Shown piece by piece: positions 1 through 64,000 of a stretch of DNA of 64,000 bases. This DNA is from Candidatus Undinarchaeales archaeon (lineage in GTDB: Archaea; SpSt-1190; JASMDC01). The stretch is from assembly GCA_030753015.1 (NCBI GenBank), contig JASMDC010000006.1, positions 80,563 to 144,562 on the forward strand, given 5' to 3'. The number at the start of each line of letters is the position of its first letter. Position 1 is the stretch's first letter. The translations under genes were made by a program, and so were the position numbers. The notes under the pieces were generated by a model that ran no database searches, was not told the DNA's origin, and saw nothing but the letters and a program-made list of their open reading frames with translations.

Positions 1-800
1 TAGCCAAGCTCCTTGACACCGTTCTCGATGGCGGCCCTTCGCGCCTTTACTATCCGGTTGATCGAGTTCCCAAACGCTTTGCCGGTTATACCTGTTGCAG
101 GGTCGAGCACAAGCCGCTCAAGACCGGCGGCTTCGGCCTTCCGTACAAGGGTTCCCAGCTTCGATAGGCTCTTCGAGTAGAGGACGAGGGTCGCATCGTA
201 CGTCTTGGCGAGGGAAACGAAAGCGTCGAAGTTCTTGGCCGTCGCGGTGTACATGACGGGGTTCTTCCCCTTGAGGACCTTGAGACCCTCCTCCATCATC
301 TTCGGATCGACCGTGCAGAGCATGAACGGCTTGTCCGTCTCTTTCAAGGCGAGCTCGATGGCTTTCTTGAACTTGGCCGGATCGTCCGATGCGCACCGGA
401 TGGCGACCATGTCCAGGTTAAGCATGACCCCCAGTCGTTCTATTGAGAATGTGTTGACGAACGCGATACGCTCCTTGATCATCTTCTCATCCATGGTATC
501 GGCGATGTCGACGGCGATGGCCGTCGGATTGAAGTACTTGAGCTCGTGCCGGTAGAGCACCTCCTCGCCGCCGATCGTGATGGTGGACGCACCACTGCCG
601 ATCGTGACCTCCTTGATGGGCGGGGTGAGGATGTCGACGAGCACCAGCCGTTCCATGTCGGTCATGGTGCCGCAGCTCTCGGGGGTCTTCTCCCGCTGGA
701 TCAGCTTCAAGGCCAGGGCCATGCACGATTCCTCACCACAGGCCTCGCAGTTCTTGCCGGGGAGGTACTTGTATATCATCATTGGTGTGAGTCTTGGCAT
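1..800 (-). CDS. cdhE: CODH/ACS corrinoid iron-sulfur protein, large (gamma) subunit, partial
   Basis: Large subunit of the corrinoid iron-sulfur protein, which carries the methyl group from the pterin to acetyl-CoA synthase. The first 266 codons are present; the C-terminal corrinoid-binding part lies beyond the window edge. Translated directly from the minus strand, the N-terminus shows Cys18-x2-Cys21-x4-Cys26-x16-Cys43, the [4Fe-4S] ligand spacing of this family, followed by the TIM-barrel part (for example FNPTAIAVDIADTMDE). The ATG lies 4 nt after the cdhD stop, so the two are translationally linked. It is the last visible gene of the cdhA-B-C-cooC-D-E operon. Identification is secure; only completeness is unknown. 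Confidence 0.95.
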   Translation of the reverse strand, partial: MPRLTPMMIYKYLPGKNCEACGEESCMALALKLIQREKTPESCGTMTDMERLVLVDILTPPIKEVTIGSGASTITIGGEEVLYRHELKYFNPTAIAVDIADTMDEKMIKERIAFVNTFSIERLGVMLNLDMVAIRCASDDPAKFKKAIELALKETDKPFMLCTVDPKMMEEGLKVLKGKNPVMYTATAKNFDAFVSLAKTYDATLVLYSKSLSKLGTLVRKAEAAGLERLVLDPATGITGKAFGNSINRIVKARRAAIENGVKELG

Positions 801-804
801 CCTT

Positions 805-2025
805 TCATACCCCCTTGATCCATTGCTCAGGTTTCATCGGCTTCGACTCGTCCTTCTCGATGAGGAGCTGCTCGGTGATCGATTGGAGGGCCTCGATCGC
901 GCCGGGGTGTAGCATCATGAAGATGTCCGAACCGGAGAGCAATGCCATGAGCCCGGTTGTCGCCTCCCATAACGGGCCGCGGTAGAGCTTCTCGCCCCAA
1001 GCATCGTTCTTACGCCAGGCCTCCCTGGCGGCCCACGCATTGGAGGTCCCCGAGAGGATCGGATAGTTCAGGTCCTTGTCGCCGCGGAACGACATCTGGC
1101 GGATCCGCTCCATGGTGGTGATGGTGTACTCCACACCGTAGCCCAGAGAACCTGTGAAGGTGTCCATGACGATGCTGTTCCTTGGAACCCCCGCGACGAC
1201 CAATGCCCGGGTCAGGGTCTTCTGGGCGGCAGGGTCCATAGTGGCCAGGGCGAGCACTGCGTGATTGTGCTCTATTACCGCCGGGGCGATCGTCTCGTAG
1301 TTATCGCTCAGCGCCGCTGACAGGAGCACCCGTTCTCCGGAGGCCGCTTCAGCGGCCTTCACCAGCACGGGCGGGTCCTTCTTCCGGTTCCCAGAACCCG
1401 AGATGATCATCGGGACCTTGATCTCCTTGAGCATATCCTCGATGAGCGCGGCGGAGTCCTCTGGTGAGGTATCCTTCCCGTTGATGGGATCGGTAGATAT
1501 CAGATGGAGCGTGATCATCTTGGCATTGTAACGCTCGATGGCCGTCTTCGCCCATTCCACGGGGCTGTCCATGACGCCATCGTAGTACATCCTCACTGCC
1601 TTGGGGAGACTGAGCTCCATGTCGAAGATGTCGAAGGAGAACACAGGGATGTTCGGGACATTCGCCTCGAATGTGTAGAATGGCATGGTCTTCTGGCCGC
1701 CGATGACGAGGCTGTAGTCCCGGGTTCCACCTTCCTCCTTCGTCGCACCAAGAGTGACCTCAAGGATGTCCTGCTTCCATTCGGCGATAGGTGCCTCGAA
1801 CTTGAAGGGCCCGACCTTCTTGGGAAGGGCACCTGGCGCAGCGGCCATTCCCGGCGCCGCTCCGCCCATCATCTGGACAAGGACCTGCGTCAGGCTCGGA
1901 GTGAGCTCGAGCACGAGCTCGTCTGCCTCGATGGACACGTTCTCCAGTTCGAGCCGCTTGACCGTGGACATAAGTTCAGCGATCGTTCCTGCTCCATTGT
2001 TTTTCTTCTTCTTCTCTTCTGCCAT
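805..2025 (-). CDS. cdhD: CODH/ACS corrinoid iron-sulfur protein, small (delta) subunit
   Basis: Small subunit of the corrinoid iron-sulfur protein, TIM-barrel partner of CdhE in methyl transfer. It has 406 residues, normal for the archaeal form. An N-terminal archaeal extension includes a Met/Gly/Ala-rich linker (residues about 53-72) before the barrel (IPVFSFDIFDMELSLPKAVR; ISGSGNRKKDPPVL; MDTFTGSLGYGVEYT). The start is the ATG at 2025: upstream TAAGGtaGTGATC matches most of the anti-Shine-Dalgarno complement and is 3 nt from this ATG. An in-frame GTG at 2034 has no such spacing. It follows cooC by 16 nt and precedes cdhE by 4 nt. Confidence 0.95.
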   Translation of the reverse strand: MAEEKKKKNNGAGTIAELMSTVKRLELENVSIEADELVLELTPSLTQVLVQMMGGAAPGMAAAPGALPKKVGPFKFEAPIAEWKQDILEVTLGATKEEGGTRDYSLVIGGQKTMPFYTFEANVPNIPVFSFDIFDMELSLPKAVRMYYDGVMDSPVEWAKTAIERYNAKMITLHLISTDPINGKDTSPEDSAALIEDMLKEIKVPMIISGSGNRKKDPPVLVKAAEAASGERVLLSAALSDNYETIAPAVIEHNHAVLALATMDPAAQKTLTRALVVAGVPRNSIVMDTFTGSLGYGVEYTITTMERIRQMSFRGDKDLNYPILSGTSNAWAAREAWRKNDAWGEKLYRGPLWEATTGLMALLSGSDIFMMLHPGAIEALQSITEQLLIEKDESKPMKPEQWIKGV

Positions 2026-2041
2026 GGTGATCACTACCTTA

Positions 2042-2794
2042 TCATGAAAAGATACTACCGCACAGTTTCGTGACGGCCATAAAAGCGGGCGATTCTTCCT
2101 TGAGGGACGCTACGGGGCGGCCCTCCAGGTCGAGCTCGGTCACGTATTCGTCGAACGGGACGATAGCATCGATATCGAGGCCCATTTCCTGTGCTTTGGA
2201 TAGGAATAAATCGGCCTGACCGTCCCGGATCTTGTTCCCGACGACGAAGAGCTTGCCGACATTGAGCTCTAGGTCATTGGACATCTTGCGGATCGAATAG
2301 GCGGTCTTGAGGGAGTTGAGGGATTGGTCGGTGACCACTACCAATTTATCGACATCCCGGGTGGTAGTTCTACTTAGGTGCTCAAGTCCTGCCTCGGCAT
2401 CGATTACCACGTGGTCATAGCTATCCTTCGCGCTGTCGATGATGTTCCTCAGAAGATGGTTGACCGAGCAGTAGCACCCTCGCCCCTCCGGCCGGCCCAT
2501 GATGAGCAGATCGCAGTTTGGTCCCTCGATGGTGATCTCGAAGATCTTGCCGTCCAGCCACTCACGCTTTGTAACGCTGGGGGCGAGCTTGTCCTTTTCA
2601 GCGAGCAACTGCTCACGGACATCTCCAATGGAACGCGACATTTCGAGACCGAGGGAGAAGGCCAGGTTGGCGTCCGGGTCGGCATCGACCGCAAGGATGG
2701 ATGCGTCAGGGAACGTCTTGCGAAGCTGTGTGACCAGTACACTGGAGACAAACGTCTTGCCCGTACCGCCCTTGCCTGAGACTGCGATGATCAC
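2042..2794 (-). CDS. cooC: CooC-type nickel-insertion ATPase for CODH/ACS maturation
   Basis: MinD/CooC-family P-loop ATPase of 250 residues that assists nickel loading of CODH or ACS metal clusters in the cytoplasm. The deviant Walker A motif GKGGTGKT is at residues 8-15. The later Switch/Walker B segment VVIDAEAGLEHLSR and GNKIRD are typical of CooC. Cysteines in the middle (GRGCYCSVNHLLR, near residues 105-110) fit the CxC metal/dimer motif of CooC proteins. It sits between cdhC and cdhD, the usual place in archaeal cdh operons, 15 nt after cdhC and 16 nt before cdhD. Function is inferred from family and context. Confidence 0.92.
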   Translation of the reverse strand: MIIAVSGKGGTGKTFVSSVLVTQLRKTFPDASILAVDADPDANLAFSLGLEMSRSIGDVREQLLAEKDKLAPSVTKREWLDGKIFEITIEGPNCDLLIMGRPEGRGCYCSVNHLLRNIIDSAKDSYDHVVIDAEAGLEHLSRTTTRDVDKLVVVTDQSLNSLKTAYSIRKMSNDLELNVGKLFVVGNKIRDGQADLFLSKAQEMGLDIDAIVPFDEYVTELDLEGRPVASLKEESPAFMAVTKLCGSIFS

Positions 2795-2809
2795 GAACAG
2801 TCACCCGTC

Positions 2810-4237
2810 CTACTCCTTCGCCTTCTGGATGATGACCTTGTCAGCGTAGATCCTGGCGTTCTTGAAGGTGAACTTGAAGCCACCGCCGCCCGGAACGGTC
2901 ATTGCCGGGAGCGTCATAGCGGGTGCACCTGCCGGGACCTGCATGAGAGTAGCGGGAGATGCGGTCACTGGTACGATCTCGCTTGCTGCTGGAGCGGGTG
3001 CCTCGGCCGGAATCTCTTCTTCCACCGGTTTTGCCCAGGCCTGAGCGAGAGGGTGCCCCTTCTCCTCGAGGAACGATTTCAGCCCCTTGAGGTTCTTGAC
3101 GTCCTCGGTAGCGATCTTGTCCTTGAACTCCTCAGGGATGAAATCCACGATGGAGTCGAAAATCACCTTGGGCATCCAGGCGACCTTGGTCCAGCCGCCG
3201 TCCCCTTGGAGGAACTTCTTGGACCGGAAATACTCGACTGCCGTCCCCAGGAATCCCTCGGTCTGCTCGCCGCCGCCGGTCTGTTCCGCCATCTGGGAGA
3301 ACTTCAGACCGTTCACACAGGTCTCCATGTACTCCCTGTTGACGAGACCGACACCGTCGATCTCAGGGATGTAGAACACGATGGCCTCGAAGCAACCGCA
3401 TGATGTGTGGGGCAGTCCGAACATGGAGTGGAGGTAGATCTCCTTGGTAACTCCGCCCGACTTCTCGTCAACGGCCTCGTCCACACCGGAATATTGTCCC
3501 TTACCAGCGTCCAGTACCTCGCCCTTCTCGATCACGAAGTTGGGGCCTTCCGGATCGATCCGTGCGCTGGCACGTGCATCGAACCAGGAGATCGCGCCGC
3601 ACAGGGCCATGCGCTCAGGGGTGATGACACAGATGTGGATGGGTGCAAAGGACTGGCAGAGGATACAGCCATAGAACTCGTCCACCTCGTCGTCCGTCAG
3701 TGTCCGCGCCCGGGCATCACGTGCCTCGTAGATCTCGCGTGCGCTCTTGATCCTCGACTCGATATCCTTCTCGTCGGTGTAGATGAATGCCTCCATCTTC
3801 TCGATGAACTTGAACTCCTGCTTCATCAGCTGGATGGTGATCTTTCCGAGATGCTCTAGGGTGAGGCCTTTCTTCACGTCCTCCTTGTTGACCCTGATCC
3901 AGATATCGTAGCGCTGGTTCAGGTGCATCACGCCCTCGACGTAATTGAAGAAGTCGTGGATCCTCCGCTCGAGCACCGGCTCCAGGTCCTTCTCCATCTT
4001 CTTGCCGGCGACGTGAAAGATGATCGCGATAGGGGCTCTCGAGCGAGCCTCGAAATCGGCCAGGCCCTTCCCGACGACGGTCACCTTCCCGTCCTTGACG
4101 TCTTTTGGCGCCTTCATCTGGACCAGCTCGAACTTGTTCGGTACCTTCGGGCCACCGAACTCGACATGCATCTGTTGTTGCCTGATCCGCTCTCCCTCGT
4201 GGACGATTCCCACTTCTACTGGTATGTCCTCGAACAT
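2810..4237 (-). CDS. cdhC: Acetyl-CoA synthase, beta subunit
   Basis: Catalytic subunit that assembles or cleaves acetyl-CoA at the Ni-Ni-[4Fe-4S] A-cluster. It has 475 residues, the short archaeal form that lacks the bacterial N-terminal CODH-binding domain. The six A-cluster cysteines are visible at 191, 194, 203, 213, 280 and 282 (CILCQSFAPIHIC, LCGAISW, CGCFEAIVFY), the same spacing as in Methanosarcina CdhC. A Pro/Ala-rich low-complexity linker (about residues 398-435) precedes a short C-terminal segment. The gene begins 3 nt after the cdhB stop and is followed by cooC. The assignment is secure. Confidence 0.97.
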   Translation of the reverse strand: MFEDIPVEVGIVHEGERIRQQQMHVEFGGPKVPNKFELVQMKAPKDVKDGKVTVVGKGLADFEARSRAPIAIIFHVAGKKMEKDLEPVLERRIHDFFNYVEGVMHLNQRYDIWIRVNKEDVKKGLTLEHLGKITIQLMKQEFKFIEKMEAFIYTDEKDIESRIKSAREIYEARDARARTLTDDEVDEFYGCILCQSFAPIHICVITPERMALCGAISWFDARASARIDPEGPNFVIEKGEVLDAGKGQYSGVDEAVDEKSGGVTKEIYLHSMFGLPHTSCGCFEAIVFYIPEIDGVGLVNREYMETCVNGLKFSQMAEQTGGGEQTEGFLGTAVEYFRSKKFLQGDGGWTKVAWMPKVIFDSIVDFIPEEFKDKIATEDVKNLKGLKSFLEEKGHPLAQAWAKPVEEEIPAEAPAPAASEIVPVTASPATLMQVPAGAPAMTLPAMTVPGGGGFKFTFKNARIYADKVIIQKAKE

Positions 4238-4240
4238 TCA

Positions 4241-4720
4241 TCATCCCTCCAAGATCGTGTCTATCATTTTCTTCCAGCTCTTTTCGCTCATGTTAGCGAG
4301 TGAATAGGTAGCATTTGGTTGGCCGAACCTTGAGAGGTTGACCGATATCTTCTTCGAGAAGTGCTTGAGGTGACTAAAGGCCGCCGATTTCATGTAGTAC
4401 GGGAATCCGATGATGAACACCACTTCGACCTCGTCGTCGTCCTTGAACCGTGAGAGGTATGCGTAGAGGTTAGTTGTATATTCCGGCTCCTTCTTGGTGA
4501 GGTTCTTGAGGAGCTTGTACCCGCTCCCCACACCGATCAGCCTCATGTTCTTGCGCTTCACCGCCGTCTTCGCGAGCTTCCCAGCAAGGTCCGGATCGGT
4601 GTGCGCGCCCATGAGCACGAGGCACTTCTTCTTAAGCAGCGCAGCCGCGATCTTCTCGTTCAGCTGGCGAGCCCGCTTCGAGCCGGGGACGTTGCCGAGG
4701 TTCCACGCCTCCACCGACAT
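4241..4720 (-). CDS. cdhB: CODH/ACS epsilon subunit
   Basis: Small Rossmann-like accessory subunit (159 residues) that binds CdhA in the alpha2-epsilon2 CODH component. Family hallmarks include VLMGAHTDPDLAGKLAK, LIGVGSGYKLLKN and VVFIIGFPYYM. Its ATG overlaps the cdhA stop by one base (TGATG), and cdhC starts 3 nt after its stop. It has no catalytic residues of its own. The identification comes from these segments together with its position between cdhA and cdhC. Confidence 0.93.
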   Translation of the reverse strand: MSVEAWNLGNVPGSKRARQLNEKIAAALLKKKCLVLMGAHTDPDLAGKLAKTAVKRKNMRLIGVGSGYKLLKNLTKKEPEYTTNLYAYLSRFKDDDEVEVVFIIGFPYYMKSAAFSHLKHFSKKISVNLSRFGQPNATYSLANMSEKSWKKMIDTILEG

Positions 4721-7023
4721 CAGACCCTCACCTGCCTTTCCAGCAATGTCGGATCCACCGTCTTCTTCCGCTTCCAGCCCTTCTTCTTCAGTTCCTTGAG
4801 TAGCATTTCCCGGGAGGTGAGCGGGATGTCCTGTTCGGTGCGGATGAACTTATCGATGTCGTCCGGGAACCGGTCCAGGTACTTATGTGAGAGGTCGATG
4901 TAATGCGACAGCTTTATCTGGCGGCCCTTGGTGGTGTCGTTGGGCCGGATGCAGAGCTTGCAGGCCATGACGATGGTCTCCTCCACGGTCTCAGCGACGT
5001 AGAGGAGGTGCTCTGGGCACGGATCGATCTGGACCTGCTCGCCGTCCCGGGCGTTTAACACCGTCCACGCCTCGGGATCGTCCGCGTCCCCGAGCATCAG
5101 GCGTCGGTAGATGTTCCCCTGGGGCCCGACTATCACCGGAATCCCCATACGGTTCACGCCCGTGGCGATGGATGCCGCCTTCTGGGCATACGCACCCCAG
5201 GCAATGCCCACAGCGCCCAGTCGGTTGAGGATGTAGTCCGCGATCTCCTCGTAGTTTGCCCTGAGCTTCCGATGGGCGAAGATGGCCGCCACCTTAACAG
5301 CGGCCCCCAGGATGTGGGCGTTGGCCACGCATGAGCCCACGTTGACCAGGCAACCCTTGTCGAAGTCGCCCGGATACCGCTCGAACAGGTCCGAGTAGAT
5401 GGCGATGTCCATGGCGGTGCAGCCGGACACGGCCACGATGTATCCCCTCTTGAGGAATTCCTCGGCGATGGTCGCGTTGACGCTGCCGCCCTCGTGGTTG
5501 GGGCATCCGACCATAGCAATGATCCCGGGGATCTCCCCGAATACGATGGGCTGCCCAACAGTCCGGATCTCAACATCCTGGATAGGGCCTCTGCCGACCC
5601 TCAGCTTGGATTTCTGGTTCGCGATCTTGTCCTTGGCGGCCGCCAGGACCATCTCGGTGATGGGCAGATCCTTATCGCAGGCGCTCTCGCACTTCCCACA
5701 GCCCATGCACTCGTCGAAGAACCTGCCGAGCTCCGATTCGTCCCCATCTGCGGCCTTCTTCATGGCCCCGGGGACGTCCTTGTTGAAGTGGCAGTTTCGC
5801 CGGCATAGCTGACACTGGGTGCAAGTGCTCGCCAGCTCGGCCAGGTTGAGCTTGAGGTAGGGGTTTTTCTTGGACTTTCGCTTCTTGAACATGTCTCGGG
5901 CCAGCTCCACGGCCACCTCGCCCACCTTGTCGAAGTCGGGGATGTACGCACCGGGGAACTCGCCGCCCTTCAGCTTGTCGATGATGACCGCAGGCTCCTC
6001 GTTGGTCATGTCCGGAAGCCCGGCAGTAGCCTTGTTCGATGTCGTCAAGAGAGGGGTGTTGGTGGCCTTTGCGTGCTCCAGCACGTCGGTCCGGATGCAC
6101 TGCTCGTCGACGACGATCACGTCGGCGACACCCATCTTGAGGAACCTCAGTTGCATGGAGAGGGGCCCTATGACCTTCGCCCGGTGGTCGTGCCGCGTGA
6201 TGTCGTGTGAGGTGCAACATATCCCTGCCAGTTCAACCTTGTCGTACAGGTCATTCTTGTCCAGATAATCAGATACATCTGTACCGGACACCAGGTTGTG
6301 GCCGATGAGCAGGATGACGGGTTTGTCCGAGTCCACTACTCCCATACCTATGTCCACCAGGGGTGTGTCACTCTCGCCTTTAGGCATGTCGAACCCGATG
6401 ATCTGGATGATGTCCGCGACCTCCATGGCAAGGATGTCGATCATGCTCACGTGGAATGTCTTGGAGTTGAGGTCGATGTCATCGCCCTCATCGCCGGTGT
6501 GGGTGGATGCGAGGGCGTGGATGATCTCCGCCTCGCAGTAGTTGAGCACCTTCCTGAAGTCCCCGAACCTTCGCGGCTTGATGCCTGTAATGAGCCTGGT
6601 GAGCGGTGCCTCGATGGTGATCTGGCCGCCAAGGTCGACCTTTGTATTGGCTCCCTCCCTCTCGATGAGCACCTCTAAGAGGTGGCGGGCGTGGGCTGCG
6701 TGGGCGGAGGCCCCGATGCAACAGGCAAGAAGTACGATCCTTGCCTGTTGGGCATCGATCTTGATGCCGCATGCGCCCTTCTTCCCCATGAGATCGCACT
6801 TACCCATAGTGCACAGGTCGCAAATATCACTTGCGGGCATGTAGAACGGCTTATACCTCTTCAGGAGCTTGTGATCCCATTCCCTGAGATCGGTAAGACC
6901 GGGGAACGGCGTGGGGCCTTCTTCCTCCTCCCAGTCTTCGACGACCTCGCCGATGTTGATTTGAAGTTTGCCGATATCCGTATCTAGGATATCTTTTGTG
7001 GAATCCGCTTCTTTCTCACCCAT
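4720..7023 (-). CDS. cdhA: Carbon monoxide dehydrogenase alpha subunit (Ni-Fe-S)
   Basis: Catalytic CODH subunit (767 residues) interconverting CO2 and CO at the C-cluster and exchanging electrons with ferredoxin. Visible features: an N-terminal cysteine cluster (ICDLCTMGKCDLMGKKGACG) for the B and D clusters; a central insertion with two [4Fe-4S] ferredoxin motifs (CTQCQLCRRNC, CMGCGKCESAC) characteristic of archaeal CdhA; and downstream C-cluster segments GSCVANAHI and VSGCTAMDI. The frame is open 35 codons further upstream, but the ATG at 7023 is chosen because GGAGGTGC precedes it by 7 nt and the family N-terminus fits. It is first in the operon, about 48 nt below the inferred transcription start. 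Confidence 0.97.
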   Translation of the reverse strand: MGEKEADSTKDILDTDIGKLQINIGEVVEDWEEEEGPTPFPGLTDLREWDHKLLKRYKPFYMPASDICDLCTMGKCDLMGKKGACGIKIDAQQARIVLLACCIGASAHAAHARHLLEVLIEREGANTKVDLGGQITIEAPLTRLITGIKPRRFGDFRKVLNYCEAEIIHALASTHTGDEGDDIDLNSKTFHVSMIDILAMEVADIIQIIGFDMPKGESDTPLVDIGMGVVDSDKPVILLIGHNLVSGTDVSDYLDKNDLYDKVELAGICCTSHDITRHDHRAKVIGPLSMQLRFLKMGVADVIVVDEQCIRTDVLEHAKATNTPLLTTSNKATAGLPDMTNEEPAVIIDKLKGGEFPGAYIPDFDKVGEVAVELARDMFKKRKSKKNPYLKLNLAELASTCTQCQLCRRNCHFNKDVPGAMKKAADGDESELGRFFDECMGCGKCESACDKDLPITEMVLAAAKDKIANQKSKLRVGRGPIQDVEIRTVGQPIVFGEIPGIIAMVGCPNHEGGSVNATIAEEFLKRGYIVAVSGCTAMDIAIYSDLFERYPGDFDKGCLVNVGSCVANAHILGAAVKVAAIFAHRKLRANYEEIADYILNRLGAVGIAWGAYAQKAASIATGVNRMGIPVIVGPQGNIYRRLMLGDADDPEAWTVLNARDGEQVQIDPCPEHLLYVAETVEETIVMACKLCIRPNDTTKGRQIKLSHYIDLSHKYLDRFPDDIDKFIRTEQDIPLTSREMLLKELKKKGWKRKKTVDPTLLERQVRV

Positions 7024-7353
7024 GCTGAGCGCACCTCCGTCCAGTGCCGGAAAAACACTCTCCCGGACACGTCGGGAGAAAGCCGAAACGTTAATATATA
7101 TACCGTATGCGCAAGCTGTAATACACAAAGGTGGCTCTTACAAGGGTTCGCATAAATTGGCTCCTTTTATCATCGTAAGCTCACCGAGGTAAAACAATAA
7201 CAAGTGCTTCACCTTATCGAGGATATACCTCAAAGTGAGAGGAGTTTCCGCATCGACAATGAGCGGCGGTCTTCGACCACTCTCGATTGGGTGCCCAAAT
7301 CCACGAAGGTTTGGATGACCTCCCGAACACCCGATCGTCGGACTATCAGCTGA
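7024..7353. other. Intergenic region between cdhA and the Gfo/Idh gene
   Basis: About 330 bases with no convincing gene on either strand. It holds the cdh leader and TATA box (7091-7103) and, on the far side, the downstream region of the Gfo/Idh gene. A short CCAAA/TTTGG inverted repeat (about 7294-7313) is too weak to call a terminator. It is A+T-richer around 7085-7200 than the neighbouring genes. Confidence 0.6.
7091..7103 (-). promoter_or_regulatory. TATA-box promoter of the cdh operon
   Basis: Minus-strand GTATATATATTAA is a strong archaeal TATA box. A start site about 26 nt downstream (near 7071) would give a leader of about 48 nt that contains the GGAGGTG ribosome-binding site at 7032-7038. 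Confidence 0.75.
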
Positions 7354-8364
7354 TTATTCGCTTCCTACGATCTGTCCCGCGATCTCCTGTACCTTGATCG
7401 CGTTGTCGATAGTGATGTCGGGCGTCTTGCCCTGGAGGATGGACTGGACGAAGTGGGCGTCCGTCTGGCGGTGTCCCCACACCCTCGTGCCCCGCACCGA
7501 AAGGTCCCATTCCTGCCGCTCCGGCTCGGAGCCGTAGAGGATAATCTTATCGGTGTTGATGGCGTGGAGTACGTTCGTGTTGTCCCCGTACACCTCTAGC
7601 CGGCTGATGGCGGCTGCGGCGTTGGTGGTGGCCCCGTAGTGCAGATTGCCAACGATCCCGTTGGAGAGCTTGATCACGCCCATGGTGTTGTAACCGGTAA
7701 TCCCGCCGGCTTCCTCGAGCTTGGGGTAGCTGGGTTTCCATGCCACGCTCTCGATCTCACAATCGAACATCCACCGGAACATGTCAAGCGACCATACCGA
7801 GAGGGTGAAGTCGGGATATCCGCCGCTCTTCTCTAGGTTCCAGGCCCAGGATCCAGGGGGCCACTGCTCTGCCAGTGCCGAAGCCGGGATGAACTCGCGG
7901 AAGTGGAGGGCGATGGGCTTGCCGATAGTTCCGGCCTTGATCATCTCCTTGATCTTGACGTAGATCGGTGCGAACCGGAAGTTGAGGTTGGGCATCAGGA
8001 CGACCCCTGCTTCCTCGGCGGCCTTGCCAAGCTCCTTCGTCTGCTCGATGGTCGCGGCTACCGGCATCTCACAAAGGACGTGCTTCCCCTTCTTGATGGC
8101 CTGCATGGCCATGTTGTAATGGAGGGGTGTCGGGAGCGAGAGCACAACGGCCTCAACCTTTTCGTCCTCCAGGAGCTCATTATAATCCAGGTAGTACGGC
8201 ACGTCGTACTTCTTCGCAAGGGGCTTCACCCGATCCTCTGCCAGATCGCAGAGGGCTATAAGATTCGAACCCTCGATCTTCTTGAAAGCGGGGACATGCG
8301 CCTGCCCCCCGACGAAACCTACGCCAACGACAGCGACTCCAACATTATCAGCCATAATATTCAC
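7354..8364 (-). CDS. Gfo/Idh/MocA-family oxidoreductase, atypical active site
   Basis: NAD(P)-dependent oxidoreductase family acting on sugars, inositols or related compounds; 336 residues. The N-terminal Rossmann motif VVGVGFVGG lies near residues 13-21 and the family C-terminal alpha/beta domain follows. Two hallmark positions deviate: the usual EKP catalytic lysine segment reads CEMPVA, and the downstream D-x3-H region reads PDFTLSVWSLD, with Trp in place of His. Substrate cannot be predicted. The GTG at 8364 is chosen because GGTG lies 5 nt upstream; the ATG at 8355 would leave 14 nt. A TATA box at 8394-8402 suggests it is transcribed separately from the CBS gene. Confidence 0.85.
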   Translation of the reverse strand: MNIMADNVGVAVVGVGFVGGQAHVPAFKKIEGSNLIALCDLAEDRVKPLAKKYDVPYYLDYNELLEDEKVEAVVLSLPTPLHYNMAMQAIKKGKHVLCEMPVAATIEQTKELGKAAEEAGVVLMPNLNFRFAPIYVKIKEMIKAGTIGKPIALHFREFIPASALAEQWPPGSWAWNLEKSGGYPDFTLSVWSLDMFRWMFDCEIESVAWKPSYPKLEEAGGITGYNTMGVIKLSNGIVGNLHYGATTNAAAAISRLEVYGDNTNVLHAINTDKIILYGSEPERQEWDLSVRGTRVWGHRQTDAHFVQSILQGKTPDITIDNAIKVQEIAGQIVGSE

Positions 8365-8393
8365 CCGATCACCTCTCCCCGAACCGTTGTCAA

Positions 8394-8402
8394 TATTAAA
8401 AA
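8394..8402 (-). promoter_or_regulatory. TATA-box promoter of the Gfo/Idh gene
   Basis: Minus-strand TTTTTAATA lies 30 nt upstream of the GTG start at 8364, which predicts a very short leader. Confidence 0.5.
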
Positions 8403-8467
8403 CCTAGCCCCTGCGCCGACTGCAAACGAAGCCGTCGGCCAGTGGTCCCGGAGAAGGCTCGGGCGTA

Positions 8468-8854
8468 TCATCCCTTAGGAAACATTTGCACGCTCTTTGC
8501 AATGCTCCTAGTCGTGATGATCCCCACGATGTCCCCGCCGTCCACGACGATGAGCCGCCTGATGTTCGACCGGCCCATGAGCGCGCTCGCCTCGCCGATT
8601 TCCCCATCCTTCTCGATGGTGATGAGGCGAGAGGACATGACTTGGTGCACGTAGGTCGTGGTGGGATCGAGCCCGTACGCCACAACCTTACGCAGGATGT
8701 CACGCTCGGTGATGATACCAATGACCTCCCCGCTTTCCTCCACGAGGACGGACCCGCGTCTCTCCCTGTCCATGAGTTTTGCAGCCTGCGCCACCGTCTT
8801 GTGGTGGTCGATCTTCATCACGTCATGCATGATGTCCTTGACCGTTAGCGTCAT
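8468..8854 (-). CDS. Two-CBS-domain protein
   Basis: A stand-alone pair of CBS domains (128 residues), a module that binds adenosyl nucleotides such as AMP, ATP or SAM and senses energy state. CBS1 covers about residues 7-63 (VEESGEVIGIITERDILRKV) and CBS2 about 70-128 (VVDGGDIVGIITTRSIAKSV); each ends in the GIxTxRD/S motif. No catalytic domain is attached. GAGGTGG lies 7 nt upstream of the ATG. It follows atpD by 22 nt on the same strand, so it may be the last gene of the ATP synthase transcript and could couple adenylate level to some partner. The partner is unknown. Confidence 0.88.
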   Translation of the reverse strand: MTLTVKDIMHDVMKIDHHKTVAQAAKLMDRERRGSVLVEESGEVIGIITERDILRKVVAYGLDPTTTYVHQVMSSRLITIEKDGEIGEASALMGRSNIRRLIVVDGGDIVGIITTRSIAKSVQMFPKG

Positions 8855-8876
8855 TTAGTTTCCACCTCGTCATAAC

Positions 8877-9506
8877 TCAGGCAGTCTTTGCCTTGATCTT
8901 CTTGAGCTGGACGAAGCTGGAGCGCTCCATTTCGTCGAGCTTCATCTTGATGTACCTCACCGTGGCCTCCAGCTTGGGAATGAGAACGTATTCCAGAGCG
9001 TTCACGCGCCGCCTCGTCCGCTCGATCTCGAGCGCGAGGACCTTGATGGACTTCTCGGACTCGCCCAGTTTCACGATGTCCTCGAGTACCTCCTCGAACC
9101 GCTTGGCCGCCTCGTCGACCTCCGACGTGGTGCCCGCGATGGAGTAGCCTCGCTCGAGCCCAACATCCCCCACCTTGAGCCGGAAGGCCGGTGTCTTGAC
9201 GTTCATCACGCCAGTGGTAGTTATGCTGAGCATGGCCCTCCTCCTGAGGAGGAGGGAGGCAACCTCCGTGCTCTCGGCTCCGCTCACAACCTGGGCGGCG
9301 ATGAGGGCCTCGAAGGCCTCGGCCAGCCGCACCTCTGTCTTGGAGCGAAGCTTGCTCGTCCTCTGGACAATCTCCATGAACTGGCGTACCATGCCCTCGT
9401 TCTTCTCCTTCAGGAGCTTGTGGCCTTTCTTTGCGAGCTTGGTCTTCTTTTTTAGGTGGAGGAGCTCCATCCGTGTGGGGTTGACGTTGAGGATCTCCTG
9501 GGCCAC
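8877..9506 (-). CDS. atpD: A-type ATP synthase subunit D (central stalk)
   Basis: Central-stalk coiled-coil rotor subunit of 209 residues, the counterpart of V-type D and F-type gamma. The N-terminus NVNPTRMELLHLKKKTKLAKKGHKLLK and the C-terminal helix with RTRRRVNALEYVLIPKLEATVRYI are the family signatures. It starts directly after the atpB stop (9507) and is the last of the nine recognisable ATPase genes. No subunit G gene follows; a CBS protein comes next. Confidence 0.95.
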   Translation of the reverse strand: MAQEILNVNPTRMELLHLKKKTKLAKKGHKLLKEKNEGMVRQFMEIVQRTSKLRSKTEVRLAEAFEALIAAQVVSGAESTEVASLLLRRRAMLSITTTGVMNVKTPAFRLKVGDVGLERGYSIAGTTSEVDEAAKRFEEVLEDIVKLGESEKSIKVLALEIERTRRRVNALEYVLIPKLEATVRYIKMKLDEMERSSFVQLKKIKAKTA

Positions 9507-10919
9507 CTAGGATGACACCTCGGCTTCCGCCTTCTTGGGAAGGTACTTCTCGATGAACTCCTCATCGATGCGCTTGAGCTCCGACTTCGGCAAGTCCGAG
9601 AGGAGTTCCCACGAGATGCGAAGGGTGTCCTCGATAGTCCTGTGCTCGTGCCTCCCCTGGCCGATGAACCGCTCCTCGAAGTTGTCTGCGAAGTTGAGGT
9701 ATTTCGCGTCGATGTCGCTGAGGGCGGCCTCGCCGATGACGGCCACGAGCTCGCGCATGTCCCTGCCGCGAGCGTAAGCCGAGTAGAGTTGGTTTGACAC
9801 CCCGTGGTGGTCGGCCCGCGTCTTGCCCTCGCCGATGCCCTTGGTCATGAGCCTTGAGAGGCACGGGAGGATGTCGATGGGCGGATACACACCACGTCGT
9901 ACCATGTCCCTGCTGAGGACGATCTGACCCTCCGTGATGTAGCCCGTGAGGTCGGGGATGGGATGGGTGATGTCATCCTCCGGCATGGAGAGGATAGGGA
10001 GCTGGGTGATGGATCCCTTCTTGCCGTAGATCTTGCCGGCGCGCTCGTAGAGGCTGGACAGGTCTGTGTACATGTAGCCGGGGTACCCGCGGCGTCCTGG
10101 GACCTCGTTGCGCGCAGCCGAGATCTCGCGCAGAGCCTCGCAGTAGTTCGTCATGTCGGTGAGGATGACGAGCACGTGCATCTCAAGCTCGAAGGCGAGG
10201 TACTCCGCGGCGGTTAGTGCCATGCGCGGCGTTGCGATGCGCTCGATCGCCGGATGGTCCGCCAGGTTCATGAACACCACCGAGCGCTCGATGGCTCCTG
10301 TCTTGCGGAAGTCGGTGATGAAGAAGTTCATCTCCTCGAAGGTGATCCCCATAGCGCCGAACACCACCGCGAAGTCACCCGCCCCCTCCTCCAGCACTCG
10401 CGCCTGGCGGGCGATCTGGGCGGCGAGCTCGTTGTGCGGCAGCCCTGATCCGCTGAAGATGGGAAGCTTCTGGCCCCGCACGAGCGTGTTCATGAGGTCG
10501 ATGGACGACACTCCAGTCTCGATGAAGTCGGCGGGGTACTCCCGAGCCGTGGGATTGATAGGGTTTCCGATGATGTCCATCATCTTCTCGGGCACGATGG
10601 CCGGACCCTTGTCGATGGGCTTTCCCAGGCCGCTGAACACGCGCCCAAGGATGTCGGGGGACACGGCCAGCTCAACGGACTTCCCGGTGAACTTGAGCTT
10701 GGTATCCCCGATGTTGATACCGGAGGTTCCTTCGAACACCTGGACCACGGCCGTGTTCCCGGACACCTCGAGCACCTGGCCGAGCCTCTGTTCGCCGCCA
10801 GAGAGCTCGATCTTGACGAGCTCGTTGTAGGCAACGTCACGGACGTTCTCGACGATGACGAGGGGACCGGAGATCTCCGTCACACCCATGTACTCCCGAA
10901 GCTTGCTGATGTCACTCAC
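9507..10919 (-). CDS. atpB: A-type ATP synthase subunit B (regulatory, non-catalytic)
   Basis: Non-catalytic nucleotide-binding-fold subunit of the A1 hexamer (470 residues). Recognisable segments include [21 protein letters not shown], where a true P-loop is replaced as expected for B, and [23 protein letters not shown]. The start is the GTG at 10919, preceded by GGAGGTGA with 5 nt spacing; the open frame further upstream lies inside atpA. This start overlaps the 3' end of atpA by 8 nt. Confidence 0.95.
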
Positions 10920-12696
10920 GCTTCTCACCTCCATACTTCTCGACGAGCGCAAGCACCTGATTCTGCATCTCGTCCTCGAGATTCTTTACGTGCGCCTCTA
11001 TCTCCTCCTCCTTCACGAACTTGGTACGTGCGATGCGCTCGCGCACGGGGATGGCGAGGAGGTCAGCCAGGGGGATTCTCTCGGCCAGCACCCCGAGACC
11101 GGCGTTGTGCATCTTGAGGATAAGGCCCATGATGAGCAACTGCTTCCTTCCCGAGGTGTAGGTGTCCACTTCGTGGAAGGCGTTCTGCTGGAGGAAGTCC
11201 TCGCGGATCGACCGCGTCGTCTCGAGCAGGAACCTGTCAGAGGGCCGGAGGGCATCGGGGCCCACGAGCTTCACGATCTCCTCGAGCTCCGCCTCCTTCT
11301 GGAGGAGCTTCATAGCCTCCTTTCGCAGCCCCTTCCACTCGGCGGACACGTTGGTGCGCCACCACTCCTCGACGTCATCCAAATACAGGGAATAGCTCTG
11401 GAGCCAGTTGATGCTCGGGAAGTGCCTGCGGTCGGCAAGCTTAGCGTCCAGGGCCCAGAACACCTTTGTGATACGCAGCGTGTTCTGGGTCACCGGCTCC
11501 GAGAAGTCCCCTCCCGGCGGGGACACGGCCCCAACCACGGTGAGGGACCCCTCCCGTTCGTCGGTCCCCAGGGTGATAACCCGACCTGCACGCTCGTAGA
11601 ACGCGGCCACCTTGGATGCCAGGTAGGCGGGGTAGCCCTCCTCCCCGGGCATCTCCTCCAGCCGCCCCGATATCTCTCGGAGTGCCTCGGCCCACCGCGA
11701 CGTAGAGTCGGCCATGAGACCTACCGAATAGCCCATGTCCCGGTAGTACTCCGCTAACGTGATACCCGTGTAGATGCTGGCCTCTCTTGCAGCCACCGGC
11801 ATGTTGGACGTGTTGGCGATGAGCACGGTCCTGTCCATGAGAGGCAGACCCGACTTGGGATCCTTGAGCTCGGGGAACTCGCGGAGCACGTCGGTCATCT
11901 CATTGCCGCGTTCTCCACAGCCGATGTAGACGATGATGTCCGTGTCAGCCCATTTCGCGAGCTGGTGCTGGGTAACGGTCTTACCGCTCCCGAACGGGCC
12001 CGGAATGCAGGCAGTGCCGCCCTTGGCGATGGGGAAGAACGTGTCGAGTATACGCTGGCCGGTGATGAGCGGGATATGAGGTGCCAGCTTCTCCTTGTAC
12101 GGCCGTCCACGGCGCACGGGCCACTTCTGGAGCATGTTGACCTGCCGTTCCCCCTCGGGGGTCTTGATGACCGCCATCACGTCCTCGACGACATACTCGC
12201 CCTTCTTGGTGACGGAGGCCACGCTTCCGTCCGCGTCAGAGGGCACGAGGATCTTGTGCTCGACCAGGGCGCTCTCCTGAACGACCCCGACCACGTCGCC
12301 CGCCTTCACGGTATCGCCCTTCTTCACCCGTGGCTCGAAGACCCACGTCTTCTTCCTGTCAAGTGGATCAGCCTCCACCCCCCTGATGATGAACTCGCCG
12401 GCCTTCTCCTTGATGACCTGCAGGGGTCGCTGGATACCGTCGAAGATCGCCCCCATGAGCCCGGGGCCGAGCTCCACGGAGAGCGGCATGCCCGTGCTCA
12501 CCACGGGCTCACCGACGCTCAGACCCGAGGTCTCCTCGTAGACCTGGATGGTTGCCGCGGCACCTAAGAGGCCGATGACCTCGCCTATGAGGCCCTGTTT
12601 CCCGACCCGGACCACGTCGAACATCTTGACGCCCTTCATTTCATCGGCATCGATGACCGGTCCTGCTACCTTAACGATCTTGCCTTCTATTGCCAT
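10912..12696 (-). CDS. atpA: A-type ATP synthase subunit A (catalytic)
   Basis: Catalytic subunit of the A1 head (594 residues) that synthesises or hydrolyses ATP. The Walker A motif [11 protein letters not shown] lies near residue 235. The A-specific non-homologous region (about residues 115-190) and the [23 protein letters not shown] segment are intact. There is no intein, although archaeal atpA genes sometimes carry one at the P-loop. Upstream atpF ends 2 nt before it, and atpB overlaps its 3' end by 8 nt. Confidence 0.97.
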
Positions 12697-12698
12697 TG

Positions 12699-13043
12699 CT
12701 ATCCACCTTCTTCATCCTTTGCCAGGATGTCAACACCCACCGCCCTCTTGATAAGCACCCGCACCTCATCCATTGCCGTCCCCTGGCTTCCATGCTTGTC
12801 GGGCAGGGGGAGGACCACGGGAAGGAACTGCTCCTCCGTGATGGCTTGGATGGTCTTGATGAGCTTGGGGGCAAAGAACTCTGTGATTAGGATGAGCGCC
12901 ACGTCATCGTCGCGGCGCAGTCTGAAGAGATGCTGCTCTGCCTCCTCCACGGTGTCGGCCTCGTACGCTCGGGTGACGCCTGCGAACCTGAAACCGATGA
13001 CGGTATCACGGTCCCCTATGACAGCGATCTCGTAGCTAGACAT
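12699..13043 (-). CDS. atpF: A-type ATP synthase subunit F
   Basis: Small Rossmann-like rotor subunit (114 residues) that binds subunit D in the central stalk. The segments [20 protein letters not shown] and [15 protein letters not shown] are family hallmarks. Two in-frame ATGs exist. The one at 13043 is preferred because GAGGG lies 6 nt upstream; the ATG at 13049 would abut the same GAGGG. It overlaps the atpC stop by 8 nt. Confidence 0.92.
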
Positions 13044-14226
13044 AGACATCCCTCACGACACCGTGCAGCTTCTCCTTGTCCATGTTCTCGAACTTTGCGT
13101 GGAAGATCATTTTGAGTATGACAGCTTCTCGCTCCATCATGAGCGCGTATGTGATGATGGGATCGGGTGAGAGGGTCCGAGAGAGCGTGCGCTCCCTGGC
13201 CCCTTGCAGGAGGGCATTGTCGCACGCCCGTTCGAAGGCGGAGACTGAGAGGTCACCCTTGCACGTTGAGGCGGCCTTGCTCGCTAGCTTGACGATATCC
13301 GGCTCGGAAAAGGCAGCACTTATCGCATCAGGGTGCTCCCCGAGCAGGTCGTGGAATCGCTCCACATGGATCGTGCCGCTCGGCATGAAGGCCTCCTTCG
13401 GGAGATCCTCCTGATGGTGGAGGTGTGCACGGACAAGTGTCTTGAGGTTCTGCACGTCCACAAGGCTCTTGAGGATGTTCCGGGCCAGGTCCGCTCGCCT
13501 CCCCATGCTCTCGGACAGCTTCGTGTTAAGGAGGGCGAAGAATGCCGTGTCCAAGGCATACGCCACATGCTGGGGATCGATCTCCACCTCTTTATCGCTC
13601 CCCCCGTGGCGGATGATGTACGGAGCGTATGTGGATAGGGGCCCCTCCTGGTCTGTCCCCGTTTTCTTGGCTGTAGTGATCGCCCCGAACGTCCTTTCCA
13701 GGCACGCCGCGTACCCTGTATCGCCCACCAACCCGGGAAGCGCGTCAAGCTCTTCGGCCTTGGCCATTGTCGCCAGCGACTCCTCAGAAAGGGTGCCTGC
13801 ATAGGAGAGCGTCCGCTCGATATGGTCGGGTGGACGCCCCTGCAGCTTGCCGCGCACGACGGCGTGAAGATTGTGTAGGTCGTGGCGCGCCTGGAGGACG
13901 TCGACGAGCACGCGGTCCTCCTCCGGGAGGAGGGAACGCACCAAGACGTACGTGCGCAGGAGCGTCTTGTCAGCAGCGAGGTCGAAGTCGCGCCACTCAC
14001 GCACTTGCCTCAGGTCCTGGCTATAGCTCGAGTCGCCAAGGGCCTTGAGCACCTCAAGGTGCGTTGACGTCTCTACCAACTCATCGATCCTGGCCTTCCG
14101 GAGGAGCCGGTTCTCAAGGGCTCGCACCCTCCCGAGGCCGTACGCGTACTTAGAATCCTCCATACCGTTGAGGCCCAGGTAGGTGAGGACGGCGCCGGAC
14201 CCGAAGATGAAGGATTCAAGGAGCAT
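13036..14226 (-). CDS. atpC: A-type ATP synthase subunit C
   Basis: Funnel-shaped subunit (396 residues) linking the rotor stalk to the K ring, the counterpart of V-type d / AhaC. It is helical and lacks sequence motifs apart from the family repeats. Supporting segments are YAYGLGRVRALENRLL near the N-terminus and the C-terminal RDVYV end. Its identity is strengthened by the fixed E-C-F-A order. It is slightly longer than the usual 340-360 residues, with an N-terminal hydrophobic start (LESFIFGSGAVLTYLGLNG). Confidence 0.9.
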   Translation of the reverse strand: MLLESFIFGSGAVLTYLGLNGMEDSKYAYGLGRVRALENRLLRKARIDELVETSTHLEVLKALGDSSYSQDLRQVREWRDFDLAADKTLLRTYVLVRSLLPEEDRVLVDVLQARHDLHNLHAVVRGKLQGRPPDHIERTLSYAGTLSEESLATMAKAEELDALPGLVGDTGYAACLERTFGAITTAKKTGTDQEGPLSTYAPYIIRHGGSDKEVEIDPQHVAYALDTAFFALLNTKLSESMGRRADLARNILKSLVDVQNLKTLVRAHLHHQEDLPKEAFMPSGTIHVERFHDLLGEHPDAISAAFSEPDIVKLASKAASTCKGDLSVSAFERACDNALLQGARERTLSRTLSPDPIITYALMMEREAVILKMIFHAKFENMDKEKLHGVVRDVYV

Positions 14227-14236
14227 TCACGATCAC

Positions 14237-14839
14237 CTACGAGAACAGCTCTTTTGCGATCTTTGACCTCAACCCGTCCATGCGAAGCTCGAGCAACGCA
14301 TCAAAGGACGCATTCACCTCGATCTCACCGCACCGGAGCACGATCCCGCCGATGATGGCTCGGCCCTCACGCGAGAGGGTGAGGTGCTTCGTCCCAAGGT
14401 CGTTCTCGACCTGCTTCAGATCATTATCTGAGAGCACGCCGTTCTTCCTGTCCCGTTCAGGGAGGATGACCTCGATATCGGGGCCCGGGAGGTCTTCTGC
14501 TCCCTTCCTAATCCACGAGAGCAGGAGACCTTTGTACTCCTTCCCCCTCGTGAACGCCTCGAGGTTCTCATGAACCCGCTCAATGGTCTCGAGGATGAGC
14601 TTATCCTTGGCCCTGAGCAGGTTGCGCTTGGGCTCCATCGTGCCCACGGCGAGGATCTTCTGTTGCTCGATCCTGGCCTCGCGCTCGGCCTCCCGCATGA
14701 TCCCCTCCCTTATATGCTCACCATCCGCCCTGGCACGGGCCAGGATATCGTCTGCCCTCGCCCGCGCCTGGGAGAGCTCCCGCTCAACATCCTTCTCCGC
14801 GTCAGCGAGGATCTTGCTACCTATCTCCTCTAAACCCAC
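14237..14839 (-). CDS. atpE: A-type ATP synthase subunit E (peripheral stalk)
   Basis: Peripheral-stalk subunit of 200 residues. The first half is a long charged coiled coil (DAEKDVERELSQARARADDI), and a globular C-terminus with GGIVLRCGEIEVNASFDALL holds the A/B head. The frame stays open 40 codons upstream into atpK, but the GTG at 14839 is chosen: GGTGATC precedes it by 5 nt and the product then matches the family length. With subunit H it forms the right-handed coiled-coil stator. Confidence 0.93.
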   Translation of the reverse strand: MGLEEIGSKILADAEKDVERELSQARARADDILARARADGEHIREGIMREAEREARIEQQKILAVGTMEPKRNLLRAKDKLILETIERVHENLEAFTRGKEYKGLLLSWIRKGAEDLPGPDIEVILPERDRKNGVLSDNDLKQVENDLGTKHLTLSREGRAIIGGIVLRCGEIEVNASFDALLELRMDGLRSKIAKELFS

Positions 14840-14864
14840 TGTGAGATCACCTTCTCTGCCCGTA

Positions 14865-15344
<480 letters not shown>

Positions 15345-15356
15345 TTATACACCTCT

Positions 15357-17402
15357 TTAAGCATTCAAACCACTCCCTTGGTTAATTCTGAGGTATTGAA
15401 CCTCTTTCTTGAATGGGGAGAACCTGCGCCCTCCCCCCTCTAGGAACTTACCGAACCATTCAACGTAGTGAAGCCTCGCCGTGTGGATGAATCCCGAGAG
15501 GGCGCTGAGGATCACATTCACCAGGTGGCCGAAGATGAAGAGAGGGATGGCCACGATGAGACCCAGCGCTCCGAAAGAGGTCACTACCATCACGGAGAGT
15601 GAGTCCACCACGTTGGCGATGACCGCCGAAGCCAGCCCTAGGGCGAGGATCCTTGTGTACGACAGGACGTCCCCCAGGTACCCAACGAGGCCATAGAGAC
15701 CAATCAGGCCCACACCAAGCCGTTGGATGGGATTCTTGAAATTCCTACCGAAGAAGAGGACGACGATGATGACGCCCAAGCCGATGAGGGTCTTGGACAC
15801 AATCAGGTACTCCTTGCCGATGGTGCCCGCGTCGATGAGAGCGTAGGCAACGATCCCTGTGAGGAGCATGAGCCATGGAAGGTCGTCCATGAGCGCGTCG
15901 GGCCACCTCCCCATCCGGATGTTCTTGTAGGCTGCGAACAGGATACCGGACATGAGGTGGATGATTCCAAAAGCGATGGTGAGGTACAGGAACTTCATGG
16001 GTTCAGCGAGGGGATCGAAGAGGGAGAAGCGCGAGAGGATGGGTATGTACAGGCTCGGGTACTCCTTGGGACTCGTGAAGATGTTCCCCAGCCAGCTCCC
16101 TCCCACGAGAGCGCCGGCCACGATGCCGAAGAAACCGCCGGCCATGAGGACATACATGAGCTTTCGTGCAGCCCCGGTGAGCCCCTTGATGAAGATGAAG
16201 TATGAGGAGAGGAGGATGAGGATGATGCCATAGCCTGCGTCCGTGAGGCAGAAGCCGAAGAAGACGGCAAAGAATGGCATGATGAGGGGGGTGGGGTCCA
16301 CCTCCCGATAGGAGGGGAGCCCGTACAGCTCCTGCACAAGCTCGAAGGGCGAGACCCGATCATCGTTATCCAGGATCACAGGGACGCTGTCCTCCGGGTC
16401 GGGATCAACCGCCTTCACCTCAACCTTCCCATCCGCGACCTCGTCGAGCACAGTCCGAATCCTCGGGACATCATCAGCCTTCGCCCACCCCGTGATGACA
16501 AAGAGGTTCGTGCTTTGTGCAAGGTTCCGCTCGACATCAAGGCCCTGTTTCTGGAGGGACAGGGCGTCGAAGAGCATCTGGAGCTTCGGCTTGGACGACG
16601 CGACCCTTTCAAGGAACGAACCCTCCGCCTTCTTGATGTTATCCTTCAGGTCCCGGATCTCTGTGCCCAGCCGTTCAGCGACCTCGGAAGGGGTGCCCTT
16701 TGCGTGGGGGAGGCGTGCTTCCTTGGCGAAGCGGTTGAGCACATCCCTGGCCTGCTCGTCGGCCGACTTGTGATACACTACCAAGAAGAGTCTTTCCGCT
16801 CCCTTTGTGCCAAGGTCCTCCGTGTGAACCGCCCCCCCTGTCTCCTCTGCTACGGTCCGAAGACCCTGGTGGAGGGGTTCTACGTTGTTCTGGAGGCATG
16901 TTATCAGGAGCACCCGTGTATGGGGTGTGTCCGTGAGGTGGTCAAGCCGGAGCTGGAGGGCCTCGAAGCCCTTGAGCTGTTCGAGCATCTGCTCTCTGCG
17001 GCCGATCTCCTCTCGAAGGTACGAGAGCCTGCCCTCAACCTCCCGTGCCTCGACCTCGGCAGCGGCGATGATGTTCTCCCCTGACGGGACCACTTGAGCG
17101 AACTCGTCTTGATCGACGTCGAGGAACGTCTTGATACCGATGAGCGAGTCGATGAACGGCGTCTGAGCAGGAGGCTCGTATCGCTTGAACAGGCCGAGGA
17201 GGCTTCTCACCCTGGAGAGCTTGGTCTCGACATCGTCCGCTTCCTCTGGGATGACACCAAAGGAGATGTGCTCGCTCTCCTCGTCGTCGGTGCTGCGGAT
17301 AGCCTCGACGTGAAGCAGGCCGAGATCGTGGAGTGCCGAGATGATCGGCTCCTTGACCTCTCTAACCGAGAGGATGGTGAGCTTCTTGATTAGGGTGATC
17401 AT
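15357..17402 (-). CDS. atpI: A-type ATP synthase subunit I (stator, ion channel)
   Basis: Stator subunit of 681 residues (V-type a subunit). The N-terminal half (about 1-350) is a cytoplasmic coiled-coil arm anchoring the peripheral stalks. The C-terminal half has seven to eight transmembrane helices that form the two half channels against the K ring (GYGIILILLSSYFIF; YTRILALGLASAVIANVVD, where the conserved Arg lies). The gene follows atpH by 15 nt. The length is typical for archaeal subunit I. Confidence 0.96.
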   Translation of the reverse strand: MITLIKKLTILSVREVKEPIISALHDLGLLHVEAIRSTDDEESEHISFGVIPEEADDVETKLSRVRSLLGLFKRYEPPAQTPFIDSLIGIKTFLDVDQDEFAQVVPSGENIIAAAEVEAREVEGRLSYLREEIGRREQMLEQLKGFEALQLRLDHLTDTPHTRVLLITCLQNNVEPLHQGLRTVAEETGGAVHTEDLGTKGAERLFLVVYHKSADEQARDVLNRFAKEARLPHAKGTPSEVAERLGTEIRDLKDNIKKAEGSFLERVASSKPKLQMLFDALSLQKQGLDVERNLAQSTNLFVITGWAKADDVPRIRTVLDEVADGKVEVKAVDPDPEDSVPVILDNDDRVSPFELVQELYGLPSYREVDPTPLIMPFFAVFFGFCLTDAGYGIILILLSSYFIFIKGLTGAARKLMYVLMAGGFFGIVAGALVGGSWLGNIFTSPKEYPSLYIPILSRFSLFDPLAEPMKFLYLTIAFGIIHLMSGILFAAYKNIRMGRWPDALMDDLPWLMLLTGIVAYALIDAGTIGKEYLIVSKTLIGLGVIIVVLFFGRNFKNPIQRLGVGLIGLYGLVGYLGDVLSYTRILALGLASAVIANVVDSLSVMVVTSFGALGLIVAIPLFIFGHLVNVILSALSGFIHTARLHYVEWFGKFLEGGGRRFSPFKKEVQYLRINQGSGLNA

Positions 17403-17417
17403 GGTCTACCCATTCCT

Positions 17418-17747
17418 CTAGAAACGTCGTTCTTCAGTATCGAGAATCCCCTCTGCAATCTCTTTGGCCACAGCGTCGATGCGCACCGACGCCTTCTTCT
17501 GGAGGGCCTTCACTGCGGTCTTGCCCTTGCTGAGCGCAACCTTCTGCTTGGCCAGGGCATCCTCTTTCAGAGTGCTCAGGAGCTCACCGGCCTCCTTCTC
17601 CGCGTCCCGCTTGGCCTTCTCGAGAATATGTGTGGACTCCTTCTCGGTAGCCGCGACGATGTCCCTGGCCTGGGAGGTTCCGTCATCAACGGTCTTTTTC
17701 GCCTTGGTCTCGATCTCACGAACCACACCGAGAATGTCCTTGGTCAA
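17418..17747 (-). CDS. atpH: A-type ATP synthase subunit H (peripheral stalk)
   Basis: Peripheral-stalk coiled-coil subunit of 109 residues that pairs with subunit E. Almost the whole protein is charged heptads (REIETKAKKTVDDGTSQARD). The start is taken as TTG at 17747: upstream in-frame codons would need transcription from before the TATA box at 17781-17790. No ATG or GTG gives a full-length family protein. The leader would be about 10 nt. It is the first gene of the H-I-K-E-C-F-A-B-D operon. Confidence 0.85.
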   Translation of the reverse strand: MTKDILGVVREIETKAKKTVDDGTSQARDIVAATEKESTHILEKAKRDAEKEAGELLSTLKEDALAKQKVALSKGKTAVKALQKKASVRIDAVAKEIAEGILDTEERRF

Positions 17748-17780
17748 GGGGGTACAACTCCAAGGGCTCCCCAGAGGAAT

Positions 17781-17790
17781 AATTTTATAA
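17781..17790 (-). promoter_or_regulatory. TATA-box promoter of the ATP synthase operon
   Basis: Minus-strand TTATAAAATT lies about 38 nt upstream of the atpH TTG start. It is the only clear TATA element before the nine-gene operon. Confidence 0.65.
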
Positions 17791-17883
17791 CACTTGTGGT
17801 AGCGACCCACGCACCCCCCTAGCCAGAATGAAATAGACAATCACAGCCACGTTCTGAACCGCCTCCATCAAGGCGGTAACGAG

Positions 17884-18087
17884 ATGACTTCAGAACTCCG
17901 TCCGCTCCGTTCCGAGGACAAGCACTTGAAGGCGGAGATCGTTCGACAAGCGGCTCAATTTGAGGACGAGAGAGCACAGCTCAAGGCAGAGATGGCCCAA
18001 CAGGCGGACCACTTCAAGTCGGAACTGGACCATGCTCATCAACGTCTATCCGAGGCCGAGGCGCTCATCGCCAAGCTCACCGAGTAA
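17884..18087 (+). CDS. Small coiled-coil protein, unknown function
   Basis: Open frame of 67 codons predicted to be one continuous alpha-helical coiled coil. It contains two imperfect 18-residue repeats beginning LKAEIVRQAAQFEDERAQ and LKAEMAQQADHFKSELDH. There is no signal peptide, membrane segment or catalytic motif. Just upstream lies a CCGCC/GGCGG hairpin (about 17863-17880), so translation of the ATG 5 nt further on might be affected. Just downstream is a perfect 15-base tandem repeat. It could be a real small scaffold protein or a fragment of a longer coiled-coil gene. I do not recognise a family. Confidence 0.45.
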   Translation: MTSELRPLRSEDKHLKAEIVRQAAQFEDERAQLKAEMAQQADHFKSELDHAHQRLSEAEALIAKLTE

Positions 18088-18333
18088 CTATTGTACTTCA
18101 GGCTTACGTACTTCAGGCTTACCGGGATCACGTGATGCACCTCCACTTCACGCACAACGGCTATACTATAATGGGTGTTCCGCCAGGATGAGATGAACAT
18201 ATAGATCGCTACTTGGGCGAGATTCCCCCTCATCCTGTCCGTGCTACTTTGTGCTATGGCAACACACAGGCCGCCCCCACCTACATGGTTTTAAGGCGAG
18301 GGTTGTTTGAAAGGATGCTCGCGGGGCACCATC
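18088..18333. other. Intergenic region upstream of the first glutamate dehydrogenase
   Basis: It holds the 15-bp duplication, a perfect palindrome ATCACGTGAT (about 18126-18135) and a TATA-like GGTTTTAAGG at 18287-18296 that would start transcription near 18317, giving a leader of about 16 nt. No further gene is seen. Confidence 0.5.
18093..18122 (+). repeat. Perfect 15-bp tandem duplication
   Basis: GTACTTCAGGCTTAC occurs twice head to tail immediately after the stop codon of the coiled-coil ORF. It looks like a recent slippage duplication; no function is evident. Confidence 0.85.
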
Positions 18334-19617
18334 ATGGCACACAAGAATGACCTGTTCACGAATGTCATCGAACAGATTGACAAGGCAAACAGAATCCTGA
18401 AACTGGAAGCCGGTATCGTAGAGATCCTCAAACAGCCCCAGCGAGAGCTCATCGTATCCCTCCCGATCAAGATGGACGATGGCCGTGTACGGGTGTTCGA
18501 GGGATTCCGTGTCCAGCATAACTACGCTCGTGGTCCCACAAAAGGTGGAATCCGTTACCACTCCGAGTTGAGCCTGGACGATGTCCGAGCGCTGGCCGCC
18601 TGGATGACATGGAAGTGCGCCGTGGTCAACATCCCCTACGGTGGCGCCATGGGCGGGGTGATCTGCGATCCTAGTACCATGACATCTAGGGAGCTCGAGC
18701 GCCTCACGCGGCGGTACGCCTATATGATCCTTCCCCTCATCGGTCCAGAGAAGGACATCCCCGCTCCCGACGTATCGACGAACGCTCAGACCATGGCATG
18801 GTTCATGGACACGTTCTCCATGTTCCAGGGCTACTCCGTACCGGGAGTCGTGACTGGCAAACCGGTTTCTTTGGGCGGCTCGAAGGGGCGAACCGAGTCC
18901 ACGGGCAACGGACTGATGTTCGTCGCCCGAGAGGCACTCAAGCATAAGGGGATATCCATGGATAGCGCATCCTGTGCCGTCCAGGGATTCGGGAACGTGG
19001 GCAGCCACGCCGCTCTGTTCATGCACCAGAAGGGATCGAAGGTAGTGGCAATCTCCGACCTGTCGGGCGGTATCTTCAATCCCGATGGCATCGACCTACC
19101 TGCAGCCTTCGACTACGTTAAGACTGGCAAGAGTGGTCTCATCAAAGGCTTCGAGAAGCTCCAGAATGGATGCACTTTTGTGAAAGGAGCGGCCGCTGCG
19201 ACCAAGCAGCTCCTTGAATTGCCTGTGGACGTACTCATCCCCGCGGCTTTGGAACACCAAATCACTGGTGAGAATGCGGACCGTATCAAGGCCAAGGTCA
19301 TCGTAGAGGGTGCCGATGGCCCGACCACTTCCGAGGCGGATGAGATCCTGTTCAAGAAGGGCGTGTTCGTGGTGCCCGATATACTAGCCAACGCTGGCGG
19401 GGTGACAGTGTCGTATTTCGAGTGGGTGCAAGACCTTCAGGCCCACTTCTGGAGCGAGCATGAGGTCAGGGTGAAGCTGCGAGATGTCATGGTTGCGGCC
19501 TTTGAGAACGTCCTTGAACTCTCGAAGAAGCATGATGTCGATATGCGCACCGCAGCCTCCTGTATCGCCCTCAAACGTGTCGCTGACGCCATCACCATGC
19601 GCGGTATATTCCCTTGA
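18334..19617 (+). CDS. Glutamate dehydrogenase homologue with substituted catalytic lysine
   Basis: Glu/Leu/Phe/Val dehydrogenase family, archaeal/clostridial NAD-type subfamily, 427 residues (normal length). The substrate lysines Lys70 (PTKGGIRYH) and Lys94 (MTWKCAVVN), the catalytic Asp146 (IPAPDVST) and the C-terminal NAGGVTVSYFEW are present. The catalytic lysine in the PYGGxKGG motif is Met106, however (PYGGAMGGV; codon ATG at 18649-18651). This single change is expected to abolish or strongly alter deamination, so the protein may be regulatory, form mixed hexamers or have another activity. The ATG at 18334 is used; a TTG 27 nt upstream is less likely. A second, intact GDH of another subfamily follows. 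Confidence 0.9.
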   Translation: MAHKNDLFTNVIEQIDKANRILKLEAGIVEILKQPQRELIVSLPIKMDDGRVRVFEGFRVQHNYARGPTKGGIRYHSELSLDDVRALAAWMTWKCAVVNIPYGGAMGGVICDPSTMTSRELERLTRRYAYMILPLIGPEKDIPAPDVSTNAQTMAWFMDTFSMFQGYSVPGVVTGKPVSLGGSKGRTESTGNGLMFVAREALKHKGISMDSASCAVQGFGNVGSHAALFMHQKGSKVVAISDLSGGIFNPDGIDLPAAFDYVKTGKSGLIKGFEKLQNGCTFVKGAAAATKQLLELPVDVLIPAALEHQITGENADRIKAKVIVEGADGPTTSEADEILFKKGVFVVPDILANAGGVTVSYFEWVQDLQAHFWSEHEVRVKLRDVMVAAFENVLELSKKHDVDMRTAASCIALKRVADAITMRGIFP

Positions 19618-19743
19618 AAAACCCTCCGTGTCAGCATACTCCGCCTTCACGAAGATTTGTGTGCAATCGGGCATCCCCTACGGAGGAACTGATTCCCCAG
19701 CAGAGGTTCTCCTGCAAAGAGGATACTCCTTTCGACTCTTGAA

Positions 19744-19771
19744 TCCCTCCTCGCCGCTTAAGCGGGAGGGA
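19744..19771. terminator. Hairpin downstream of the first glutamate dehydrogenase gene
   Basis: TCCCTCC/GGAGGGA plus CGC/GCG stems with one bulged T and a 7-nt loop, 127 nt past the stop codon. It is not followed by a clean T tract, so termination is only a possibility. Confidence 0.4.
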
Positions 19772-19883
19772 CGAAAAGTTATTGTTAAACAAATAGGGAT
19801 TATATTTAGTAAATCACTCGCGACGGGCAGACGGGTATGCGATAGCATGACGCGGGTTATGTCGTGACATACCTTCGGGAAGG

Positions 19884-19893
19884 TTTATATATT
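19884..19893 (+). promoter_or_regulatory. TATA-box promoter of gdhA
   Basis: TTATATATTA preceded by GGAAGG; predicted start near 19914. This leaves a 76-nt leader ending in GGTGAT 5 nt before the ATG. Confidence 0.65.
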
Positions 19894-19980
19894 AACTCTT
19901 AATAAGCACGCGCGGTCATGGGTCGTCATTCGTGGCCGGAGAATGGAATAGCAGACGTAGAGGGTATATGTTAAATATAG

Positions 19981-21318
<1,338 letters not shown>

Positions 21319-21333
21319 ACCAGCCCTGAGGTT

Positions 21334-21359
21334 GGGGGGTCGGCGCGGACCGGCCCCCC
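21334..21359 (+). terminator. Strong hairpin terminator after gdhA
   Basis: A 10-bp G+C-rich stem (GGGGGGTCGG with CCGGCCCCCC, one G-T pair) and a 6-nt loop, 16 nt after the stop and followed by TTCTTCCTCTTC. Confidence 0.75.
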
Positions 21360-21410
21360 TTCTTCCTCTTCGCACCGTGACGCAGGTGGGGGAAGAGCCC
21401 GCTCCATGAG

Positions 21411-21427
21411 AGGATATCCTTTTACAT
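21411..21427 (+). promoter_or_regulatory. Promoter and palindrome of the NuoEFG/Nfn-like operon
   Basis: A perfect palindrome AGGATATCCT (21411-21420) abuts a TATA-like TTTTACAT (21420-21427). The predicted start near 21450 leaves a 16-nt leader containing GGAGGG before the ATG at 21466. The palindrome sits where TFB or a regulator would bind. Confidence 0.5.
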
Positions 21428-21465
21428 ACGATGCCACGATTACGTCACGTGAGGAGGGATAACTG

Positions 21466-21951
21466 ATGAATCCCGATGAAACCGATATTGTCAAACAAGT
21501 CGAAAAGATCGTCGAGGAGCACGGCCCATACACGAAGTCCCTCATACCCATCCTGCAGGACATACAGGAGGAATACGGGTACGTGCCCGGCGTGGCGATC
21601 GCGACCATCGCCGGGCGGCTCGGCATCTCCGGGGACGTGATCTACGGTGTGACCACGTTCTACTCTCAGTTCAGGTTCAACAGCCCCGGCAGGCACCATA
21701 TCAAGGCATGCCTGGGCACTGCCTGCCACGTGCGGCGGGGATCCATGCTCCTTGAGGCAATCGAGCGTCGCCTGGGGATATCCCACGGTGAGACAACGCC
21801 GGACGGCCTCTTCAGCCTTGAGAAGGTGGCGTGCCTGGGGTGCTGCGCCCTGGCCCCGGTGATCGTGGTCGACGATCAGGTGTTCGGTACCTGCACTCCC
21901 GCGAAGGTTGATGGCATCCTGTCCCGCTACGAGGGCGAGGAGAGTGCGTGA
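21466..21951 (+). CDS. NuoE/HydC-like [2Fe-2S] thioredoxin-fold subunit
   Basis: Homologue of the 24-kDa NuoE / HydC / HndA subunit (161 residues). The helical N-terminus (residues 1-75, SLIPILQDIQEEYGYVP) is followed by the thioredoxin-like domain with four [2Fe-2S] ligands in ACLGTACH and KVACLGCCALAP. It passes electrons to or from the flavin subunit encoded next. GGAGGG lies 8 nt before the ATG, and the next gene starts 1 nt after the stop. It opens a five-gene operon with NuoF-, NuoG-, NfnA- and NfnB-like genes. Confidence 0.92.
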   Translation: MNPDETDIVKQVEKIVEEHGPYTKSLIPILQDIQEEYGYVPGVAIATIAGRLGISGDVIYGVTTFYSQFRFNSPGRHHIKACLGTACHVRRGSMLLEAIERRLGISHGETTPDGLFSLEKVACLGCCALAPVIVVDDQVFGTCTPAKVDGILSRYEGEESA

Positions 21952-21952
21952 C

Positions 21953-23869
21953 ATGGGCTTCGATGCCGTCCGAAAGAGGGCGAAGGCCTCGTGGGACGGG
22001 CTCGTCAGCAGCTCCATTCCCGTGATATACTTCGGCGCGGCCTCCTGCGGGAGGGCGGCAGGAGTGATGGCCGTCAAGGAGGCCGCGGTCAGGTATCTTG
22101 ACCGTACGGACACCGATGCCAGGCTCGTCGACGTGGGCTGCATCGGCCCCTGCTGCTACGAGCCGCTTGTGTACGTCCAGAAGCCGGGGAGGCCGCCCAT
22201 CTGCTACTCCAACATGGACCCTGATGGGATAGAGACTCTCCTGGAGGGCTACCTTGCGAGTGACGATCCGATGGGGGATATGGCACTGGGCGTGCTGGGG
22301 GACGAGGCCGTGGACGGCATCCCGCCGCTCTTTGAACACCCCATGCTGGCACCCCAGGTGCGGCTCGTGCTGCGCAACTGCGGTATCATAGATCCCACCG
22401 AGATCGACCACAGTATCGCCCATGGTGGGTACGAGGGAATACGAAAGGCCCTGTCCATGACGCCCGAGGAGGTCATCGAGGAAGTGAAGGCCTCCGGGCT
22501 CCGCGGGAGGGGCGGCGCAGGATTCTCCACGGGTACCAAGTGGGCGTTCTGCAGGGACGCCGAGGGTGAGCCTAAGTACTTGATATGCAACGCGGACGAG
22601 GGCGATCCGGGGGCGTTCATGAACCGCTCGCTACTGGAGGGCGACCCCCACACCGTGCTGGAGGGGATGCTCATCGCAGGCTATGCAATCGGGTGCCGTC
22701 ACGGTTACGTCTACATCAGGGCTGAGTACCCCCTCGCAATCGAGCGCCTGATCCACGCCATCGAGCAGATGAGGGCGCACGGCCTGCTCGGCGAGAACAT
22801 CATGGGCTCGGACTTCTGCTTCGACATCGAGATCAAGAAGGGGGCCGGCGCGTTTGTGTGCGGCGAGGAGACCGCGCTCATGGCTTCCATCGAGGGGAAG
22901 AGGGGCATGCCTAGGACAAGACCCCCGTTCCCGGCGACCTCGGGTGTGTGGGGTAAGCCCACGAACATCAACAACGTGGAGACCCTCGGGAGCCTCGCGA
23001 ACATCATCCGGATGGGAGCAGAGGAGTACGCAATGCAGGGATCCGACACGGCCAGGGGGACGAAGACCTTCTCCCTGGTGGGCAAGGTGAAGAGGACGGG
23101 GCTGATCGAGGTCCCCCTCGGCACCCCGGTGAAGGAGATCCTCTTCGGGATCGGTGGTGGCATCGAAAACGACCGGCAGTTCAAGGCGGTGCAGACCGGT
23201 GGGCCCTCTGGGGGCTGCATCCCGCGGTCGAAGCTGGATCTCCCCGTAGACTACGAGTCCCTCCAGGAGGCAGGCGCCATCATGGGCTCGGGTGGGATGA
23301 TCGTCATGGACGATGAGACCTGCATGGTGGACGTGGCCCATTACTTCCTATCCTTCACCCAAGCCGAGTCCTGCGGCAAGTGCGCACCGTGCCGCATCGG
23401 CACGAAGCGGATGCTGGACATCCTGGGAAAGATCAAGGACGGGAACGGAGAGATGGGGGACCTTGATGAGCTCGAATCCCTCTCCTGGACCATCCAGAAC
23501 GGCTCCCTCTGCGCGCTGGGGCAGACCGCCCCCAATCCCGTCCTGACCACCCTGCGCTATTTCAGGGACGAGTTCGAGGAGCACATACGCGAGGGGCGCT
23601 GCCGTGCCCGCGTGTGTAAGCCGCTCATCCGCTACGAGATAGTGGAAGAGCGCTGCATCGGGTGCGGGGCCTGCCAGAAGCGGTGCCCTGTAGATGCTAT
23701 CTTGGAGACCAGCCGACCGGTCACGAAGGGCAAGGGCAAGACAAGGGCCATCGATCCCAAGCTCTGCGTCCGCTGCGGCATCTGCCTTTCCGTGTGCCCG
23801 CCGAGCGCGGACGCCGTCGAGAAGTTCTCGCCCGCCACCGCAGAGGTGGCCGGGGGTGGCGGCCGATGA
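21953..23869 (+). CDS. NuoF/HydB-like NAD(P)H- and FMN-binding subunit
   Basis: Flavin subunit of 638 residues. Order: an N-terminal thioredoxin-like [2Fe-2S] domain (about 15-100, CGRAAG and GCIGPCCYE); the NuoF core with the FMN/NAD loop GRGGAGFSTGTKW near residue 184 and NADEGDPGAF; the [4Fe-4S] motif ESCGKCAPCRIGTKRM near 470; and a C-terminal two-cluster ferredoxin domain (CIGCGACQKRCPVDA, CVRCGICLSVCPP). This architecture is that of HydB/HndC in bifurcating hydrogenases rather than plain complex I. The ATG at 21953 follows GAGGAGAG and the previous stop; the frame is open upstream, but that part lies inside the previous gene. The 3' end overlaps the next gene by 4 nt. Confidence 0.94.
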   Translation: MGFDAVRKRAKASWDGLVSSSIPVIYFGAASCGRAAGVMAVKEAAVRYLDRTDTDARLVDVGCIGPCCYEPLVYVQKPGRPPICYSNMDPDGIETLLEGYLASDDPMGDMALGVLGDEAVDGIPPLFEHPMLAPQVRLVLRNCGIIDPTEIDHSIAHGGYEGIRKALSMTPEEVIEEVKASGLRGRGGAGFSTGTKWAFCRDAEGEPKYLICNADEGDPGAFMNRSLLEGDPHTVLEGMLIAGYAIGCRHGYVYIRAEYPLAIERLIHAIEQMRAHGLLGENIMGSDFCFDIEIKKGAGAFVCGEETALMASIEGKRGMPRTRPPFPATSGVWGKPTNINNVETLGSLANIIRMGAEEYAMQGSDTARGTKTFSLVGKVKRTGLIEVPLGTPVKEILFGIGGGIENDRQFKAVQTGGPSGGCIPRSKLDLPVDYESLQEAGAIMGSGGMIVMDDETCMVDVAHYFLSFTQAESCGKCAPCRIGTKRMLDILGKIKDGNGEMGDLDELESLSWTIQNGSLCALGQTAPNPVLTTLRYFRDEFEEHIREGRCRARVCKPLIRYEIVEERCIGCGACQKRCPVDAILETSRPVTKGKGKTRAIDPKLCVRCGICLSVCPPSADAVEKFSPATAEVAGGGGR

Positions 23870-26163
23870 GGATCACCATCGACGGAGCGGAGGTGCCCTT
23901 TACGGAGGGCCAGACCATCCTCGAGGCAGCCCGCGATGGCGGCATCTACATCCCTACTTTGTGCGCCCACGAGGGGCTCCCGCCCCTCGGTGCGTGCCGC
24001 CTCTGCGTGGTGAAGGTGGAGGGCATGCGGGGGTTCCCGCCCGCGTGCAGTATCCCTGCCGCAGACGGGATGGTAGTTCATAGTGAAGCTGAGGAGGTCA
24101 TGCGGCTCCGCCGGAACGTCCTGGCGCTCATCCTGATCGAGCACCCCCACGCCTGCCTCGTGTGCGGCGAACGCGAGGAGTGCGAGAAGCTTCGGGGCGA
24201 TCCGGAGAAGGCGGGGAGAGTCACTGGTTGCTCAACCTGCCCCAAGCGGCCAACCTGTGAGATACTCGAGGTCGCCGATTACCTGGGGATGGCCGACACC
24301 GGCATCCCCATGGTGTACAAGGGACTACCGGTGGAGCGTGACGACCCGTTCCTCGACAGGGACTACAACCTGTGCATCCTGTGCGGCCGGTGCGTTCGCA
24401 TGTGCCAGGATGTGCAGGGCGTGGGCGCCATCGCCTTCACCCACCGCGGGAATTCAACGAAGGTCGGAACCTTGTTCGGGCGTCCCCACCTCCTCGGGCC
24501 CTGCCGCTTCTGCGGCGCCTGCATCGACGTATGTCCCACCGGCGCCCTGTCGGCACGGGGGAGCAAATGGCACGGCGAACCCGACGCGACCACCGCGTCG
24601 ACCTGCGCCTTCTGCTCCCTTGGATGCCCAGTGGTGCTCGAGGTGAAGTGGGACAGGGTTATGGCGGCCGTACCTGGCAAGCAACGGGGCAGCGGACACG
24701 CGTGCGCATGCGTCTACGGCAGGTTCTGCATCCCCGCTGTGGTCAACGCCTCCAACCGGCTGCGCTACCCACGGATCAGAAAGGACGGCACACTCGCACC
24801 AGTATCCTGGGACGAGGCGTTCCACTACGTCGCGGATGCTTTTGAGGGCGTCTCACCAGCGGAGACGGGCTTCCTGATATCCCCTCATGTCACGAGCGAA
24901 TCCGCCTGGCTGATCCGGAGGCTCGCCCGGGATGTGGTGGGCACCAGCAACATCGATGTACTGTCTTCCTTCGGACGGGCCGTGATGCGCTTTGCTGCCG
25001 ACGTTGGCGATGGAGCATCGGCCTGGGCTGGCCTGGACGACGTGGAACGCGCCGACTGGCTGCTCCTTGTGAAGGATGACGTTGTCTACAGTCATCCGGC
25101 CCTTGCAGCAGCGGTCAACTGCGCCCGCGAGCGTGGTGCCACGGTCATACTCGTGGACGACGGTGAGAACGACCTGGCGACGTCGGCGGACCTTAAGGTG
25201 CTCATCGAGCCTGGCTCGTTGAGGGCCGTGCTCGCAGCCGTTGCGAAGGGGCTCCTCGTGGAGCATGGGGACGCTGTGATCGAGGGCATCGAGGCCCTCA
25301 GCACATCCCTGGAAGGATCTACCCACGAGGGGGCCGCGAAGCTTGCCGGCATATCCGTGGAATGCCTGGGTGACATTACCAAGACCCTGCACTCATCTCG
25401 AACGGGCGTCATCGTCGTCGGTCCGCGCATCCTGGACGACCCGGAGCCGGACCAGGTGCTCGCCGCTATCCGCGACCTGCTGGTGCTTCGCGGTGTTGAG
25501 CGGGGCTTCATGCCGCTGGTGGAAGAGGGCAACCTCAGGGGAGCGTACGAGGCTGGCGGCTTCCTGGACACGAGTGAGGGAGACAAGGACGTGATGGACG
25601 CACTGCGCCGCGGCGATGTGAAGGTCCTCGTCGCCGGCGAGGGCTCGATCCCTCCCGACGACATCCCCGAGGGGACGTTCCTTGTGATATCGGAGCCACA
25701 TCCCTCTGTGCTGGACGACCGGGCCGATGTTATCTTCCCCTCGGCCGTCTTCACCGAGGAGGACGGGCACTTCACCTCGCTCGACGGCCGAGAACGGAAG
25801 CTTGCAAAGGCTGCAGATCCACCTGGCATGGCCATGCCCGATTGGATGATCACCGCGGGGCTGGCGCGGGTCATGGGAGCCTGCGGATTCGAGCATGGCT
25901 CCAGTGAGGAGGTCCACCGGGAGATGGCGAAGGCCATCTCCCTGTTCCCGGGGAAGGAACGACCTTCCTTCCCATCCCGTAGGGAGCTGCTCCCCATCGC
26001 GGATACGTGCTCGCTCCATCTGGGCGAGCACGCGAGGGCGACGATGCGCTACCGGGGCACGGCCCTGCACGAGCTCGTGGGGGACCTGCGCATCTACCTC
26101 GAGGCCAGGGGGCGTATCCCAATGAAGGACTCAGAGGGATCCGAGAAGGAGGGAACACGATGA
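23866..26163 (+). CDS. NuoG/HydA-like multi-iron-sulfur subunit without hydrogenase H-cluster
   Basis: Electron-wire subunit of 765 residues. The N-terminus has a [2Fe-2S] domain (Cys33, 44, 47, 61), a His93-x3-Cys97-x2-Cys100-x5-Cys106 [4Fe-4S] site, an extra cysteine set (122, 125, 131), and two [4Fe-4S] ferredoxin motifs (170-180 and 213-223). A molybdopterin-oxidoreductase-like domain follows with CAFCSLGC (Cys247, 250, 254) and Cys280 or Cys282. There is no Sec/Cys molybdenum ligand, the domain is shorter than in formate dehydrogenase, and there is no H-cluster. It therefore looks like NuoG or a decatalysed FdhA-type scaffold. The start overlaps the previous stop (ATGA), and the same overlap joins it to the next gene. 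Confidence 0.9.
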   Translation: MRITIDGAEVPFTEGQTILEAARDGGIYIPTLCAHEGLPPLGACRLCVVKVEGMRGFPPACSIPAADGMVVHSEAEEVMRLRRNVLALILIEHPHACLVCGEREECEKLRGDPEKAGRVTGCSTCPKRPTCEILEVADYLGMADTGIPMVYKGLPVERDDPFLDRDYNLCILCGRCVRMCQDVQGVGAIAFTHRGNSTKVGTLFGRPHLLGPCRFCGACIDVCPTGALSARGSKWHGEPDATTASTCAFCSLGCPVVLEVKWDRVMAAVPGKQRGSGHACACVYGRFCIPAVVNASNRLRYPRIRKDGTLAPVSWDEAFHYVADAFEGVSPAETGFLISPHVTSESAWLIRRLARDVVGTSNIDVLSSFGRAVMRFAADVGDGASAWAGLDDVERADWLLLVKDDVVYSHPALAAAVNCARERGATVILVDDGENDLATSADLKVLIEPGSLRAVLAAVAKGLLVEHGDAVIEGIEALSTSLEGSTHEGAAKLAGISVECLGDITKTLHSSRTGVIVVGPRILDDPEPDQVLAAIRDLLVLRGVERGFMPLVEEGNLRGAYEAGGFLDTSEGDKDVMDALRRGDVKVLVAGEGSIPPDDIPEGTFLVISEPHPSVLDDRADVIFPSAVFTEEDGHFTSLDGRERKLAKAADPPGMAMPDWMITAGLARVMGACGFEHGSSEEVHREMAKAISLFPGKERPSFPSRRELLPIADTCSLHLGEHARATMRYRGTALHELVGDLRIYLEARGRIPMKDSEGSEKEGTR

Positions 26164-27020
26164 GCTACCGTATAGTCCACAAGGAGGAAGTGGTTCCCAA
26201 TGTCCACAAGCTGGTGATTGAGGACCCGCGCATCGCCCGGACCGCACAGCCCGGACAGTTCGTGTTGCTCATGCCCACCGAGGAGGGTGAACGCACACCC
26301 ATCACCCTCTCCGACTGGGACGTGGAAAGGGGCACTATAACGCTCTACGTGCTGGAATTTGGCATCACATCCATGAAGCTTGCGAATATGACGGAGGGCG
26401 ACACCGTGTTCAGCCTCGCCGGCCCACTCGGCCTACCAACACGGGTGGAGCAATTCGGCACGGTGCTCCTGGGGGGCGGGTGCTACGGCATCGGCGGCAT
26501 ACTCCCTGTCGCCAGGGCCATGAAGGAGGCCGGGAACCACGTAGTGGTGATAATAGAGGCCCGTAGCAACTTCCTGCTCTATAACAAGGAGGAGCTAGGC
26601 TCCGTTGCGGACGAGCTCCATGTCACGACAACGGACGGTTCCGAGGGGACGAAGGGTCACAACTGGGACCTGATAGGAGAGCTCCTCGACGAGGGCCGGA
26701 CCTTCGACCGGGCCTACTTCGTGGGCTGCACCCGCATGCTGATGAGATGCGCTGAGGCAACCCGGCCAGCCGGGATCCCCACCGGTGTAGCGCTCAATGC
26801 CATCATGGTGGACGGTACCGGGATGTGCGGCTGCTGTCGGGTCACCGTGGGCGGGAAGACGAGGTTCGTGTGTGTGGACGGTCCTGAAATGGATGGACAC
26901 GAGGTGGATTGGGAGGAGCTGTTCAACCGCAAGTGCTCCTACCGGGGAGACGAGGCGCGCGCCTACCAGACCCACACGTGTCGAGTGACCGGTGCTCGTG
27001 TGAAGGGGAGTGATTCTTGA
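26160..27020 (+). CDS. nfnA: NfnA-like FAD/NAD(P)-binding [2Fe-2S] subunit
   Basis: Ferredoxin-NADP reductase-like protein (286 residues) of the NfnA / SudB / PyrK group. The FAD-binding beta barrel comes first (PGQFVLLMPTEEGERTPITL), then the nucleotide-binding domain (GGGCYGIGGILPVARAM). A C-terminal [2Fe-2S] site follows with VDGTGMCGCCRVTVGG and RFVCVDGPEMDGHEVDW. It overlaps the preceding NuoG-like gene by 4 nt and the following NfnB-like gene by 1 nt. In NfnAB the small subunit binds NAD(H), and the pair couples ferredoxin and NADH to NADP. Here it may act with the three preceding subunits. Confidence 0.88.
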   Translation: MSYRIVHKEEVVPNVHKLVIEDPRIARTAQPGQFVLLMPTEEGERTPITLSDWDVERGTITLYVLEFGITSMKLANMTEGDTVFSLAGPLGLPTRVEQFGTVLLGGGCYGIGGILPVARAMKEAGNHVVVIIEARSNFLLYNKEELGSVADELHVTTTDGSEGTKGHNWDLIGELLDEGRTFDRAYFVGCTRMLMRCAEATRPAGIPTGVALNAIMVDGTGMCGCCRVTVGGKTRFVCVDGPEMDGHEVDWEELFNRKCSYRGDEARAYQTHTCRVTGARVKGSDS

Positions 27021-28450
27021 TGGTGAAGCCGGGAGAGAGGGACCGTGTGAAGATGCCGGAGCAACTGCCCGAGGTGCGTGCCCGTAACTTCGAGGAGGTG
27101 CCCTTGGGCCTCACCGCAGAGCTGGCCGTCGCGGAGGCGGAGCGTTGCCTCAACTGCAAGAAACCGTTCTGCGTGGATGGATGCCCGGTGAGCGTCAAGA
27201 TCCCCGAGTTCATCTCCCTGATAAGTGAGGGCAGGTTCGCCGAGGCCGCACGGAAGGTGAAGGAGACCAACGCGCTCCCCGCTGTGTGCGGACGGGTGTG
27301 CCCCCAGGAGGTCCAGTGCGAAGCAAGGTGCGTGCTCGGCAAGAAGTACGAGCCCGTGGCCATCGGCTACTTGGAGCGCTTTGTCGCCGACCACGAGCGC
27401 GAGAATGATCTGATCGAACTGGCGGAGCGCGCCCCCTCCACTGGGAAGAAGGTAGCGGTCATCGGCGCAGGCCCCTCCGGGCTCACTGTGGCAGGGGATC
27501 TCATCAAGCTCGGGCACGACGTGGTGATATTCGAGGCGCTCCACAAGCCCGGCGGCGTCCTCACCTACGGCATCCCCGAGTTCCGCCTCCCCATGCGCGT
27601 CATCGAGGCCGAGGTCGCCAACCTGCTGGAGCAGGGCGTGAGTCTGGAGATGGACTCGGTCATCGGCAAGGTGCGGACCGTGCGCGAGCTGATGGAGGAG
27701 GATGGATTCGACACCGTGTTCATTGGTGTGGGCGCAGGCCTGCCGCGCTTCATGGGCGTGCCCGGTGAGAACCTCAACGGTATCTACTCGTCCAATGAGT
27801 ACCTCACGCGCTCGAACCTCATGAACGCCTTCCGCTTCCCCGAGTACGACACACCCGTGGAGCGGGCGAGGAAGGCAGTGGTCATCGGCGGCGGCAATGT
27901 TGCCATGGACTCGGTGCGCACGGCACTACGCCTGGGAGCAAAGGATGCCATCATCGCCTATCGCCGCGCCCGGGAGCAGCTGCCGGCCCGGACGGAGGAG
28001 ATCCACCACGCCGAGCAGGAGGGCGTGCGGTTCCACTTCCTGACGGCCCCCATCCGCTTCATCGGCGATGACCGCGGATTCGTGAAGGCAATGGAGTGCA
28101 TCTGCATGGAGCTGGGCGAGCCCGACGCCAGCGGCAGGAGACGGCCGGTTCCTATAGAGGGCTCCAACTTCATCATGGAGGCGGACCTTGTGGTAATCGC
28201 CGTCGGTACGAACTCCAATCCTCTGCTCACCTCCACCATGCCGGAGCTGGAGCTGAACAAATGGGGCAACATAGTCACCAACGAGGACGGCGCCACCAAC
28301 ATCGAAGGTGTGTACGCCGGTGGCGACATCGTCACGGGCAGCGCCACGGTGATCGAGGCCATGGGTGCGGGGCGCCGCGCCGCGAGGGCGATGCACGAGT
28401 ACATGACTGAAGGACGGTGGAAGGTGGAGAGGAAAGAGAGCGAGAAATGA
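27020..28450 (+). CDS. nfnB: NfnB-like (glutamate synthase small chain-type) flavoprotein
   Basis: Flavoprotein of 476 residues, homologous to NfnB and to GltD. The N-terminal helical domain carries two [4Fe-4S] clusters (CLNCKKPFCVDGCP; CGRVCPQEVQCEARC). The FAD-binding Rossmann motif GAGPSGLTVAGDL is near residue 150. The NADPH-binding domain shows VIGGGNVAMDSVRTALRLG and YRRAREQLPA. No glutamate synthase large chain is present, which favours the bifurcating transhydrogenase role over glutamate synthesis. The ATG at 27020 shares its first base with the previous stop; GGGGAGTG lies 8 nt upstream. It is the last gene of the five-gene operon. Confidence 0.9.
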   Translation: MVKPGERDRVKMPEQLPEVRARNFEEVPLGLTAELAVAEAERCLNCKKPFCVDGCPVSVKIPEFISLISEGRFAEAARKVKETNALPAVCGRVCPQEVQCEARCVLGKKYEPVAIGYLERFVADHERENDLIELAERAPSTGKKVAVIGAGPSGLTVAGDLIKLGHDVVIFEALHKPGGVLTYGIPEFRLPMRVIEAEVANLLEQGVSLEMDSVIGKVRTVRELMEEDGFDTVFIGVGAGLPRFMGVPGENLNGIYSSNEYLTRSNLMNAFRFPEYDTPVERARKAVVIGGGNVAMDSVRTALRLGAKDAIIAYRRAREQLPARTEEIHHAEQEGVRFHFLTAPIRFIGDDRGFVKAMECICMELGEPDASGRRRPVPIEGSNFIMEADLVVIAVGTNSNPLLTSTMPELELNKWGNIVTNEDGATNIEGVYAGGDIVTGSATVIEAMGAGRRAARAMHEYMTEGRWKVERKESEK

Positions 28451-28497
28451 GGGTATGCTCCCCCCTCACCGACACCCTCGGAAATTGACGGTCGAAA

Positions 28498-28508
28498 ACA
28501 TATAAAGG
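28498..28508 (+). promoter_or_regulatory. TATA-box promoter of the PEP-synthase-like gene
   Basis: ACATATAAAGG centred 30 nt upstream of the ATG at 28533 predicts a leader of about 4 nt. A GAGGGT/ACCCTC inverted repeat (about 28449-28479) just upstream may end the preceding operon. Confidence 0.65.
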
Positions 28509-28532
28509 CAGTATCTCTAAGAGAGTCCACGG

Positions 28533-30836
28533 ATGGCCGCCCGGAAGAACTATCTGCTCAAACGCATCCTCAATGACCGGAAGTTCATCGAGTACGCCCT
28601 CCAGTGGGAAGGCCTGGGTCTCTCGTATGTGCGCTACAAGCAGATGGGGCCGGCAGTGCACCCCGATGAGAAGAAGATCCTGCTCGAGAACATCGCACGG
28701 CTTGTGATCACCAGTGACGAGGCTCACGTGTCCTACATCGCGAACCTCTTCGATTATGATGACCTCATCAAGATCGAGGAACGCATCTTCGGAAAGGGCA
28801 AGATCGGCGGGAAGAGTACGGGGATGCTGCTCGCTTTCAACGCCCTGCACAGGCACAGGGAGCATCTGGGATTCGAGGTCAGGATCCCAGACTCATGGTA
28901 CTTGGGCAGCAACATGGACACCGAGTTCCTGACCTTGAACGGCTTGCAACGGTTCGAGAATGCCAAGTGGCAGGAAAGCATCCAGTTGGATAACTACAAT
29001 GAGTTCATGGAGCTGTTACCCGAGACCCGTCTCCCTCAGAAGATCCTCAAGAAACTACGCTCCCTGCTCCGAGAGACCCACGGTACACCCCTGATCCTCC
29101 GCTCCTCGTCGCTCCTCGAGGACAGCCATGGAACCCCCTTTCCTGGGATGTATGAAAGCTACTTCATCCCGAACTGTTATTCTTTGACAGAGAACCTGAG
29201 GATGACGGTCGACGCTGTCAAGAACATCTACTCATCGATCTTCAAACCTGACTGCTTCAACTACCGGAAGAAGAAAGGCCTATTGCAGGAATATGAGGCC
29301 ATGGCCATACTGATACAGAAGGTCGTGGGGGGAAGGTACACGAGCCCCGAGGGCAAGGAGTATTTCTCCCCGCTCTTCTCCGGGGTTGGATTCTCGCAGA
29401 ACTGCTATCCCTGGTCGAAGGAGGTACGTCAAGGCGATGGTGTCGTGCGGCTTGCCCTGGGTCTCGGCACTGCTGTGGTCTCCCTTCCAGAGGAAGCGGA
29501 GGAGGCCGGTGTGTTCGTATGCGATCTCTCAACGTTCAGGACCCCCGCCCCCGAGGAACAGCTCAAGTCCTCCCAGAGGCTCGTCCATGCGGTGGACCTC
29601 CAAGAGACGGATATCAAAAAGACCATCAAACACCTCCCCATAAAGGACGTCGTGGCGTACAATGGTCTGTCGAGCCTTGGAGAGGGCCAGAACGGGGTCG
29701 AGGCGATCATCAGTATTCAGGAGGACTCGGGCAGTCTCGCACGGGCCTCAGGATACAACCTTCAAAAGGGATTCCCGTTCATCACCTTCCACTCCATCGA
29801 GAAGAAGTGGGGGCCGAGACTGAGAGAGGTCGTGAAGATAATCGAGTTCGCCTATGCAAAGAACGAGATGCACACGTTCCTCGACGAGTCGAAATGGACG
29901 CTCGTCGGGACGATCATCGGCGACTGCCCAGGGGACATCCGGGAGAGGCTCAAGGCGGATGACCTGTCCGATCCATTCGGGAGCATGATCGAAGCCGCTC
30001 AATTATCCTCCGAGATGAAGGAGAACCTGCACTACGTGGTCGAGGCCAAGAGGCTATTGGAGAACCTTTCCGATTATCCATCATTCAAATCAGCCCTAGG
30101 ATCGCTGTCCAATAAGGATCTGAAGGAGAGGCTCGGCCAGATAATAAGAAGGCACGCCATCGACATCGAATTCTCGGTCGTGGGCGACATACTCTACATA
30201 TTACAATGCCGCCCCCTGAGCTTATACGAAGAGACAGGACTGGACGAGAGCATGCACGCCATCCCACCCGAGAGGAGGTTCATCGACGTGAAGGCGGTGT
30301 GTCCCACGGCACAACTGGACATCACACGTGTGATCTATGTGGATGATGAGAAGTACATCCACATGTCACAACAACAAAAATACGCGGTCCGGGACAAGCT
30401 GAGCGAACTGAACAACTCGATGGGCGAGTCCATTGACCAGAAGGGAACCTCACACGAGGGGGATTTCATGTTCCTCCTTCCTGGGAGGGTGGGATCCTCC
30501 CATCCGGAGCTTGGTATCCCCGTGAAGTACAAAGATATTAACAACGCCCGGATACTGGTGGAGTATCCGCTCGGGCTGCAAAAGCCGGAGTTCTCCTACG
30601 GCTCGCATTTCTATCTGAGGTTGGTAGGTGACGGGATCTACACCTTTGGAATCCAGGAAGGTGACCTGTTCCGAAGGGAGCTGATCGAGATGAATGCCGT
30701 GCAGAGGTTCTTTGACGGGGCCATTATCGTCTCGAGACTCCCCCTCGGTGTGTACATGTCCGGAGTGGAGAGAAGGGTCGTATGTGAGATGATGGAGGGC
30801 GGAGAGTACGGACCCGAAGTGCTGCTCGAGATGTGA
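28533..30836 (+). CDS. PEP synthase/PPDK N-terminal domain protein lacking the phosphohistidine domain
   Basis: 767-residue protein whose core (about 88-562) is the ATP-grasp nucleotide-binding domain of PEP synthase / pyruvate phosphate dikinase. The glycine-rich GKIGGKSTGMLL (89-100), the arginine motif ILRSSSLLEDSHGTPFPG (188-205) and the terminal SVVGDILYILQCRPL are visible. The swivelling phosphohistidine domain and the PEP-binding barrel are absent. Instead there is an N-terminal helical extension (1-87) and an unrecognised C-terminal 200 residues. It cannot make PEP alone. It could phosphorylate a partner or use ATP for another transfer. It has its own TATA box and near-leaderless start. 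Confidence 0.75.
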   Translation: MAARKNYLLKRILNDRKFIEYALQWEGLGLSYVRYKQMGPAVHPDEKKILLENIARLVITSDEAHVSYIANLFDYDDLIKIEERIFGKGKIGGKSTGMLLAFNALHRHREHLGFEVRIPDSWYLGSNMDTEFLTLNGLQRFENAKWQESIQLDNYNEFMELLPETRLPQKILKKLRSLLRETHGTPLILRSSSLLEDSHGTPFPGMYESYFIPNCYSLTENLRMTVDAVKNIYSSIFKPDCFNYRKKKGLLQEYEAMAILIQKVVGGRYTSPEGKEYFSPLFSGVGFSQNCYPWSKEVRQGDGVVRLALGLGTAVVSLPEEAEEAGVFVCDLSTFRTPAPEEQLKSSQRLVHAVDLQETDIKKTIKHLPIKDVVAYNGLSSLGEGQNGVEAIISIQEDSGSLARASGYNLQKGFPFITFHSIEKKWGPRLREVVKIIEFAYAKNEMHTFLDESKWTLVGTIIGDCPGDIRERLKADDLSDPFGSMIEAAQLSSEMKENLHYVVEAKRLLENLSDYPSFKSALGSLSNKDLKERLGQIIRRHAIDIEFSVVGDILYILQCRPLSLYEETGLDESMHAIPPERRFIDVKAVCPTAQLDITRVIYVDDEKYIHMSQQQKYAVRDKLSELNNSMGESIDQKGTSHEGDFMFLLPGRVGSSHPELGIPVKYKDINNARILVEYPLGLQKPEFSYGSHFYLRLVGDGIYTFGIQEGDLFRRELIEMNAVQRFFDGAIIVSRLPLGVYMSGVERRVVCEMMEGGEYGPEVLLEM

Positions 30837-31214
30837 TGCTGGAACACCTTCCGCAAGACAGTATCATCTCGGGCCCGCCCGTACTGGGCTCAAATAATGA
30901 GAGTATCGTATGCCTTCCCGCTCATGAAGGGGGGAGGGAGGGGCTCGATGGCCAGGCATGGTCCACAGCGGTAACATCATCGTGAAAGCGATCCTCGCGT
31001 CTGGACGTGCCTCTAGGGCGATCCGCGGGCGGCTGTCGTCGGCCACCTAGCTCAGACGGACCTGGCAGCGAGCGTGGGCGCCCCGGCACGCGCCCGCCCC
31101 GCCAAGTGATAAATGTCTTGCGCTCGGAACGGATGGCGCAGGGGCCGTCCGGTCCCTTGAAGGAAGGATGCCCATGATGCGACCCGGACCAGTCCTTTGG
31201 GAGGGAGCACATCG
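30837..31214. other. Intergenic region before the GT-C gene
   Basis: 378 bases. A TATA-like GTGATAAATG (31105-31114) predicts transcription from about 31136. A 16-codon open frame (31168-31218, starting MPMMRPG, with GGAAGG upstream) ends in ATGA overlapping the next start codon, so it could be a coupled leader peptide. Nothing else is recognised. Confidence 0.4.
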
Positions 31215-32774
31215 ATGAGCACTATTGCTTCGTTCCCTCTTGCGACCGGTGCGCCAGTGGTCTGTTTCGTGGTCGGATCCCTCCTCCTGCTCGCCCTTGT
31301 GCGGTGCCGACGCTATATCGCCGACGACCTCCGCTCGAGCTCCCGACGCATCAGGATCGCAGTGCTCTGCGCTCTTGGCCTGTTCGTGTACCTCGTCACC
31401 TTCCAGGTAGGCCAATTCCATCGTGAGATCATCGACGAGTACTGGTTCGTGGAGTGGGCCCGGAACCTCACCCTCGGTGAGGGATTCGTGGACTGTTGGT
31501 ATGTAGGGCTGGACGAGATGGTCTGTCGTCCCCTGACGGACATGCCCGCCTGGCCGACGGCGATCGCAACCGTTTCCGCCCTGACAGGTGTAGGGAGCTG
31601 GACGGCCATCCGACTTTCTATCTTCTGTGGGCTGGCTGCTGTCGTCCTCACGTTTCTTGTAGGACGGGCGCTCTTCGGAGACCTGGCTGGGCTCGTCGCC
31701 GCCGCCTTTCTGGCCGTGAATCCTGTCCACCTGATATGGAGCGCCACCGCTGCCAGCAACGCCTTCGCTCTGGCCCTCGTACTCCTTGCCGTGTACCTCG
31801 CCCTCCTATACATGCGCTCGCACGAACCATGGCTCTTGGCCGCATGCACGTTGGCCCTCTGCATCAGTCTCCTCTCCCGGGTTGAATATGCTCTATTCAT
31901 CGTTCCCTTGGTAATGCTTCTCCGCGCGGAAGGCGCATGGCCTCCACGACGCCACTGGCGGTATGCCATCCTCCCCCTTGCCCTCGTGGCCCTCGTCTAC
32001 CTACCCATGGTGAGAATGATGGCCGGTCATCCTAAGAACGTGGTGTACACGGGCGATCTGCTGTGGAACCAATCGATCCAGTACCTGTTCAAGGTGGCAA
32101 TCGGATTCTACATACCCCTCCCGGCCGTGATCCTCGTCCTGTCGGCCCTCCTCTTGGTTGGCAAGGCCGAACGGCGTTCGGTGCTAGCCCTTGGTGCATG
32201 GTTCCTCGTATTCTTCCTATTCTACAACACCTGGCTCTCCGAAGGTCAGGATCGTCTCTTCCTCCTCACGCTTGTCCCCCTCTTCCTCCTGGCGGGCCTT
32301 GGTGTGCAGTCACTGAGGGGCCGTATTGGGATTCACGAGTTGGTGACGCTGGCGGTCTGTCTCCTTTTCGCTATCGGTCCCCTAGACACTCTTTCCCGAG
32401 GCGAGGAGGGCCCAGGCTCATTGTCATGGAACGCTCTCGCCACGCGACTTGTTAATGATTGGCCCTTCGATGGTGACTGCTATATTGTCACCGCGGATCC
32501 CTCGCTCTATATGGCCACAGGCGTAGCCAGGGCGGTCCCAGCCCGGGCCGTACTGGACGATCCTACCTTGGTGCGTAGACTGGTCGACTCGGGAGTATGT
32601 GTGCGCCTAGCGCGTAACGTCGGGAGTTCGGACGAAACCGAAATGGCGCTGTTGACATCCACGCTTCAAGGGCAGGGGTATTCACTCATCGAGATGGAAG
32701 CGATCGGTGTACCCGGAGCGAACATGACCCTCTACGCGCCTCTTGCGGGACGCGTACGCTCTCTATCCGTGTGA
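31215..32774 (+). CDS. GT-C fold membrane glycosyltransferase (PMT/ArnT type)
   Basis: Polytopic membrane protein of 519 residues with about ten to twelve hydrophobic helices. The first large extracytoplasmic loop has an acidic motif (QFHREIIDEYWFVEWARNLT) as in family 39-type glycosyltransferases, which move a sugar from a polyprenyl-phosphate donor onto lipid or protein. The soluble C-terminus (about 415-519) is outside the membrane. It has no close paralogy to the two cassette-type GT-C proteins at 49256 and 55653, apart from the fold. The ATG at 31215 has GGGAGG upstream; the TTG at 31197 is less likely. Acceptor unknown. Confidence 0.8.
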   Translation: MSTIASFPLATGAPVVCFVVGSLLLLALVRCRRYIADDLRSSSRRIRIAVLCALGLFVYLVTFQVGQFHREIIDEYWFVEWARNLTLGEGFVDCWYVGLDEMVCRPLTDMPAWPTAIATVSALTGVGSWTAIRLSIFCGLAAVVLTFLVGRALFGDLAGLVAAAFLAVNPVHLIWSATAASNAFALALVLLAVYLALLYMRSHEPWLLAACTLALCISLLSRVEYALFIVPLVMLLRAEGAWPPRRHWRYAILPLALVALVYLPMVRMMAGHPKNVVYTGDLLWNQSIQYLFKVAIGFYIPLPAVILVLSALLLVGKAERRSVLALGAWFLVFFLFYNTWLSEGQDRLFLLTLVPLFLLAGLGVQSLRGRIGIHELVTLAVCLLFAIGPLDTLSRGEEGPGSLSWNALATRLVNDWPFDGDCYIVTADPSLYMATGVARAVPARAVLDDPTLVRRLVDSGVCVRLARNVGSSDETEMALLTSTLQGQGYSLIEMEAIGVPGANMTLYAPLAGRVRSLSV

Positions 32775-32817
32775 CGGGGGCGTCCTACTTGGGCCCGATC
32801 CCGACCTTAACTTCCGT

Positions 32818-34530
32818 TCACGAAGAGGATGCTAGGTACGGCCCGATGGCCAGGAAATCGATGGCTCCCTCCGTAAAGGTGCGTACGGCACCGGCAGGAT
32901 CGTACACCATGGGTGCCTCATGGAGGTTGAAGCTGGTATTGATCAGGACGGGCAGGCCCGTGTTCTCCTCGTAGAGCCCGAGCAGTCGATGGAGCCGGGG
33001 CGTGGTTTTTGCTGACACGATCTGGGGCCGTGCCGTGCCATCAACGTGTACGGCACCAGGGCAGTGCTTGCGCATCCATGGAGTGCAGTTCAAGGTGATG
33101 GTCATTGTGGTCGCCGGGAGCTCGGCACCGGTGATGTCGCCGAAGCATTGCTCGACCCGCTCCTCGAGCACGAGCGGGGCGAAGGGCATGAACTCTGTGC
33201 GATTGAGGCGATCGTTGAGCCAATCGAGCACGGCCTCGTCGGTTGCGTGGACCAGGATGCTTCGGTTCCCGAGCGCCCGTGGCCCCCATTCAGCTCGACC
33301 ATGGAACCGCCCAACCACCTTCCCCTCAGCTAGGAGCTTTGCCACCTCTGCCTCCAGGTCCGCAGGACGATTGTATGGGACATGGGCACCTTCGAGAGCC
33401 GACCGCACCTCGTTGTCAGTGAACCCTCTCCCCAGGTAGAGGTCGTCCAGGGGCGCTGACGCGGGACGGGCACAGGCGAGGGCAGCTCCTACGGCAAGCC
33501 CTCCGTCGCCCATGTGTGGGTGTACGAACACCGAGTCCACGCCCTCAAGCTCCCAGAGCCGCTGGTTGAGCCGCACATTAGCGAACACTCCGCCAGCCAG
33601 TGCGAGATGGGACAGGCCCGTCCGCCCGACCCATTGGGCTACTAGCTCGGTCATCCGCTCCTCGATGTGGTGCTGTACCCATGCGGCCACATCCTCACGG
33701 TGATAACCAGCGAACATGCGCTCGAGCTCGGGCACCCCGGCCCATCCCCATCGTCCCAAATAGGTACCGGAGTCCGTGAAGGGGAAGGGGACGTCAACAG
33801 CTTTCCAGTCACCTTGTGCGGAGAGGCCCAGGATCTTGCCCTCGTGGCGGTGGGGGAGGAAGCCGAGCCATTGGGTTATCGCGGAATAGAACATACCAAA
33901 GGAGTCGATCCCTTTCATGGCATCGAGCCGTTCGATACGACCGTCGGCGCAGCGGTTCACTGTCAGCGAGTACCCGTCCCCCAGGCCGTCGGCGGTGATA
34001 CCCAGGACGGGATCATGCCCCGACAGGAAATAGGCCCCTGCGATATGGGCCACGTGGTGATCTATGGGGACGAGGGGCCGGTCCCTGATCGGTCGGGGAA
34101 GGTCCTTGCGCATCAAAGCAGGGACCGTGCGGGCGAGGAGACCCCCGCCCCATGATCCGGGATCGATGATGTTGAGCCCAAAACGGTCCTGGACGAAGTC
34201 GGACAGGAAGGGGACGAGCCCTCCTGAACTTGAGGCGCGGACATCGCCCTCCATGGCCTGGAACCGGCGGACCAGGCGTGCGTAAGGGGGAGGGGTGAGG
34301 ATGCCACCGACAGCGATAACGTCCACATCGGAGTAGGTGAGCTCCGATATATCGAGCACCTCGTCGAGCGACCGCTTGGGGAATCCTCCCTGCAGCTTCT
34401 TTTGTGTGAGACGCTCCTCGTTGACGGCTGCCAGAATGGTCCCGTCCTTTACAATACAGGCGCCGCAGTCGTTCTGACTGTCCACCAGTCCGAGTACGAC
34501 TCCCTTGCGCCAAGAGGATTCAGAGCCCAT
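32818..34530 (-). CDS. Carbamoyltransferase (NodU/CmcH/TobZ family)
   Basis: 570-residue O-carbamoyltransferase that transfers carbamoyl from carbamoyl phosphate, through carbamoyl-adenylate, to a hydroxyl of a sugar or natural product. The N-terminal Kae1-like part shows GLVDSQNDCGACIVKDG, DHHVAHIAGAYFLSG and HEGKILGLSAQGD. The C-terminal domain carries the signature AEWGPRALGNRSIL and NTSFNLHEAPMV. The ATG at 34530 is chosen: a TATA box 30 nt upstream predicts a start near 34534, which excludes the TTG at 34551. No hydrogenase-maturation context is present, so glycan modification is more likely than HypF function. Confidence 0.9.
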   Translation of the reverse strand: MGSESSWRKGVVLGLVDSQNDCGACIVKDGTILAAVNEERLTQKKLQGGFPKRSLDEVLDISELTYSDVDVIAVGGILTPPPYARLVRRFQAMEGDVRASSSGGLVPFLSDFVQDRFGLNIIDPGSWGGGLLARTVPALMRKDLPRPIRDRPLVPIDHHVAHIAGAYFLSGHDPVLGITADGLGDGYSLTVNRCADGRIERLDAMKGIDSFGMFYSAITQWLGFLPHRHEGKILGLSAQGDWKAVDVPFPFTDSGTYLGRWGWAGVPELERMFAGYHREDVAAWVQHHIEERMTELVAQWVGRTGLSHLALAGGVFANVRLNQRLWELEGVDSVFVHPHMGDGGLAVGAALACARPASAPLDDLYLGRGFTDNEVRSALEGAHVPYNRPADLEAEVAKLLAEGKVVGRFHGRAEWGPRALGNRSILVHATDEAVLDWLNDRLNRTEFMPFAPLVLEERVEQCFGDITGAELPATTMTITLNCTPWMRKHCPGAVHVDGTARPQIVSAKTTPRLHRLLGLYEENTGLPVLINTSFNLHEAPMVYDPAGAVRTFTEGAIDFLAIGPYLASSS

Positions 34531-34556
34531 GTTCTGATCGCAATCCAGCAATCAAG

Positions 34557-34564
34557 TGATAAAA
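34557..34564 (-). promoter_or_regulatory. TATA-box promoter of the carbamoyltransferase gene
   Basis: Minus-strand TTTTATCA centred 30 nt from the ATG at 34530; predicts a leaderless or near-leaderless mRNA. Confidence 0.55.
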
Positions 34565-34645
34565 GAGTTGCGTTCATGGTCACCCAGGGTACGTGACCTG
34601 GACCGATATGCTATCTTCGATCCCGGGATGATTCCGTTTGGATCG

Positions 34646-35458
34646 TTACTCCTTGGTCTTCACTTCTTCGACCACGACCTCGCGCATGGGACGGCCGGTG
34701 CCGCCTCTGAACACGTTCAGCATCTCGGCGAATATGGCCACTGTGATCTCATAGGGCGACTCGGCGCCAACGTCCAGACCAATGGGGGCACGGACCTTCG
34801 CTATGGCCTCCTCGGAGACACCATCCCTACGCAGGCGCTTGAGCGCAGTGCGCGCCTTGTTCCTGCTCCCGATCATCCCGATGTACCCTGCATCGGACTC
34901 TACGGCGGTCCTGAGGCAGGTAAAGTCGTGGGCATGCCCGTGGGTGACGATCACGACAGCGCACATGGGATCCAGGGGTATGGTCGGGACCGTCTCGGTG
35001 TATGGGCCGCAGAAGAGCCGCTCGGCCTGGGGGAACCGCTCCTCGTTGCAGAAATCGGGTCTATCATCGGCCACCCATACGGGGATGCCCATCTTGTCTC
35101 CCATGTCCGCGAGCGCCGCCCCGATGTGGCCGCCGCCGCAGATGACAAGCCTGATGACAGGGCCGTGCGTTTCGATGAACACCGTAACCTTACCGCCGCA
35201 CACCATTCCCTGCTTTGAGAGGTCGACGTCTATCGTTTCCGTGACCCGATGCTTCATCAGATGCTTGGCCTTGCCGTGCACGTACTTCTCAACCGCGCCA
35301 CCGCCGATGCTCCCGACGATGGAACCGTCAGCGCGCACGATCATCTTGCTGCCGATGTGACGGGGGCTGGAGCCCTCCGATGCTGTGATGGTGGCTACAG
35401 CGAACACCTCTCCCGCATCAGCCAGACGGCTCATCTCAGCGAGCAGCTTGTCGACCAT
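34646..35458 (-). CDS. xdhC: XdhC/CoxI-family molybdoenzyme accessory protein
   Basis: 270-residue protein of the XdhC/CoxI family, which binds and sulfurates the molybdenum cofactor before insertion into hydroxylases. The N-terminal XdhC domain (GSSPRHIGSKMIVRADGS, SIGGGAVEKYV, MVCGGKVTVFIE) is followed by a Rossmann domain (VICGGGHIGAALADMG) and GYIGMIGSRNKARTAL. No xanthine-dehydrogenase-type enzyme is encoded in the window, so the client is elsewhere or absent. The TATA box 28 nt upstream predicts a leaderless ATG at 35458. Confidence 0.92.
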   Translation of the reverse strand: MVDKLLAEMSRLADAGEVFAVATITASEGSSPRHIGSKMIVRADGSIVGSIGGGAVEKYVHGKAKHLMKHRVTETIDVDLSKQGMVCGGKVTVFIETHGPVIRLVICGGGHIGAALADMGDKMGIPVWVADDRPDFCNEERFPQAERLFCGPYTETVPTIPLDPMCAVVIVTHGHAHDFTCLRTAVESDAGYIGMIGSRNKARTALKRLRRDGVSEEAIAKVRAPIGLDVGAESPYEITVAIFAEMLNVFRGGTGRPMREVVVEEVKTKE

Positions 35459-35479
35459 GTCATTCGTCCATATTCAATT

Positions 35480-35490
35480 CTTTTTTTATC
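35480..35490 (-). promoter_or_regulatory. TATA-box promoter of xdhC
   Basis: Minus-strand GATAAAAAAAG centred about 28 nt before the ATG at 35458. Confidence 0.55.
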
Positions 35491-35531
35491 TTCGTCCCTA
35501 TCGGGCCTGCCTGTTTTCGCACGGACGTCCT

Positions 35532-36530
35532 CTAATCATTGAGGGATCGCAGGACCTCGCCGGGAGGGAACACGCCCTGCTCGGTGATGATTGCAGTTAT
35601 CAGTCGTGCGGGTGTGATATCGAAAGCGTAGTTATAAGCGCGGGCGCCGGGCGGTGCGATGGGAGTCCCCAGTACCGCGAGCACCTCATTCTCATCGCGC
35701 TCCTCGATGACTATGTCTTCTGCTGAGGCCGTTTCCGGATCGATGGTGGATGTGGGGGCCGCCACGTAGAATGGGATGCCGTTATCCTGGGCCGCAAGGG
35801 CGACCATATAGGTCCCTACCTTATTGGCAACATCGCCGTTGGCTGCGATGCGGTCGGCGCCCACCACGACCTTCTGGACCATCCCGCGACGCATGAGAAG
35901 GCCGGAGGCCCCGTCCGGGATGAGCCTGGCCGGGATCCCGTCCTCCATGAGCTCGAACATCGTGAGCCGGGCACCCTGGAGCCGGGGCCGGGTCTCGTCG
36001 GCGACCACTTTGATGCGCTTCCCCGCCTCGATCGCTGCCCGGATGACCCCCAGGGCCGTACCGTACCCTCCAGTGGCCAGTGCGCCAGCGTTGCAGTGGG
36101 TGAGCACGGTATCCCCGTCCTCAAGCAGGGCGGAGCCATGGTGTCCCAGAGCGCGGTTGCGGGCGATGTCCTCTTCGAGGAGACGCTGCGCCTCCGCCAG
36201 GGCTCGTACCGCGACCTCCTCGTCGGGGACGTTGCGGACCGCGTTCTCTACTCGCTGCACACCCCAGGCGAGGTTGATCGCAGTAGGGCGTGTTCGCAGA
36301 AGGCGTTCTCGTGCGCAGGCGAGGGCCTTGCGGGGCTCGTCCTCGCGAGCTGCCAAGGCCATACTGAATGCTGCAGCGACACCGATAGCAGGCGCCCCAC
36401 GCACGGCCATACCCTCGATGGCGCAAGCGAGCTCCTCGACGGTCTTACATTTGAGCGTGCAACGCTCGAAAGGGAGCAGTCGTTGGTCGATAAGTTCGAT
36501 AGAGTCATCTGCCCAGCGAACGGTGAACAC
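35532..36530 (-). CDS. mtnA: S-methyl-5-thioribose-1-phosphate isomerase (aIF2B-like family)
   Basis: 332-residue isomerase of methionine salvage converting methylthioribose-1-phosphate to the ribulose form. Motifs: RGAPAIGVAAAFSMAL, TAINLAWGVQRV, HCNAGALATGGYGTALG with the catalytic Cys, ADETRPRLQGARLT, and GADRIAANGDVANKVGTY with the catalytic Asp. Related aIF2B-family enzymes such as ribose-1,5-bisphosphate isomerase are a less likely alternative. The start is assigned to GTG at 36530: the TATA box (36551-36563) is 27 nt upstream, and the product then begins VFTVRWADDSIELIDQ, which aligns with the family start. A TTG at 36549-36551 overlaps the TATA box. Confidence 0.9.
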   Translation of the reverse strand: MFTVRWADDSIELIDQRLLPFERCTLKCKTVEELACAIEGMAVRGAPAIGVAAAFSMALAAREDEPRKALACARERLLRTRPTAINLAWGVQRVENAVRNVPDEEVAVRALAEAQRLLEEDIARNRALGHHGSALLEDGDTVLTHCNAGALATGGYGTALGVIRAAIEAGKRIKVVADETRPRLQGARLTMFELMEDGIPARLIPDGASGLLMRRGMVQKVVVGADRIAANGDVANKVGTYMVALAAQDNGIPFYVAAPTSTIDPETASAEDIVIEERDENEVLAVLGTPIAPPGARAYNYAFDITPARLITAIITEQGVFPPGEVLRSLND

Positions 36531-36550
36531 ATGCTCGTGGACAGCATTCA

Positions 36551-36563
36551 ACGTTAAAAATCG
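36551..36563 (-). promoter_or_regulatory. TATA-box promoter of mtnA
   Basis: Minus-strand CGATTTTTAACGT, centre about 27 nt from the GTG at 36530, predicts a leaderless transcript. Confidence 0.6.
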
Positions 36564-36596
36564 TTCGCTGGCGCCTGAGGGGAAGTGTCAGCGGCG

Positions 36597-36716
36597 CTAG
36601 AACAGGGAAGCGAACTCCCCATAATCGGGCTCGTTAGCCGGCCCGTGGACCTCGGGTAGCTGGGCGAGGTCCATGCCCTCCCGAAGTTCCTCTGATAGGA
36701 TTACGTCAACGTGCAT
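36597..36716 (-). CDS. Possible 39-residue acidic small protein
   Basis: A short open frame, MHVDVILSEELREGMDL followed by 22 more residues ending GEFASLF, rich in acidic residues. A TATA-like TTTAAA centred at 36753 predicts transcription from about 36727, so the ATG at 36716 would have a leader of about 10 nt. There is no clear ribosome-binding site. It lies between mtnA and the divergent RAM gene. I recognise no family; it may be spurious. Confidence 0.3.
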   Translation of the reverse strand: MHVDVILSEELREGMDLAQLPEVHGPANEPDYGEFASLF

Positions 36717-36867
36717 TCCATACCCCGAGGTTGGGGGTTTTGTTTCCCCTTTAAAAAAATATCGTAAAAATGCCCCCAAACGGGAGTCTTACCCGGAGGA
36801 ACGGAGGGTCTGGGCACCTTGTGCGATACCCTTATTAATCATGGCTGTCGATTGACCGAGGGCAGTT

Positions 36868-37431
36868 ATGGGAGAGGTCGTCGCGTTCGTGGAGCTGATG
36901 GGGAACTACAACTCCCTCCGCGAGACCGTGGACCTCCTCAAGGAGCAGGAGCACTGTGCTGCGGTGCTCGCGGTCACCGGACCGTACGACTACCTTGTTG
37001 AAGTGCGGTGTCAGAGCATCTGGCAGCTGACCAAGGTGCTCGACCGCCTCACGAACTTCCCCTGGGTCACCCGCTCCCGGTCCTCGGTGGTAAAGGAGGT
37101 CGTGAAGGAGCCGTCGGACTTTACGTTCATCGAGCCCTCGGATGCTGACCAGAAGCAGATGCTCAAGTCCCATCTCATCGCCACCGTGTCGATCAATGTC
37201 CGGACAGGGATGACCAAGCCCCTCGCATCACGGCTCAAGAAAGTACCACAGGTCGCTCGGGCGTACGTGGTCACCGGGGAGCACGACCTCTTGGCATCCA
37301 TCGACTGCGGGTCCATGCTGGACTTCGCCGAGTTCCTTGACACGGTGCACGAGTACGAGTACGTCAAGTCCACGAACACGGCCTTCATGGTCCGGGCCGG
37401 CCGGATGTTGCAGCCGAGCGACACGTCCTGA
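36868..37431 (+). CDS. Tandem RAM (Lrp/AsnC ligand-binding) domain protein without DNA-binding domain
   Basis: 187-residue protein made of two ferredoxin-like RAM domains (about 3-80 and 100-180). The first contains LAVTGPYDYLVEVRCQSIWQ and the second YVVTGEHDLLASIDCGSMLD, the aligned G-x-Y/H-D-L core of the Lrp family effector domain. No helix-turn-helix is present, so it probably senses a small molecule such as an amino acid and acts through a partner, or it buffers effector. A TATA box (TTATTAAT, 36832-36839) lies about 32 nt upstream of the ATG. It is divergent from mtnA. Confidence 0.85.
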   Translation: MGEVVAFVELMGNYNSLRETVDLLKEQEHCAAVLAVTGPYDYLVEVRCQSIWQLTKVLDRLTNFPWVTRSRSSVVKEVVKEPSDFTFIEPSDADQKQMLKSHLIATVSINVRTGMTKPLASRLKKVPQVARAYVVTGEHDLLASIDCGSMLDFAEFLDTVHEYEYVKSTNTAFMVRAGRMLQPSDTS

Positions 37432-37451
37432 GGGCGCAACGGGGGGAGACC

Positions 37452-38405
37452 ATGTCCCCGCGAATCCGTGACATAGCGACAGTTATCCTGTGCCTGTTCC
37501 TCTGCGGATGCTTCTCCTCGGTCCCTGAGGATACTCCGTCGCCCGCGGACGGGACGTTCATGGTCGGAGGACATACCTACAGGTTCGTCCAGGGAACCCT
37601 CGTCCAGGATGACCGCGACAATGACAGTATCGCTGTGGTCGGTGTGGCATGCGATCTGCACGGGAACGGGACCACCGCAACTGCCCTGGCGGCCCGATTC
37701 AAGGACGCTGGTGTTGACATCGTGCTGGTGTGCGGCGATATCTGTGATCATTACCGTGATCCGGGACCGGACGACGCGGAGATGGAACGGGTGCTTGCGC
37801 CCTTCCTAGCGACCAGCATGCTCGTGCTGACCATCCCCGGGAACCACGAGCAGATCCCTGTGTACGACGCGGTCATGACCCGCATGGCGACAGCGAATCC
37901 GAACCTCGTGAACATGCTCACTGTACCCGTGGCTAAGTTGGATGACATTTCCATCGTGGCGCTGGGCGGGTACCACGACCAGCGCTTCATCCCGGCCAGC
38001 GGTCGCCTTCTGGGGGACGAGGACTACACAGTGGCGGTGCGTCGGACCACGGGCCTTCCCCTGCCTCGGCTCTTCCTCACTCATGGGCCTCCCCGGTCAG
38101 CGCGGGAGGGTGGCGTCGACCAAGTCACCGGCGGTTCCCATGTTGGCGACCCGCGTCTCAATGAAGTGTTCGAGCAGGGCGGGTTCAACGTTCACGTGTT
38201 CGGTCATATCCATGAAGCGGGCGGACGGGCAGAAACGCCAGAGGGCGATCCTGTCCCCCCGGACACTCCGGTGGCGCGGCTCCTGCTCAACGCGGCACCG
38301 GGCTCCCCCTGGACCCTCCTTGATGGCTCGCACACACCTGGCCAGGCGATGATCGTACGGATGGGGAACAGCACGACATCGTACCGAATCATCAGCGCGT
38401 CCTGA
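37452..38405 (+). CDS. Lipoprotein metallophosphoesterase
   Basis: 317-residue calcineurin-like phosphoesterase predicted to be anchored outside the cell. The N-terminal hydrophobic stretch ends in the lipobox LCGC with Cys20 as the lipid site. Metal-binding motifs follow in the family order: CDLHGN (about 67-72), GDICDH (about 98-103), GNHE (about 134-137), THGPP (about 213-217) and GHIHEAG (about 255-261). It starts 20 nt after the RAM gene with GGGGGGAG upstream, so they may be co-transcribed. Substrate unknown; nucleotides or phosphodiesters at the cell surface are plausible. Confidence 0.87.
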   Translation: MSPRIRDIATVILCLFLCGCFSSVPEDTPSPADGTFMVGGHTYRFVQGTLVQDDRDNDSIAVVGVACDLHGNGTTATALAARFKDAGVDIVLVCGDICDHYRDPGPDDAEMERVLAPFLATSMLVLTIPGNHEQIPVYDAVMTRMATANPNLVNMLTVPVAKLDDISIVALGGYHDQRFIPASGRLLGDEDYTVAVRRTTGLPLPRLFLTHGPPRSAREGGVDQVTGGSHVGDPRLNEVFEQGGFNVHVFGHIHEAGGRAETPEGDPVPPDTPVARLLLNAAPGSPWTLLDGSHTPGQAMIVRMGNSTTSYRIISAS

Positions 38406-38483
38406 TCCGGGATCCGCCGGAGCGCCCAAACGGAGTGAACTACCCCTCTCCAAGTAAAGGGGCTTCCCGCCGTAACAAAAAAA

Positions 38484-38493
38484 GAGTTAAAAG
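38484..38493 (+). promoter_or_regulatory. TATA-box promoter of the DegT gene
   Basis: GAGTTAAAAG, centre about 27 nt from the ATG at 38517, predicts a leaderless start. Confidence 0.65.
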
Positions 38494-38496
38494 CTT

Positions 38497-38510
38497 GATG
38501 ACGCGTCATC
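38497..38510. promoter_or_regulatory. Perfect 14-bp palindromic operator candidate
   Basis: GATGACGCGTCATC lies exactly between the TATA box and the start codon of the DegT gene, the classical site where an archaeal repressor blocks RNA polymerase recruitment. Confidence 0.55.
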
Positions 38511-38516
38511 GACCAA

Positions 38517-39767
38517 ATGGTGCTCCCCATCCCTCGTCAAGGCGTGAGCATGACCCTTGCCGAGGCTGTGCGGGCGGTGACCTCGATCCCATTCTCCTCC
38601 TTTATGGAGGGCGAAGCGTTGGCGCGCTTCGAGGAGGCCTTCGCCCGGTACCTTCACGCGGAGCATGCCGTGGCAGTGGCCTCGGGCAGGTACGCCTTTC
38701 AGTTGGTGATGGATGCTATCGGGTTCACACGGAAGGACGAGGTCATCTTCCCGTCCCTCACCATCCCGGTCATGCCCAACGTAGCTATGTGGTCTGCCGC
38801 CGTGCGGTTCGCTGACGTATCGCTGGAGAACTATACGCTCGATCCAACAGCAGCAGCTGACGCGGTCACACCGAGGACGAGGGCGATCGTCCCCACACAT
38901 CTTTATGGGTGTCCGTGCGATATGGGGTCGCTGGGTGACCTGGCCGAGGACCGCGGTCTCGTGATGATCGAGGACTGTGCCCATGCCACGGGTGCACTGT
39001 ACAAGGGTCGCCAGGTCGGTACCCAAGGAGTGGCTTCAATATTCTCCATGGCGACCGGCAAGACCCCCATGGCCTTTGGTGGTGGCATTATCACCACGGA
39101 CGACGGCGCGATCGATCATGCCGTGCGCGAGGCAGTAGCAAAGGAAGTGCGACCTTCGAGAACACGGACCACCAAGGCGGTGCTCAAGGACACTGCTGTC
39201 TGGGCCCTTACTCGCCAACCCCTGTTCAGCCTGTCAGTGTTCCCTGCCCTGGCCCTCTCCTCCGCCCTGGGGTCGCTCTCGGGCTCTGCGGCAACCGATC
39301 CCTTCGCCGAGGAGGAGCGTCGGCTCGAGACACTGCCCGCCGGTTCCCGTGGCAATCTCACCAATGTACAGGCCGTCAAGGGCCTTAGCGGGCTTGACCA
39401 CCTCGATGAGGAGCTGTCCCGGCGCCGGGCGAACGCCCACGCGCTAGACCGCGAGCTCGCCGACATACCTGCGCTCACTCTCCCTGGGGCACCCCGGAAC
39501 GCTGAGCACGCATACCATGGGTACTGCAGCCGTGTCAAGGACCGAGCCGGTTTCATGAAGCGTATGCTCCGACGCGGCGTGGACACGCGGGCGACCCCCA
39601 TGATGGCATGTGGATCCCTGTCGATGTTCGGTGGCGCCACGGGAAGGTGCCCGACGGCCGAGGTGTTGGCTCGGGAGCTGGTCCACCTGCCCGTTCACCC
39701 GCCGCTGGGCAAGCCTGAGATGGCCGCCGTTGCCCGGGCCGCCCGGTACGTGACGGAAGGCCGCTGA
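38517..39767 (+). CDS. DegT/DnrJ/EryC1/StrS-family PLP aminotransferase
   Basis: 416-residue PLP enzyme of the sugar aminotransferase family used to make amino sugars for glycans. The cofactor-phosphate segment SGRYAFQLVMDAIG, the pyridine-binding MIEDCAHATGALYKGR and the Schiff-base lysine in MATGKTPMAFGGGIITTDD are all present, so it is probably active. An internal segment (about 205-260) has hydrophobic stretches not typical of every member. The ATG at 38517 is supported by the TATA distance; an alternative ATG at 38550 would remove 11 residues. It abuts the convergent transglutaminase gene without a gap. Confidence 0.88.
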   Translation: MVLPIPRQGVSMTLAEAVRAVTSIPFSSFMEGEALARFEEAFARYLHAEHAVAVASGRYAFQLVMDAIGFTRKDEVIFPSLTIPVMPNVAMWSAAVRFADVSLENYTLDPTAAADAVTPRTRAIVPTHLYGCPCDMGSLGDLAEDRGLVMIEDCAHATGALYKGRQVGTQGVASIFSMATGKTPMAFGGGIITTDDGAIDHAVREAVAKEVRPSRTRTTKAVLKDTAVWALTRQPLFSLSVFPALALSSALGSLSGSAATDPFAEEERRLETLPAGSRGNLTNVQAVKGLSGLDHLDEELSRRRANAHALDRELADIPALTLPGAPRNAEHAYHGYCSRVKDRAGFMKRMLRRGVDTRATPMMACGSLSMFGGATGRCPTAEVLARELVHLPVHPPLGKPEMAAVARAARYVTEGR

Positions 39768-40997
39768 TCACTCCTCTTCGCGGAAGAGGTGCTCCTCGCC
39801 TGCCAGGATGCTGGCCGCGCGCTCGCCCTCCAGCTCCGCCTTGGTCTTCTCGGTATTGGAGCCGCTGTAGATGGCGCCGATGTTGCCGGCAATGCCCATG
39901 TACTGGCCCAGCCCGAAGATGAGCGAGGACGCTGTGGCGACGGTGCCGCCGGCGATACCCAGAGCAATCGCCTTGAATGCGCCGCCGATGGACATCTTGC
40001 GCTTCTTGGTAAAGGAGCTGACACCGTAGGACACGAGCCCCAGCCCGCCGAACTGTACGCCATTGCGGACGTACTGGCCATACTCACCAAGGAGCTCGAG
40101 GCTCTCTGCGTCCTCGGGGGCCACCTCGATACGGGCTTGGGCGATGGCCTCACGGATCTCGTCCATGTGGGCGCCAGGGTTCTTCAGGGCCTCGGTTATG
40201 TCAGGCAGCTTCTCATGATCGTATAGGAGTAGCTTGCCCATGGAGTCGTAGTCCTTGATGTTGCCCGTGATCGCCAGGGCATCGCTGAGCTGGCTGAACG
40301 GGTGCCCTGCATCGAAGGAATGGATGTAGTTCTCGGAGTAGGGCCCGATGTAGTTGTTGGTCGGGTCGACGATGAGATACTGTACGCCCTCTTCGGTCTG
40401 GACGGGGACCTCGGCCCAGGCATGGCCCACGCCGCGAGATATGCCCGTGCGGATGACGGCAGGTATGCCCTGCTCCCGGGCGATAGCTGTGAAGAGGTTG
40501 GCGTGCTCGGCGCACACACCGGTGCCGTCCTGGAATGTCTCGGCGGCGGTCTCGGGGACGTTGACGTCGTAGATCCCCAAATAGTAGCCGTTCATACCGA
40601 TGTGCTCCTTGACGTACTCGGAGTCGGCCACGATGGTCTCGAGCACGGTGTCCTCCTCGAGCTGGGCGGCCACATCCTCCATCTCATCGGTGACCGCAAG
40701 ATAACCGGTGGTCTCGGTGAGCTCCGCGTAACCGCTGGTGTCCACGACACTGTCGAGTTCCTCCCAAGAATCCTCCTCCTTGAGCGAGGTGTAGTCGAAG
40801 CCCTTCTCCTCCACCTTCTGCTCGGACACCTCGGGATCCCGGTCCAGGAGCGCGGTGAGCGCGTACCCGGCAGCGAAGAGCCCGCCGAGCAGCATGACCT
40901 TGCTCACGTCACCGTTGTTCAAATCATCATTGATGACGTACCCGTCCGCACCCTCGGCAGCGGCGGAACCGTCGCTCTCAAGATCATATCCGACCAT
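39768..40997 (-). CDS. Membrane-associated transglutaminase-like protein
   Basis: 409-residue protein with a transglutaminase/papain-like core. The catalytic triad is visible as Cys162 (GVCAEHANLFTAIARE), His192 (VGHAWAEV) and Asp211 (LIVDPTNNYIG). A hydrophobic helix at about 34-51 and two more at about 345-390 (FKAIALGIAGGTVATASSLI) suggest membrane anchoring, with an acidic region (about 52-130) between. It could be a protease or cross-linking enzyme acting at the cell surface; the substrate is unknown. The TATA box at 41036-41043 gives a leader of about 16 nt with AGGTG. Confidence 0.83.
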   Translation of the reverse strand: MVGYDLESDGSAAAEGADGYVINDDLNNGDVSKVMLLGGLFAAGYALTALLDRDPEVSEQKVEEKGFDYTSLKEEDSWEELDSVVDTSGYAELTETTGYLAVTDEMEDVAAQLEEDTVLETIVADSEYVKEHIGMNGYYLGIYDVNVPETAAETFQDGTGVCAEHANLFTAIAREQGIPAVIRTGISRGVGHAWAEVPVQTEEGVQYLIVDPTNNYIGPYSENYIHSFDAGHPFSQLSDALAITGNIKDYDSMGKLLLYDHEKLPDITEALKNPGAHMDEIREAIAQARIEVAPEDAESLELLGEYGQYVRNGVQFGGLGLVSYGVSSFTKKRKMSIGGAFKAIALGIAGGTVATASSLIFGLGQYMGIAGNIGAIYSGSNTEKTKAELEGERAASILAGEEHLFREEE

Positions 40998-41035
40998 TGA
41001 TACCTACACCTGTCGCGGCGAGCCCTCCCCGCAGG

Positions 41036-41043
41036 TTAAAAAT
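41036..41043 (-). promoter_or_regulatory. TATA-box promoter of the transglutaminase gene
   Basis: Minus-strand ATTTTTAA, about 42 nt upstream of the ATG at 40997, consistent with a short leader carrying GGTG. Confidence 0.55.
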
Positions 41044-41089
41044 CTTTCGGCGGGGCTAAATCGTGCGTTAGCGTGCCACGCAGGAAATC

Positions 41090-41098
41090 ATTATAAGG
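41090..41098 (+). promoter_or_regulatory. TATA-box promoter of the lysine-less PLP-fold gene
   Basis: ATTATAAGG, centre about 29 nt before the ATG at 41123, predicts a leaderless transcript. Confidence 0.65.
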
Positions 41099-41122
41099 TT
41101 TGGCGGCGGGTCGAGACTTGCG

Positions 41123-42163
41123 ATGTTCAAGCACCGGACGCCGAGCCTCAAAGTGCGCAAGGCCATGTCCGTGGCCGCCGTGGGCCTCGGTAAGGACTAC
41201 ACCTCCTCCAAGGGCGCTGGCGCGACAAAGGAGCTTGTTGCCAAGGTCTCGCGGATGACTGGGAAGGCCCATGTCCGCCCTGTGTCGAGCGGTAACGGTG
41301 CCATCTTCGCGGCGCTCTTCGTTGCCCCGGGCCCCGTGATGCTGCCCGATACCGGTGGCTGGATCGCGTTCCGAACCCATCCCAAGGTGCTGGGGCTGGC
41401 CACCCACGCACTCGAGACCGACGCGGGTTACATCGACCTCGACCTCCTGAAAAAGCACCTGGACATGAAGAACCCAAAGACCCTCCTCTATAGCGCGTCC
41501 TCAGGGTTCCTTGCGGAGAACGACGGTCGCCACATCGCCGACCTCTGCCGTGACAAGGGGGTCCGGACCATCGAGGACATCACAGGCGTGCTCGGGAGAA
41601 AGGACGCTGGACGGCATGCCGATGTTGTTGTTTGTTCCACCGGTCCCGCCACCGTGGCCAACCTCCTCTCCGGAGGGTTCATCGCCGCTGACAGCGAGGA
41701 GCTCCTGGAGACGGCAAAGTTCGCTCTCTCCCTGGCCGCGCCCGATCCAGTGACCATCGCGGGGATGGTCGCCGCTCTGGACGAGGCGCCTCGAATCTAT
41801 CAGGATCTGGTGGAGACGGCCGACCAGCTCAAGAGCGATCTTGAGGGGTACAGCCAACTCGTGCATCCGCGGCGACGAGGTATCGGTGTCGGCCTTGATC
41901 TGAGCGAGGGTGTGCTCTCCCCCGAGTGGGTGTACAAGCGCTCTCTGGAGCTCGGCCTCCTCACAGAACTGCGCTCACCGCTCATGCTCAAGGGCCCGCG
42001 GTACGATCGACTCGACGTGCCGAGCGTCACCATCGAGCTTAAAAAGGTTGACATCGCGTACTACGAACGGGAGGCGCTGATCGGCCGCCTTGTCGAGGCC
42101 GTCGATGCCCTCCTCAGACCACAGGCCTCCGTAGCTCAGCTGGTCAGAGCGGCTGATTCGTAA
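41123..42163 (+). CDS. PLP-transferase-fold protein lacking the Schiff-base lysine; 3' end inside tRNA-Thr
   Basis: 346-residue protein that resembles fold-type I PLP enzymes of the DegT/aminotransferase kind: an early SSGNGAIFAALFVA cofactor-phosphate region, a pyridine-binding Asp in RTIEDITGVLG, and SGGFIAADS where DegT proteins have GGGIITTDD. The preceding segment, VVVCSTGPATVANLL, contains no lysine, so a normal internal aldimine cannot form. It may have a non-transaminase or non-catalytic role. The last 13 codons and the stop (TAA, 42161-42163) lie within the tRNA-Thr gene on the same strand. The true C-terminus is therefore unusual. Confidence 0.75.
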   Translation: MFKHRTPSLKVRKAMSVAAVGLGKDYTSSKGAGATKELVAKVSRMTGKAHVRPVSSGNGAIFAALFVAPGPVMLPDTGGWIAFRTHPKVLGLATHALETDAGYIDLDLLKKHLDMKNPKTLLYSASSGFLAENDGRHIADLCRDKGVRTIEDITGVLGRKDAGRHADVVVCSTGPATVANLLSGGFIAADSEELLETAKFALSLAAPDPVTIAGMVAALDEAPRIYQDLVETADQLKSDLEGYSQLVHPRRRGIGVGLDLSEGVLSPEWVYKRSLELGLLTELRSPLMLKGPRYDRLDVPSVTIELKKVDIAYYEREALIGRLVEAVDALLRPQASVAQLVRAADS

Positions 42164-42198
42164 TCAGCAGGTCGCGCGTTCGAATCGCGTCGGGGGCT
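42125..42198 (+). tRNA. tRNA-Thr (anticodon CGU)
   Basis: A 74-base tRNA folds by eye: acceptor GCCTCCG/CGGGGGC, D stem GCTC/GAGC, anticodon stem GCTGA/TCAGC with loop TTCGTAA (anticodon CGT at 42159-42161), T stem GCGCG/CGCGT with TTCGAAT loop, discriminator T. There is no intron and no encoded CCA. It decodes ACG. No separate TATA box is seen; it overlaps the end of the preceding CDS by 39 nt and is probably co-transcribed with it. Confidence 0.96.
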
Positions 42199-42259
42199 TT
42201 CTTTATGACCACCTAAGCAGAGCTCAGCATACCTGTATACGGTCTCCAGCGGACAAACC

Positions 42260-42267
42260 GTTATAAG
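42260..42267 (+). promoter_or_regulatory. TATA-box promoter of the alpha/beta hydrolase gene
   Basis: GTTATAAG; predicted start near 42290, about 18 nt before the ATG at 42308. Confidence 0.6.
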
Positions 42268-42307
42268 CCACGATTCGCTGTAAGGAAGTCTCTGACGGGG
42301 ATGAGGG

Positions 42308-43138
42308 ATGAGCGGGATGTACGCGGAGTTTGAGAACGCGGGGGCCACCTTTACCGGCGACGTGTTCGAACCGGACATGCCCAACGGCCACGGCGTGGTC
42401 CTCTGTCATGGTTTAGGTACCAACCGTAACGAGCTGTACGACGTAGCAGAAGCGCTCCGGGACGAGGGCTTCGTGGTGCTCGCGTACGACGAGCGAGCCC
42501 ATGGCCAGTCAGAGGGTATCTTCCACCTGGACACCATGGTCGACGACGTCCACGCGGCCCGCAGGTATCTTGAGAACGCATATGACGTTGACCGGATCGG
42601 TATGTTCGGCCATAGCCTCGGTGGCTACCTCGCTGCCAGGGCCGCAGCCGAGCGGGATGGATTCGATGCAGTGGTGACCTGGGCCGCTGCAATTTCACCC
42701 CGGGAGGTGCTGAAGGAGACCCAGCCCTGGTTCGACGTGATTGACGCATGGGTGGACACCGTCGGCCGCCACCTCCACTACTCATCCAGCTACAAGGAGC
42801 TGCGCATCGACGATATGGGCGACTATCTGGCCAACCTCTACGACCGTGATCAGGTCCGAACGGACGACTCGGTGAAGGCTCTTGGCGACGTTCCCTATAC
42901 TCTAATCCAGGGCGATGCTGACAAGGTGGTCTCGATGCACCACGCAAAGGCCATCGCGGCTGCCGCGGACACCGAGCTCGTCGTTGTCCCCGACTGCGGC
43001 CACTCCTGTCTCCCCACTCACTCGGAACCACCCTTCTACCTTCCGGAGCCCGACCGTCCTGAGGCCCGGCGGGAGGTCATTGCAACGGTGGTGGGCCGGT
43101 TCCAGCGGTACCTCGTGGACGCGCCGGGCACCCGATAA
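42308..43138 (+). CDS. Alpha/beta hydrolase
   Basis: 276-residue serine hydrolase. The oxyanion strand is LCHGLGTNRNEL, the nucleophile elbow GHSLGGYLAARAA, the acid lies in LIQGDADKVVSMHH and the catalytic His in PDCGHSCLP. A cap of about 60 residues sits between elbow and acid. It is cytoplasmic (no signal peptide). Esterase, lipase or acyl-peptidase activity is possible and the substrate is unknown. An alternative start at 42317 (MYAEFEN) has GAGGG at better spacing; the longer form is listed. Confidence 0.87.
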   Translation: MSGMYAEFENAGATFTGDVFEPDMPNGHGVVLCHGLGTNRNELYDVAEALRDEGFVVLAYDERAHGQSEGIFHLDTMVDDVHAARRYLENAYDVDRIGMFGHSLGGYLAARAAAERDGFDAVVTWAAAISPREVLKETQPWFDVIDAWVDTVGRHLHYSSSYKELRIDDMGDYLANLYDRDQVRTDDSVKALGDVPYTLIQGDADKVVSMHHAKAIAAAADTELVVVPDCGHSCLPTHSEPPFYLPEPDRPEARREVIATVVGRFQRYLVDAPGTR

Positions 43139-43180
43139 TCCAAAGGGTTTTAATCCTGCTCGACCGTAAAGGAGACCACG

Positions 43181-43420
43181 ATGGCTGACGGAATGATCTC
43201 CATCGCTCTCCGGGCCGTGGGCACGCTCACCCGGTTAGTCAAACCACCCATGCACCGTGAGGTCCCTCTCGGTACCACCGTGCGCGAACTGGCACACTTG
43301 AACGGCGTGGAGGACGGCATGGTGATGCTCGTGTTCGTCAACAAGGCGAAGACGACCTTCGATCGTGTGCTTGAGGACGGGGACGAGGTCGTGCTCTACC
43401 CTATCGTCGCCGGTGGTTAG
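43181..43420 (+). CDS. MoaD/ThiS-like ubiquitin-fold protein
   Basis: 79-residue beta-grasp protein ending in the Gly-Gly tail (VVLYPIVAGG) that is adenylated and thiolated by an E1-like enzyme in MoaD, ThiS and archaeal SAMP proteins. The core REVPLGTTVRELAHLNGVED and LEDGDEVVLYP fit the family. It could supply sulfur for molybdopterin or thiamine, or be attached to proteins. A TATA box (TTTTAA, 43148-43153) gives a leader of about 4 nt, and GGAG is also present. Its stop overlaps the convergent zinc-tail ORF by 2 nt. Confidence 0.85.
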   Translation: MADGMISIALRAVGTLTRLVKPPMHREVPLGTTVRELAHLNGVEDGMVMLVFVNKAKTTFDRVLEDGDEVVLYPIVAGG

Positions 43421-43587
43421 CCTTTCTTACAGCAGACCGGGCACTTCGGGTCCCGCTCTACGGTCATGACTTCCCCGGTGAGCGATGTCGGATCCTGGTC
43501 GAACAGCTTGTTGTAGTGTGGTTCCCCCGCACTGGTGAGGACCTTAACGACCTCCGCACCCTGTGACCGTGGCACAGGGCGCACCAT
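43417..43587 (-). CDS. 56-residue protein with zinc-ribbon-like tail resembling an E1 C-terminus
   Basis: Small minus-strand frame read directly from the sequence: MVRPVPRSQGAEVVKVL to the end VERDPKCPVCCKKG. The DPKCPVC tail resembles the last zinc-binding CxxC pair of MoeB/ThiF/UbaA E1-like enzymes, which adenylate MoaD/ThiS-type partners. No E1 catalytic domain is present. It may be a stand-alone zinc protein or the surviving tail of a lost gene. Codon choice looks coding. A TATA-like GATTTAAAAACG is only 5 nt upstream of the ATG, so the true start could be the GTG at 43575. Confidence 0.5.
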   Translation of the reverse strand: MVRPVPRSQGAEVVKVLTSAGEPHYNKLFDQDPTSLTGEVMTVERDPKCPVCCKKG

Positions 43588-43591
43588 CACG

Positions 43592-43600
43592 TTTTTAAAT
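43592..43600 (+). promoter_or_regulatory. TATA box between the zinc-tail ORF and tdh
   Basis: TTTTTAAAT; on the plus strand it predicts a start near 43622 and a 28-nt leader for tdh. The element is nearly symmetrical and could also serve the minus strand. Confidence 0.5.
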
Positions 43601-43649
43601 CAGCCTCCGTACCCCGCCCCCTGCCACAGGACGGGAACGGGTCATTGCC

Positions 43650-44705
43650 ATGGAAGGTAAGATGCGAGCTGTCATGAAGGTCCGGCCGGAGTACGATGGG
43701 ACCGAGATCGTAGAAGTTGACATTCCCAAACCGGGCCCTACTGAGGTGCTCATCCGGAACAAGTGCGTGTCGATCTGCGGTACTGACGTCCATATATTCG
43801 ATTGGGACCCGTGGGCACAGGGCCGGATCAAGACCCCGCTCATCTACGGGCACGAGTTCGCCGGTGAGATCGTCGAGGTGGGTTCTGCGGTCACCAGCGT
43901 AAAGGTGGGCGACCAGGTTTCCGGCGAGTGCCACATCGTGGACAACCGGTGCGAGATGTGTCAGTCAGGTCGGGCCCACATCTGTGACAACGTGGAAATA
44001 TTCGGTGTGGACCGCACTGGTATCTTCGCAGAGTACTGCTGCATACCGGCATTCAACGTGTGGGTCAACGATCCCACGCTCCCCCCCGAATTCTGCTCCG
44101 TGCAGGACCCTCTGGGAAATGCCGTGCACACGGTCTTCTCCACGAACGTATCGGGACAATCTGTGGCGATCCTGGGAGCTGGCCCCATCGGGCTCATGGC
44201 CACTGCCGTGTGCAAGGTCTGCGGTGCCTCGGAGATCTACGTCGTCGAGGGGAACAACAAGTACCGGGCCAAGCTCGCCAGGAAGGTGGGCGCCTACAAG
44301 ACCTTCCTCGCCTCTGAACAGGATGTAGAGAAGGAGATCCTCGAACGTACCAATGGTGCGGGTGTCGATGTCGTGCTGGAGATGTCGGGCAACGCCCATG
44401 CGTTCAACACGGGCCTGCGGATCCTCAAGAAGGGAGGTCACTTCGCGATCCTCGGAGTGTACAAGGAACCGATCCCGATCGACATCACCGACATGGTGGT
44501 ATTCAAGGGCATCACGATGGTGGGTATCACAGGCCGCCACATGTTCAAGACCTGGCAGATCACCAAGAACCTCCTCAACATCCCCTCGCTCTGCGAGGAC
44601 CTGTCCACCATCATCACCCACAACATGCCCTTCGAGGACTTCAAGAAGGGTATGGAGATCATGCGCTCCGGGCAGAGCGGTAAGGTAGTGCTGTCCCTGG
44701 AGTGA
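43650..44705 (+). CDS. tdh: L-threonine 3-dehydrogenase
   Basis: 351-residue zinc-dependent medium-chain dehydrogenase oxidising threonine to 2-amino-3-oxobutyrate with NAD. Catalytic zinc ligands: Cys in SICGTDVHIFDWD and His/Glu in YGHEFAGEIVEVG. The nucleotide fold is AILGAGPIGLMATAVCK. GISGRHMF-type segments (GITGRHMFKTWQ) are characteristic of Tdh. The structural-zinc loop shows CHIVDNRCEMCQSGRAHIC. The pairing with kbl 38 nt downstream makes the assignment firm. An alternative ATG at 43662 is possible. Confidence 0.95.
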   Translation: MEGKMRAVMKVRPEYDGTEIVEVDIPKPGPTEVLIRNKCVSICGTDVHIFDWDPWAQGRIKTPLIYGHEFAGEIVEVGSAVTSVKVGDQVSGECHIVDNRCEMCQSGRAHICDNVEIFGVDRTGIFAEYCCIPAFNVWVNDPTLPPEFCSVQDPLGNAVHTVFSTNVSGQSVAILGAGPIGLMATAVCKVCGASEIYVVEGNNKYRAKLARKVGAYKTFLASEQDVEKEILERTNGAGVDVVLEMSGNAHAFNTGLRILKKGGHFAILGVYKEPIPIDITDMVVFKGITMVGITGRHMFKTWQITKNLLNIPSLCEDLSTIITHNMPFEDFKKGMEIMRSGQSGKVVLSLE

Positions 44706-44743
44706 ATCACCGTCACGGTCACAACGACATGGAGGGAGGAGAC

Positions 44744-45925
44744 ATGCGCGACTCTAAGGCATTCCTGAAACAGGAGTATGAACGACTGGTCAACGAGAAC
44801 CTCGACTGGCATCTCAAGGTGCTTGAGGGGCCGAGCACCCCCCGGTGCACCATCGATGGCCGTGATGTCATCATGCTCTGCTCTAACAACTACCTCAACC
44901 TCTCCAACCACCCGAAGATAAAGCAGGCGGCCATTGACGCCATCAAGAGCCACGGGGCCGGTTCGGGGTCCGTGCGGGCCATCGCCGGGAACATGGACAT
45001 CCACGAGGTACTGGAGGCGCACCTGGCCCGGTTGAAGGACGTCGAGGCAGCCCTGGTGTACCAGACCGGGTTCGCGGCCAATGCAGGTCTCGTCCCCCAG
45101 CTCGTGGGGGCCGGCGACATCATCATCTCCGATGAGCTCAACCATGGCAGCATCATCGACGGCGTCCGTCTCTCCAAGGCCGACAAGGGCGTGTACGCCC
45201 ACAACGACATGGCCGACCTGGAGCGGGTGCTGAATGACGCTGACAAGGACTTCAAGCGCATCCTAATCATCACCGACGGTGTGTTCTCCATGGACGGCGA
45301 CATCGCTCCCTTGGACAAGATCGTCAAGCTTGCCGAGGAGTTCGGCGCCATGACATACGTTGACGACGCCCATGGTGAGGGTGTCATCGGCGATGGCGGT
45401 CGCGGTATCGTCTCTCATTTCGGTCTAGAGGGGCGAGTCGACGTGGAGATGGGGACCTTCTCAAAGGCGTTCGGTGTAGTCGGTGGCTATGTTTCGGGCA
45501 CCCAGGACCTGAAGAACTTCGCCCTGAACAAGTCGCGCACATGGCTGCTCTCCGGCTCGCATCCGCCGGCCGTCGCGGCCGCCTGCAACGCTGCCATCTC
45601 CGTGCTGGAGGACGAGCCACAGCACCACAAGACCTTGTGGGAGAACATCCGCTACTTCAAGGCACAGCTCGAGTCCATGGGTTTCGACTGCGGCCACTCG
45701 GACACGGCCATCACACCGGTAATCGTGGGCGAGTCGAAGAACGCCAAGGCCCTGTCCGACGCCATCATCGCCGACGGCGTGTTCGCCCTCCCCATCCTGT
45801 TCCCCATGGTGGCAAAGGACAAAGCACGCATCCGCACAATGATGAACGCCGGGCACACCCGTGAGGACCTAGACACCGCGCTCGAGGTCCTGGAGCGCAA
45901 CGGGAAGAAGCTGGGCCTCATCTGA
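44744..45925 (+). CDS. kbl: 2-amino-3-ketobutyrate CoA ligase (glycine C-acetyltransferase)
   Basis: 393-residue PLP enzyme cleaving 2-amino-3-oxobutyrate with CoA to glycine and acetyl-CoA. Motifs: CSNNYLNLSNHPKIKQAA at the N-terminus, YVDDAHGEGVIGDGGRG for the cofactor Asp/His, and MGTFSKAFGVVGGYVSG with the Schiff-base lysine. The ATG at 44744 has GGAGGGAGGA directly upstream; an open frame to 44702 is not needed. With tdh it forms a threonine degradation operon whose acetyl-CoA could feed CODH/ACS or energy metabolism. Confidence 0.95.
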   Translation: MRDSKAFLKQEYERLVNENLDWHLKVLEGPSTPRCTIDGRDVIMLCSNNYLNLSNHPKIKQAAIDAIKSHGAGSGSVRAIAGNMDIHEVLEAHLARLKDVEAALVYQTGFAANAGLVPQLVGAGDIIISDELNHGSIIDGVRLSKADKGVYAHNDMADLERVLNDADKDFKRILIITDGVFSMDGDIAPLDKIVKLAEEFGAMTYVDDAHGEGVIGDGGRGIVSHFGLEGRVDVEMGTFSKAFGVVGGYVSGTQDLKNFALNKSRTWLLSGSHPPAVAAACNAAISVLEDEPQHHKTLWENIRYFKAQLESMGFDCGHSDTAITPVIVGESKNAKALSDAIIADGVFALPILFPMVAKDKARIRTMMNAGHTREDLDTALEVLERNGKKLGLI

Positions 45926-45947
45926 AGATTAACGGAGGCCCGCTATC

Positions 45948-47090
45948 GTGGAACCCAGGCGCATCGGGTTCGTGATGAATCCCATTGCCGGTATGGGTGG
46001 ACGCGTGGCGCTCAAGGGCACCGATGGTGTGGTGGACGAAGCCCGGGCTCGGGGTGCTGAGCCCGTGGCGCCCGGCAAGGCCCGGGAGACGATGGACGCC
46101 TTAGTGCAGCTCGCCGAGAACAAGCCCCTGGCCATCGAGTGGGTGACCAGTGCAGGGGCGATGGGCGCTGACGCTCTCTCGGTCCTTCCAGATGCACGGA
46201 TCGAGGTTATCCACGAGCATGCTGACGCCACCTCCGCCGTGGACACGACGGCGGCCGTCCGGGCTTTCCTGGAGCGCGGGATCGAGCTCGTCGTGTTCTG
46301 CGGTGGCGATGGCACGGCCCGTGACATAGTATCCGTGACAGGGACATCGGTCCCAGTGCTCGGGATCCCCTCGGGCGTGAAGATGTACTCGGGTGTGTTC
46401 GGTATACATCCTGCAAGCTGTGCACAGGTCATCTGGGATTTTCTCCACGGCCAGGTGGGGATGGCTGATGCAGAGGTACTGGACCTGGACGAGGACGCGT
46501 TCCGGAACGACCGGGTCGAGGTCCGGCTCCATGCTGCTGCCAGGACGCTCGCAGAGCCCACTTACATCCAGTCAGGGAAGATGGGGTTCGAACGCGTTGA
46601 TGAGGATGAACTCAAGGACGAGATGGCGATGACGGTCGTGTTCGAGATGAAACGGAATCCGGACACCCTCTACATACTCGGCTCGGGCTCAACCGTGGAG
46701 GCAGTGGGCAGACGCCTCGGGCTCGGGCTCACGGTATTGGGCATCGATGTCGTCCTGGACCGGAAGATCATTGCTAAGGACGCGGATGAGAAGACCCTCC
46801 TGAACATCCTCGAGGAGCATGCTGACCGGCCCCGCTGCCTTGTGCTCACACCTATCGGCGCCCAGGGATTCATCCTTGGCAGGGGGAACCAGCAGCTCTC
46901 ACCACAGGTGGTCCATACGATAGGCATGGACAGTATATTGATACTAGCAACGGCCTCGAAGCTGGCGAAGACGCCCGTCCTCCGCGTGGACACCGGCGAT
47001 CCCGGTCTGGACCGGGAGTTCACCAAGAAGGGCTATCTTCGGGTGACGGTCGGGTTCAACACTGTCCGGATGGTGAAGGTGGAGGGCTAG
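45948..47090 (+). CDS. ATP-NAD kinase-like protein (AcoX/COG3199 type)
   Basis: 380-residue member of the NAD kinase / diacylglycerol kinase superfamily. The nucleotide motif VVFCGGDGTARDIVS and the N-terminal GFVMNPIAGMGGRVALKG are diagnostic of the archaeal NAD-kinase-like (AcoX-related) group, longer than canonical NadK. The C-terminal portion includes LTPIGAQGFILGRGNQQLSP. The GTG at 45948 has GGAGG 10 nt upstream, and the gene lies 22 nt after kbl, so it is probably in the same operon. NADP formation is likely but not proved. The 3' end overlaps the convergent gene by 4 nt. Confidence 0.82.
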   Translation: MEPRRIGFVMNPIAGMGGRVALKGTDGVVDEARARGAEPVAPGKARETMDALVQLAENKPLAIEWVTSAGAMGADALSVLPDARIEVIHEHADATSAVDTTAAVRAFLERGIELVVFCGGDGTARDIVSVTGTSVPVLGIPSGVKMYSGVFGIHPASCAQVIWDFLHGQVGMADAEVLDLDEDAFRNDRVEVRLHAAARTLAEPTYIQSGKMGFERVDEDELKDEMAMTVVFEMKRNPDTLYILGSGSTVEAVGRRLGLGLTVLGIDVVLDRKIIAKDADEKTLLNILEEHADRPRCLVLTPIGAQGFILGRGNQQLSPQVVHTIGMDSILILATASKLAKTPVLRVDTGDPGLDREFTKKGYLRVTVGFNTVRMVKVEG

Positions 47091-48262
47091 ACCCCCTCCA
47101 ACACCCGATACACCTCGCCCGCTCGCTCCCGCAGCCGCGACAGCGCATCGTCGACCGATCGTCCCTTGGCAAGGACCGTGCACACGGGCTCGCCTTGTTC
47201 GAGCGGCGTTCCGGGTGCCGGGCGGTCGGACACGTCCGACAGCTTCGGTGCGGCGCCGTCCGCTCTGGCGTACACGATCGCTTTCCCCCAGACCTCGGTC
47301 CCGGGACGCGGCAGCTCGTCGGGCAGGCGTCCCCGACACGCCTCGACGTGGAGACGACCGATGGAAACGTCGAGGGCGCGGTCGAGCGTATCGACCGTAG
47401 ACTGGGTGCGGGGATTGACCTCGAACACGACCACTGAGCCGTCTCGGACAGCGAAGTCGATGCCGAAAGAGCCGAGTAGACCGAGGCGGACCGCCAACAT
47501 CGAGCCCAAGGCAACCAGTTCGTCGTGCACCTTCTCAGGCACGGGGGCGGGGGAAATGCATCCGCAGAATTGGTATCCGTCCACCCCCAGCCACGGCTCT
47601 CCCAGGAGCTGGCGGTTCGTCCCCACGAGGAGCGCTCGTTCGCTGTCGGCAATGAAGCTCGCCGACAGGGGTGCACCGGGCACATGCTCCTGGACGAGGA
47701 ATCCCTCTGGCGGGATGTCCTGGGGGACACCGCAACATCCGCTGGTAGAATCGTCCTCCCAGGTAGGGAGCTCATCCGGATGCTTGACGAGACGTACGCC
47801 CACCCCCGCCGAGCCCACTGGTGGTTTGACCACACAGGGAAATCCTATCCGTTCCGCGGCCTCTTCGATATGCTGCGTGTCTTGCATCCAAACCGTGCGG
47901 GGGAGGGGGATACCAATTGCCTTGAGCGCACTCACGTCCTTGGCCTGTCGCATTGCCTCTGGCGGAGTGCCCAACACCTCTCCCTTCAGTCCTTCCAGCA
48001 CCTTTGGATCACGGTCGAAACCTGACGTGGGGACGAAGGTCGTGCAGCCCGTTCGCTCCGCCAGACCGTTGGCAAGTGCTACCAACTTGCCGGCATCGTA
48101 GTCGGAGGTACCCTCCTCATCGGCCAGAGCGAGCACCAGCTCAGCGGCAACGCGGAGGTCCCCGTCACCGAACACGTCCGCGGCAGCGACTGTGAATCCT
48201 GCACTAACAAGGGACTCCACGACCGGCCTGGTATTCATTCCAAGCGCGATGAGGTCGACCAC
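47087..48262 (-). CDS. ATP-grasp ligase (archaeal carboligase-like family)
   Basis: 391-residue ATP-grasp enzyme. It has an N-terminal Rossmann-like domain (VVDLIALGMNTRPVVESLVS), a central ATP-grasp fold (FPCVVKPPVGSAGVGVRLV; metal site GIDFAV and VVFEVNPRTQSTVD) and a C-terminal domain with AIVYARADGA. Similar archaeal proteins are annotated as predicted carboligases; the true substrate is not known. The start is set at GTG 48262 because the TATA box (TATAAA, 48286-48291) overlaps the ATG at 48286 and lies 26-27 nt from this GTG. The product then begins as related proteins do. Confidence 0.82.
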   Translation of the reverse strand: MVDLIALGMNTRPVVESLVSAGFTVAAADVFGDGDLRVAAELVLALADEEGTSDYDAGKLVALANGLAERTGCTTFVPTSGFDRDPKVLEGLKGEVLGTPPEAMRQAKDVSALKAIGIPLPRTVWMQDTQHIEEAAERIGFPCVVKPPVGSAGVGVRLVKHPDELPTWEDDSTSGCCGVPQDIPPEGFLVQEHVPGAPLSASFIADSERALLVGTNRQLLGEPWLGVDGYQFCGCISPAPVPEKVHDELVALGSMLAVRLGLLGSFGIDFAVRDGSVVVFEVNPRTQSTVDTLDRALDVSIGRLHVEACRGRLPDELPRPGTEVWGKAIVYARADGAAPKLSDVSDRPAPGTPLEQGEPVCTVLAKGRSVDDALSRLRERAGEVYRVLEGV

Positions 48263-48283
48263 GTGATATGGGACGGACACGAA

Positions 48284-48292
48284 CATTTATAC
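48284..48292 (-). promoter_or_regulatory. TATA box overlapping the longer-frame ATG of the ATP-grasp gene
   Basis: Minus-strand GTATAAATG contains the first possible ATG (48286). Transcription would start near 48262, so that ATG cannot be translated from this promoter. Confidence 0.6.
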
Positions 48293-48335
48293 TCTGACGT
48301 GTTCATCTCAAGCGCGGCCAGGCGCCGGACAAAGA

Positions 48336-48343
48336 CATTAATT
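48336..48343 (+). promoter_or_regulatory. TATA-box promoter of the family 2 glycosyltransferase gene
   Basis: CATTAATT, centre about 26 nt before the ATG at 48366; predicts a leaderless mRNA. Confidence 0.6.
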
Positions 48344-48365
48344 TGATGGGCGCTTCCACACAGCA

Positions 48366-49259
48366 ATGACTACATCCCTCATCATCCCCGCCTACGACGA
48401 GGAGGAAGCGCTCCCCCACGTCCTCGATGAGGTTATGGGAATAGTCGATGAGGTAATCGTCGTCGACGACGGATCTACCGACGGCACGTCGTCCTGTGCA
48501 CGCAAGGACGGAATCACCGTCTACCAACACGACGTTAACAGAGGGAAGGTGGCCGCAATCCGTACCGGTGTCGGACATGCTACGGGCGACATAGTCGTTC
48601 TCATGGACGCAGACCATACCTACCCGGCCGAGCATATCCCCCAGATGGTGGCGTCGATCGAACAAGGGGCCGATCTGGTCCTCGGGTCCAGGTTCATGGG
48701 AAGAAGTACGGCAATGCCATTCCTGAACCGGGTGGGGAACCGCATCTTCTCCTTCATTATCTCTTATGTCGGAGCCACCACCATCACCGATGGGCAGACG
48801 GGCTACCGCGCCTTCCGGCGGGAGATGTTCGAGAAACTCGATGTGGAAGCCACGGGACTTGAATGGGAGACAAAGATGACCGTGCGGGCCCAGAAACTCG
48901 GTTATACCATCAAGGAGGTCCCCATCACCTACCGACCACGGATCGGCAGGTCGAAGCTCAATCCACTGCGGGATGGTATCCATATGTTCATGGCCTTGGC
49001 CTCGATCTTTGTGCGGGAGACCTCCTTACTGGCGGGCTCGATAATCCTCCCTAGCGTGCTACTTGGCGTCATTGGGCTCGCCTTCGGCCTCATCTCGCTG
49101 TACGAGAAGTTCGCCTACGTCACCCTGCGCCATGAGTACTTTCCACTCATCGCGACGCTGTTCATCCTCCTTTCCATCCAATTATTCTCACTGGGATTCC
49201 TCCTCGACCACTTGATTAAGCGATTAGACAGGATCGAGGAGCGGTTGAAGGAGCGTTAG
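48366..49259 (+). CDS. Family 2 glycosyltransferase, dolichyl-phosphate sugar synthase type
   Basis: 297-residue enzyme making a polyprenyl-phosphate-linked sugar at the cytoplasmic membrane face. The GT-A fold shows SLIIPAYDEEEALP, VIVVDDGSTDGTS, VLMDADHTYPAEH (DxD site) and the Q-x-x-R-like TDGQTGYRAFRREMF. Two C-terminal transmembrane helices (about 225-285) anchor it. Its lipid-linked sugar would be the donor for GT-C enzymes such as those encoded at 31215, 49256 and 55653. It converges on the next gene with a 4-nt overlap. Confidence 0.9.
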   Translation: MTTSLIIPAYDEEEALPHVLDEVMGIVDEVIVVDDGSTDGTSSCARKDGITVYQHDVNRGKVAAIRTGVGHATGDIVVLMDADHTYPAEHIPQMVASIEQGADLVLGSRFMGRSTAMPFLNRVGNRIFSFIISYVGATTITDGQTGYRAFRREMFEKLDVEATGLEWETKMTVRAQKLGYTIKEVPITYRPRIGRSKLNPLRDGIHMFMALASIFVRETSLLAGSIILPSVLLGVIGLAFGLISLYEKFAYVTLRHEYFPLIATLFILLSIQLFSLGFLLDHLIKRLDRIEERLKER

Positions 49260-50668
49260 GCGCTCTTCCCTTCTAGTGCCGACGCTTCTGTGGGAGGGGT
49301 CAGAAGGAGGAGCACGACCACAAGGCTCGGCCAGAGGTGCAGGACGAGGCGGTCCAGTGATGTCTGCAGGTGCCAATGAAGGGGATATGGTGTGGTCACG
49401 TACACGAGTCCATACCCCACGACCATCAGCGCGAGGGCAAGGAGCGCAGTGGTCGGCCCCGACGCCAAGTCCCTTTCGGTCCCTGAAAGGTACAGATACA
49501 GGGCCAGCACGAGCGTTGGAGGGACAGCCAAGTTGCCGAACCAGAGGATTCCCGTGGTGAGCGCCCACCACACCCGAGCGTGCCGAGATGGATCCAAGAG
49601 GGCGTCGAGCGTGCTGTCCGCTCCCTGAGCGGCTACTAGGTCGTTCGGCGGAGCGAGCATGCCCTTGAAGAGGACGATCATCACAAGCGGGACCAGGGCC
49701 CCTGTCGTGAATGGGAGCATCGTGCGCAACGACGGTTGCCATCCTCTGGAGTGGGCCACGATGACGAGGCGGGCGGCCACGATCGCAACAAAGAACAACA
49801 GGCCCTCGTTCTTCGTCCAACCTGCGAGCCCTGCCATCGTCCCGGCAAGGATCATCAGGGGACGTCTTTCGCCCGGGCCCTTGTCGTGAAGACAGATGAG
49901 CACAAGGGTCGCCAGGATGTAGAACGCCAGATGAACATCAGCGTACTGGGTGGTCCCATGGAGGAAATAGAACGGTGTCCCGACAAGGAGCAGGCAGGCC
50001 ACAAGAGCTTGGTCACGACCGCGGAGCAGGCTGAGCGCGGACGCGGTCAGGCCGATAGTGGCAAGGGTGAACAGGAGGGAGATGAGCGCGGGTAGGACCG
50101 TCACATCGGCGCCAGCGTATCGCCAGCACCTTGCGATGAGCCCCGGGACGAGCAATGGATAGTCGAGGTGCGGTACATCGAGGAGGGGCGAGAAGCCGTC
50201 CTGCCAGTTCTCGCCACCCTTGACAAGGAACCGAGCGCGAAGGTTCCATACGGCCCATGCATCCCATCGCCCGTGGGGTTGGGCTAGGCTCAATAGAAGG
50301 AAGGTGAGGCAGGCGATGGCGAGGACGGACCAGAGGCAGAGGGCGCGGACGTCTGATGTCAGGAGTTCCTCCAGAATCCTTGAAGGAACGATGCTCTTCC
50401 CCCGTTCGCGGAGCGCTCCCCAGAGGACCGCCGCCGAGCCAGCGAGCACCGCCGTCTCCATCATGACGAACGGTCCACCAGCGAGCCCCGGGATGAGCAG
50501 GTGGAGGAAGAAGACGCATGATGCGAGCCCGAGCCCCATGCCCACAGCGAGGCATACCATAGCGACGAGGAGTGATGGAGAGTCATCCGCCTCGGGACAG
50601 GAATGACGGAGGAGAAGGTACGCTACTATGATAGGGCCGAACACCGAGACCGCGAGGGAGACGATCAT
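49256..50668 (-). CDS. GT-C membrane glycosyltransferase, cassette copy 1
   Basis: 470-residue polytopic membrane protein (about ten to eleven helices), paralogous to the product at 55653-57077. Shared blocks include PHGRWDAWAVWNLRARFL in the first outer loop (acidic catalytic position of GT-C enzymes), VPHLDYPLLVPGLIAR, GWTKNEGLLFFVAI and HLQTSLDRLVLHLWPS. It likely transfers a sugar from a polyprenyl-phosphate donor on the outer side of the membrane. It overlaps its upstream partner gene by 4 nt (ATGA), so the two are translated together. Confidence 0.82.
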   Translation of the reverse strand: MIVSLAVSVFGPIIVAYLLLRHSCPEADDSPSLLVAMVCLAVGMGLGLASCVFFLHLLIPGLAGGPFVMMETAVLAGSAAVLWGALRERGKSIVPSRILEELLTSDVRALCLWSVLAIACLTFLLLSLAQPHGRWDAWAVWNLRARFLVKGGENWQDGFSPLLDVPHLDYPLLVPGLIARCWRYAGADVTVLPALISLLFTLATIGLTASALSLLRGRDQALVACLLLVGTPFYFLHGTTQYADVHLAFYILATLVLICLHDKGPGERRPLMILAGTMAGLAGWTKNEGLLFFVAIVAARLVIVAHSRGWQPSLRTMLPFTTGALVPLVMIVLFKGMLAPPNDLVAAQGADSTLDALLDPSRHARVWWALTTGILWFGNLAVPPTLVLALYLYLSGTERDLASGPTTALLALALMVVGYGLVYVTTPYPLHWHLQTSLDRLVLHLWPSLVVVLLLLTPPTEASALEGKSA

Positions 50669-51096
50669 GTGGCATCACGGTGATAGAGGACGACCCCGCT
50701 CTCGAGCTCTCGGAGAATCCTGAACGTGGCGTTCCCGCTCCTCTCGGGGTGAATGACCTCGTAGTAGTAGTTACCGACGACGAGTGGGTGGTCGGGCGTA
50801 TGGGCAACGATGATGGGGGCAAGGGTGTACTGCGTCAGGTAGTACTCGGCGCTGGCATTGTTGTCGGCATGGTAGCCGACGGTCCCACGAGCGGGGAGAT
50901 GGTCCCTTATATCATCGAACCGTCGCTCGTAGCGCGTGACATCGTCAACACGCGCGAGCTCTGTGCGAAGCCCTATGGCGAGACGAGCATAGGTGGCCAC
51001 CGACAGGATAGTGAACAGGACCAGGACGATCGTCATTGCCTCATCCTGCCCCAGGGGCGTTGCGCACCGGAGCCATTGGGCAACACCCTTACCCAT
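50665..51096 (-). CDS. Small membrane-anchored partner protein, cassette copy 1
   Basis: 143-residue protein with one N-terminal transmembrane helix (about 21-39) and a short extracytoplasmic domain. It is paralogous to the product at 55240-55656: both share RF-x2-IR-x2-LP, GTVGY, YYL-x-QY-x-LAP and HPL. I recognise no named family. The ATG at 51096 lies 27 nt below a TATA box (51121-51127), which supports a leaderless start; the ATG at 51036 would begin just at the helix. It is always next to a GT-C gene here, so it may present the acceptor or regulate the transferase. Confidence 0.7.
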   Translation of the reverse strand: MGKGVAQWLRCATPLGQDEAMTIVLVLFTILSVATYARLAIGLRTELARVDDVTRYERRFDDIRDHLPARGTVGYHADNNASAEYYLTQYTLAPIIVAHTPDHPLVVGNYYYEVIHPERSGNATFRILRELESGVVLYHRDAT

Positions 51097-51120
51097 GATA
51101 TCAGCGCAACCCGTCCACCA

Positions 51121-51127
51121 ATAAATC
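51121..51127 (-). promoter_or_regulatory. TATA-box promoter of cassette copy 1
   Basis: Minus-strand GATTTAT, about 27 nt before the ATG at 51096; predicts a leaderless transcript. Confidence 0.5.
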
Positions 51128-51261
51128 CTTACCTGTTTCAGGTGTCGCCAACATCGCTATCAAGGCTCCGTCATGCCGGGTGATGCACGATGGAATACCT
51201 TATCAGTAGATTACCGGGTCACTCCGCCCTCACCCTTATAATCCTCCCCCGATCCATAGTC

Positions 51262-51336
51262 ATGGGGATGATGGGTTGTGGGTTTACCGAAGGGATTCTC
51301 TACCCGGATGTGGACATTCTGGAGCCCTGACCCCCC
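51262..51336 (+). ncRNA. Candidate small transcript: C/D-box-like RNA or 22-codon peptide
   Basis: A plus-strand TATA (TTATAAT, 51236-51242) predicts a start at about 51265. The RNA would begin GGGG-ATGATGG (C-box-like, one mismatch) and end CTGA-CCCC (D box, 51327-51330), with GGGG/CCCC able to form the terminal stem. The same bases also encode a 22-codon frame from ATG 51262 to TGA 51330. A hairpin follows at once. Both readings are tentative. Confidence 0.3.
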
Positions 51337-51358
51337 TGGGGGCGCTGCCCCCGGGGTC
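51329..51358. terminator. Compound G+C-rich hairpin
   Basis: Outer stem GACCCC/GGGGTC and inner stem GGGGGC/GCCCCC with a 3-nt loop. It lies 12 nt beyond the GGGP synthase stop on the minus strand and directly after the candidate plus-strand transcript, so it could end both. Confidence 0.55.
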
Positions 51359-51369
51359 TTACTCGCCCT

Positions 51370-52125
51370 TTAGACACCTTTGACCGCGGCCACGATCTGC
51401 TTGAAGGTCTCGGATGCCCCGCCCTTCTCCTCAAGCACCGTGCCCGTCACAACGATGTCGGCGCCGGCCTTCACGACGTTCCGGGCGTGCTCCGGTGTCC
51501 GAATGCCCCCGCCTACGATGATGGGGATGTCGATGGTGCCACGTACGGCGGCTATCATCTCGACGGGAACAGGAGTGTCGGCACCAGAGCCGGCCTCGAG
51601 GTACACCAGCCGCATACCCAGGTACTGGGCGGCCAGGGCGTAGCACGCCGCCAGCTCGGGCTTCGAGCGGGGCATCAGCTTGGCCTCTCCGACCCAACCC
51701 ACGGTACCCCCCGGCTCCACGACGATGTAGCCCATTGGGATGGGCTCGATACCCATCCGCTTGATCGTGGGCGCACCCAGAGCCTGGGCACCGATGACCC
51801 AGTAGTGGTTCATGGAGTTGAGCAGGCTCATGAAGAGCACTGCATCTGCGTTGGGTGTGATGCCGTCGACATTGCCCGGGAAGAGCACCACTGGCAGGGA
51901 GCAGGCCTCCCTGATCGCGATCCCCGTGGCATTGAGCAGCTGGGAGGCGCCGGTGGAACCCCCCAGGAGGATGACATCACTGCCAACCTCCTCGGCGACT
52001 CGGGCCGTGTTGGCGGCCTCCTCGGGCGATTGAGCTGCAGGGTCGATAAGTGTGAAGTGTACACGCCCCTGGTGGAGGAGGGACGTAATATGTTCGTACA
52101 CGGTCTTTGTCCTGTTGTATGCCAT
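51370..52125 (-). CDS. Geranylgeranylglyceryl phosphate synthase
   Basis: 251-residue TIM-barrel prenyltransferase that makes the first ether bond of archaeal lipids from sn-glycerol-1-phosphate and geranylgeranyl diphosphate. Signatures: HFTLIDPAAQSPEEAANTA, VILLGGSTGAS, VLFPGNVDGITPNADAVLFM, YLEAGSGADTPV and PIIVGGGIRTPEHA. The ATG at 52125 is used: GGTGATC is 3 nt upstream (GGTG at 6 nt) and the GTG at 52134 lies inside that site. It follows the DGGGP synthase gene with a 5-nt gap, so two successive steps of lipid synthesis are co-transcribed. Confidence 0.95.
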   Translation of the reverse strand: MAYNRTKTVYEHITSLLHQGRVHFTLIDPAAQSPEEAANTARVAEEVGSDVILLGGSTGASQLLNATGIAIREACSLPVVLFPGNVDGITPNADAVLFMSLLNSMNHYWVIGAQALGAPTIKRMGIEPIPMGYIVVEPGGTVGWVGEAKLMPRSKPELAACYALAAQYLGMRLVYLEAGSGADTPVPVEMIAAVRGTIDIPIIVGGGIRTPEHARNVVKAGADIVVTGTVLEEKGGASETFKQIVAAVKGV

Positions 52126-52130
52126 GATGA

Positions 52131-52976
52131 TCACCGGTTACCTACTAGGAACGCTATAAGAGCACAGAACATGCCAAACTTTATAATCCGCTGTGAACGG
52201 CCAGCCGAGTCACTTGTGAGCTCACCCTGGAAGAGCTGGGCCGCGGCGGCGGCGAACAGCGCGTCGGCGATGAGGATGGCCACGATGTAGTATGTGGACG
52301 TGAGGAATCCGAGGTAAACTGGCAGGAATCCCAGCACGATAGCCGCACTGAGGGCGATCGTGGCGAGCGTGCGTGCGTGTTCAGGGCCGTGAACTGCCGG
52401 GACGCTCCGGGCATCCTTGGTGAGGTCGCCCTCAAGGTCCTCGATGTCCTTTACAAGTTCGCGGCCTAGATTCGCGAGCATTGCGCACATCCCGAGCACG
52501 CCCACACGTCGGAGCGCGGTAGTGTTATCAGCGGCCACAGCGACGCCCCCGTACACGATGGTGAGCCCGACCAGGAGCGAGACTATGAGATTGCCCCAGA
52601 TGCCCATGCGCTTACCGCTGTGGGCATAGGCTGCAAGGAGGACCGCAGCGAGAGTGGCGATGCTGAGGGCGAGAGTGTTGATGGTGGCGGCCAGTCCCAC
52701 ACCGGCAAGGAAGAGAATGATCGCGTACGCTTGAGCACCCTGCGGTGAGAGCCGACCGGAGGGGATGGGGCGTTCCGGAGCGTTGACCGCATCAATATCG
52801 CGATCGTAGTAGTCGTTGACGACATTACCTGCTCCGCATATAAGGAACACAGTGGCGGCTGCAGGGAGGACGTCGGGCCCTAGATCGGACCCCGAGGCGA
52901 CCGCTGCCCCCAAGGGCACGGCTGCCGCTGCCATGAAGCAGTTGGCGGGACGGAGCACCTCGGCAAATGCCCACAT
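52131..52976 (-). CDS. UbiA-type digeranylgeranylglyceryl phosphate synthase
   Basis: 281-residue integral membrane prenyltransferase with about eight to nine helices adding the second geranylgeranyl chain to GGGP. The two Asp-rich sites are visible: NDYYDRDIDAVNAPERPIPS (about 55-75) and KDIEDLEGDLTKDARSVP (about 175-192). Context with GGGP synthase supports the archaeal lipid role over quinone prenylation. Its ATG shares one base with the L40e stop (TGATG). Confidence 0.93.
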   Translation of the reverse strand: MWAFAEVLRPANCFMAAAAVPLGAAVASGSDLGPDVLPAAATVFLICGAGNVVNDYYDRDIDAVNAPERPIPSGRLSPQGAQAYAIILFLAGVGLAATINTLALSIATLAAVLLAAYAHSGKRMGIWGNLIVSLLVGLTIVYGGVAVAADNTTALRRVGVLGMCAMLANLGRELVKDIEDLEGDLTKDARSVPAVHGPEHARTLATIALSAAIVLGFLPVYLGFLTSTYYIVAILIADALFAAAAAQLFQGELTSDSAGRSQRIIKFGMFCALIAFLVGNR

Positions 52977-53149
52977 CAGGCCTTACCGGAGCCCTTCTTC
53001 CTCACTCTCAGTCTATCGCATCCGCACTTGCGGCAGCGGACCTTCCCCTGGCGGATCTTAGATAGGGCCGCGCGGTTCCGGGCGTTGCATCGCATGCAGA
53101 CGAACACGTTGTGGAACATCCTTTGCTCGACGACGGGATCAAGCGCCAT
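52976..53149 (-). CDS. rpl40e: Ribosomal protein L40e
   Basis: 57-residue zinc-ribbon protein of the large ribosomal subunit. Cysteine pairs VCMRCNARN and VRCRKCGCDRLRVRKK, with the basic ARNRAALSKIRQG between, are diagnostic. The ATG at 53149 has GGTG 6 nt upstream; upstream ATGs (53158, 53155) lie in that site. It overlaps the tsr3 3' end by 11 nt. Confidence 0.95.
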   Translation of the reverse strand: MALDPVVEQRMFHNVFVCMRCNARNRAALSKIRQGKVRCRKCGCDRLRVRKKGSGKA

Positions 53150-53657
53150 GATCATCACCCATTACCTCGGCCTGTATAGACAGGATTTCCGAGGGAGAGA
53201 CTGCTTCGGAGTACCTCCTTAAAAGGTTTTCGTTAAGTGACAGAAAGGAATCGCCCCACCGGAAGGGCGCAATGAGCTGTCTTGCCTGCTCCTTTTCCCC
53301 AAGGATGAAGAGCGCCGCGCACAGTGCCTCGACCGTCGAGAGCTTGGTCGGCTTCCCGTAATTGGTGGGATTGGCGGCAACGAGGTACGGCAGCGCCCGC
53401 CTTCGCACCCCCCGTCGCCCGAGGCGAGGATCGGTGAAGATCTCGATCCCCCGGTTCCACGAGCAGTCGAGGGCAACGATCGGTGTACGGGAGCCCACGT
53501 CCTCCTGGGAGAGCACGTTCTCACTGGTGGGGTCCAGTAGTACCGAGCGAGCGGGGACCGAGCGCACCTCGCGGGCCAGCCCGAACCTGATGAGCTTCAA
53601 GGCCGTGCACTTGCGCGGATCGCACTGCCGCTCGCAGTAGAGGAGGACCGATCGCAC
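53139..53657 (-). CDS. tsr3: 18S/16S rRNA aminocarboxypropyltransferase Tsr3
   Basis: 172-residue SPOUT-like enzyme (DUF367) that transfers the 3-amino-3-carboxypropyl group of SAM to a methylpseudouridine of small-subunit rRNA. Motifs: CDPRKCTALKLIRFGLA, IVALDCSWNRG, RRRALPYLVAANPTNYGKP and KLSTVEALCAALFILGE. The GTG at 53657 lies about 24 nt from a TATA-like TTATGTATTT (53675-53684), consistent with a leaderless start. It heads the unit tsr3-rpl40e-DGGGPS-GGGPS and diverges from the next gene. Confidence 0.94.
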   Translation of the reverse strand: MRSVLLYCERQCDPRKCTALKLIRFGLAREVRSVPARSVLLDPTSENVLSQEDVGSRTPIVALDCSWNRGIEIFTDPRLGRRGVRRRALPYLVAANPTNYGKPTKLSTVEALCAALFILGEKEQARQLIAPFRWGDSFLSLNENLLRRYSEAVSPSEILSIQAEVMGDDHGA

Positions 53658-53674
53658 GAGGATGTGCTGCGTGG

Positions 53675-53691
53675 AAATACATAAGAATATG
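53675..53691. promoter_or_regulatory. Back-to-back divergent TATA elements
   Basis: 53675-53684 read on the minus strand serves tsr3 (GTG at 53657). GAATATG at 53685-53691 on the plus strand serves the gene at 53717. Both predict leaderless transcripts, and the two elements abut, so the promoters should compete. Confidence 0.45.
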
Positions 53692-53716
53692 GGCGTTCAT
53701 ATCATAATCGACCACA

Positions 53717-54244
53717 ATGGGAGACGACCGGCCCTTAACCCATACTAACAGGCTCCTGATCGTGCTCATCGTGAGCGTAGCGATAGTCATTCTCTTCACG
53801 CCCCACATCCCTGCTCCCCGGGGCCCGACCGCGGCCACGGCGGGCGTGGTGACCGTCATCGCACGATATGAAGGCGGTGGTCCTGCTTCCGGCGCTCTGG
53901 TGACCGTAGCGGCGCTCCAGTGCGCCTCCCGGAGCGAGGTGGGGGCCGCGCGCACGGACATCGGCGAGACGACACCGCCGCCCGCGCTGGAAGGTCCCAC
54001 CACCTCAGCGGTCACCGATATCGATGGCATAGCACAGGTCGCGCTCGACCGCACCTTCTATGAGGCGGCCTGCGGTTCACTTCGGGTGGACGTGTTCAGG
54101 GCAGAGCGACGTGGAGCTGAGCATGAGCCCGACACTGCTGGCTGGTGGGCTGTTGACGCTGTCTCCCCTTACCGCACCTCTCGGGAGCACACGGTCTCTT
54201 TGGAACTCGTCTCGACCCGGCTCCGCCCCCGGCCCGCACGGTGA
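53717..54244 (+). CDS. Membrane-anchored protein, unknown function
   Basis: 175-residue protein with one N-terminal hydrophobic helix (about 12-29, LLIVLIVSVAIVILFT) and an extracytoplasmic domain. The domain from about residue 43 (GVVTVIARYEGGGPASGALVTV) through VTDIDGIAQVALD resembles an Ig-like/carboxypeptidase-regulatory beta sandwich, as in surface proteins. There are no catalytic motifs. It converges on gpmA with a 1-nt gap. The function is not known. Confidence 0.6.
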   Translation: MGDDRPLTHTNRLLIVLIVSVAIVILFTPHIPAPRGPTAATAGVVTVIARYEGGGPASGALVTVAALQCASRSEVGAARTDIGETTPPPALEGPTTSAVTDIDGIAQVALDRTFYEAACGSLRVDVFRAERRGAEHEPDTAGWWAVDAVSPYRTSREHTVSLELVSTRLRPRPAR

Positions 54245-54245
54245 G

Positions 54246-54992
54246 CTAGCGCGCAGAGCCCTGCTTTGCGACAGCATCGGCAGCAGCGCGCACCGTCCTC
54301 TCGTCCGCAAGATAGCGTTTGTCTAGAGGTCGCAGATCCCCGTCCAGCTCGTACACCAGGGGAATCCCTGTGGGGATGTTGAGTTTCGTGATGGCCTCGT
54401 CACTCATCCCGTCCAGGTACTTGACCAGTGCACGTAGGCTGTTGCCGTGGGCGGCGATGAGCACCCGATTTCCTGCTTTTATGGCCGGGGCGATGGTGTC
54501 GTGCCAGTACGGTAGCACCCGGGCAACCGTGTCCTTCAGGCACTCGGTGAGGGGCAACTCGTCAGGCCCGAGGGCCGAGTAGCGGGCGTCATTACCGGGA
54601 AAGCGCGGATCGTCCGTTGTCAGGGCGGGAGGTCGAACATCGTAGCTGCGGCGCCAGACGAACACTTGGTCCTCCCCGTACTTACGGGCGGTCTCGCTCT
54701 TGTCCAGTCCCTGGAGCGCCCCGTAGTGCCGCTCGTTAAGGCGCCAGCTGCGCTCGACGGGCACCCAAATTATGTCGGCCTCCTCCATGACCTGCCACGC
54801 TGTCAGGATGGCCCGCTTGAGGTAGGATGTGTACACCACGTCGAAGGAGAGGCCCTCCTGCGCAAGTACCCGTCCTGCTGCGACGGCCTCCTCACGGCCT
54901 CGTGGTGAGAGGTCCACGTCCGTCCAGCCGGTGAACCGGTTCTCCTTGTTCCATATGCTCTCGCCATGGCGCAGGAGAACGAGCGTATACAT
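54246..54992 (-). CDS. gpmA: 2,3-bisphosphoglycerate-dependent phosphoglycerate mutase
   Basis: 248-residue histidine-phosphatase-fold mutase of glycolysis/gluconeogenesis. Catalytic His in [20 protein letters not shown], then [25 protein letters not shown] with the catalytic Glu, and the second His in [17 protein letters not shown]. Length and motifs are those of bacterial GpmA. Most archaea rely on the cofactor-independent enzyme, so acquisition from bacteria is plausible. A TATA element (55013-55020) about 25 nt upstream predicts a leaderless ATG. Confidence 0.95.
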
Positions 54993-55012
54993 GCCTAGGG
55001 AAAGGAGGCCAT

Positions 55013-55020
55013 ACTTTATC
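55013..55020 (-). promoter_or_regulatory. TATA-box promoter of gpmA
   Basis: Minus-strand GATAAAGT, centre about 25 nt before the ATG at 54992. Confidence 0.5.
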
Positions 55021-55109
55021 TGTATTCCAGTTACTCTGCCCCCGTCCGTCCTGCGTCTTTACGTTCACTAAGCATCGCCTATATTCCGATTCTGATCCCG
55101 ATTAATGAA

Positions 55110-55145
55110 GGTCGTGCGACCAACGTATCCCATTCAAATAAAATG
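55110..55145 (+). promoter_or_regulatory. Promoter region of cassette copy 2 with an inverted repeat
   Basis: GGTCG-TG-CGACC (55110-55121) lies 14 nt before a TATA-like AAATAAAATG (55136-55145). A start near 55166 would leave a leader of about 74 nt. The repeat is in the activator/TFB zone and could be an operator. Confidence 0.4.
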
Positions 55146-55239
55146 GTTAGTGGTTCACGGAACGTCCATCGGTATGACTGGACGCAGATAACGATGCTCC
55201 GTGTCCAGTACGACTATTCACCACGGAGATGGGAGAACG

Positions 55240-55656
55240 ATGCCTCAACACGTGAGACGAAGTCCTTCCCGAGTTAATGCAGCCGCTATTCTAGTAATCC
55301 TCTATGCGATGCTCTCTATTCCCGATCTTTCATGGATGGGCGCCCGCGTTGTGTTCGGGGATCCTGTGTATGACAGCATCGCTCTGAGCGAACAACGGTT
55401 CAAGGAAATTAGAACGGCTCTTCCCCCACATGGTACTGTTGGCTATCTCACAGATGATATATATGACGAGGGGAGGTACTATCTTGTACAATATGCCCTT
55501 GCCCCTGTCGTGGTCAACAGGTCGGTCGAGCACCCACTCATAATCGTGGACCTCCGTAATCCCGATGCTCTCGATAACGTCACACGGGAGCACGCTCTTG
55601 TGCCGTTACATGACTTTGGGAAAGGGCTCATGCTCTTCCGGCGGGGTCAACGATGA
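55240..55656 (+). CDS. Small membrane-anchored partner protein, cassette copy 2
   Basis: 138-residue paralogue of the protein at 50665-51096. One N-terminal helix (about 11-27, VNAAAILVILYAMLSIP) is followed by an extracytoplasmic domain with the shared RF-x2-IR, LPPHGTVGY, YYLVQYALAPVVV and HPL blocks. The ATG at 55240 is preceded by GGGAG; the GTG at 55201 in the same frame has no such site. It overlaps the following GT-C gene by 4 nt, exactly as in copy 1. By eye it is more A+T-rich than its surroundings. Confidence 0.7.
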   Translation: MPQHVRRSPSRVNAAAILVILYAMLSIPDLSWMGARVVFGDPVYDSIALSEQRFKEIRTALPPHGTVGYLTDDIYDEGRYYLVQYALAPVVVNRSVEHPLIIVDLRNPDALDNVTREHALVPLHDFGKGLMLFRRGQR

Positions 55657-57077
55657 TGTTCGCACTTGTCCTCTCCTTCTTGCTGCCTGTGTGCGCAGCC
55701 TTTCTCCTTCTCTGCCTGGTCTGGCCAGGAGGACGGCATGTACGCACCGACATCGGCACCAAGGTTTGCCTCGCCGTCGGCATTGGTATCGGGCTGTCCT
55801 CGTGCCTCTTCTTCATACTGATGAACATCGGCCTGACGGGCAGGGCTGCCGTCATCGTGGACGGTACCCTCCAGGTAATCACGATCATAGCGCTCGCGAT
55901 GGTTATGGTGTCCCGTGGATTCACGTGGAGCTCAGAGCATCACGGGAAGCGTGGTGGGCCGATGGACATCGTAGGTCTGCTCACGATCGCGTTCTACTTC
56001 GTCCTGTTGGTACAGATATTTGTGTTCATCGCTCTCTCATTCTCCCGACCGCACGGAGGGTGGGACGCGTGGGCTATATGGAACATGCGCGCCCGGTTCC
56101 TCGCCCGTGCGGGCGCCGACTGGCGTGAAGCCTTCTCACCAACCCTCGGCGTGCCACACCTCGACTACCCATGCCTCATACCGATGAGCATCGCCCGGGC
56201 GTGGTTGTACGGGAACCATGAGAGCCCGATAATCCCCGTCATCATCTCTCTGCTCTTCACTTTCTCCACCGTTGGGCTCATGGTCTCGGCTCTTTCGTTG
56301 CTGAAGAACAGGTACACAGGGCTGATGGCAGGTCTCGTCCTCATGGGAACTCCCGTACTATTTCAACAAAGCCTCCTCCAATATGCGGACATACCCCTCG
56401 CGTACTATATTCTCTCAACGCTCGTCCTACTCACCCTTCATGGTAGGGATGCTCCTGGGAGGAAAAGGTACCTGATACTTGCGGGATTGATGACAGGACT
56501 ATCGGCATGGACCAAGAACGAAGGACTTCTCTTCCTCGTAGCGATACTGTTCTCCTATGCTATCCTTGTGGTGTTCAGAAAGGGACGGGGCGCCCTCTGG
56601 CCCCAGTCGTTCCCCATTTTAGCGGGCCTTATGATCGTTCTTCCGGCCATCGTCCTCCTCAAAGCCCATTTCGCCTCGTCGAACGAAGTCGTTTCGCCCC
56701 AGAACCTAGATGTCAGCGCCAAACAGTTGTTCGAACCAGCACGTTACCAAGACATTGCCTTCGGATTCATCCTGAGAATAACCTCGTACGGGGACGGGAG
56801 ACTCTCCCCGTTCGCGGTGCTCATTCCTCTTCTGTTCCTTCTCGGCTTGGACCCGGGGTACAGGTCTGAACGAGGTCTACGTACGGCAGCTCTCGTGTTA
56901 CCATTCATGTTCATGGGATACGTGATGGTCTACTTGATAACGCCCAATGATCTCGGATGGCATATTCTAACCTCACGAGACCGTCTTCTCCTCCATCTCT
57001 GGCCATCATTCCTCTTCTCGTTCTTCCTCTTAGTGAAATCAACAGAGGGGGACGTAAGGTCATCGACACCGTGCTAA
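55653..57077 (+). CDS. GT-C membrane glycosyltransferase, cassette copy 2
   Basis: 474-residue polytopic membrane protein, paralogue of the product at 49256-50668. Shared blocks: PHGGWDAWAIWNMRARFL, VPHLDYPCLIPMSIAR, SALSLLKNRYTGLMAG, AWTKNEGLLFLVAI and HILTSRDRLLLHLWPSF. About ten to eleven helices; the acidic WDAW motif in the first outer loop is the probable catalytic site. Codon use is A+T-richer than in copy 1, so the copies diverged long ago or one was acquired later. A hairpin with a T tract follows at 57154. Confidence 0.82.
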   Translation: MMFALVLSFLLPVCAAFLLLCLVWPGGRHVRTDIGTKVCLAVGIGIGLSSCLFFILMNIGLTGRAAVIVDGTLQVITIIALAMVMVSRGFTWSSEHHGKRGGPMDIVGLLTIAFYFVLLVQIFVFIALSFSRPHGGWDAWAIWNMRARFLARAGADWREAFSPTLGVPHLDYPCLIPMSIARAWLYGNHESPIIPVIISLLFTFSTVGLMVSALSLLKNRYTGLMAGLVLMGTPVLFQQSLLQYADIPLAYYILSTLVLLTLHGRDAPGRKRYLILAGLMTGLSAWTKNEGLLFLVAILFSYAILVVFRKGRGALWPQSFPILAGLMIVLPAIVLLKAHFASSNEVVSPQNLDVSAKQLFEPARYQDIAFGFILRITSYGDGRLSPFAVLIPLLFLLGLDPGYRSERGLRTAALVLPFMFMGYVMVYLITPNDLGWHILTSRDRLLLHLWPSFLFSFFLLVKSTEGDVRSSTPC

Positions 57078-57153
57078 GAAAAGGGCATGTGACTCGGATT
57101 CACTGAGATTCTTTCATGGGGGTGTTTCACTCCGCCACCAAAGCATCGATATT

Positions 57154-57180
57154 TAAACGGTGAGTGTGTATAACCGTTTT
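57154..57180 (+). terminator. Hairpin with T tract after cassette copy 2
   Basis: AAACGGT/ACCGTTT 7-bp stem with an 11-nt loop, running into TTTTT. It lies 77 nt after the stop of the GT-C gene. Confidence 0.55.
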
Positions 57181-57364
57181 TAGATGACGCTCCCTGGGCT
57201 GTCCGAGGTCTGCCACTATAACGGACAGACTGTGTGCCCGCGTTCTCTTGTACCTTTCATGCACGACAGTTCGACCTATGGTCGCGGCTGAGCGCGGGGG
57301 GACGGCCCCGTGCGATCATGACAGGACCTCCTATTCGCCATCTAAACCGGTGTGAAGTAAAGAT

Positions 57365-57373
57365 ACTTAAATG
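57365..57373 (+). promoter_or_regulatory. TATA-box promoter of the pyr operon
   Basis: ACTTAAATG, centre about 25 nt before the pyrB ATG at 57394; predicts a leaderless transcript for the seven-gene operon. Confidence 0.6.
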
Positions 57374-57393
57374 GTGAAGTAGAGCCAACCTCC

Positions 57394-58326
57394 ATGTCGC
57401 AGTTGGACAAGGACATAATCTCCATGCGCGACCTCTCCAAGGACCAGGTCACAGGTATCCTGGAGCGGGCGCGGTACATGGACGAGCGCCTGAAGGCGCG
57501 GGATCCTCCTCGGAGCCTCGCCGGACGGATGATCGCATCGCTCTTCTTCGAGCCCAGTACCCGCACACGGCTGAGCTTCGAGACCGCCGCGAAGTGCATG
57601 GGCGGGATGGTCACCGGGTTCTCCTCTCCCAAGGGTACCTCGGTTGAGAAGGGAGAGACCCTATCGGACACGGTACGCACCGTGGAACAGTACGCCGACG
57701 CCATCGTGATGCGTCATCCTTTTGAGGGCGCCGCCCGACTGGCGTCCGAGGCCGTATCGATACCGGTGGTAAACGGTGGGGACGGCTCGAACCAGCACCC
57801 GACACAGACCTTGCTGGACCTCTACACCATCTGGAAGCACAAGGGGACCTTCGATCTCAAGGTGGCCCTCGTGGGTGACCTCAAGCATGCGCGGACGACC
57901 CGTTCCCTGGCCTACGCGCTGGGGATGTTCGGCGCGGACATCGCCCTCGTGGCGCCCAAGGGGCTGGAGATGAGCACCGAGGTGGTGGACGAAGTGCGCC
58001 AACAGTGGGGCACCAACATCACTCATGCCCACGATCCCGCAACGAGCCTAGGGGACGTGGACGCCGCCTACGTCGTCCGTATACAGAAGGAGCGGTTCGC
58101 CGATCCCCTGGAGCTCAAGCGCCTCCAGCGATCCTACCGGATCACCAAGGACACTCTCGCGTCGCTAAAGAGCGACGCCATCATCATGCACCCGCTTCCC
58201 CGGGTGGACGAAGTGGAGACCTCCGTGGACCAATCCGATCACGCTGTGTACTTCGACCAGGCCTACAACGGGGTGCCGGTGAGGATGGCGGTGCTTGAGA
58301 TGCTCATCAATGGAGGTGACGCCTGA
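57394..58326 (+). CDS. pyrB: Aspartate carbamoyltransferase catalytic subunit
   Basis: 310-residue enzyme condensing carbamoyl phosphate and aspartate. The carbamoyl-phosphate site is FFEPSTRTRLSFETA, the 80s loop lies in FSSPKGTSVEKGETLSDT, HPTQTLLDLYT follows, and the Asp site shows VGDLKHARTTRSLAYAL and MHPLPRVDEV. It is the first gene of the pyr operon, and its stop shares a base with pyrI (TGATG). With PyrI it forms the allosteric dodecamer. Confidence 0.97.
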   Translation: MSQLDKDIISMRDLSKDQVTGILERARYMDERLKARDPPRSLAGRMIASLFFEPSTRTRLSFETAAKCMGGMVTGFSSPKGTSVEKGETLSDTVRTVEQYADAIVMRHPFEGAARLASEAVSIPVVNGGDGSNQHPTQTLLDLYTIWKHKGTFDLKVALVGDLKHARTTRSLAYALGMFGADIALVAPKGLEMSTEVVDEVRQQWGTNITHAHDPATSLGDVDAAYVVRIQKERFADPLELKRLQRSYRITKDTLASLKSDAIIMHPLPRVDEVETSVDQSDHAVYFDQAYNGVPVRMAVLEMLINGGDA

Positions 58327-58790
58327 TGGATACGGACATGAAGGTACAGAAGCTCGCGAACGGCTATGTGATAGACCACGTCCCGGCCGGAAACGGGCTC
58401 GTGCTCGCCAAGGTGCTGGACCTCACGACAACCAACGGGGGGACCCTCCTCGTTGGTACGAACCTCGCCAGCGGGAAGCACGGCAGGAAGGATATCATCA
58501 AGATGGAGGACCGTACCCTCACCGAGGAGGAGGAGAGCAAGGTGGCCCTGGTCGCTCCCAATGCCACGGTATCGATCATCCGCGACTATAAGGTCGCAGA
58601 GAAGCGGACCCTGCGCATCCCCGAGGCCGTAGAGGATCTCATCCGTTGCCCCAATCCCCGATGCATCACACGGCTCGAGCCGCGACAGTCCTTCACCGTG
58701 GAGGGGACGGATCCCGTGCTGGTGCGGTGTCGCTACTGTGAGCGCACCCTCCAGGGGAACGAGGTCGGGGAGAACATCGTCCCAGGATAG
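58326..58790 (+). CDS. pyrI: Aspartate carbamoyltransferase regulatory subunit
   Basis: 154-residue nucleotide-binding regulatory chain. The N-terminal effector domain (about 1-100, GYVIDHVPAGNGLVLAKVL) is followed by the C-terminal zinc domain with Cys108, Cys113, Cys135 and Cys138 (RCPNPRCITRLE, VRCRYCERT). It should confer CTP inhibition and ATP activation on PyrB, so the first step of the operon's pathway has feedback control. It follows pyrB with a 1-nt overlap and precedes pyrD by 3 nt. Confidence 0.96.
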   Translation: MDTDMKVQKLANGYVIDHVPAGNGLVLAKVLDLTTTNGGTLLVGTNLASGKHGRKDIIKMEDRTLTEEEESKVALVAPNATVSIIRDYKVAEKRTLRIPEAVEDLIRCPNPRCITRLEPRQSFTVEGTDPVLVRCRYCERTLQGNEVGENIVPG

Positions 58791-58793
58791 ACC

Positions 58794-59708
58794 ATGGCCG
58801 ACCTCGCCACTGACCTCGGGTTGGGACGGGTGCTGGCCGCCCCCACCATGCTCGCCTCGGGCATCCTGGCCACGTCAGCCGGTGCCATCCTCCGGGTGGC
58901 CCGGCACGGGCCGGGGGCGATAGTCACCAAGTCCGTGGGACGGGATCCCAATCCCGGCTACATGGGCCCGAACGTGGTAGAGGTCCCCGGCGGTTACCTC
59001 AACGCCATGGGGCTCCCTAACTGCGGGTGCGAGGCGTTCGCCAAGGAACTTGTCGATGCACGCGCATCCAGCGATGTACCACTGATCGCCAGCGTATATG
59101 GTCCCAGCCCCGAGGACGTGGGCGCGGTCATCACGACCCTTGGGGACGGATTCGACGCTGTGGAGGTCAACGTCTCGTGCCCTCATGCCGGTCGCGGTCA
59201 CGGGGGCATCCACGTCGCCCAAGACCGCGAGCTTCTCCTCGCCATCCTCGACACCGCCAAGGATGCGACGCGAAGGCCAGTGCTCGTCAAGCTTCCCTTC
59301 TCACACTCTCTTGTGGACCAGGCCCGCGACCTCGGAGCCAACGGCGCTGACGGAATCGTCGCCATCAACACCCTCCCAGCCATGGATATAGATGTCGGGT
59401 TCCGCCGGCCGGTCCTCGGGAACACCTTCGGTGGTCTCTCGGGACCTGCTATCCTACCGGTGGCACTGCGAGCGGTTTACGCGCTGCACGACGCTGTCGA
59501 TATCCCCGTCATCGCTTCCGGGGGTGCTGTATCCGGGGAGGACGTGGTCAAGTTCATGCTCGCGGGTGCGTCAGCTGTCCAGCTGGGCACCGCTGTCGCC
59601 TATCACGGACCAGAGGTGTTCGAGCGTGTCCATCGTGAGCTCGGGGACTACCTCGACGCCAACGGGTTCGCGCGGGCGGCCGAACTGGTGGGTGGTGCCC
59701 ATGGATAG
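58794..59708 (+). CDS. pyrD: Dihydroorotate dehydrogenase catalytic subunit (type 1B)
   Basis: 304-residue FMN TIM-barrel enzyme oxidising dihydroorotate to orotate. Segments: MLASGILATSAGAILRVARHG, VVEVPGGYLNAMGLPNCG, FDAVEVNVSCPHAGRGHGG, LVKLPFS, GGLSGPAILPVALRAVY and IPVIASGGAVSGEDVVKFM. The presence of pyrK immediately downstream (8-nt overlap) shows the NAD-dependent type 1B heterotetramer. Confidence 0.96.
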   Translation: MADLATDLGLGRVLAAPTMLASGILATSAGAILRVARHGPGAIVTKSVGRDPNPGYMGPNVVEVPGGYLNAMGLPNCGCEAFAKELVDARASSDVPLIASVYGPSPEDVGAVITTLGDGFDAVEVNVSCPHAGRGHGGIHVAQDRELLLAILDTAKDATRRPVLVKLPFSHSLVDQARDLGANGADGIVAINTLPAMDIDVGFRRPVLGNTFGGLSGPAILPVALRAVYALHDAVDIPVIASGGAVSGEDVVKFMLAGASAVQLGTAVAYHGPEVFERVHRELGDYLDANGFARAAELVGGAHG

Positions 59709-60465
59709 GCCTACCAAAATGACGGTCACAGGCGCCGACCGGGTGGCTACTGACACGATACGGCTAACCCTGGACGCCACCTGGGACGCCCGCCCGGGGC
59801 AGTTCGCTATGGTATGGGTTCCGGGCGAGGGTGAGAAGCCCATGAGCGTGGTCGCCAGCGATCCCATGGCCGTGTGCGTGCGGTCCGTAGGCCCGTTCTC
59901 GCGATCATTGTGCTCCCGGACCGTCGGGGACATGATCGGGGTCCGAGGTCCCTACGGTACCGGCTTCACCCTTATGAAAGATGCGAACGCCCTGCTGGTG
60001 GCCGGTGGGATGGGTGCCGCTCCCCTGGCCTTCCTGGCCAACGAGCTCGCATTGGGGAACGAGGTCACCACCCTCCTGGGAGCGCGCACGGCCGACCAGC
60101 TCATCATGCCGGAGGCATTCACCAATACGGGCGGGCTCCACATCTTCACGGACGACGGCAGCAGCGGCGAGTCCGGCATAGTCACGTCGTCGCTGGACAG
60201 GTTCATTTGGGACACGGACCGTGTGTACGCATGCGGCCCGGAGCGGATGATGGTCGCCGTGCTCGACGCAGCGCTTGCGGCGGACGTACCTTGCGAGCTG
60301 TGCGTGGAACGCTACATGAAGTGCGGCGTGGGACTATGCGGTTCATGCCACGTGGGCGAAATCTGCGCATGTACCGAGGGCCCCGTGCTCTCGGGCGAAC
60401 GACTGAATGGGACGGGATTCGGACGGACGGCGCGTGACTGTGCCGGACGGAGGGTACCGGTGTAG
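59701..60465 (+). CDS. pyrK: Dihydroorotate dehydrogenase electron-transfer subunit
   Basis: 254-residue FAD/[2Fe-2S] protein passing electrons from PyrD to NAD. The FAD barrel shows ARPGQFAMVWVPGEGEKPMSV, the nucleotide domain ALLVAGGMGAAPLAFLANEL, and the C-terminal cluster Cys residues lie in ERYMKCGVGLCGSCHVGEIC and a following Cys. The ATG at 59701 overlaps the pyrD end by 8 nt. The frame remains open far upstream, but that part is inside pyrD. It is distantly similar to the NfnA-like protein at 26160. Confidence 0.95.
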   Translation: MDRPTKMTVTGADRVATDTIRLTLDATWDARPGQFAMVWVPGEGEKPMSVVASDPMAVCVRSVGPFSRSLCSRTVGDMIGVRGPYGTGFTLMKDANALLVAGGMGAAPLAFLANELALGNEVTTLLGARTADQLIMPEAFTNTGGLHIFTDDGSSGESGIVTSSLDRFIWDTDRVYACGPERMMVAVLDAALAADVPCELCVERYMKCGVGLCGSCHVGEICACTEGPVLSGERLNGTGFGRTARDCAGRRVPV

Positions 60466-60469
60466 CATC

Positions 60470-61693
60470 ATGGTGTCGTACGACCTCGCCATCACCGGTG
60501 GACGCTGTCTTGTGGGTGGTCGTCTCGTACGCGCCGACATCTTCATCCGTGACGGCCGGATCGCCCGCATCGCCCGACGGTCCCTACCGGCCGACCGTGC
60601 AATAGATGCCAGGGACAGTATCTTGCTCCCCGGCCTCGTCGACCTCCACGTCCATCTACGGGACGGAGATCTTGCCCACAAAGAGACCTTCGCCACCGGC
60701 AGCGCAGCCTGTGCCCAGGGCGGCATTACAACCGCCGTGGACATGCCCAACAACGATCCTCCCACCGACACAATCGGAGCGCTCGAGGGGCGTGAGGCCG
60801 CTGCCGCTCGCTCCAGCCGTATAGATTTCCTTATCAATCCAGCCCTGCCGTTCCGCGGGGGACCCCCGCCCGACGTCCCCGCTTTCGGAGAGCTGTTCTG
60901 CTATCAGCATGGGACGGGAGCGCTGCTAGACACACCACCACCGCCAAAGAGCCTGCTGATGTTCCATGCCGAGTCCGATCGGACCGACGAGGGGGAACGT
61001 GAGTGCCTGCCGGACCTTCTGGCGGACCTGCACCGTCGCGAGCTTGCCAATCCCGTCCATCTCTGCCACATCTCCACGGCGGCCGGACTGGACGCCGTCC
61101 GCGCCAATCCCGGGGCCACATGCGAGGTCACCCCGCACCACCTATTGCTCACCACGAGACCGGAGGACCCTCTCTTTCGGGTCCGCCCCCCTCTCAGACG
61201 CTCTCATGATGTGACCGCTCTGTGGCAGGGAGTGACCGATGGCACGGTGACGACCATCGGTTCGGACCATGCTCCTCATTCGCGGGCCGAGAAGGAGAGC
61301 GGCGATCCGCCCTGCGGTATCCCCGGGGCCCCCACCATGCTCCCTCTCCTCTTCACAGCGTTCCTACGGCGCCGGCTGCCACTGGCGCTGCTCGCGCGCC
61401 TGACCTCCGAGAACCCGGCCCGGCTCCTCGGGCTCTACCCCGCGAAGGGGGCCCTGCGCGAGGGGAGCTTCGCCGACATGGTAGTGGTGCGCAAGGAAGA
61501 GGGGCGGATCCGGGCGGAGGACCTGTACACCATGGCGCGCTCGACGCCCTTCGATGGCCACAGGACAGCGGGGACGGTGGTGGCCACCGTCCGGCGCGGG
61601 GAGGTCATCTATCTTCATGATCATATAACCTCATCAGGAGGCGGACGAAATGTCAAAGGACTACTCAAGGAACTTCGGACGAAGAATGCGTGA
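60470..61693 (+). CDS. pyrC: Dihydroorotase
   Basis: 407-residue amidohydrolase of the class I type, cyclising carbamoyl aspartate to dihydroorotate. Metal ligands: His in LVDLHVHLRDGDLAHKE; TTAVDMPNNDPPT; further His residues in VHLCHIST and EVTPHHLLLT; Asp in TTIGSDHAPHSRAEK. The ATG at 60470 lies 4 nt after the pyrK stop. Its 3' end overlaps pyrF by 44 nt, giving a C-terminal tail (SSGGGRNVKGLLKELRTKNA) that is probably dispensable. Confidence 0.95.
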   Translation: MVSYDLAITGGRCLVGGRLVRADIFIRDGRIARIARRSLPADRAIDARDSILLPGLVDLHVHLRDGDLAHKETFATGSAACAQGGITTAVDMPNNDPPTDTIGALEGREAAAARSSRIDFLINPALPFRGGPPPDVPAFGELFCYQHGTGALLDTPPPPKSLLMFHAESDRTDEGERECLPDLLADLHRRELANPVHLCHISTAAGLDAVRANPGATCEVTPHHLLLTTRPEDPLFRVRPPLRRSHDVTALWQGVTDGTVTTIGSDHAPHSRAEKESGDPPCGIPGAPTMLPLLFTAFLRRRLPLALLARLTSENPARLLGLYPAKGALREGSFADMVVVRKEEGRIRAEDLYTMARSTPFDGHRTAGTVVATVRRGEVIYLHDHITSSGGGRNVKGLLKELRTKNA

Positions 61694-62348
61694 CGCGATA
61701 CGGGAGCGGGGCAGTCGGGTGGCGCTCGCCTTGGACGTGCTCGACGAGCAGGAGGCCTATCGTGTGCTGGACGCGGTCCATCCACACCTGGCCGCAGTGA
61801 AGGTGAACTATCCCCTCTTCCTCTCCGTGGGCAGGGAGGCGGTCGGACGGATGATCGGACGCTATGACCTTCCATTCATCGGTGACTTCAAGATCGCTGA
61901 CATCGATGCCACCAACACGAAGATCTGTGAGATCATGTACGATGTCGGGTTCGACGCCCTCATAGCCCACAGCGTCGTGGGAAGGCAGGGGGCGCTGGAC
62001 GCTGTGCTCGACGCAGCAGCTCGCCATGGTCGGGGCGTCATCCTCGTGACCAGCATGTCCCATCCCGGTGCGAAGGAGTTCATGCCCCCTTACGAGGACA
62101 CGGCTCGGTTCGCCCGTGAGCTCGGTGTGGACGGTGTCATCGCCCCGGCGACCCGCACCGAGGAGGTGGCGGCCATCCGACGCATCGTTGGCGAGGACAT
62201 GCTCATCCTCTCACCCGGAGTGGGACCCCAGGGCGGAAAAGCCCAGGAGACGTTGGATGCCGGTGCCGACGCCCTCATCGTGGGCCGATCCATCTATTGC
62301 GCCGACGACCCGGAAACCGCGGCGCGACGGCTCGCGGAGGTGGTCTGA
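61650..62348 (+). CDS. pyrF: Orotidine 5'-phosphate decarboxylase
   Basis: 232-residue TIM-barrel decarboxylase giving UMP. Active-site residues: RVALALDVLDEQEA (substrate Asp), KVNYPLFLS, DFKIADIDATNTK (the Asp-Lys-Asp array), HPGAKEFM, and the phosphate-gripper SPGVGPQGGKAQE with VGRSIYC. The ATG at 61650 has a strong AGGAGG 9 nt upstream inside pyrC, so the 44-nt overlap appears real. It overlaps pyrE by one base. Confidence 0.96.
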   Translation: MSKDYSRNFGRRMRDAIRERGSRVALALDVLDEQEAYRVLDAVHPHLAAVKVNYPLFLSVGREAVGRMIGRYDLPFIGDFKIADIDATNTKICEIMYDVGFDALIAHSVVGRQGALDAVLDAAARHGRGVILVTSMSHPGAKEFMPPYEDTARFARELGVDGVIAPATRTEEVAAIRRIVGEDMLILSPGVGPQGGKAQETLDAGADALIVGRSIYCADDPETAARRLAEVV

Positions 62349-62887
62349 TGGCCGATATGCGAGAGCGTCTGGTCGGTCTCCTGCAGGAGCGTGAAGCACT
62401 GCTTTTCGGCGAGTTCACCCTCAGCTCCGGGCGGAAGAGCTCGTACTACATCGACCTGCGCAGGGGCCAGTCCTTCCCCGACATCGCCGCGTCGTTCGCC
62501 GACCTGGGCGCGGGGCTCGTCCAGGATGCGGGGCTCCGTTTCGACGCCGTGGTGGGCGTACCCCTTGGCGGTGTCCCGCCGGCAGTGTTGCTTAGCCAGC
62601 GTCTGGACATTCCCTTCGGCTACCTCCGCAAGGAGGCCAAGAAGCATGGTACCCGCAAGAGAGTGGAGGGCGTCGTTGGCGAGCGTGTCCTGGTCGTGGA
62701 CGACGTCCTCACCACGGGCGGCAGCCTCCGTGATGCCGTGAAAACCCTCATGGGTGAAGGGCTCGAGATCGCAGGTGTGCTCGTCCTTGTCGACCGCAAG
62801 GAGGGGGGACAGGAGAACCTCGAGGATTTGGGGGCCCCGGTCATCTCGGTGCTCACATGCGAGGACCTGCTGTCCGCCGAGGAGTGA
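62348..62887 (+). CDS. pyrE: Orotate phosphoribosyltransferase
   Basis: 179-residue phosphoribosyltransferase joining orotate and PRPP to form OMP. Signature segments: FGEFTLSSGRKSSYYIDLRR, VVGVPLGGVPPAVLLS, and the PRPP loop RVLVVDDVLTTGGSL. The start shares a base with the pyrF stop (TGATG). It is the last gene of the pyr operon; UMP synthesis from carbamoyl phosphate is complete in this cluster apart from carbamoyl phosphate synthetase, which is not in the window. Confidence 0.96.
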   Translation: MADMRERLVGLLQEREALLFGEFTLSSGRKSSYYIDLRRGQSFPDIAASFADLGAGLVQDAGLRFDAVVGVPLGGVPPAVLLSQRLDIPFGYLRKEAKKHGTRKRVEGVVGERVLVVDDVLTTGGSLRDAVKTLMGEGLEIAGVLVLVDRKEGGQENLEDLGAPVISVLTCEDLLSAEE

Positions 62888-62921
62888 TCGTGATAACGTA
62901 GTTGGATTGTGAATACCTCGT

Positions 62922-62947
62922 GAGTACTAAAGCATGTTTTAGTACTC
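62922..62947. promoter_or_regulatory. Perfect 10-bp inverted repeat beside a TATA box
   Basis: GAGTACTAAA and TTTAGTACTC with a 6-nt loop, immediately followed by CTATAATC (62948-62955). It may terminate the pyr operon or act as an operator for the downstream gene. Confidence 0.55.
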
Positions 62948-63053
62948 CTATAATCAACCTTGACTCGACACAGCGACCAGGGATGATTAGCGTCCCGACC
63001 GATACCAACCTTTTTCAAGCTTGGACCCCAATCTCCCTGAGCAGGGACCCGCC

Positions 63054-63893
63054 ATGGCAGAAGAGGTTAGACGTTCGGTCATCGCCGGCTCGTGGTACCC
63101 CGGTTCGGAAAAAGGTCTACACGCGGCGCTGGACGAGTACTTCGATAATGTTGATACGATAGGGAGGAATGTAGATGATCCCATCGCCCTCATCAGCCCA
63201 CACGCGGGCTATTCCTTCTCGGGACCCACGGCCGCCTATGCCTATCACACGCTGAAGGGGAAGAGCTACGATGCCGTCGTGATACTTTCACCCCTCCACA
63301 GACTACCTCTCGGCAGGTACGTGGTGACCAAGGCCCGGGCCTACGAGACACCACTGGGAGAGGTACACGTCGACCAGGAACTGGTCGAAACGCTGGAGAA
63401 GGAGATACCCATCAACCGCTCAGGGTATGACGGCGAGCACTCGCTCGAGATCCAGCTACCTTTACTCCAGTACGTGCTCGGGAACGTGCCCATCCTCCCT
63501 GTGATGCTCGGTACAAGCTCCCTGGACGAGGGCGCCGAGCTGGGCAAGGTCCTGGCGAAGGTGCTCGACGACCGTAATGCCCTCATCGTGGCCAGCTCCG
63601 ACCTCCATCATATAGAGGACTTCGAGGAGGTGGCGACACGCGACAGGAAGGTCACCGACGCTCTCGCTTCCTTTGACATGGCACGTATCAGGGAATCGCT
63701 CTCGCCACCTGACTGCTCGGTGTGCGGTAAGGTGCCCATCATGGCAGCGCTCACCGCCGCTAGAGAGCTCGGGGCCGACACCATCGATGTGCTGAGCTAT
63801 ACAAACTCAGCCGAGGTAACCGGCCAGAAAATAATCGGACAGTACACAGTTGGATACTGTGCTGCGGCGGCGTACAGGAAGGGCGGGGCATAG
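63054..63893 (+). CDS. MEMO1-family protein (AmmeMemoRadiSam system protein B)
   Basis: 279-residue member of the MEMO1 family, related in fold to extradiol dioxygenases. Metal-ligand-like histidines and conserved blocks: SWYPGSEKGLHAALDEYF, ISPHAGYSFSGPTAAYAY, ILSPLHRLPLGRYV, EHSLEIQLPLLQYVLG and IVASSDLHHIEDFEE. The biochemical role in archaea is unknown; in many genomes it accompanies an AMMECR1 protein and a radical-SAM enzyme, which would lie outside this window. The ATG at 63054 fits the family start. An earlier in-frame start at 63021 adds a non-homologous leader. Confidence 0.93.
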   Translation: MAEEVRRSVIAGSWYPGSEKGLHAALDEYFDNVDTIGRNVDDPIALISPHAGYSFSGPTAAYAYHTLKGKSYDAVVILSPLHRLPLGRYVVTKARAYETPLGEVHVDQELVETLEKEIPINRSGYDGEHSLEIQLPLLQYVLGNVPILPVMLGTSSLDEGAELGKVLAKVLDDRNALIVASSDLHHIEDFEEVATRDRKVTDALASFDMARIRESLSPPDCSVCGKVPIMAALTAARELGADTIDVLSYTNSAEVTGQKIIGQYTVGYCAAAAYRKGGA

Positions 63894-63921
63894 GCCTCCG
63901 CCCTTCCAAGTGACACCGGAA

Positions 63922-64000
63922 TCACACGACCTGGTGCGATACCTTGAATCCGCTGGGCAGGTTCAGACCAATGATGATGCGCTGGTCCTTCACATCCCCG
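63922..64000 (-). CDS. Unidentified gene, C-terminal fragment at the window edge
   Basis: Minus-strand open frame entering from the right edge and ending at TGA 63922-63924. The last visible residues read GDVKDQRIIIGLNLPSGFKV, then five more. It is convergent with the MEMO gene with a 28-nt gap. Too short to assign a family. Confidence 0.5.
   Translation of the reverse strand, partial: GDVKDQRIIIGLNLPSGFKVSHQVV

Follow-up and report, generated by a model that had tools for sequence, protein, structure and literature searches.

The five-gene operon described here, from a Candidatus Undinarchaeales genome, probably encodes a single soluble Bfu-Nfn complex that couples NADPH, NADH and ferredoxin; this confidence covers the complex itself, not the scheme of bifurcations in series considered below. 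We judged one complex to be probable because the five-gene set recurs in other archaea, BfuA and NfnA are fused in some of them, the BfuA-linked NfnA and NfnB form clades of their own, NfnA carries a Cys/Glu/Cys (C/E/C) signature, BfuA carries a three-Cys insert, and no NiFe hydrogenase, complex I 49-kDa subunit or second NfnAB was found in the genome. The complex would very probably belong to the Bfu (HydABC-like) family as a variant that has kinship with Stn and Nfn-Bfu yet differs from both. No description of a BfuABC-NfnAB set was found in the open-access literature that we searched.

We analysed a stretch of 64,000 nucleotides (the window), in which the operon occupies positions 21466-28450 of the plus strand. 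According to the open reading frames of the window, the five genes are packed head to tail. BfuC and BfuB are separated by a 1-nt gap, BfuB/BfuA and BfuA/NfnA overlap by 4 nt, and the NfnA/NfnB junction is a 4-nt overlap if the TTG at 27017 is the start codon, or 1 nt if the ATG at 27020 is used (Table 1). Reading by eye, we found a GC hairpin with a T-rich stretch behind it, resembling a terminator, in the gap between the glutamate dehydrogenase gene and BfuC, and a TATA-like ACATATAAA, a putative promoter of its own, for the downstream gene (28533). The domain matches were 2Fe-2S_thioredx in BfuC; Complex1_51K, NADH_4Fe-4S and two [4Fe-4S] in BfuB; and Fer2_4, NADH-G_4Fe-4S_3 and Molybdopterin in BfuA. 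NfnA matched PRK06222 and NfnB matched gltA, both above the cut-off. The FeFe-hydrogenase H-cluster domain was not found in the operon proteins by Pfam, and the operon contains no complex I membrane arm or 49-kDa subunit. An earlier note on this DNA, made from the letters alone, had described tightly joined genes on one strand, encoding a HydC/HydB-like pair and an NfnA/NfnB-like pair, with no hydrogenase or membrane arm among them; all of this was borne out, and NfnA and NfnB are complete.

Table 1. Positions of the operon features and of one neighbouring gene in the window
Feature	Position	Strand	Basis or remarks
BfuC / HydC / NuoE-like, one [2Fe-2S]	21466..21951	+	PF01257 3e-47; nearest solved chains HydC 7t2r_C, NfnC 9n5u_C, StnA 8oh5_A
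BfuB / HydB / NuoF-like	21953..23869	+	FMN and NAD(H) site, [4Fe-4S], C-terminal two-[4Fe-4S] ferredoxin domain, thioredoxin-like N-terminus
BfuA / NuoG-like wire, degenerate FdhF-like domain	23866..26163	+	Pfam domains, alignment
BfuA insert in His-Cys3 motif	24163..24258	+	Extra Cys100, Cys106, Cys122 (to Cys131); predicted extra metal site
BfuA lost Mo-ligand site	24973..24978	+	Gly370-Arg371 replace Cys-His; alignment with 6tg9
NfnA	26160..27020	+	FAD, NAD(H) site, [2Fe-2S] with Asp218, Cys223, Cys226, Cys238
NfnA private signature stretch	26481..26729	+	Cys108, Glu133, Cys190, nucleotide-binding half
NfnB	27020..28450 (TTG start 27017 also possible)	+	FAD, NADP(H) site, two [4Fe-4S], bifurcation-type Glu119
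NADP-type glutamate dehydrogenase, neighbour, probably outside the complex	19981..21318	+	Domain match; homologue beside the L085 operon

In alignments with StnB, the Thermococcus sibiricus Nfn-Bfu and HydB/HydC chains, BfuB and BfuC retain the cysteines of the HydBC/StnAB bifurcating core. The sequence traits of the Bfu family are present: a NuoF core with a C-terminal two-[4Fe-4S] domain in BfuB, a [2Fe-2S] in BfuC, and a BfuA homologue with the A1-A2 clusters. BfuA retains the [2Fe-2S], His-Cys3, two further [4Fe-4S] and FdhF-type [4Fe-4S] motifs. The earlier note had called BfuA a NuoG-like wire with neither H-cluster nor Mo ligand, and this description holds, as Gly370/Arg371 align with the Cys/His Mo ligands of the formate dehydrogenase 6tg9 and the MGD-binding domain PF01568 was not found in BfuA by Pfam. 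Its suggestion of an unrecognised site in the NuoG-like domain stands in part. No Mo site is left, but the three-Cys insert is clade-specific (17 of 17 long BfuA aligned, as well as family f82; absent in FDH- and Stn-type BfuA) and predicts an extra metal site. NfnA retains the FAD motif and the Asp and three Cys of the [2Fe-2S], and NfnB retains the seven Cys and Glu119 of bifurcating NfnB as well as an Arg beside the flavin, so that every cluster and flavin ligand of Nfn (NfnAB) is present in the pair. Judging from these residues, both bifurcating sites look intact.

The host genome (98.9% complete, 5% contamination) contains one BfuB, one NfnB-grade protein and one NfnA match; thus, the operon NfnAB is its only NfnAB. 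Our search of this genome found neither a complex I 49-kDa / group 4 hydrogenase subunit nor a NiFe hydrogenase, and within the operon no other protein is an obvious third-substrate partner for BfuABC. The size of the genome is 3.8 Mb, and the listed relatives of its class have only 0.6-1.1 Mb.

BfuB was present in 55 of 394 archaeal genomes, and the surroundings were read for representatives of the carriers. In the class of genome G190, 10 of 47 genomes have a long BfuA, and nine of these carry NfnA and NfnB directly 3' in the same five-gene order; in a few of the nine sets the BfuB or NfnB frame is split or cut, as is to be expected in draft genomes. In the tenth carrier (G501) the frames are broken, and a fragment of NfnA lies at its usual position. 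Of the 83 genomes in the G138 class, 9 have a long BfuA, at 10 loci. Five genomes (G138, G464, G400, G405, and G423) have a single open frame of 896-1123 aa that encodes both BfuA and NfnA, with NfnB as the next gene. At the loci of G403, G404, and contig C299 of G405, BfuA ends in a two-cluster ferredoxin domain instead of NfnA, and in G399 and G314 the contig stops within BfuA. The synteny search that the earlier note had proposed found the homologues together, and, because the synteny recurs in other archaea, the five-gene arrangement is not due to chance. A locus in G023 (L094) was rejected as a five-gene set; a divergent ORF separates its genes, and its NfnA belongs to the ordinary type.

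Among the stand-alone NfnAB in the NfnA and NfnB trees were some from the archaeal family to which the five-gene sets belong. The BfuA-linked NfnA formed one clade (bootstrap/SH-aLRT 99/98) apart from stand-alone NfnA, and the BfuA-linked NfnB formed another (99/100) apart from stand-alone NfnB. Every BfuA-linked NfnA, among them three of family f82, has Cys108, Glu133, and Cys190, whereas stand-alone archaeal NfnA have Gly, Gly, and Pro at these positions; the latter motif, which we used as the canonical one, is a trait of the archaeal sample compared rather than a published criterion. The NfnB of the window is 62-66% identical to the linked NfnB of other archaea and groups with canonical NfnB, not with StnC. 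Only a few NfnB changes are specific to the operon, and they do not outline a clear docking face.

Several points count against a single complex. The fusion ties NfnA to BfuA, yet NfnB is not fused in any of these sets. Moreover, the BfuB phylogeny by itself does not group the five-gene sets: a clade consisting only of the 14 labelled sets was rejected (p-AU 3e-6), and a clade of these 14 plus six paralogues from the G138 class (long-BfuA or Stn-like), a grouping picked after the first tree was seen, was not rejected (p-AU 0.186). We also observed in G138, which has a BfuA-NfnA fusion, a single open frame (L086, 541-3600; 1019 aa) that contains BfuB and a GltD/NfnB-like domain.

Relatives of BfuA were found in other settings. 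L120 (1424-12268), L122, and L123 carry BfuABC paralogues whose BfuA has a two-cluster ferredoxin domain at its end. In L120, and probably in L122, genes of the Hdr type (CCG domain, multi-[4Fe-4S]) are close by, and from this gene content the two loci may encode a Bfu-Hdr complex. BfuA of all three loci keeps the insert without NfnA; thus, the link between the insert and NfnA is not absolute, which also counts against the single complex. In two f82 stretches (L179 and L180, about 5600-12500), an FDH-type BfuA with Cys-His intact and a similar three-Cys insert precedes a C/E/C NfnA, another FdhA-like gene, and a gene for a Fer4_22 protein; these genes may encode a formate dehydrogenase linked to NfnA. 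As BfuBC and NfnB were not detected in these stretches, the insert-bearing BfuA and the C/E/C-type NfnA seem to form a separate module. On the bacterial side, a BfuA scan of genome contigs gave two distant loci only and no five-gene set, and a BfuA search of 393 genomes around Thermotalea gave only FDH-like relatives, most with an in-frame TGA. In two of these relatives the motif was readable, and neither showed the insert.

Among characterised enzymes, Stn and Nfn-Bfu are nearest to the BfuABC half of the operon. Type 1 enzymes (Sporomusa ovata StnABC, 8oh5; T. sibiricus Nfn-Bfu) share with the operon a HydC/HydB-like core, a NuoG-like part without a Mo site, and an NADPH-binding GltD-like part. 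However, their NfnB-like part is fused into BfuA and NfnA is absent, whereas in the operon NfnA and NfnB are complete and separate (in relatives, NfnA is fused to the BfuA C-terminus). Schut et al. described Nfn-Bfu only as this type, with the NfnB-like part inside BfuA (PMC9304861), and Kremp et al. and Kumar et al. described Stn without NfnA (PMC7483475, PMC10482914). The fourth ligand of the flavin-side [4Fe-4S] is Lys in StnC, whose flavin is non-bifurcating (PMC10482914), and Glu119 in the operon NfnB. The Stn type also lacks the three-Cys insert of BfuA. The likeness to Stn that the earlier note had seen is therefore real, but it does not extend to NfnA or to a bifurcating NfnB-like flavin. 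NfnAB (Thermotoga maritima 4ylf, Pyrococcus furiosus 5jca) shares all of the NfnA/NfnB cluster and flavin ligands; the operon differs in the C/E/C residues of NfnA and in the tie of its genes to BfuABC. Liang et al. described four Nfn patterns and did not mention NuoG, NuoF, or HydB (PMC6405883). HydABC and Type 3 Bfu (e.g. Acetomicrobium mobile NiFe-HydABCSL, 7t2r) have the BfuBC core, a NuoG-like BfuA with A1-A5-like clusters, and extra third-substrate subunits, which in the operon are NfnA and NfnB rather than hydrogenase SL. Bam-Bfu and the ANME-1 HdrA-NfnB fusions are proposed double-site complexes in which, as in the operon, a second bifurcating module is joined to a first (PMC9304861, PMC9012536), but neither combines HydBC-type with complete NfnAB modules.

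The five subunits likely form one physical complex, with NADPH as the likely third substrate of BfuABC. In such a complex BfuA would be the wire and scaffold, and BfuBC would provide a HydBC-type bifurcating site for NAD(H) and ferredoxin. The fusion point in the relatives suggests that NfnA is held on BfuA at its C-terminus, and NfnB would sit with NfnA as in ordinary NfnAB. NADPH would enter at the NfnB FAD, where the ligands typical of bifurcating flavins are retained. From each NADPH, one electron would then pass via the NfnA [2Fe-2S] and FAD to NAD+, and the other via the NfnB clusters and BfuA to BfuBC, where it would be shared between NAD+ and ferredoxin. All steps would be reversible in principle, and NADPH formation would be possible in the reverse direction.

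Other readings of the operon have to be considered. The two halves could be separate enzymes, NfnAB and BfuABC with a third substrate of its own, that share only a promoter; both halves are known as free enzymes, and NfnAB is complete. This is unlikely, in view of the five BfuA-NfnA fusions, the operon-specific NfnA and NfnB clades, and the absence of a further catalytic subunit from the operon and of a NiFe hydrogenase from the genome. With these fusions, the clades and the recurrent five-gene synteny, the single NADH/NADPH/ferredoxin complex that the earlier note had proposed is well supported, and its phrase 'archaeal fusion of both systems' is apt. An active Mo/W formate dehydrogenase in BfuA, which would couple formate to NAD(P)H and ferredoxin, is very improbable. 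The best solved relative of BfuA is indeed FdhA (6tg9), and the NfnA-linked f82 relatives are FDH-like with Cys-His, but BfuA has Gly-Arg there and lacks PF01568, and no conserved Cys occupies the Mo-ligand place across the long-BfuA group. Stn itself contained no Mo or W in metal analysis and had no formate activity (PMC7483475).

A Stn-like enzyme with a single bifurcating site is a more serious, if still doubtful, alternative. NfnB would only feed NADPH electrons to BfuA, BfuBC alone would bifurcate, and NfnA would serve as a second port for NAD(H) or have a structural role. The non-bifurcating NfnB-like flavin of the nearest characterised BfuABC relatives (PMC10482914) speaks for this reading, whereas the NfnA [2Fe-2S] ligands and the NfnB Glu ligand, which are what StnC lost or changed, are kept, and NfnB groups with its canonical counterparts. 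As both flavin sites look intact, two bifurcations in series are the simplest scheme that uses all parts of the Bfu-Nfn complex; we regard the scheme as plausible but tentative. The Bfu and Nfn modules each catalyse the same kind of reaction alone, so joining them would be redundant unless this scheme or a similar one holds, a further point against a single complex. In its tandem form, which we put forward with comparable reserve, the low-potential electron of the NfnB flavin would not be given to ferredoxin but would pass through BfuA to BfuBC and be split again. The eight electrons of 4 NADPH would then be divided into six for NAD+ and two for ferredoxin, giving 3 NADH and 1 two-electron ferredoxin equivalent instead of 2 and 2. 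With working potentials of about -370 mV for NADPH, -280 mV for NADH, and -500 mV for ferredoxin (PMC10482914, PMC9304861), simple arithmetic on these assumed values makes the series split exergonic by about 27 kJ per 4 NADPH and the 1:1 split endergonic by about 15 kJ. Such gearing would allow a tandem enzyme to oxidise NADPH and reduce ferredoxin favourably under conditions that drive plain Nfn or Stn in reverse.

The NADP-type glutamate dehydrogenase gene lies 5' of the operon in the window, a homologue lies 3' of the operon in L085, and a glutamate dehydrogenase gene lies about 3.6 kb away in L121. This neighbour suggests that amino-acid metabolism may supply or consume NADPH. The CODH/ACS genes are also in the window (805-7128) but on the minus strand, about 14 kb from the operon with the ATPase operon in between; ferredoxin supply from the complex to CODH/ACS, which the earlier note had suggested, is therefore possible, but the link is not specific. 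On that strand (805-17402), cdhA, cdhC, cdhD, and a CooC-like ATPase adjoin an archaeal A-type ATP synthase operon. Other features of the window are two adjoining, unlike glutamate dehydrogenase genes (18307-21318), one archaeal type and one NADP type; a 767-aa protein (28533-30836) whose sole match is PPDK_N (ATP-binding), without the other PEP synthase domains; and a 346-aa ORF (41123-42199) without a Pfam match, which ends within a tRNA-Thr gene (42124-42199) and may be no real gene.

If our reading is correct, two different intact flavin-based sites, one of the FMN/HydBC type and one of the FAD/Nfn type, are arranged around one wire, in a genome in which no NiFe hydrogenase or complex I 49-kDa subunit was found. 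The complex would allow a direct test of whether chained bifurcations change the exchange rate among NADPH, NADH, and ferredoxin. It may also bear on how parts of HydABC and Nfn could have been assembled into Stn-like enzymes, in archaeal lineages of which some look Asgard-like, an assignment that is a guess. The fusions and the gene set suggest that cells can change how the electrons of spent NADPH are shared between NADH and ferredoxin.
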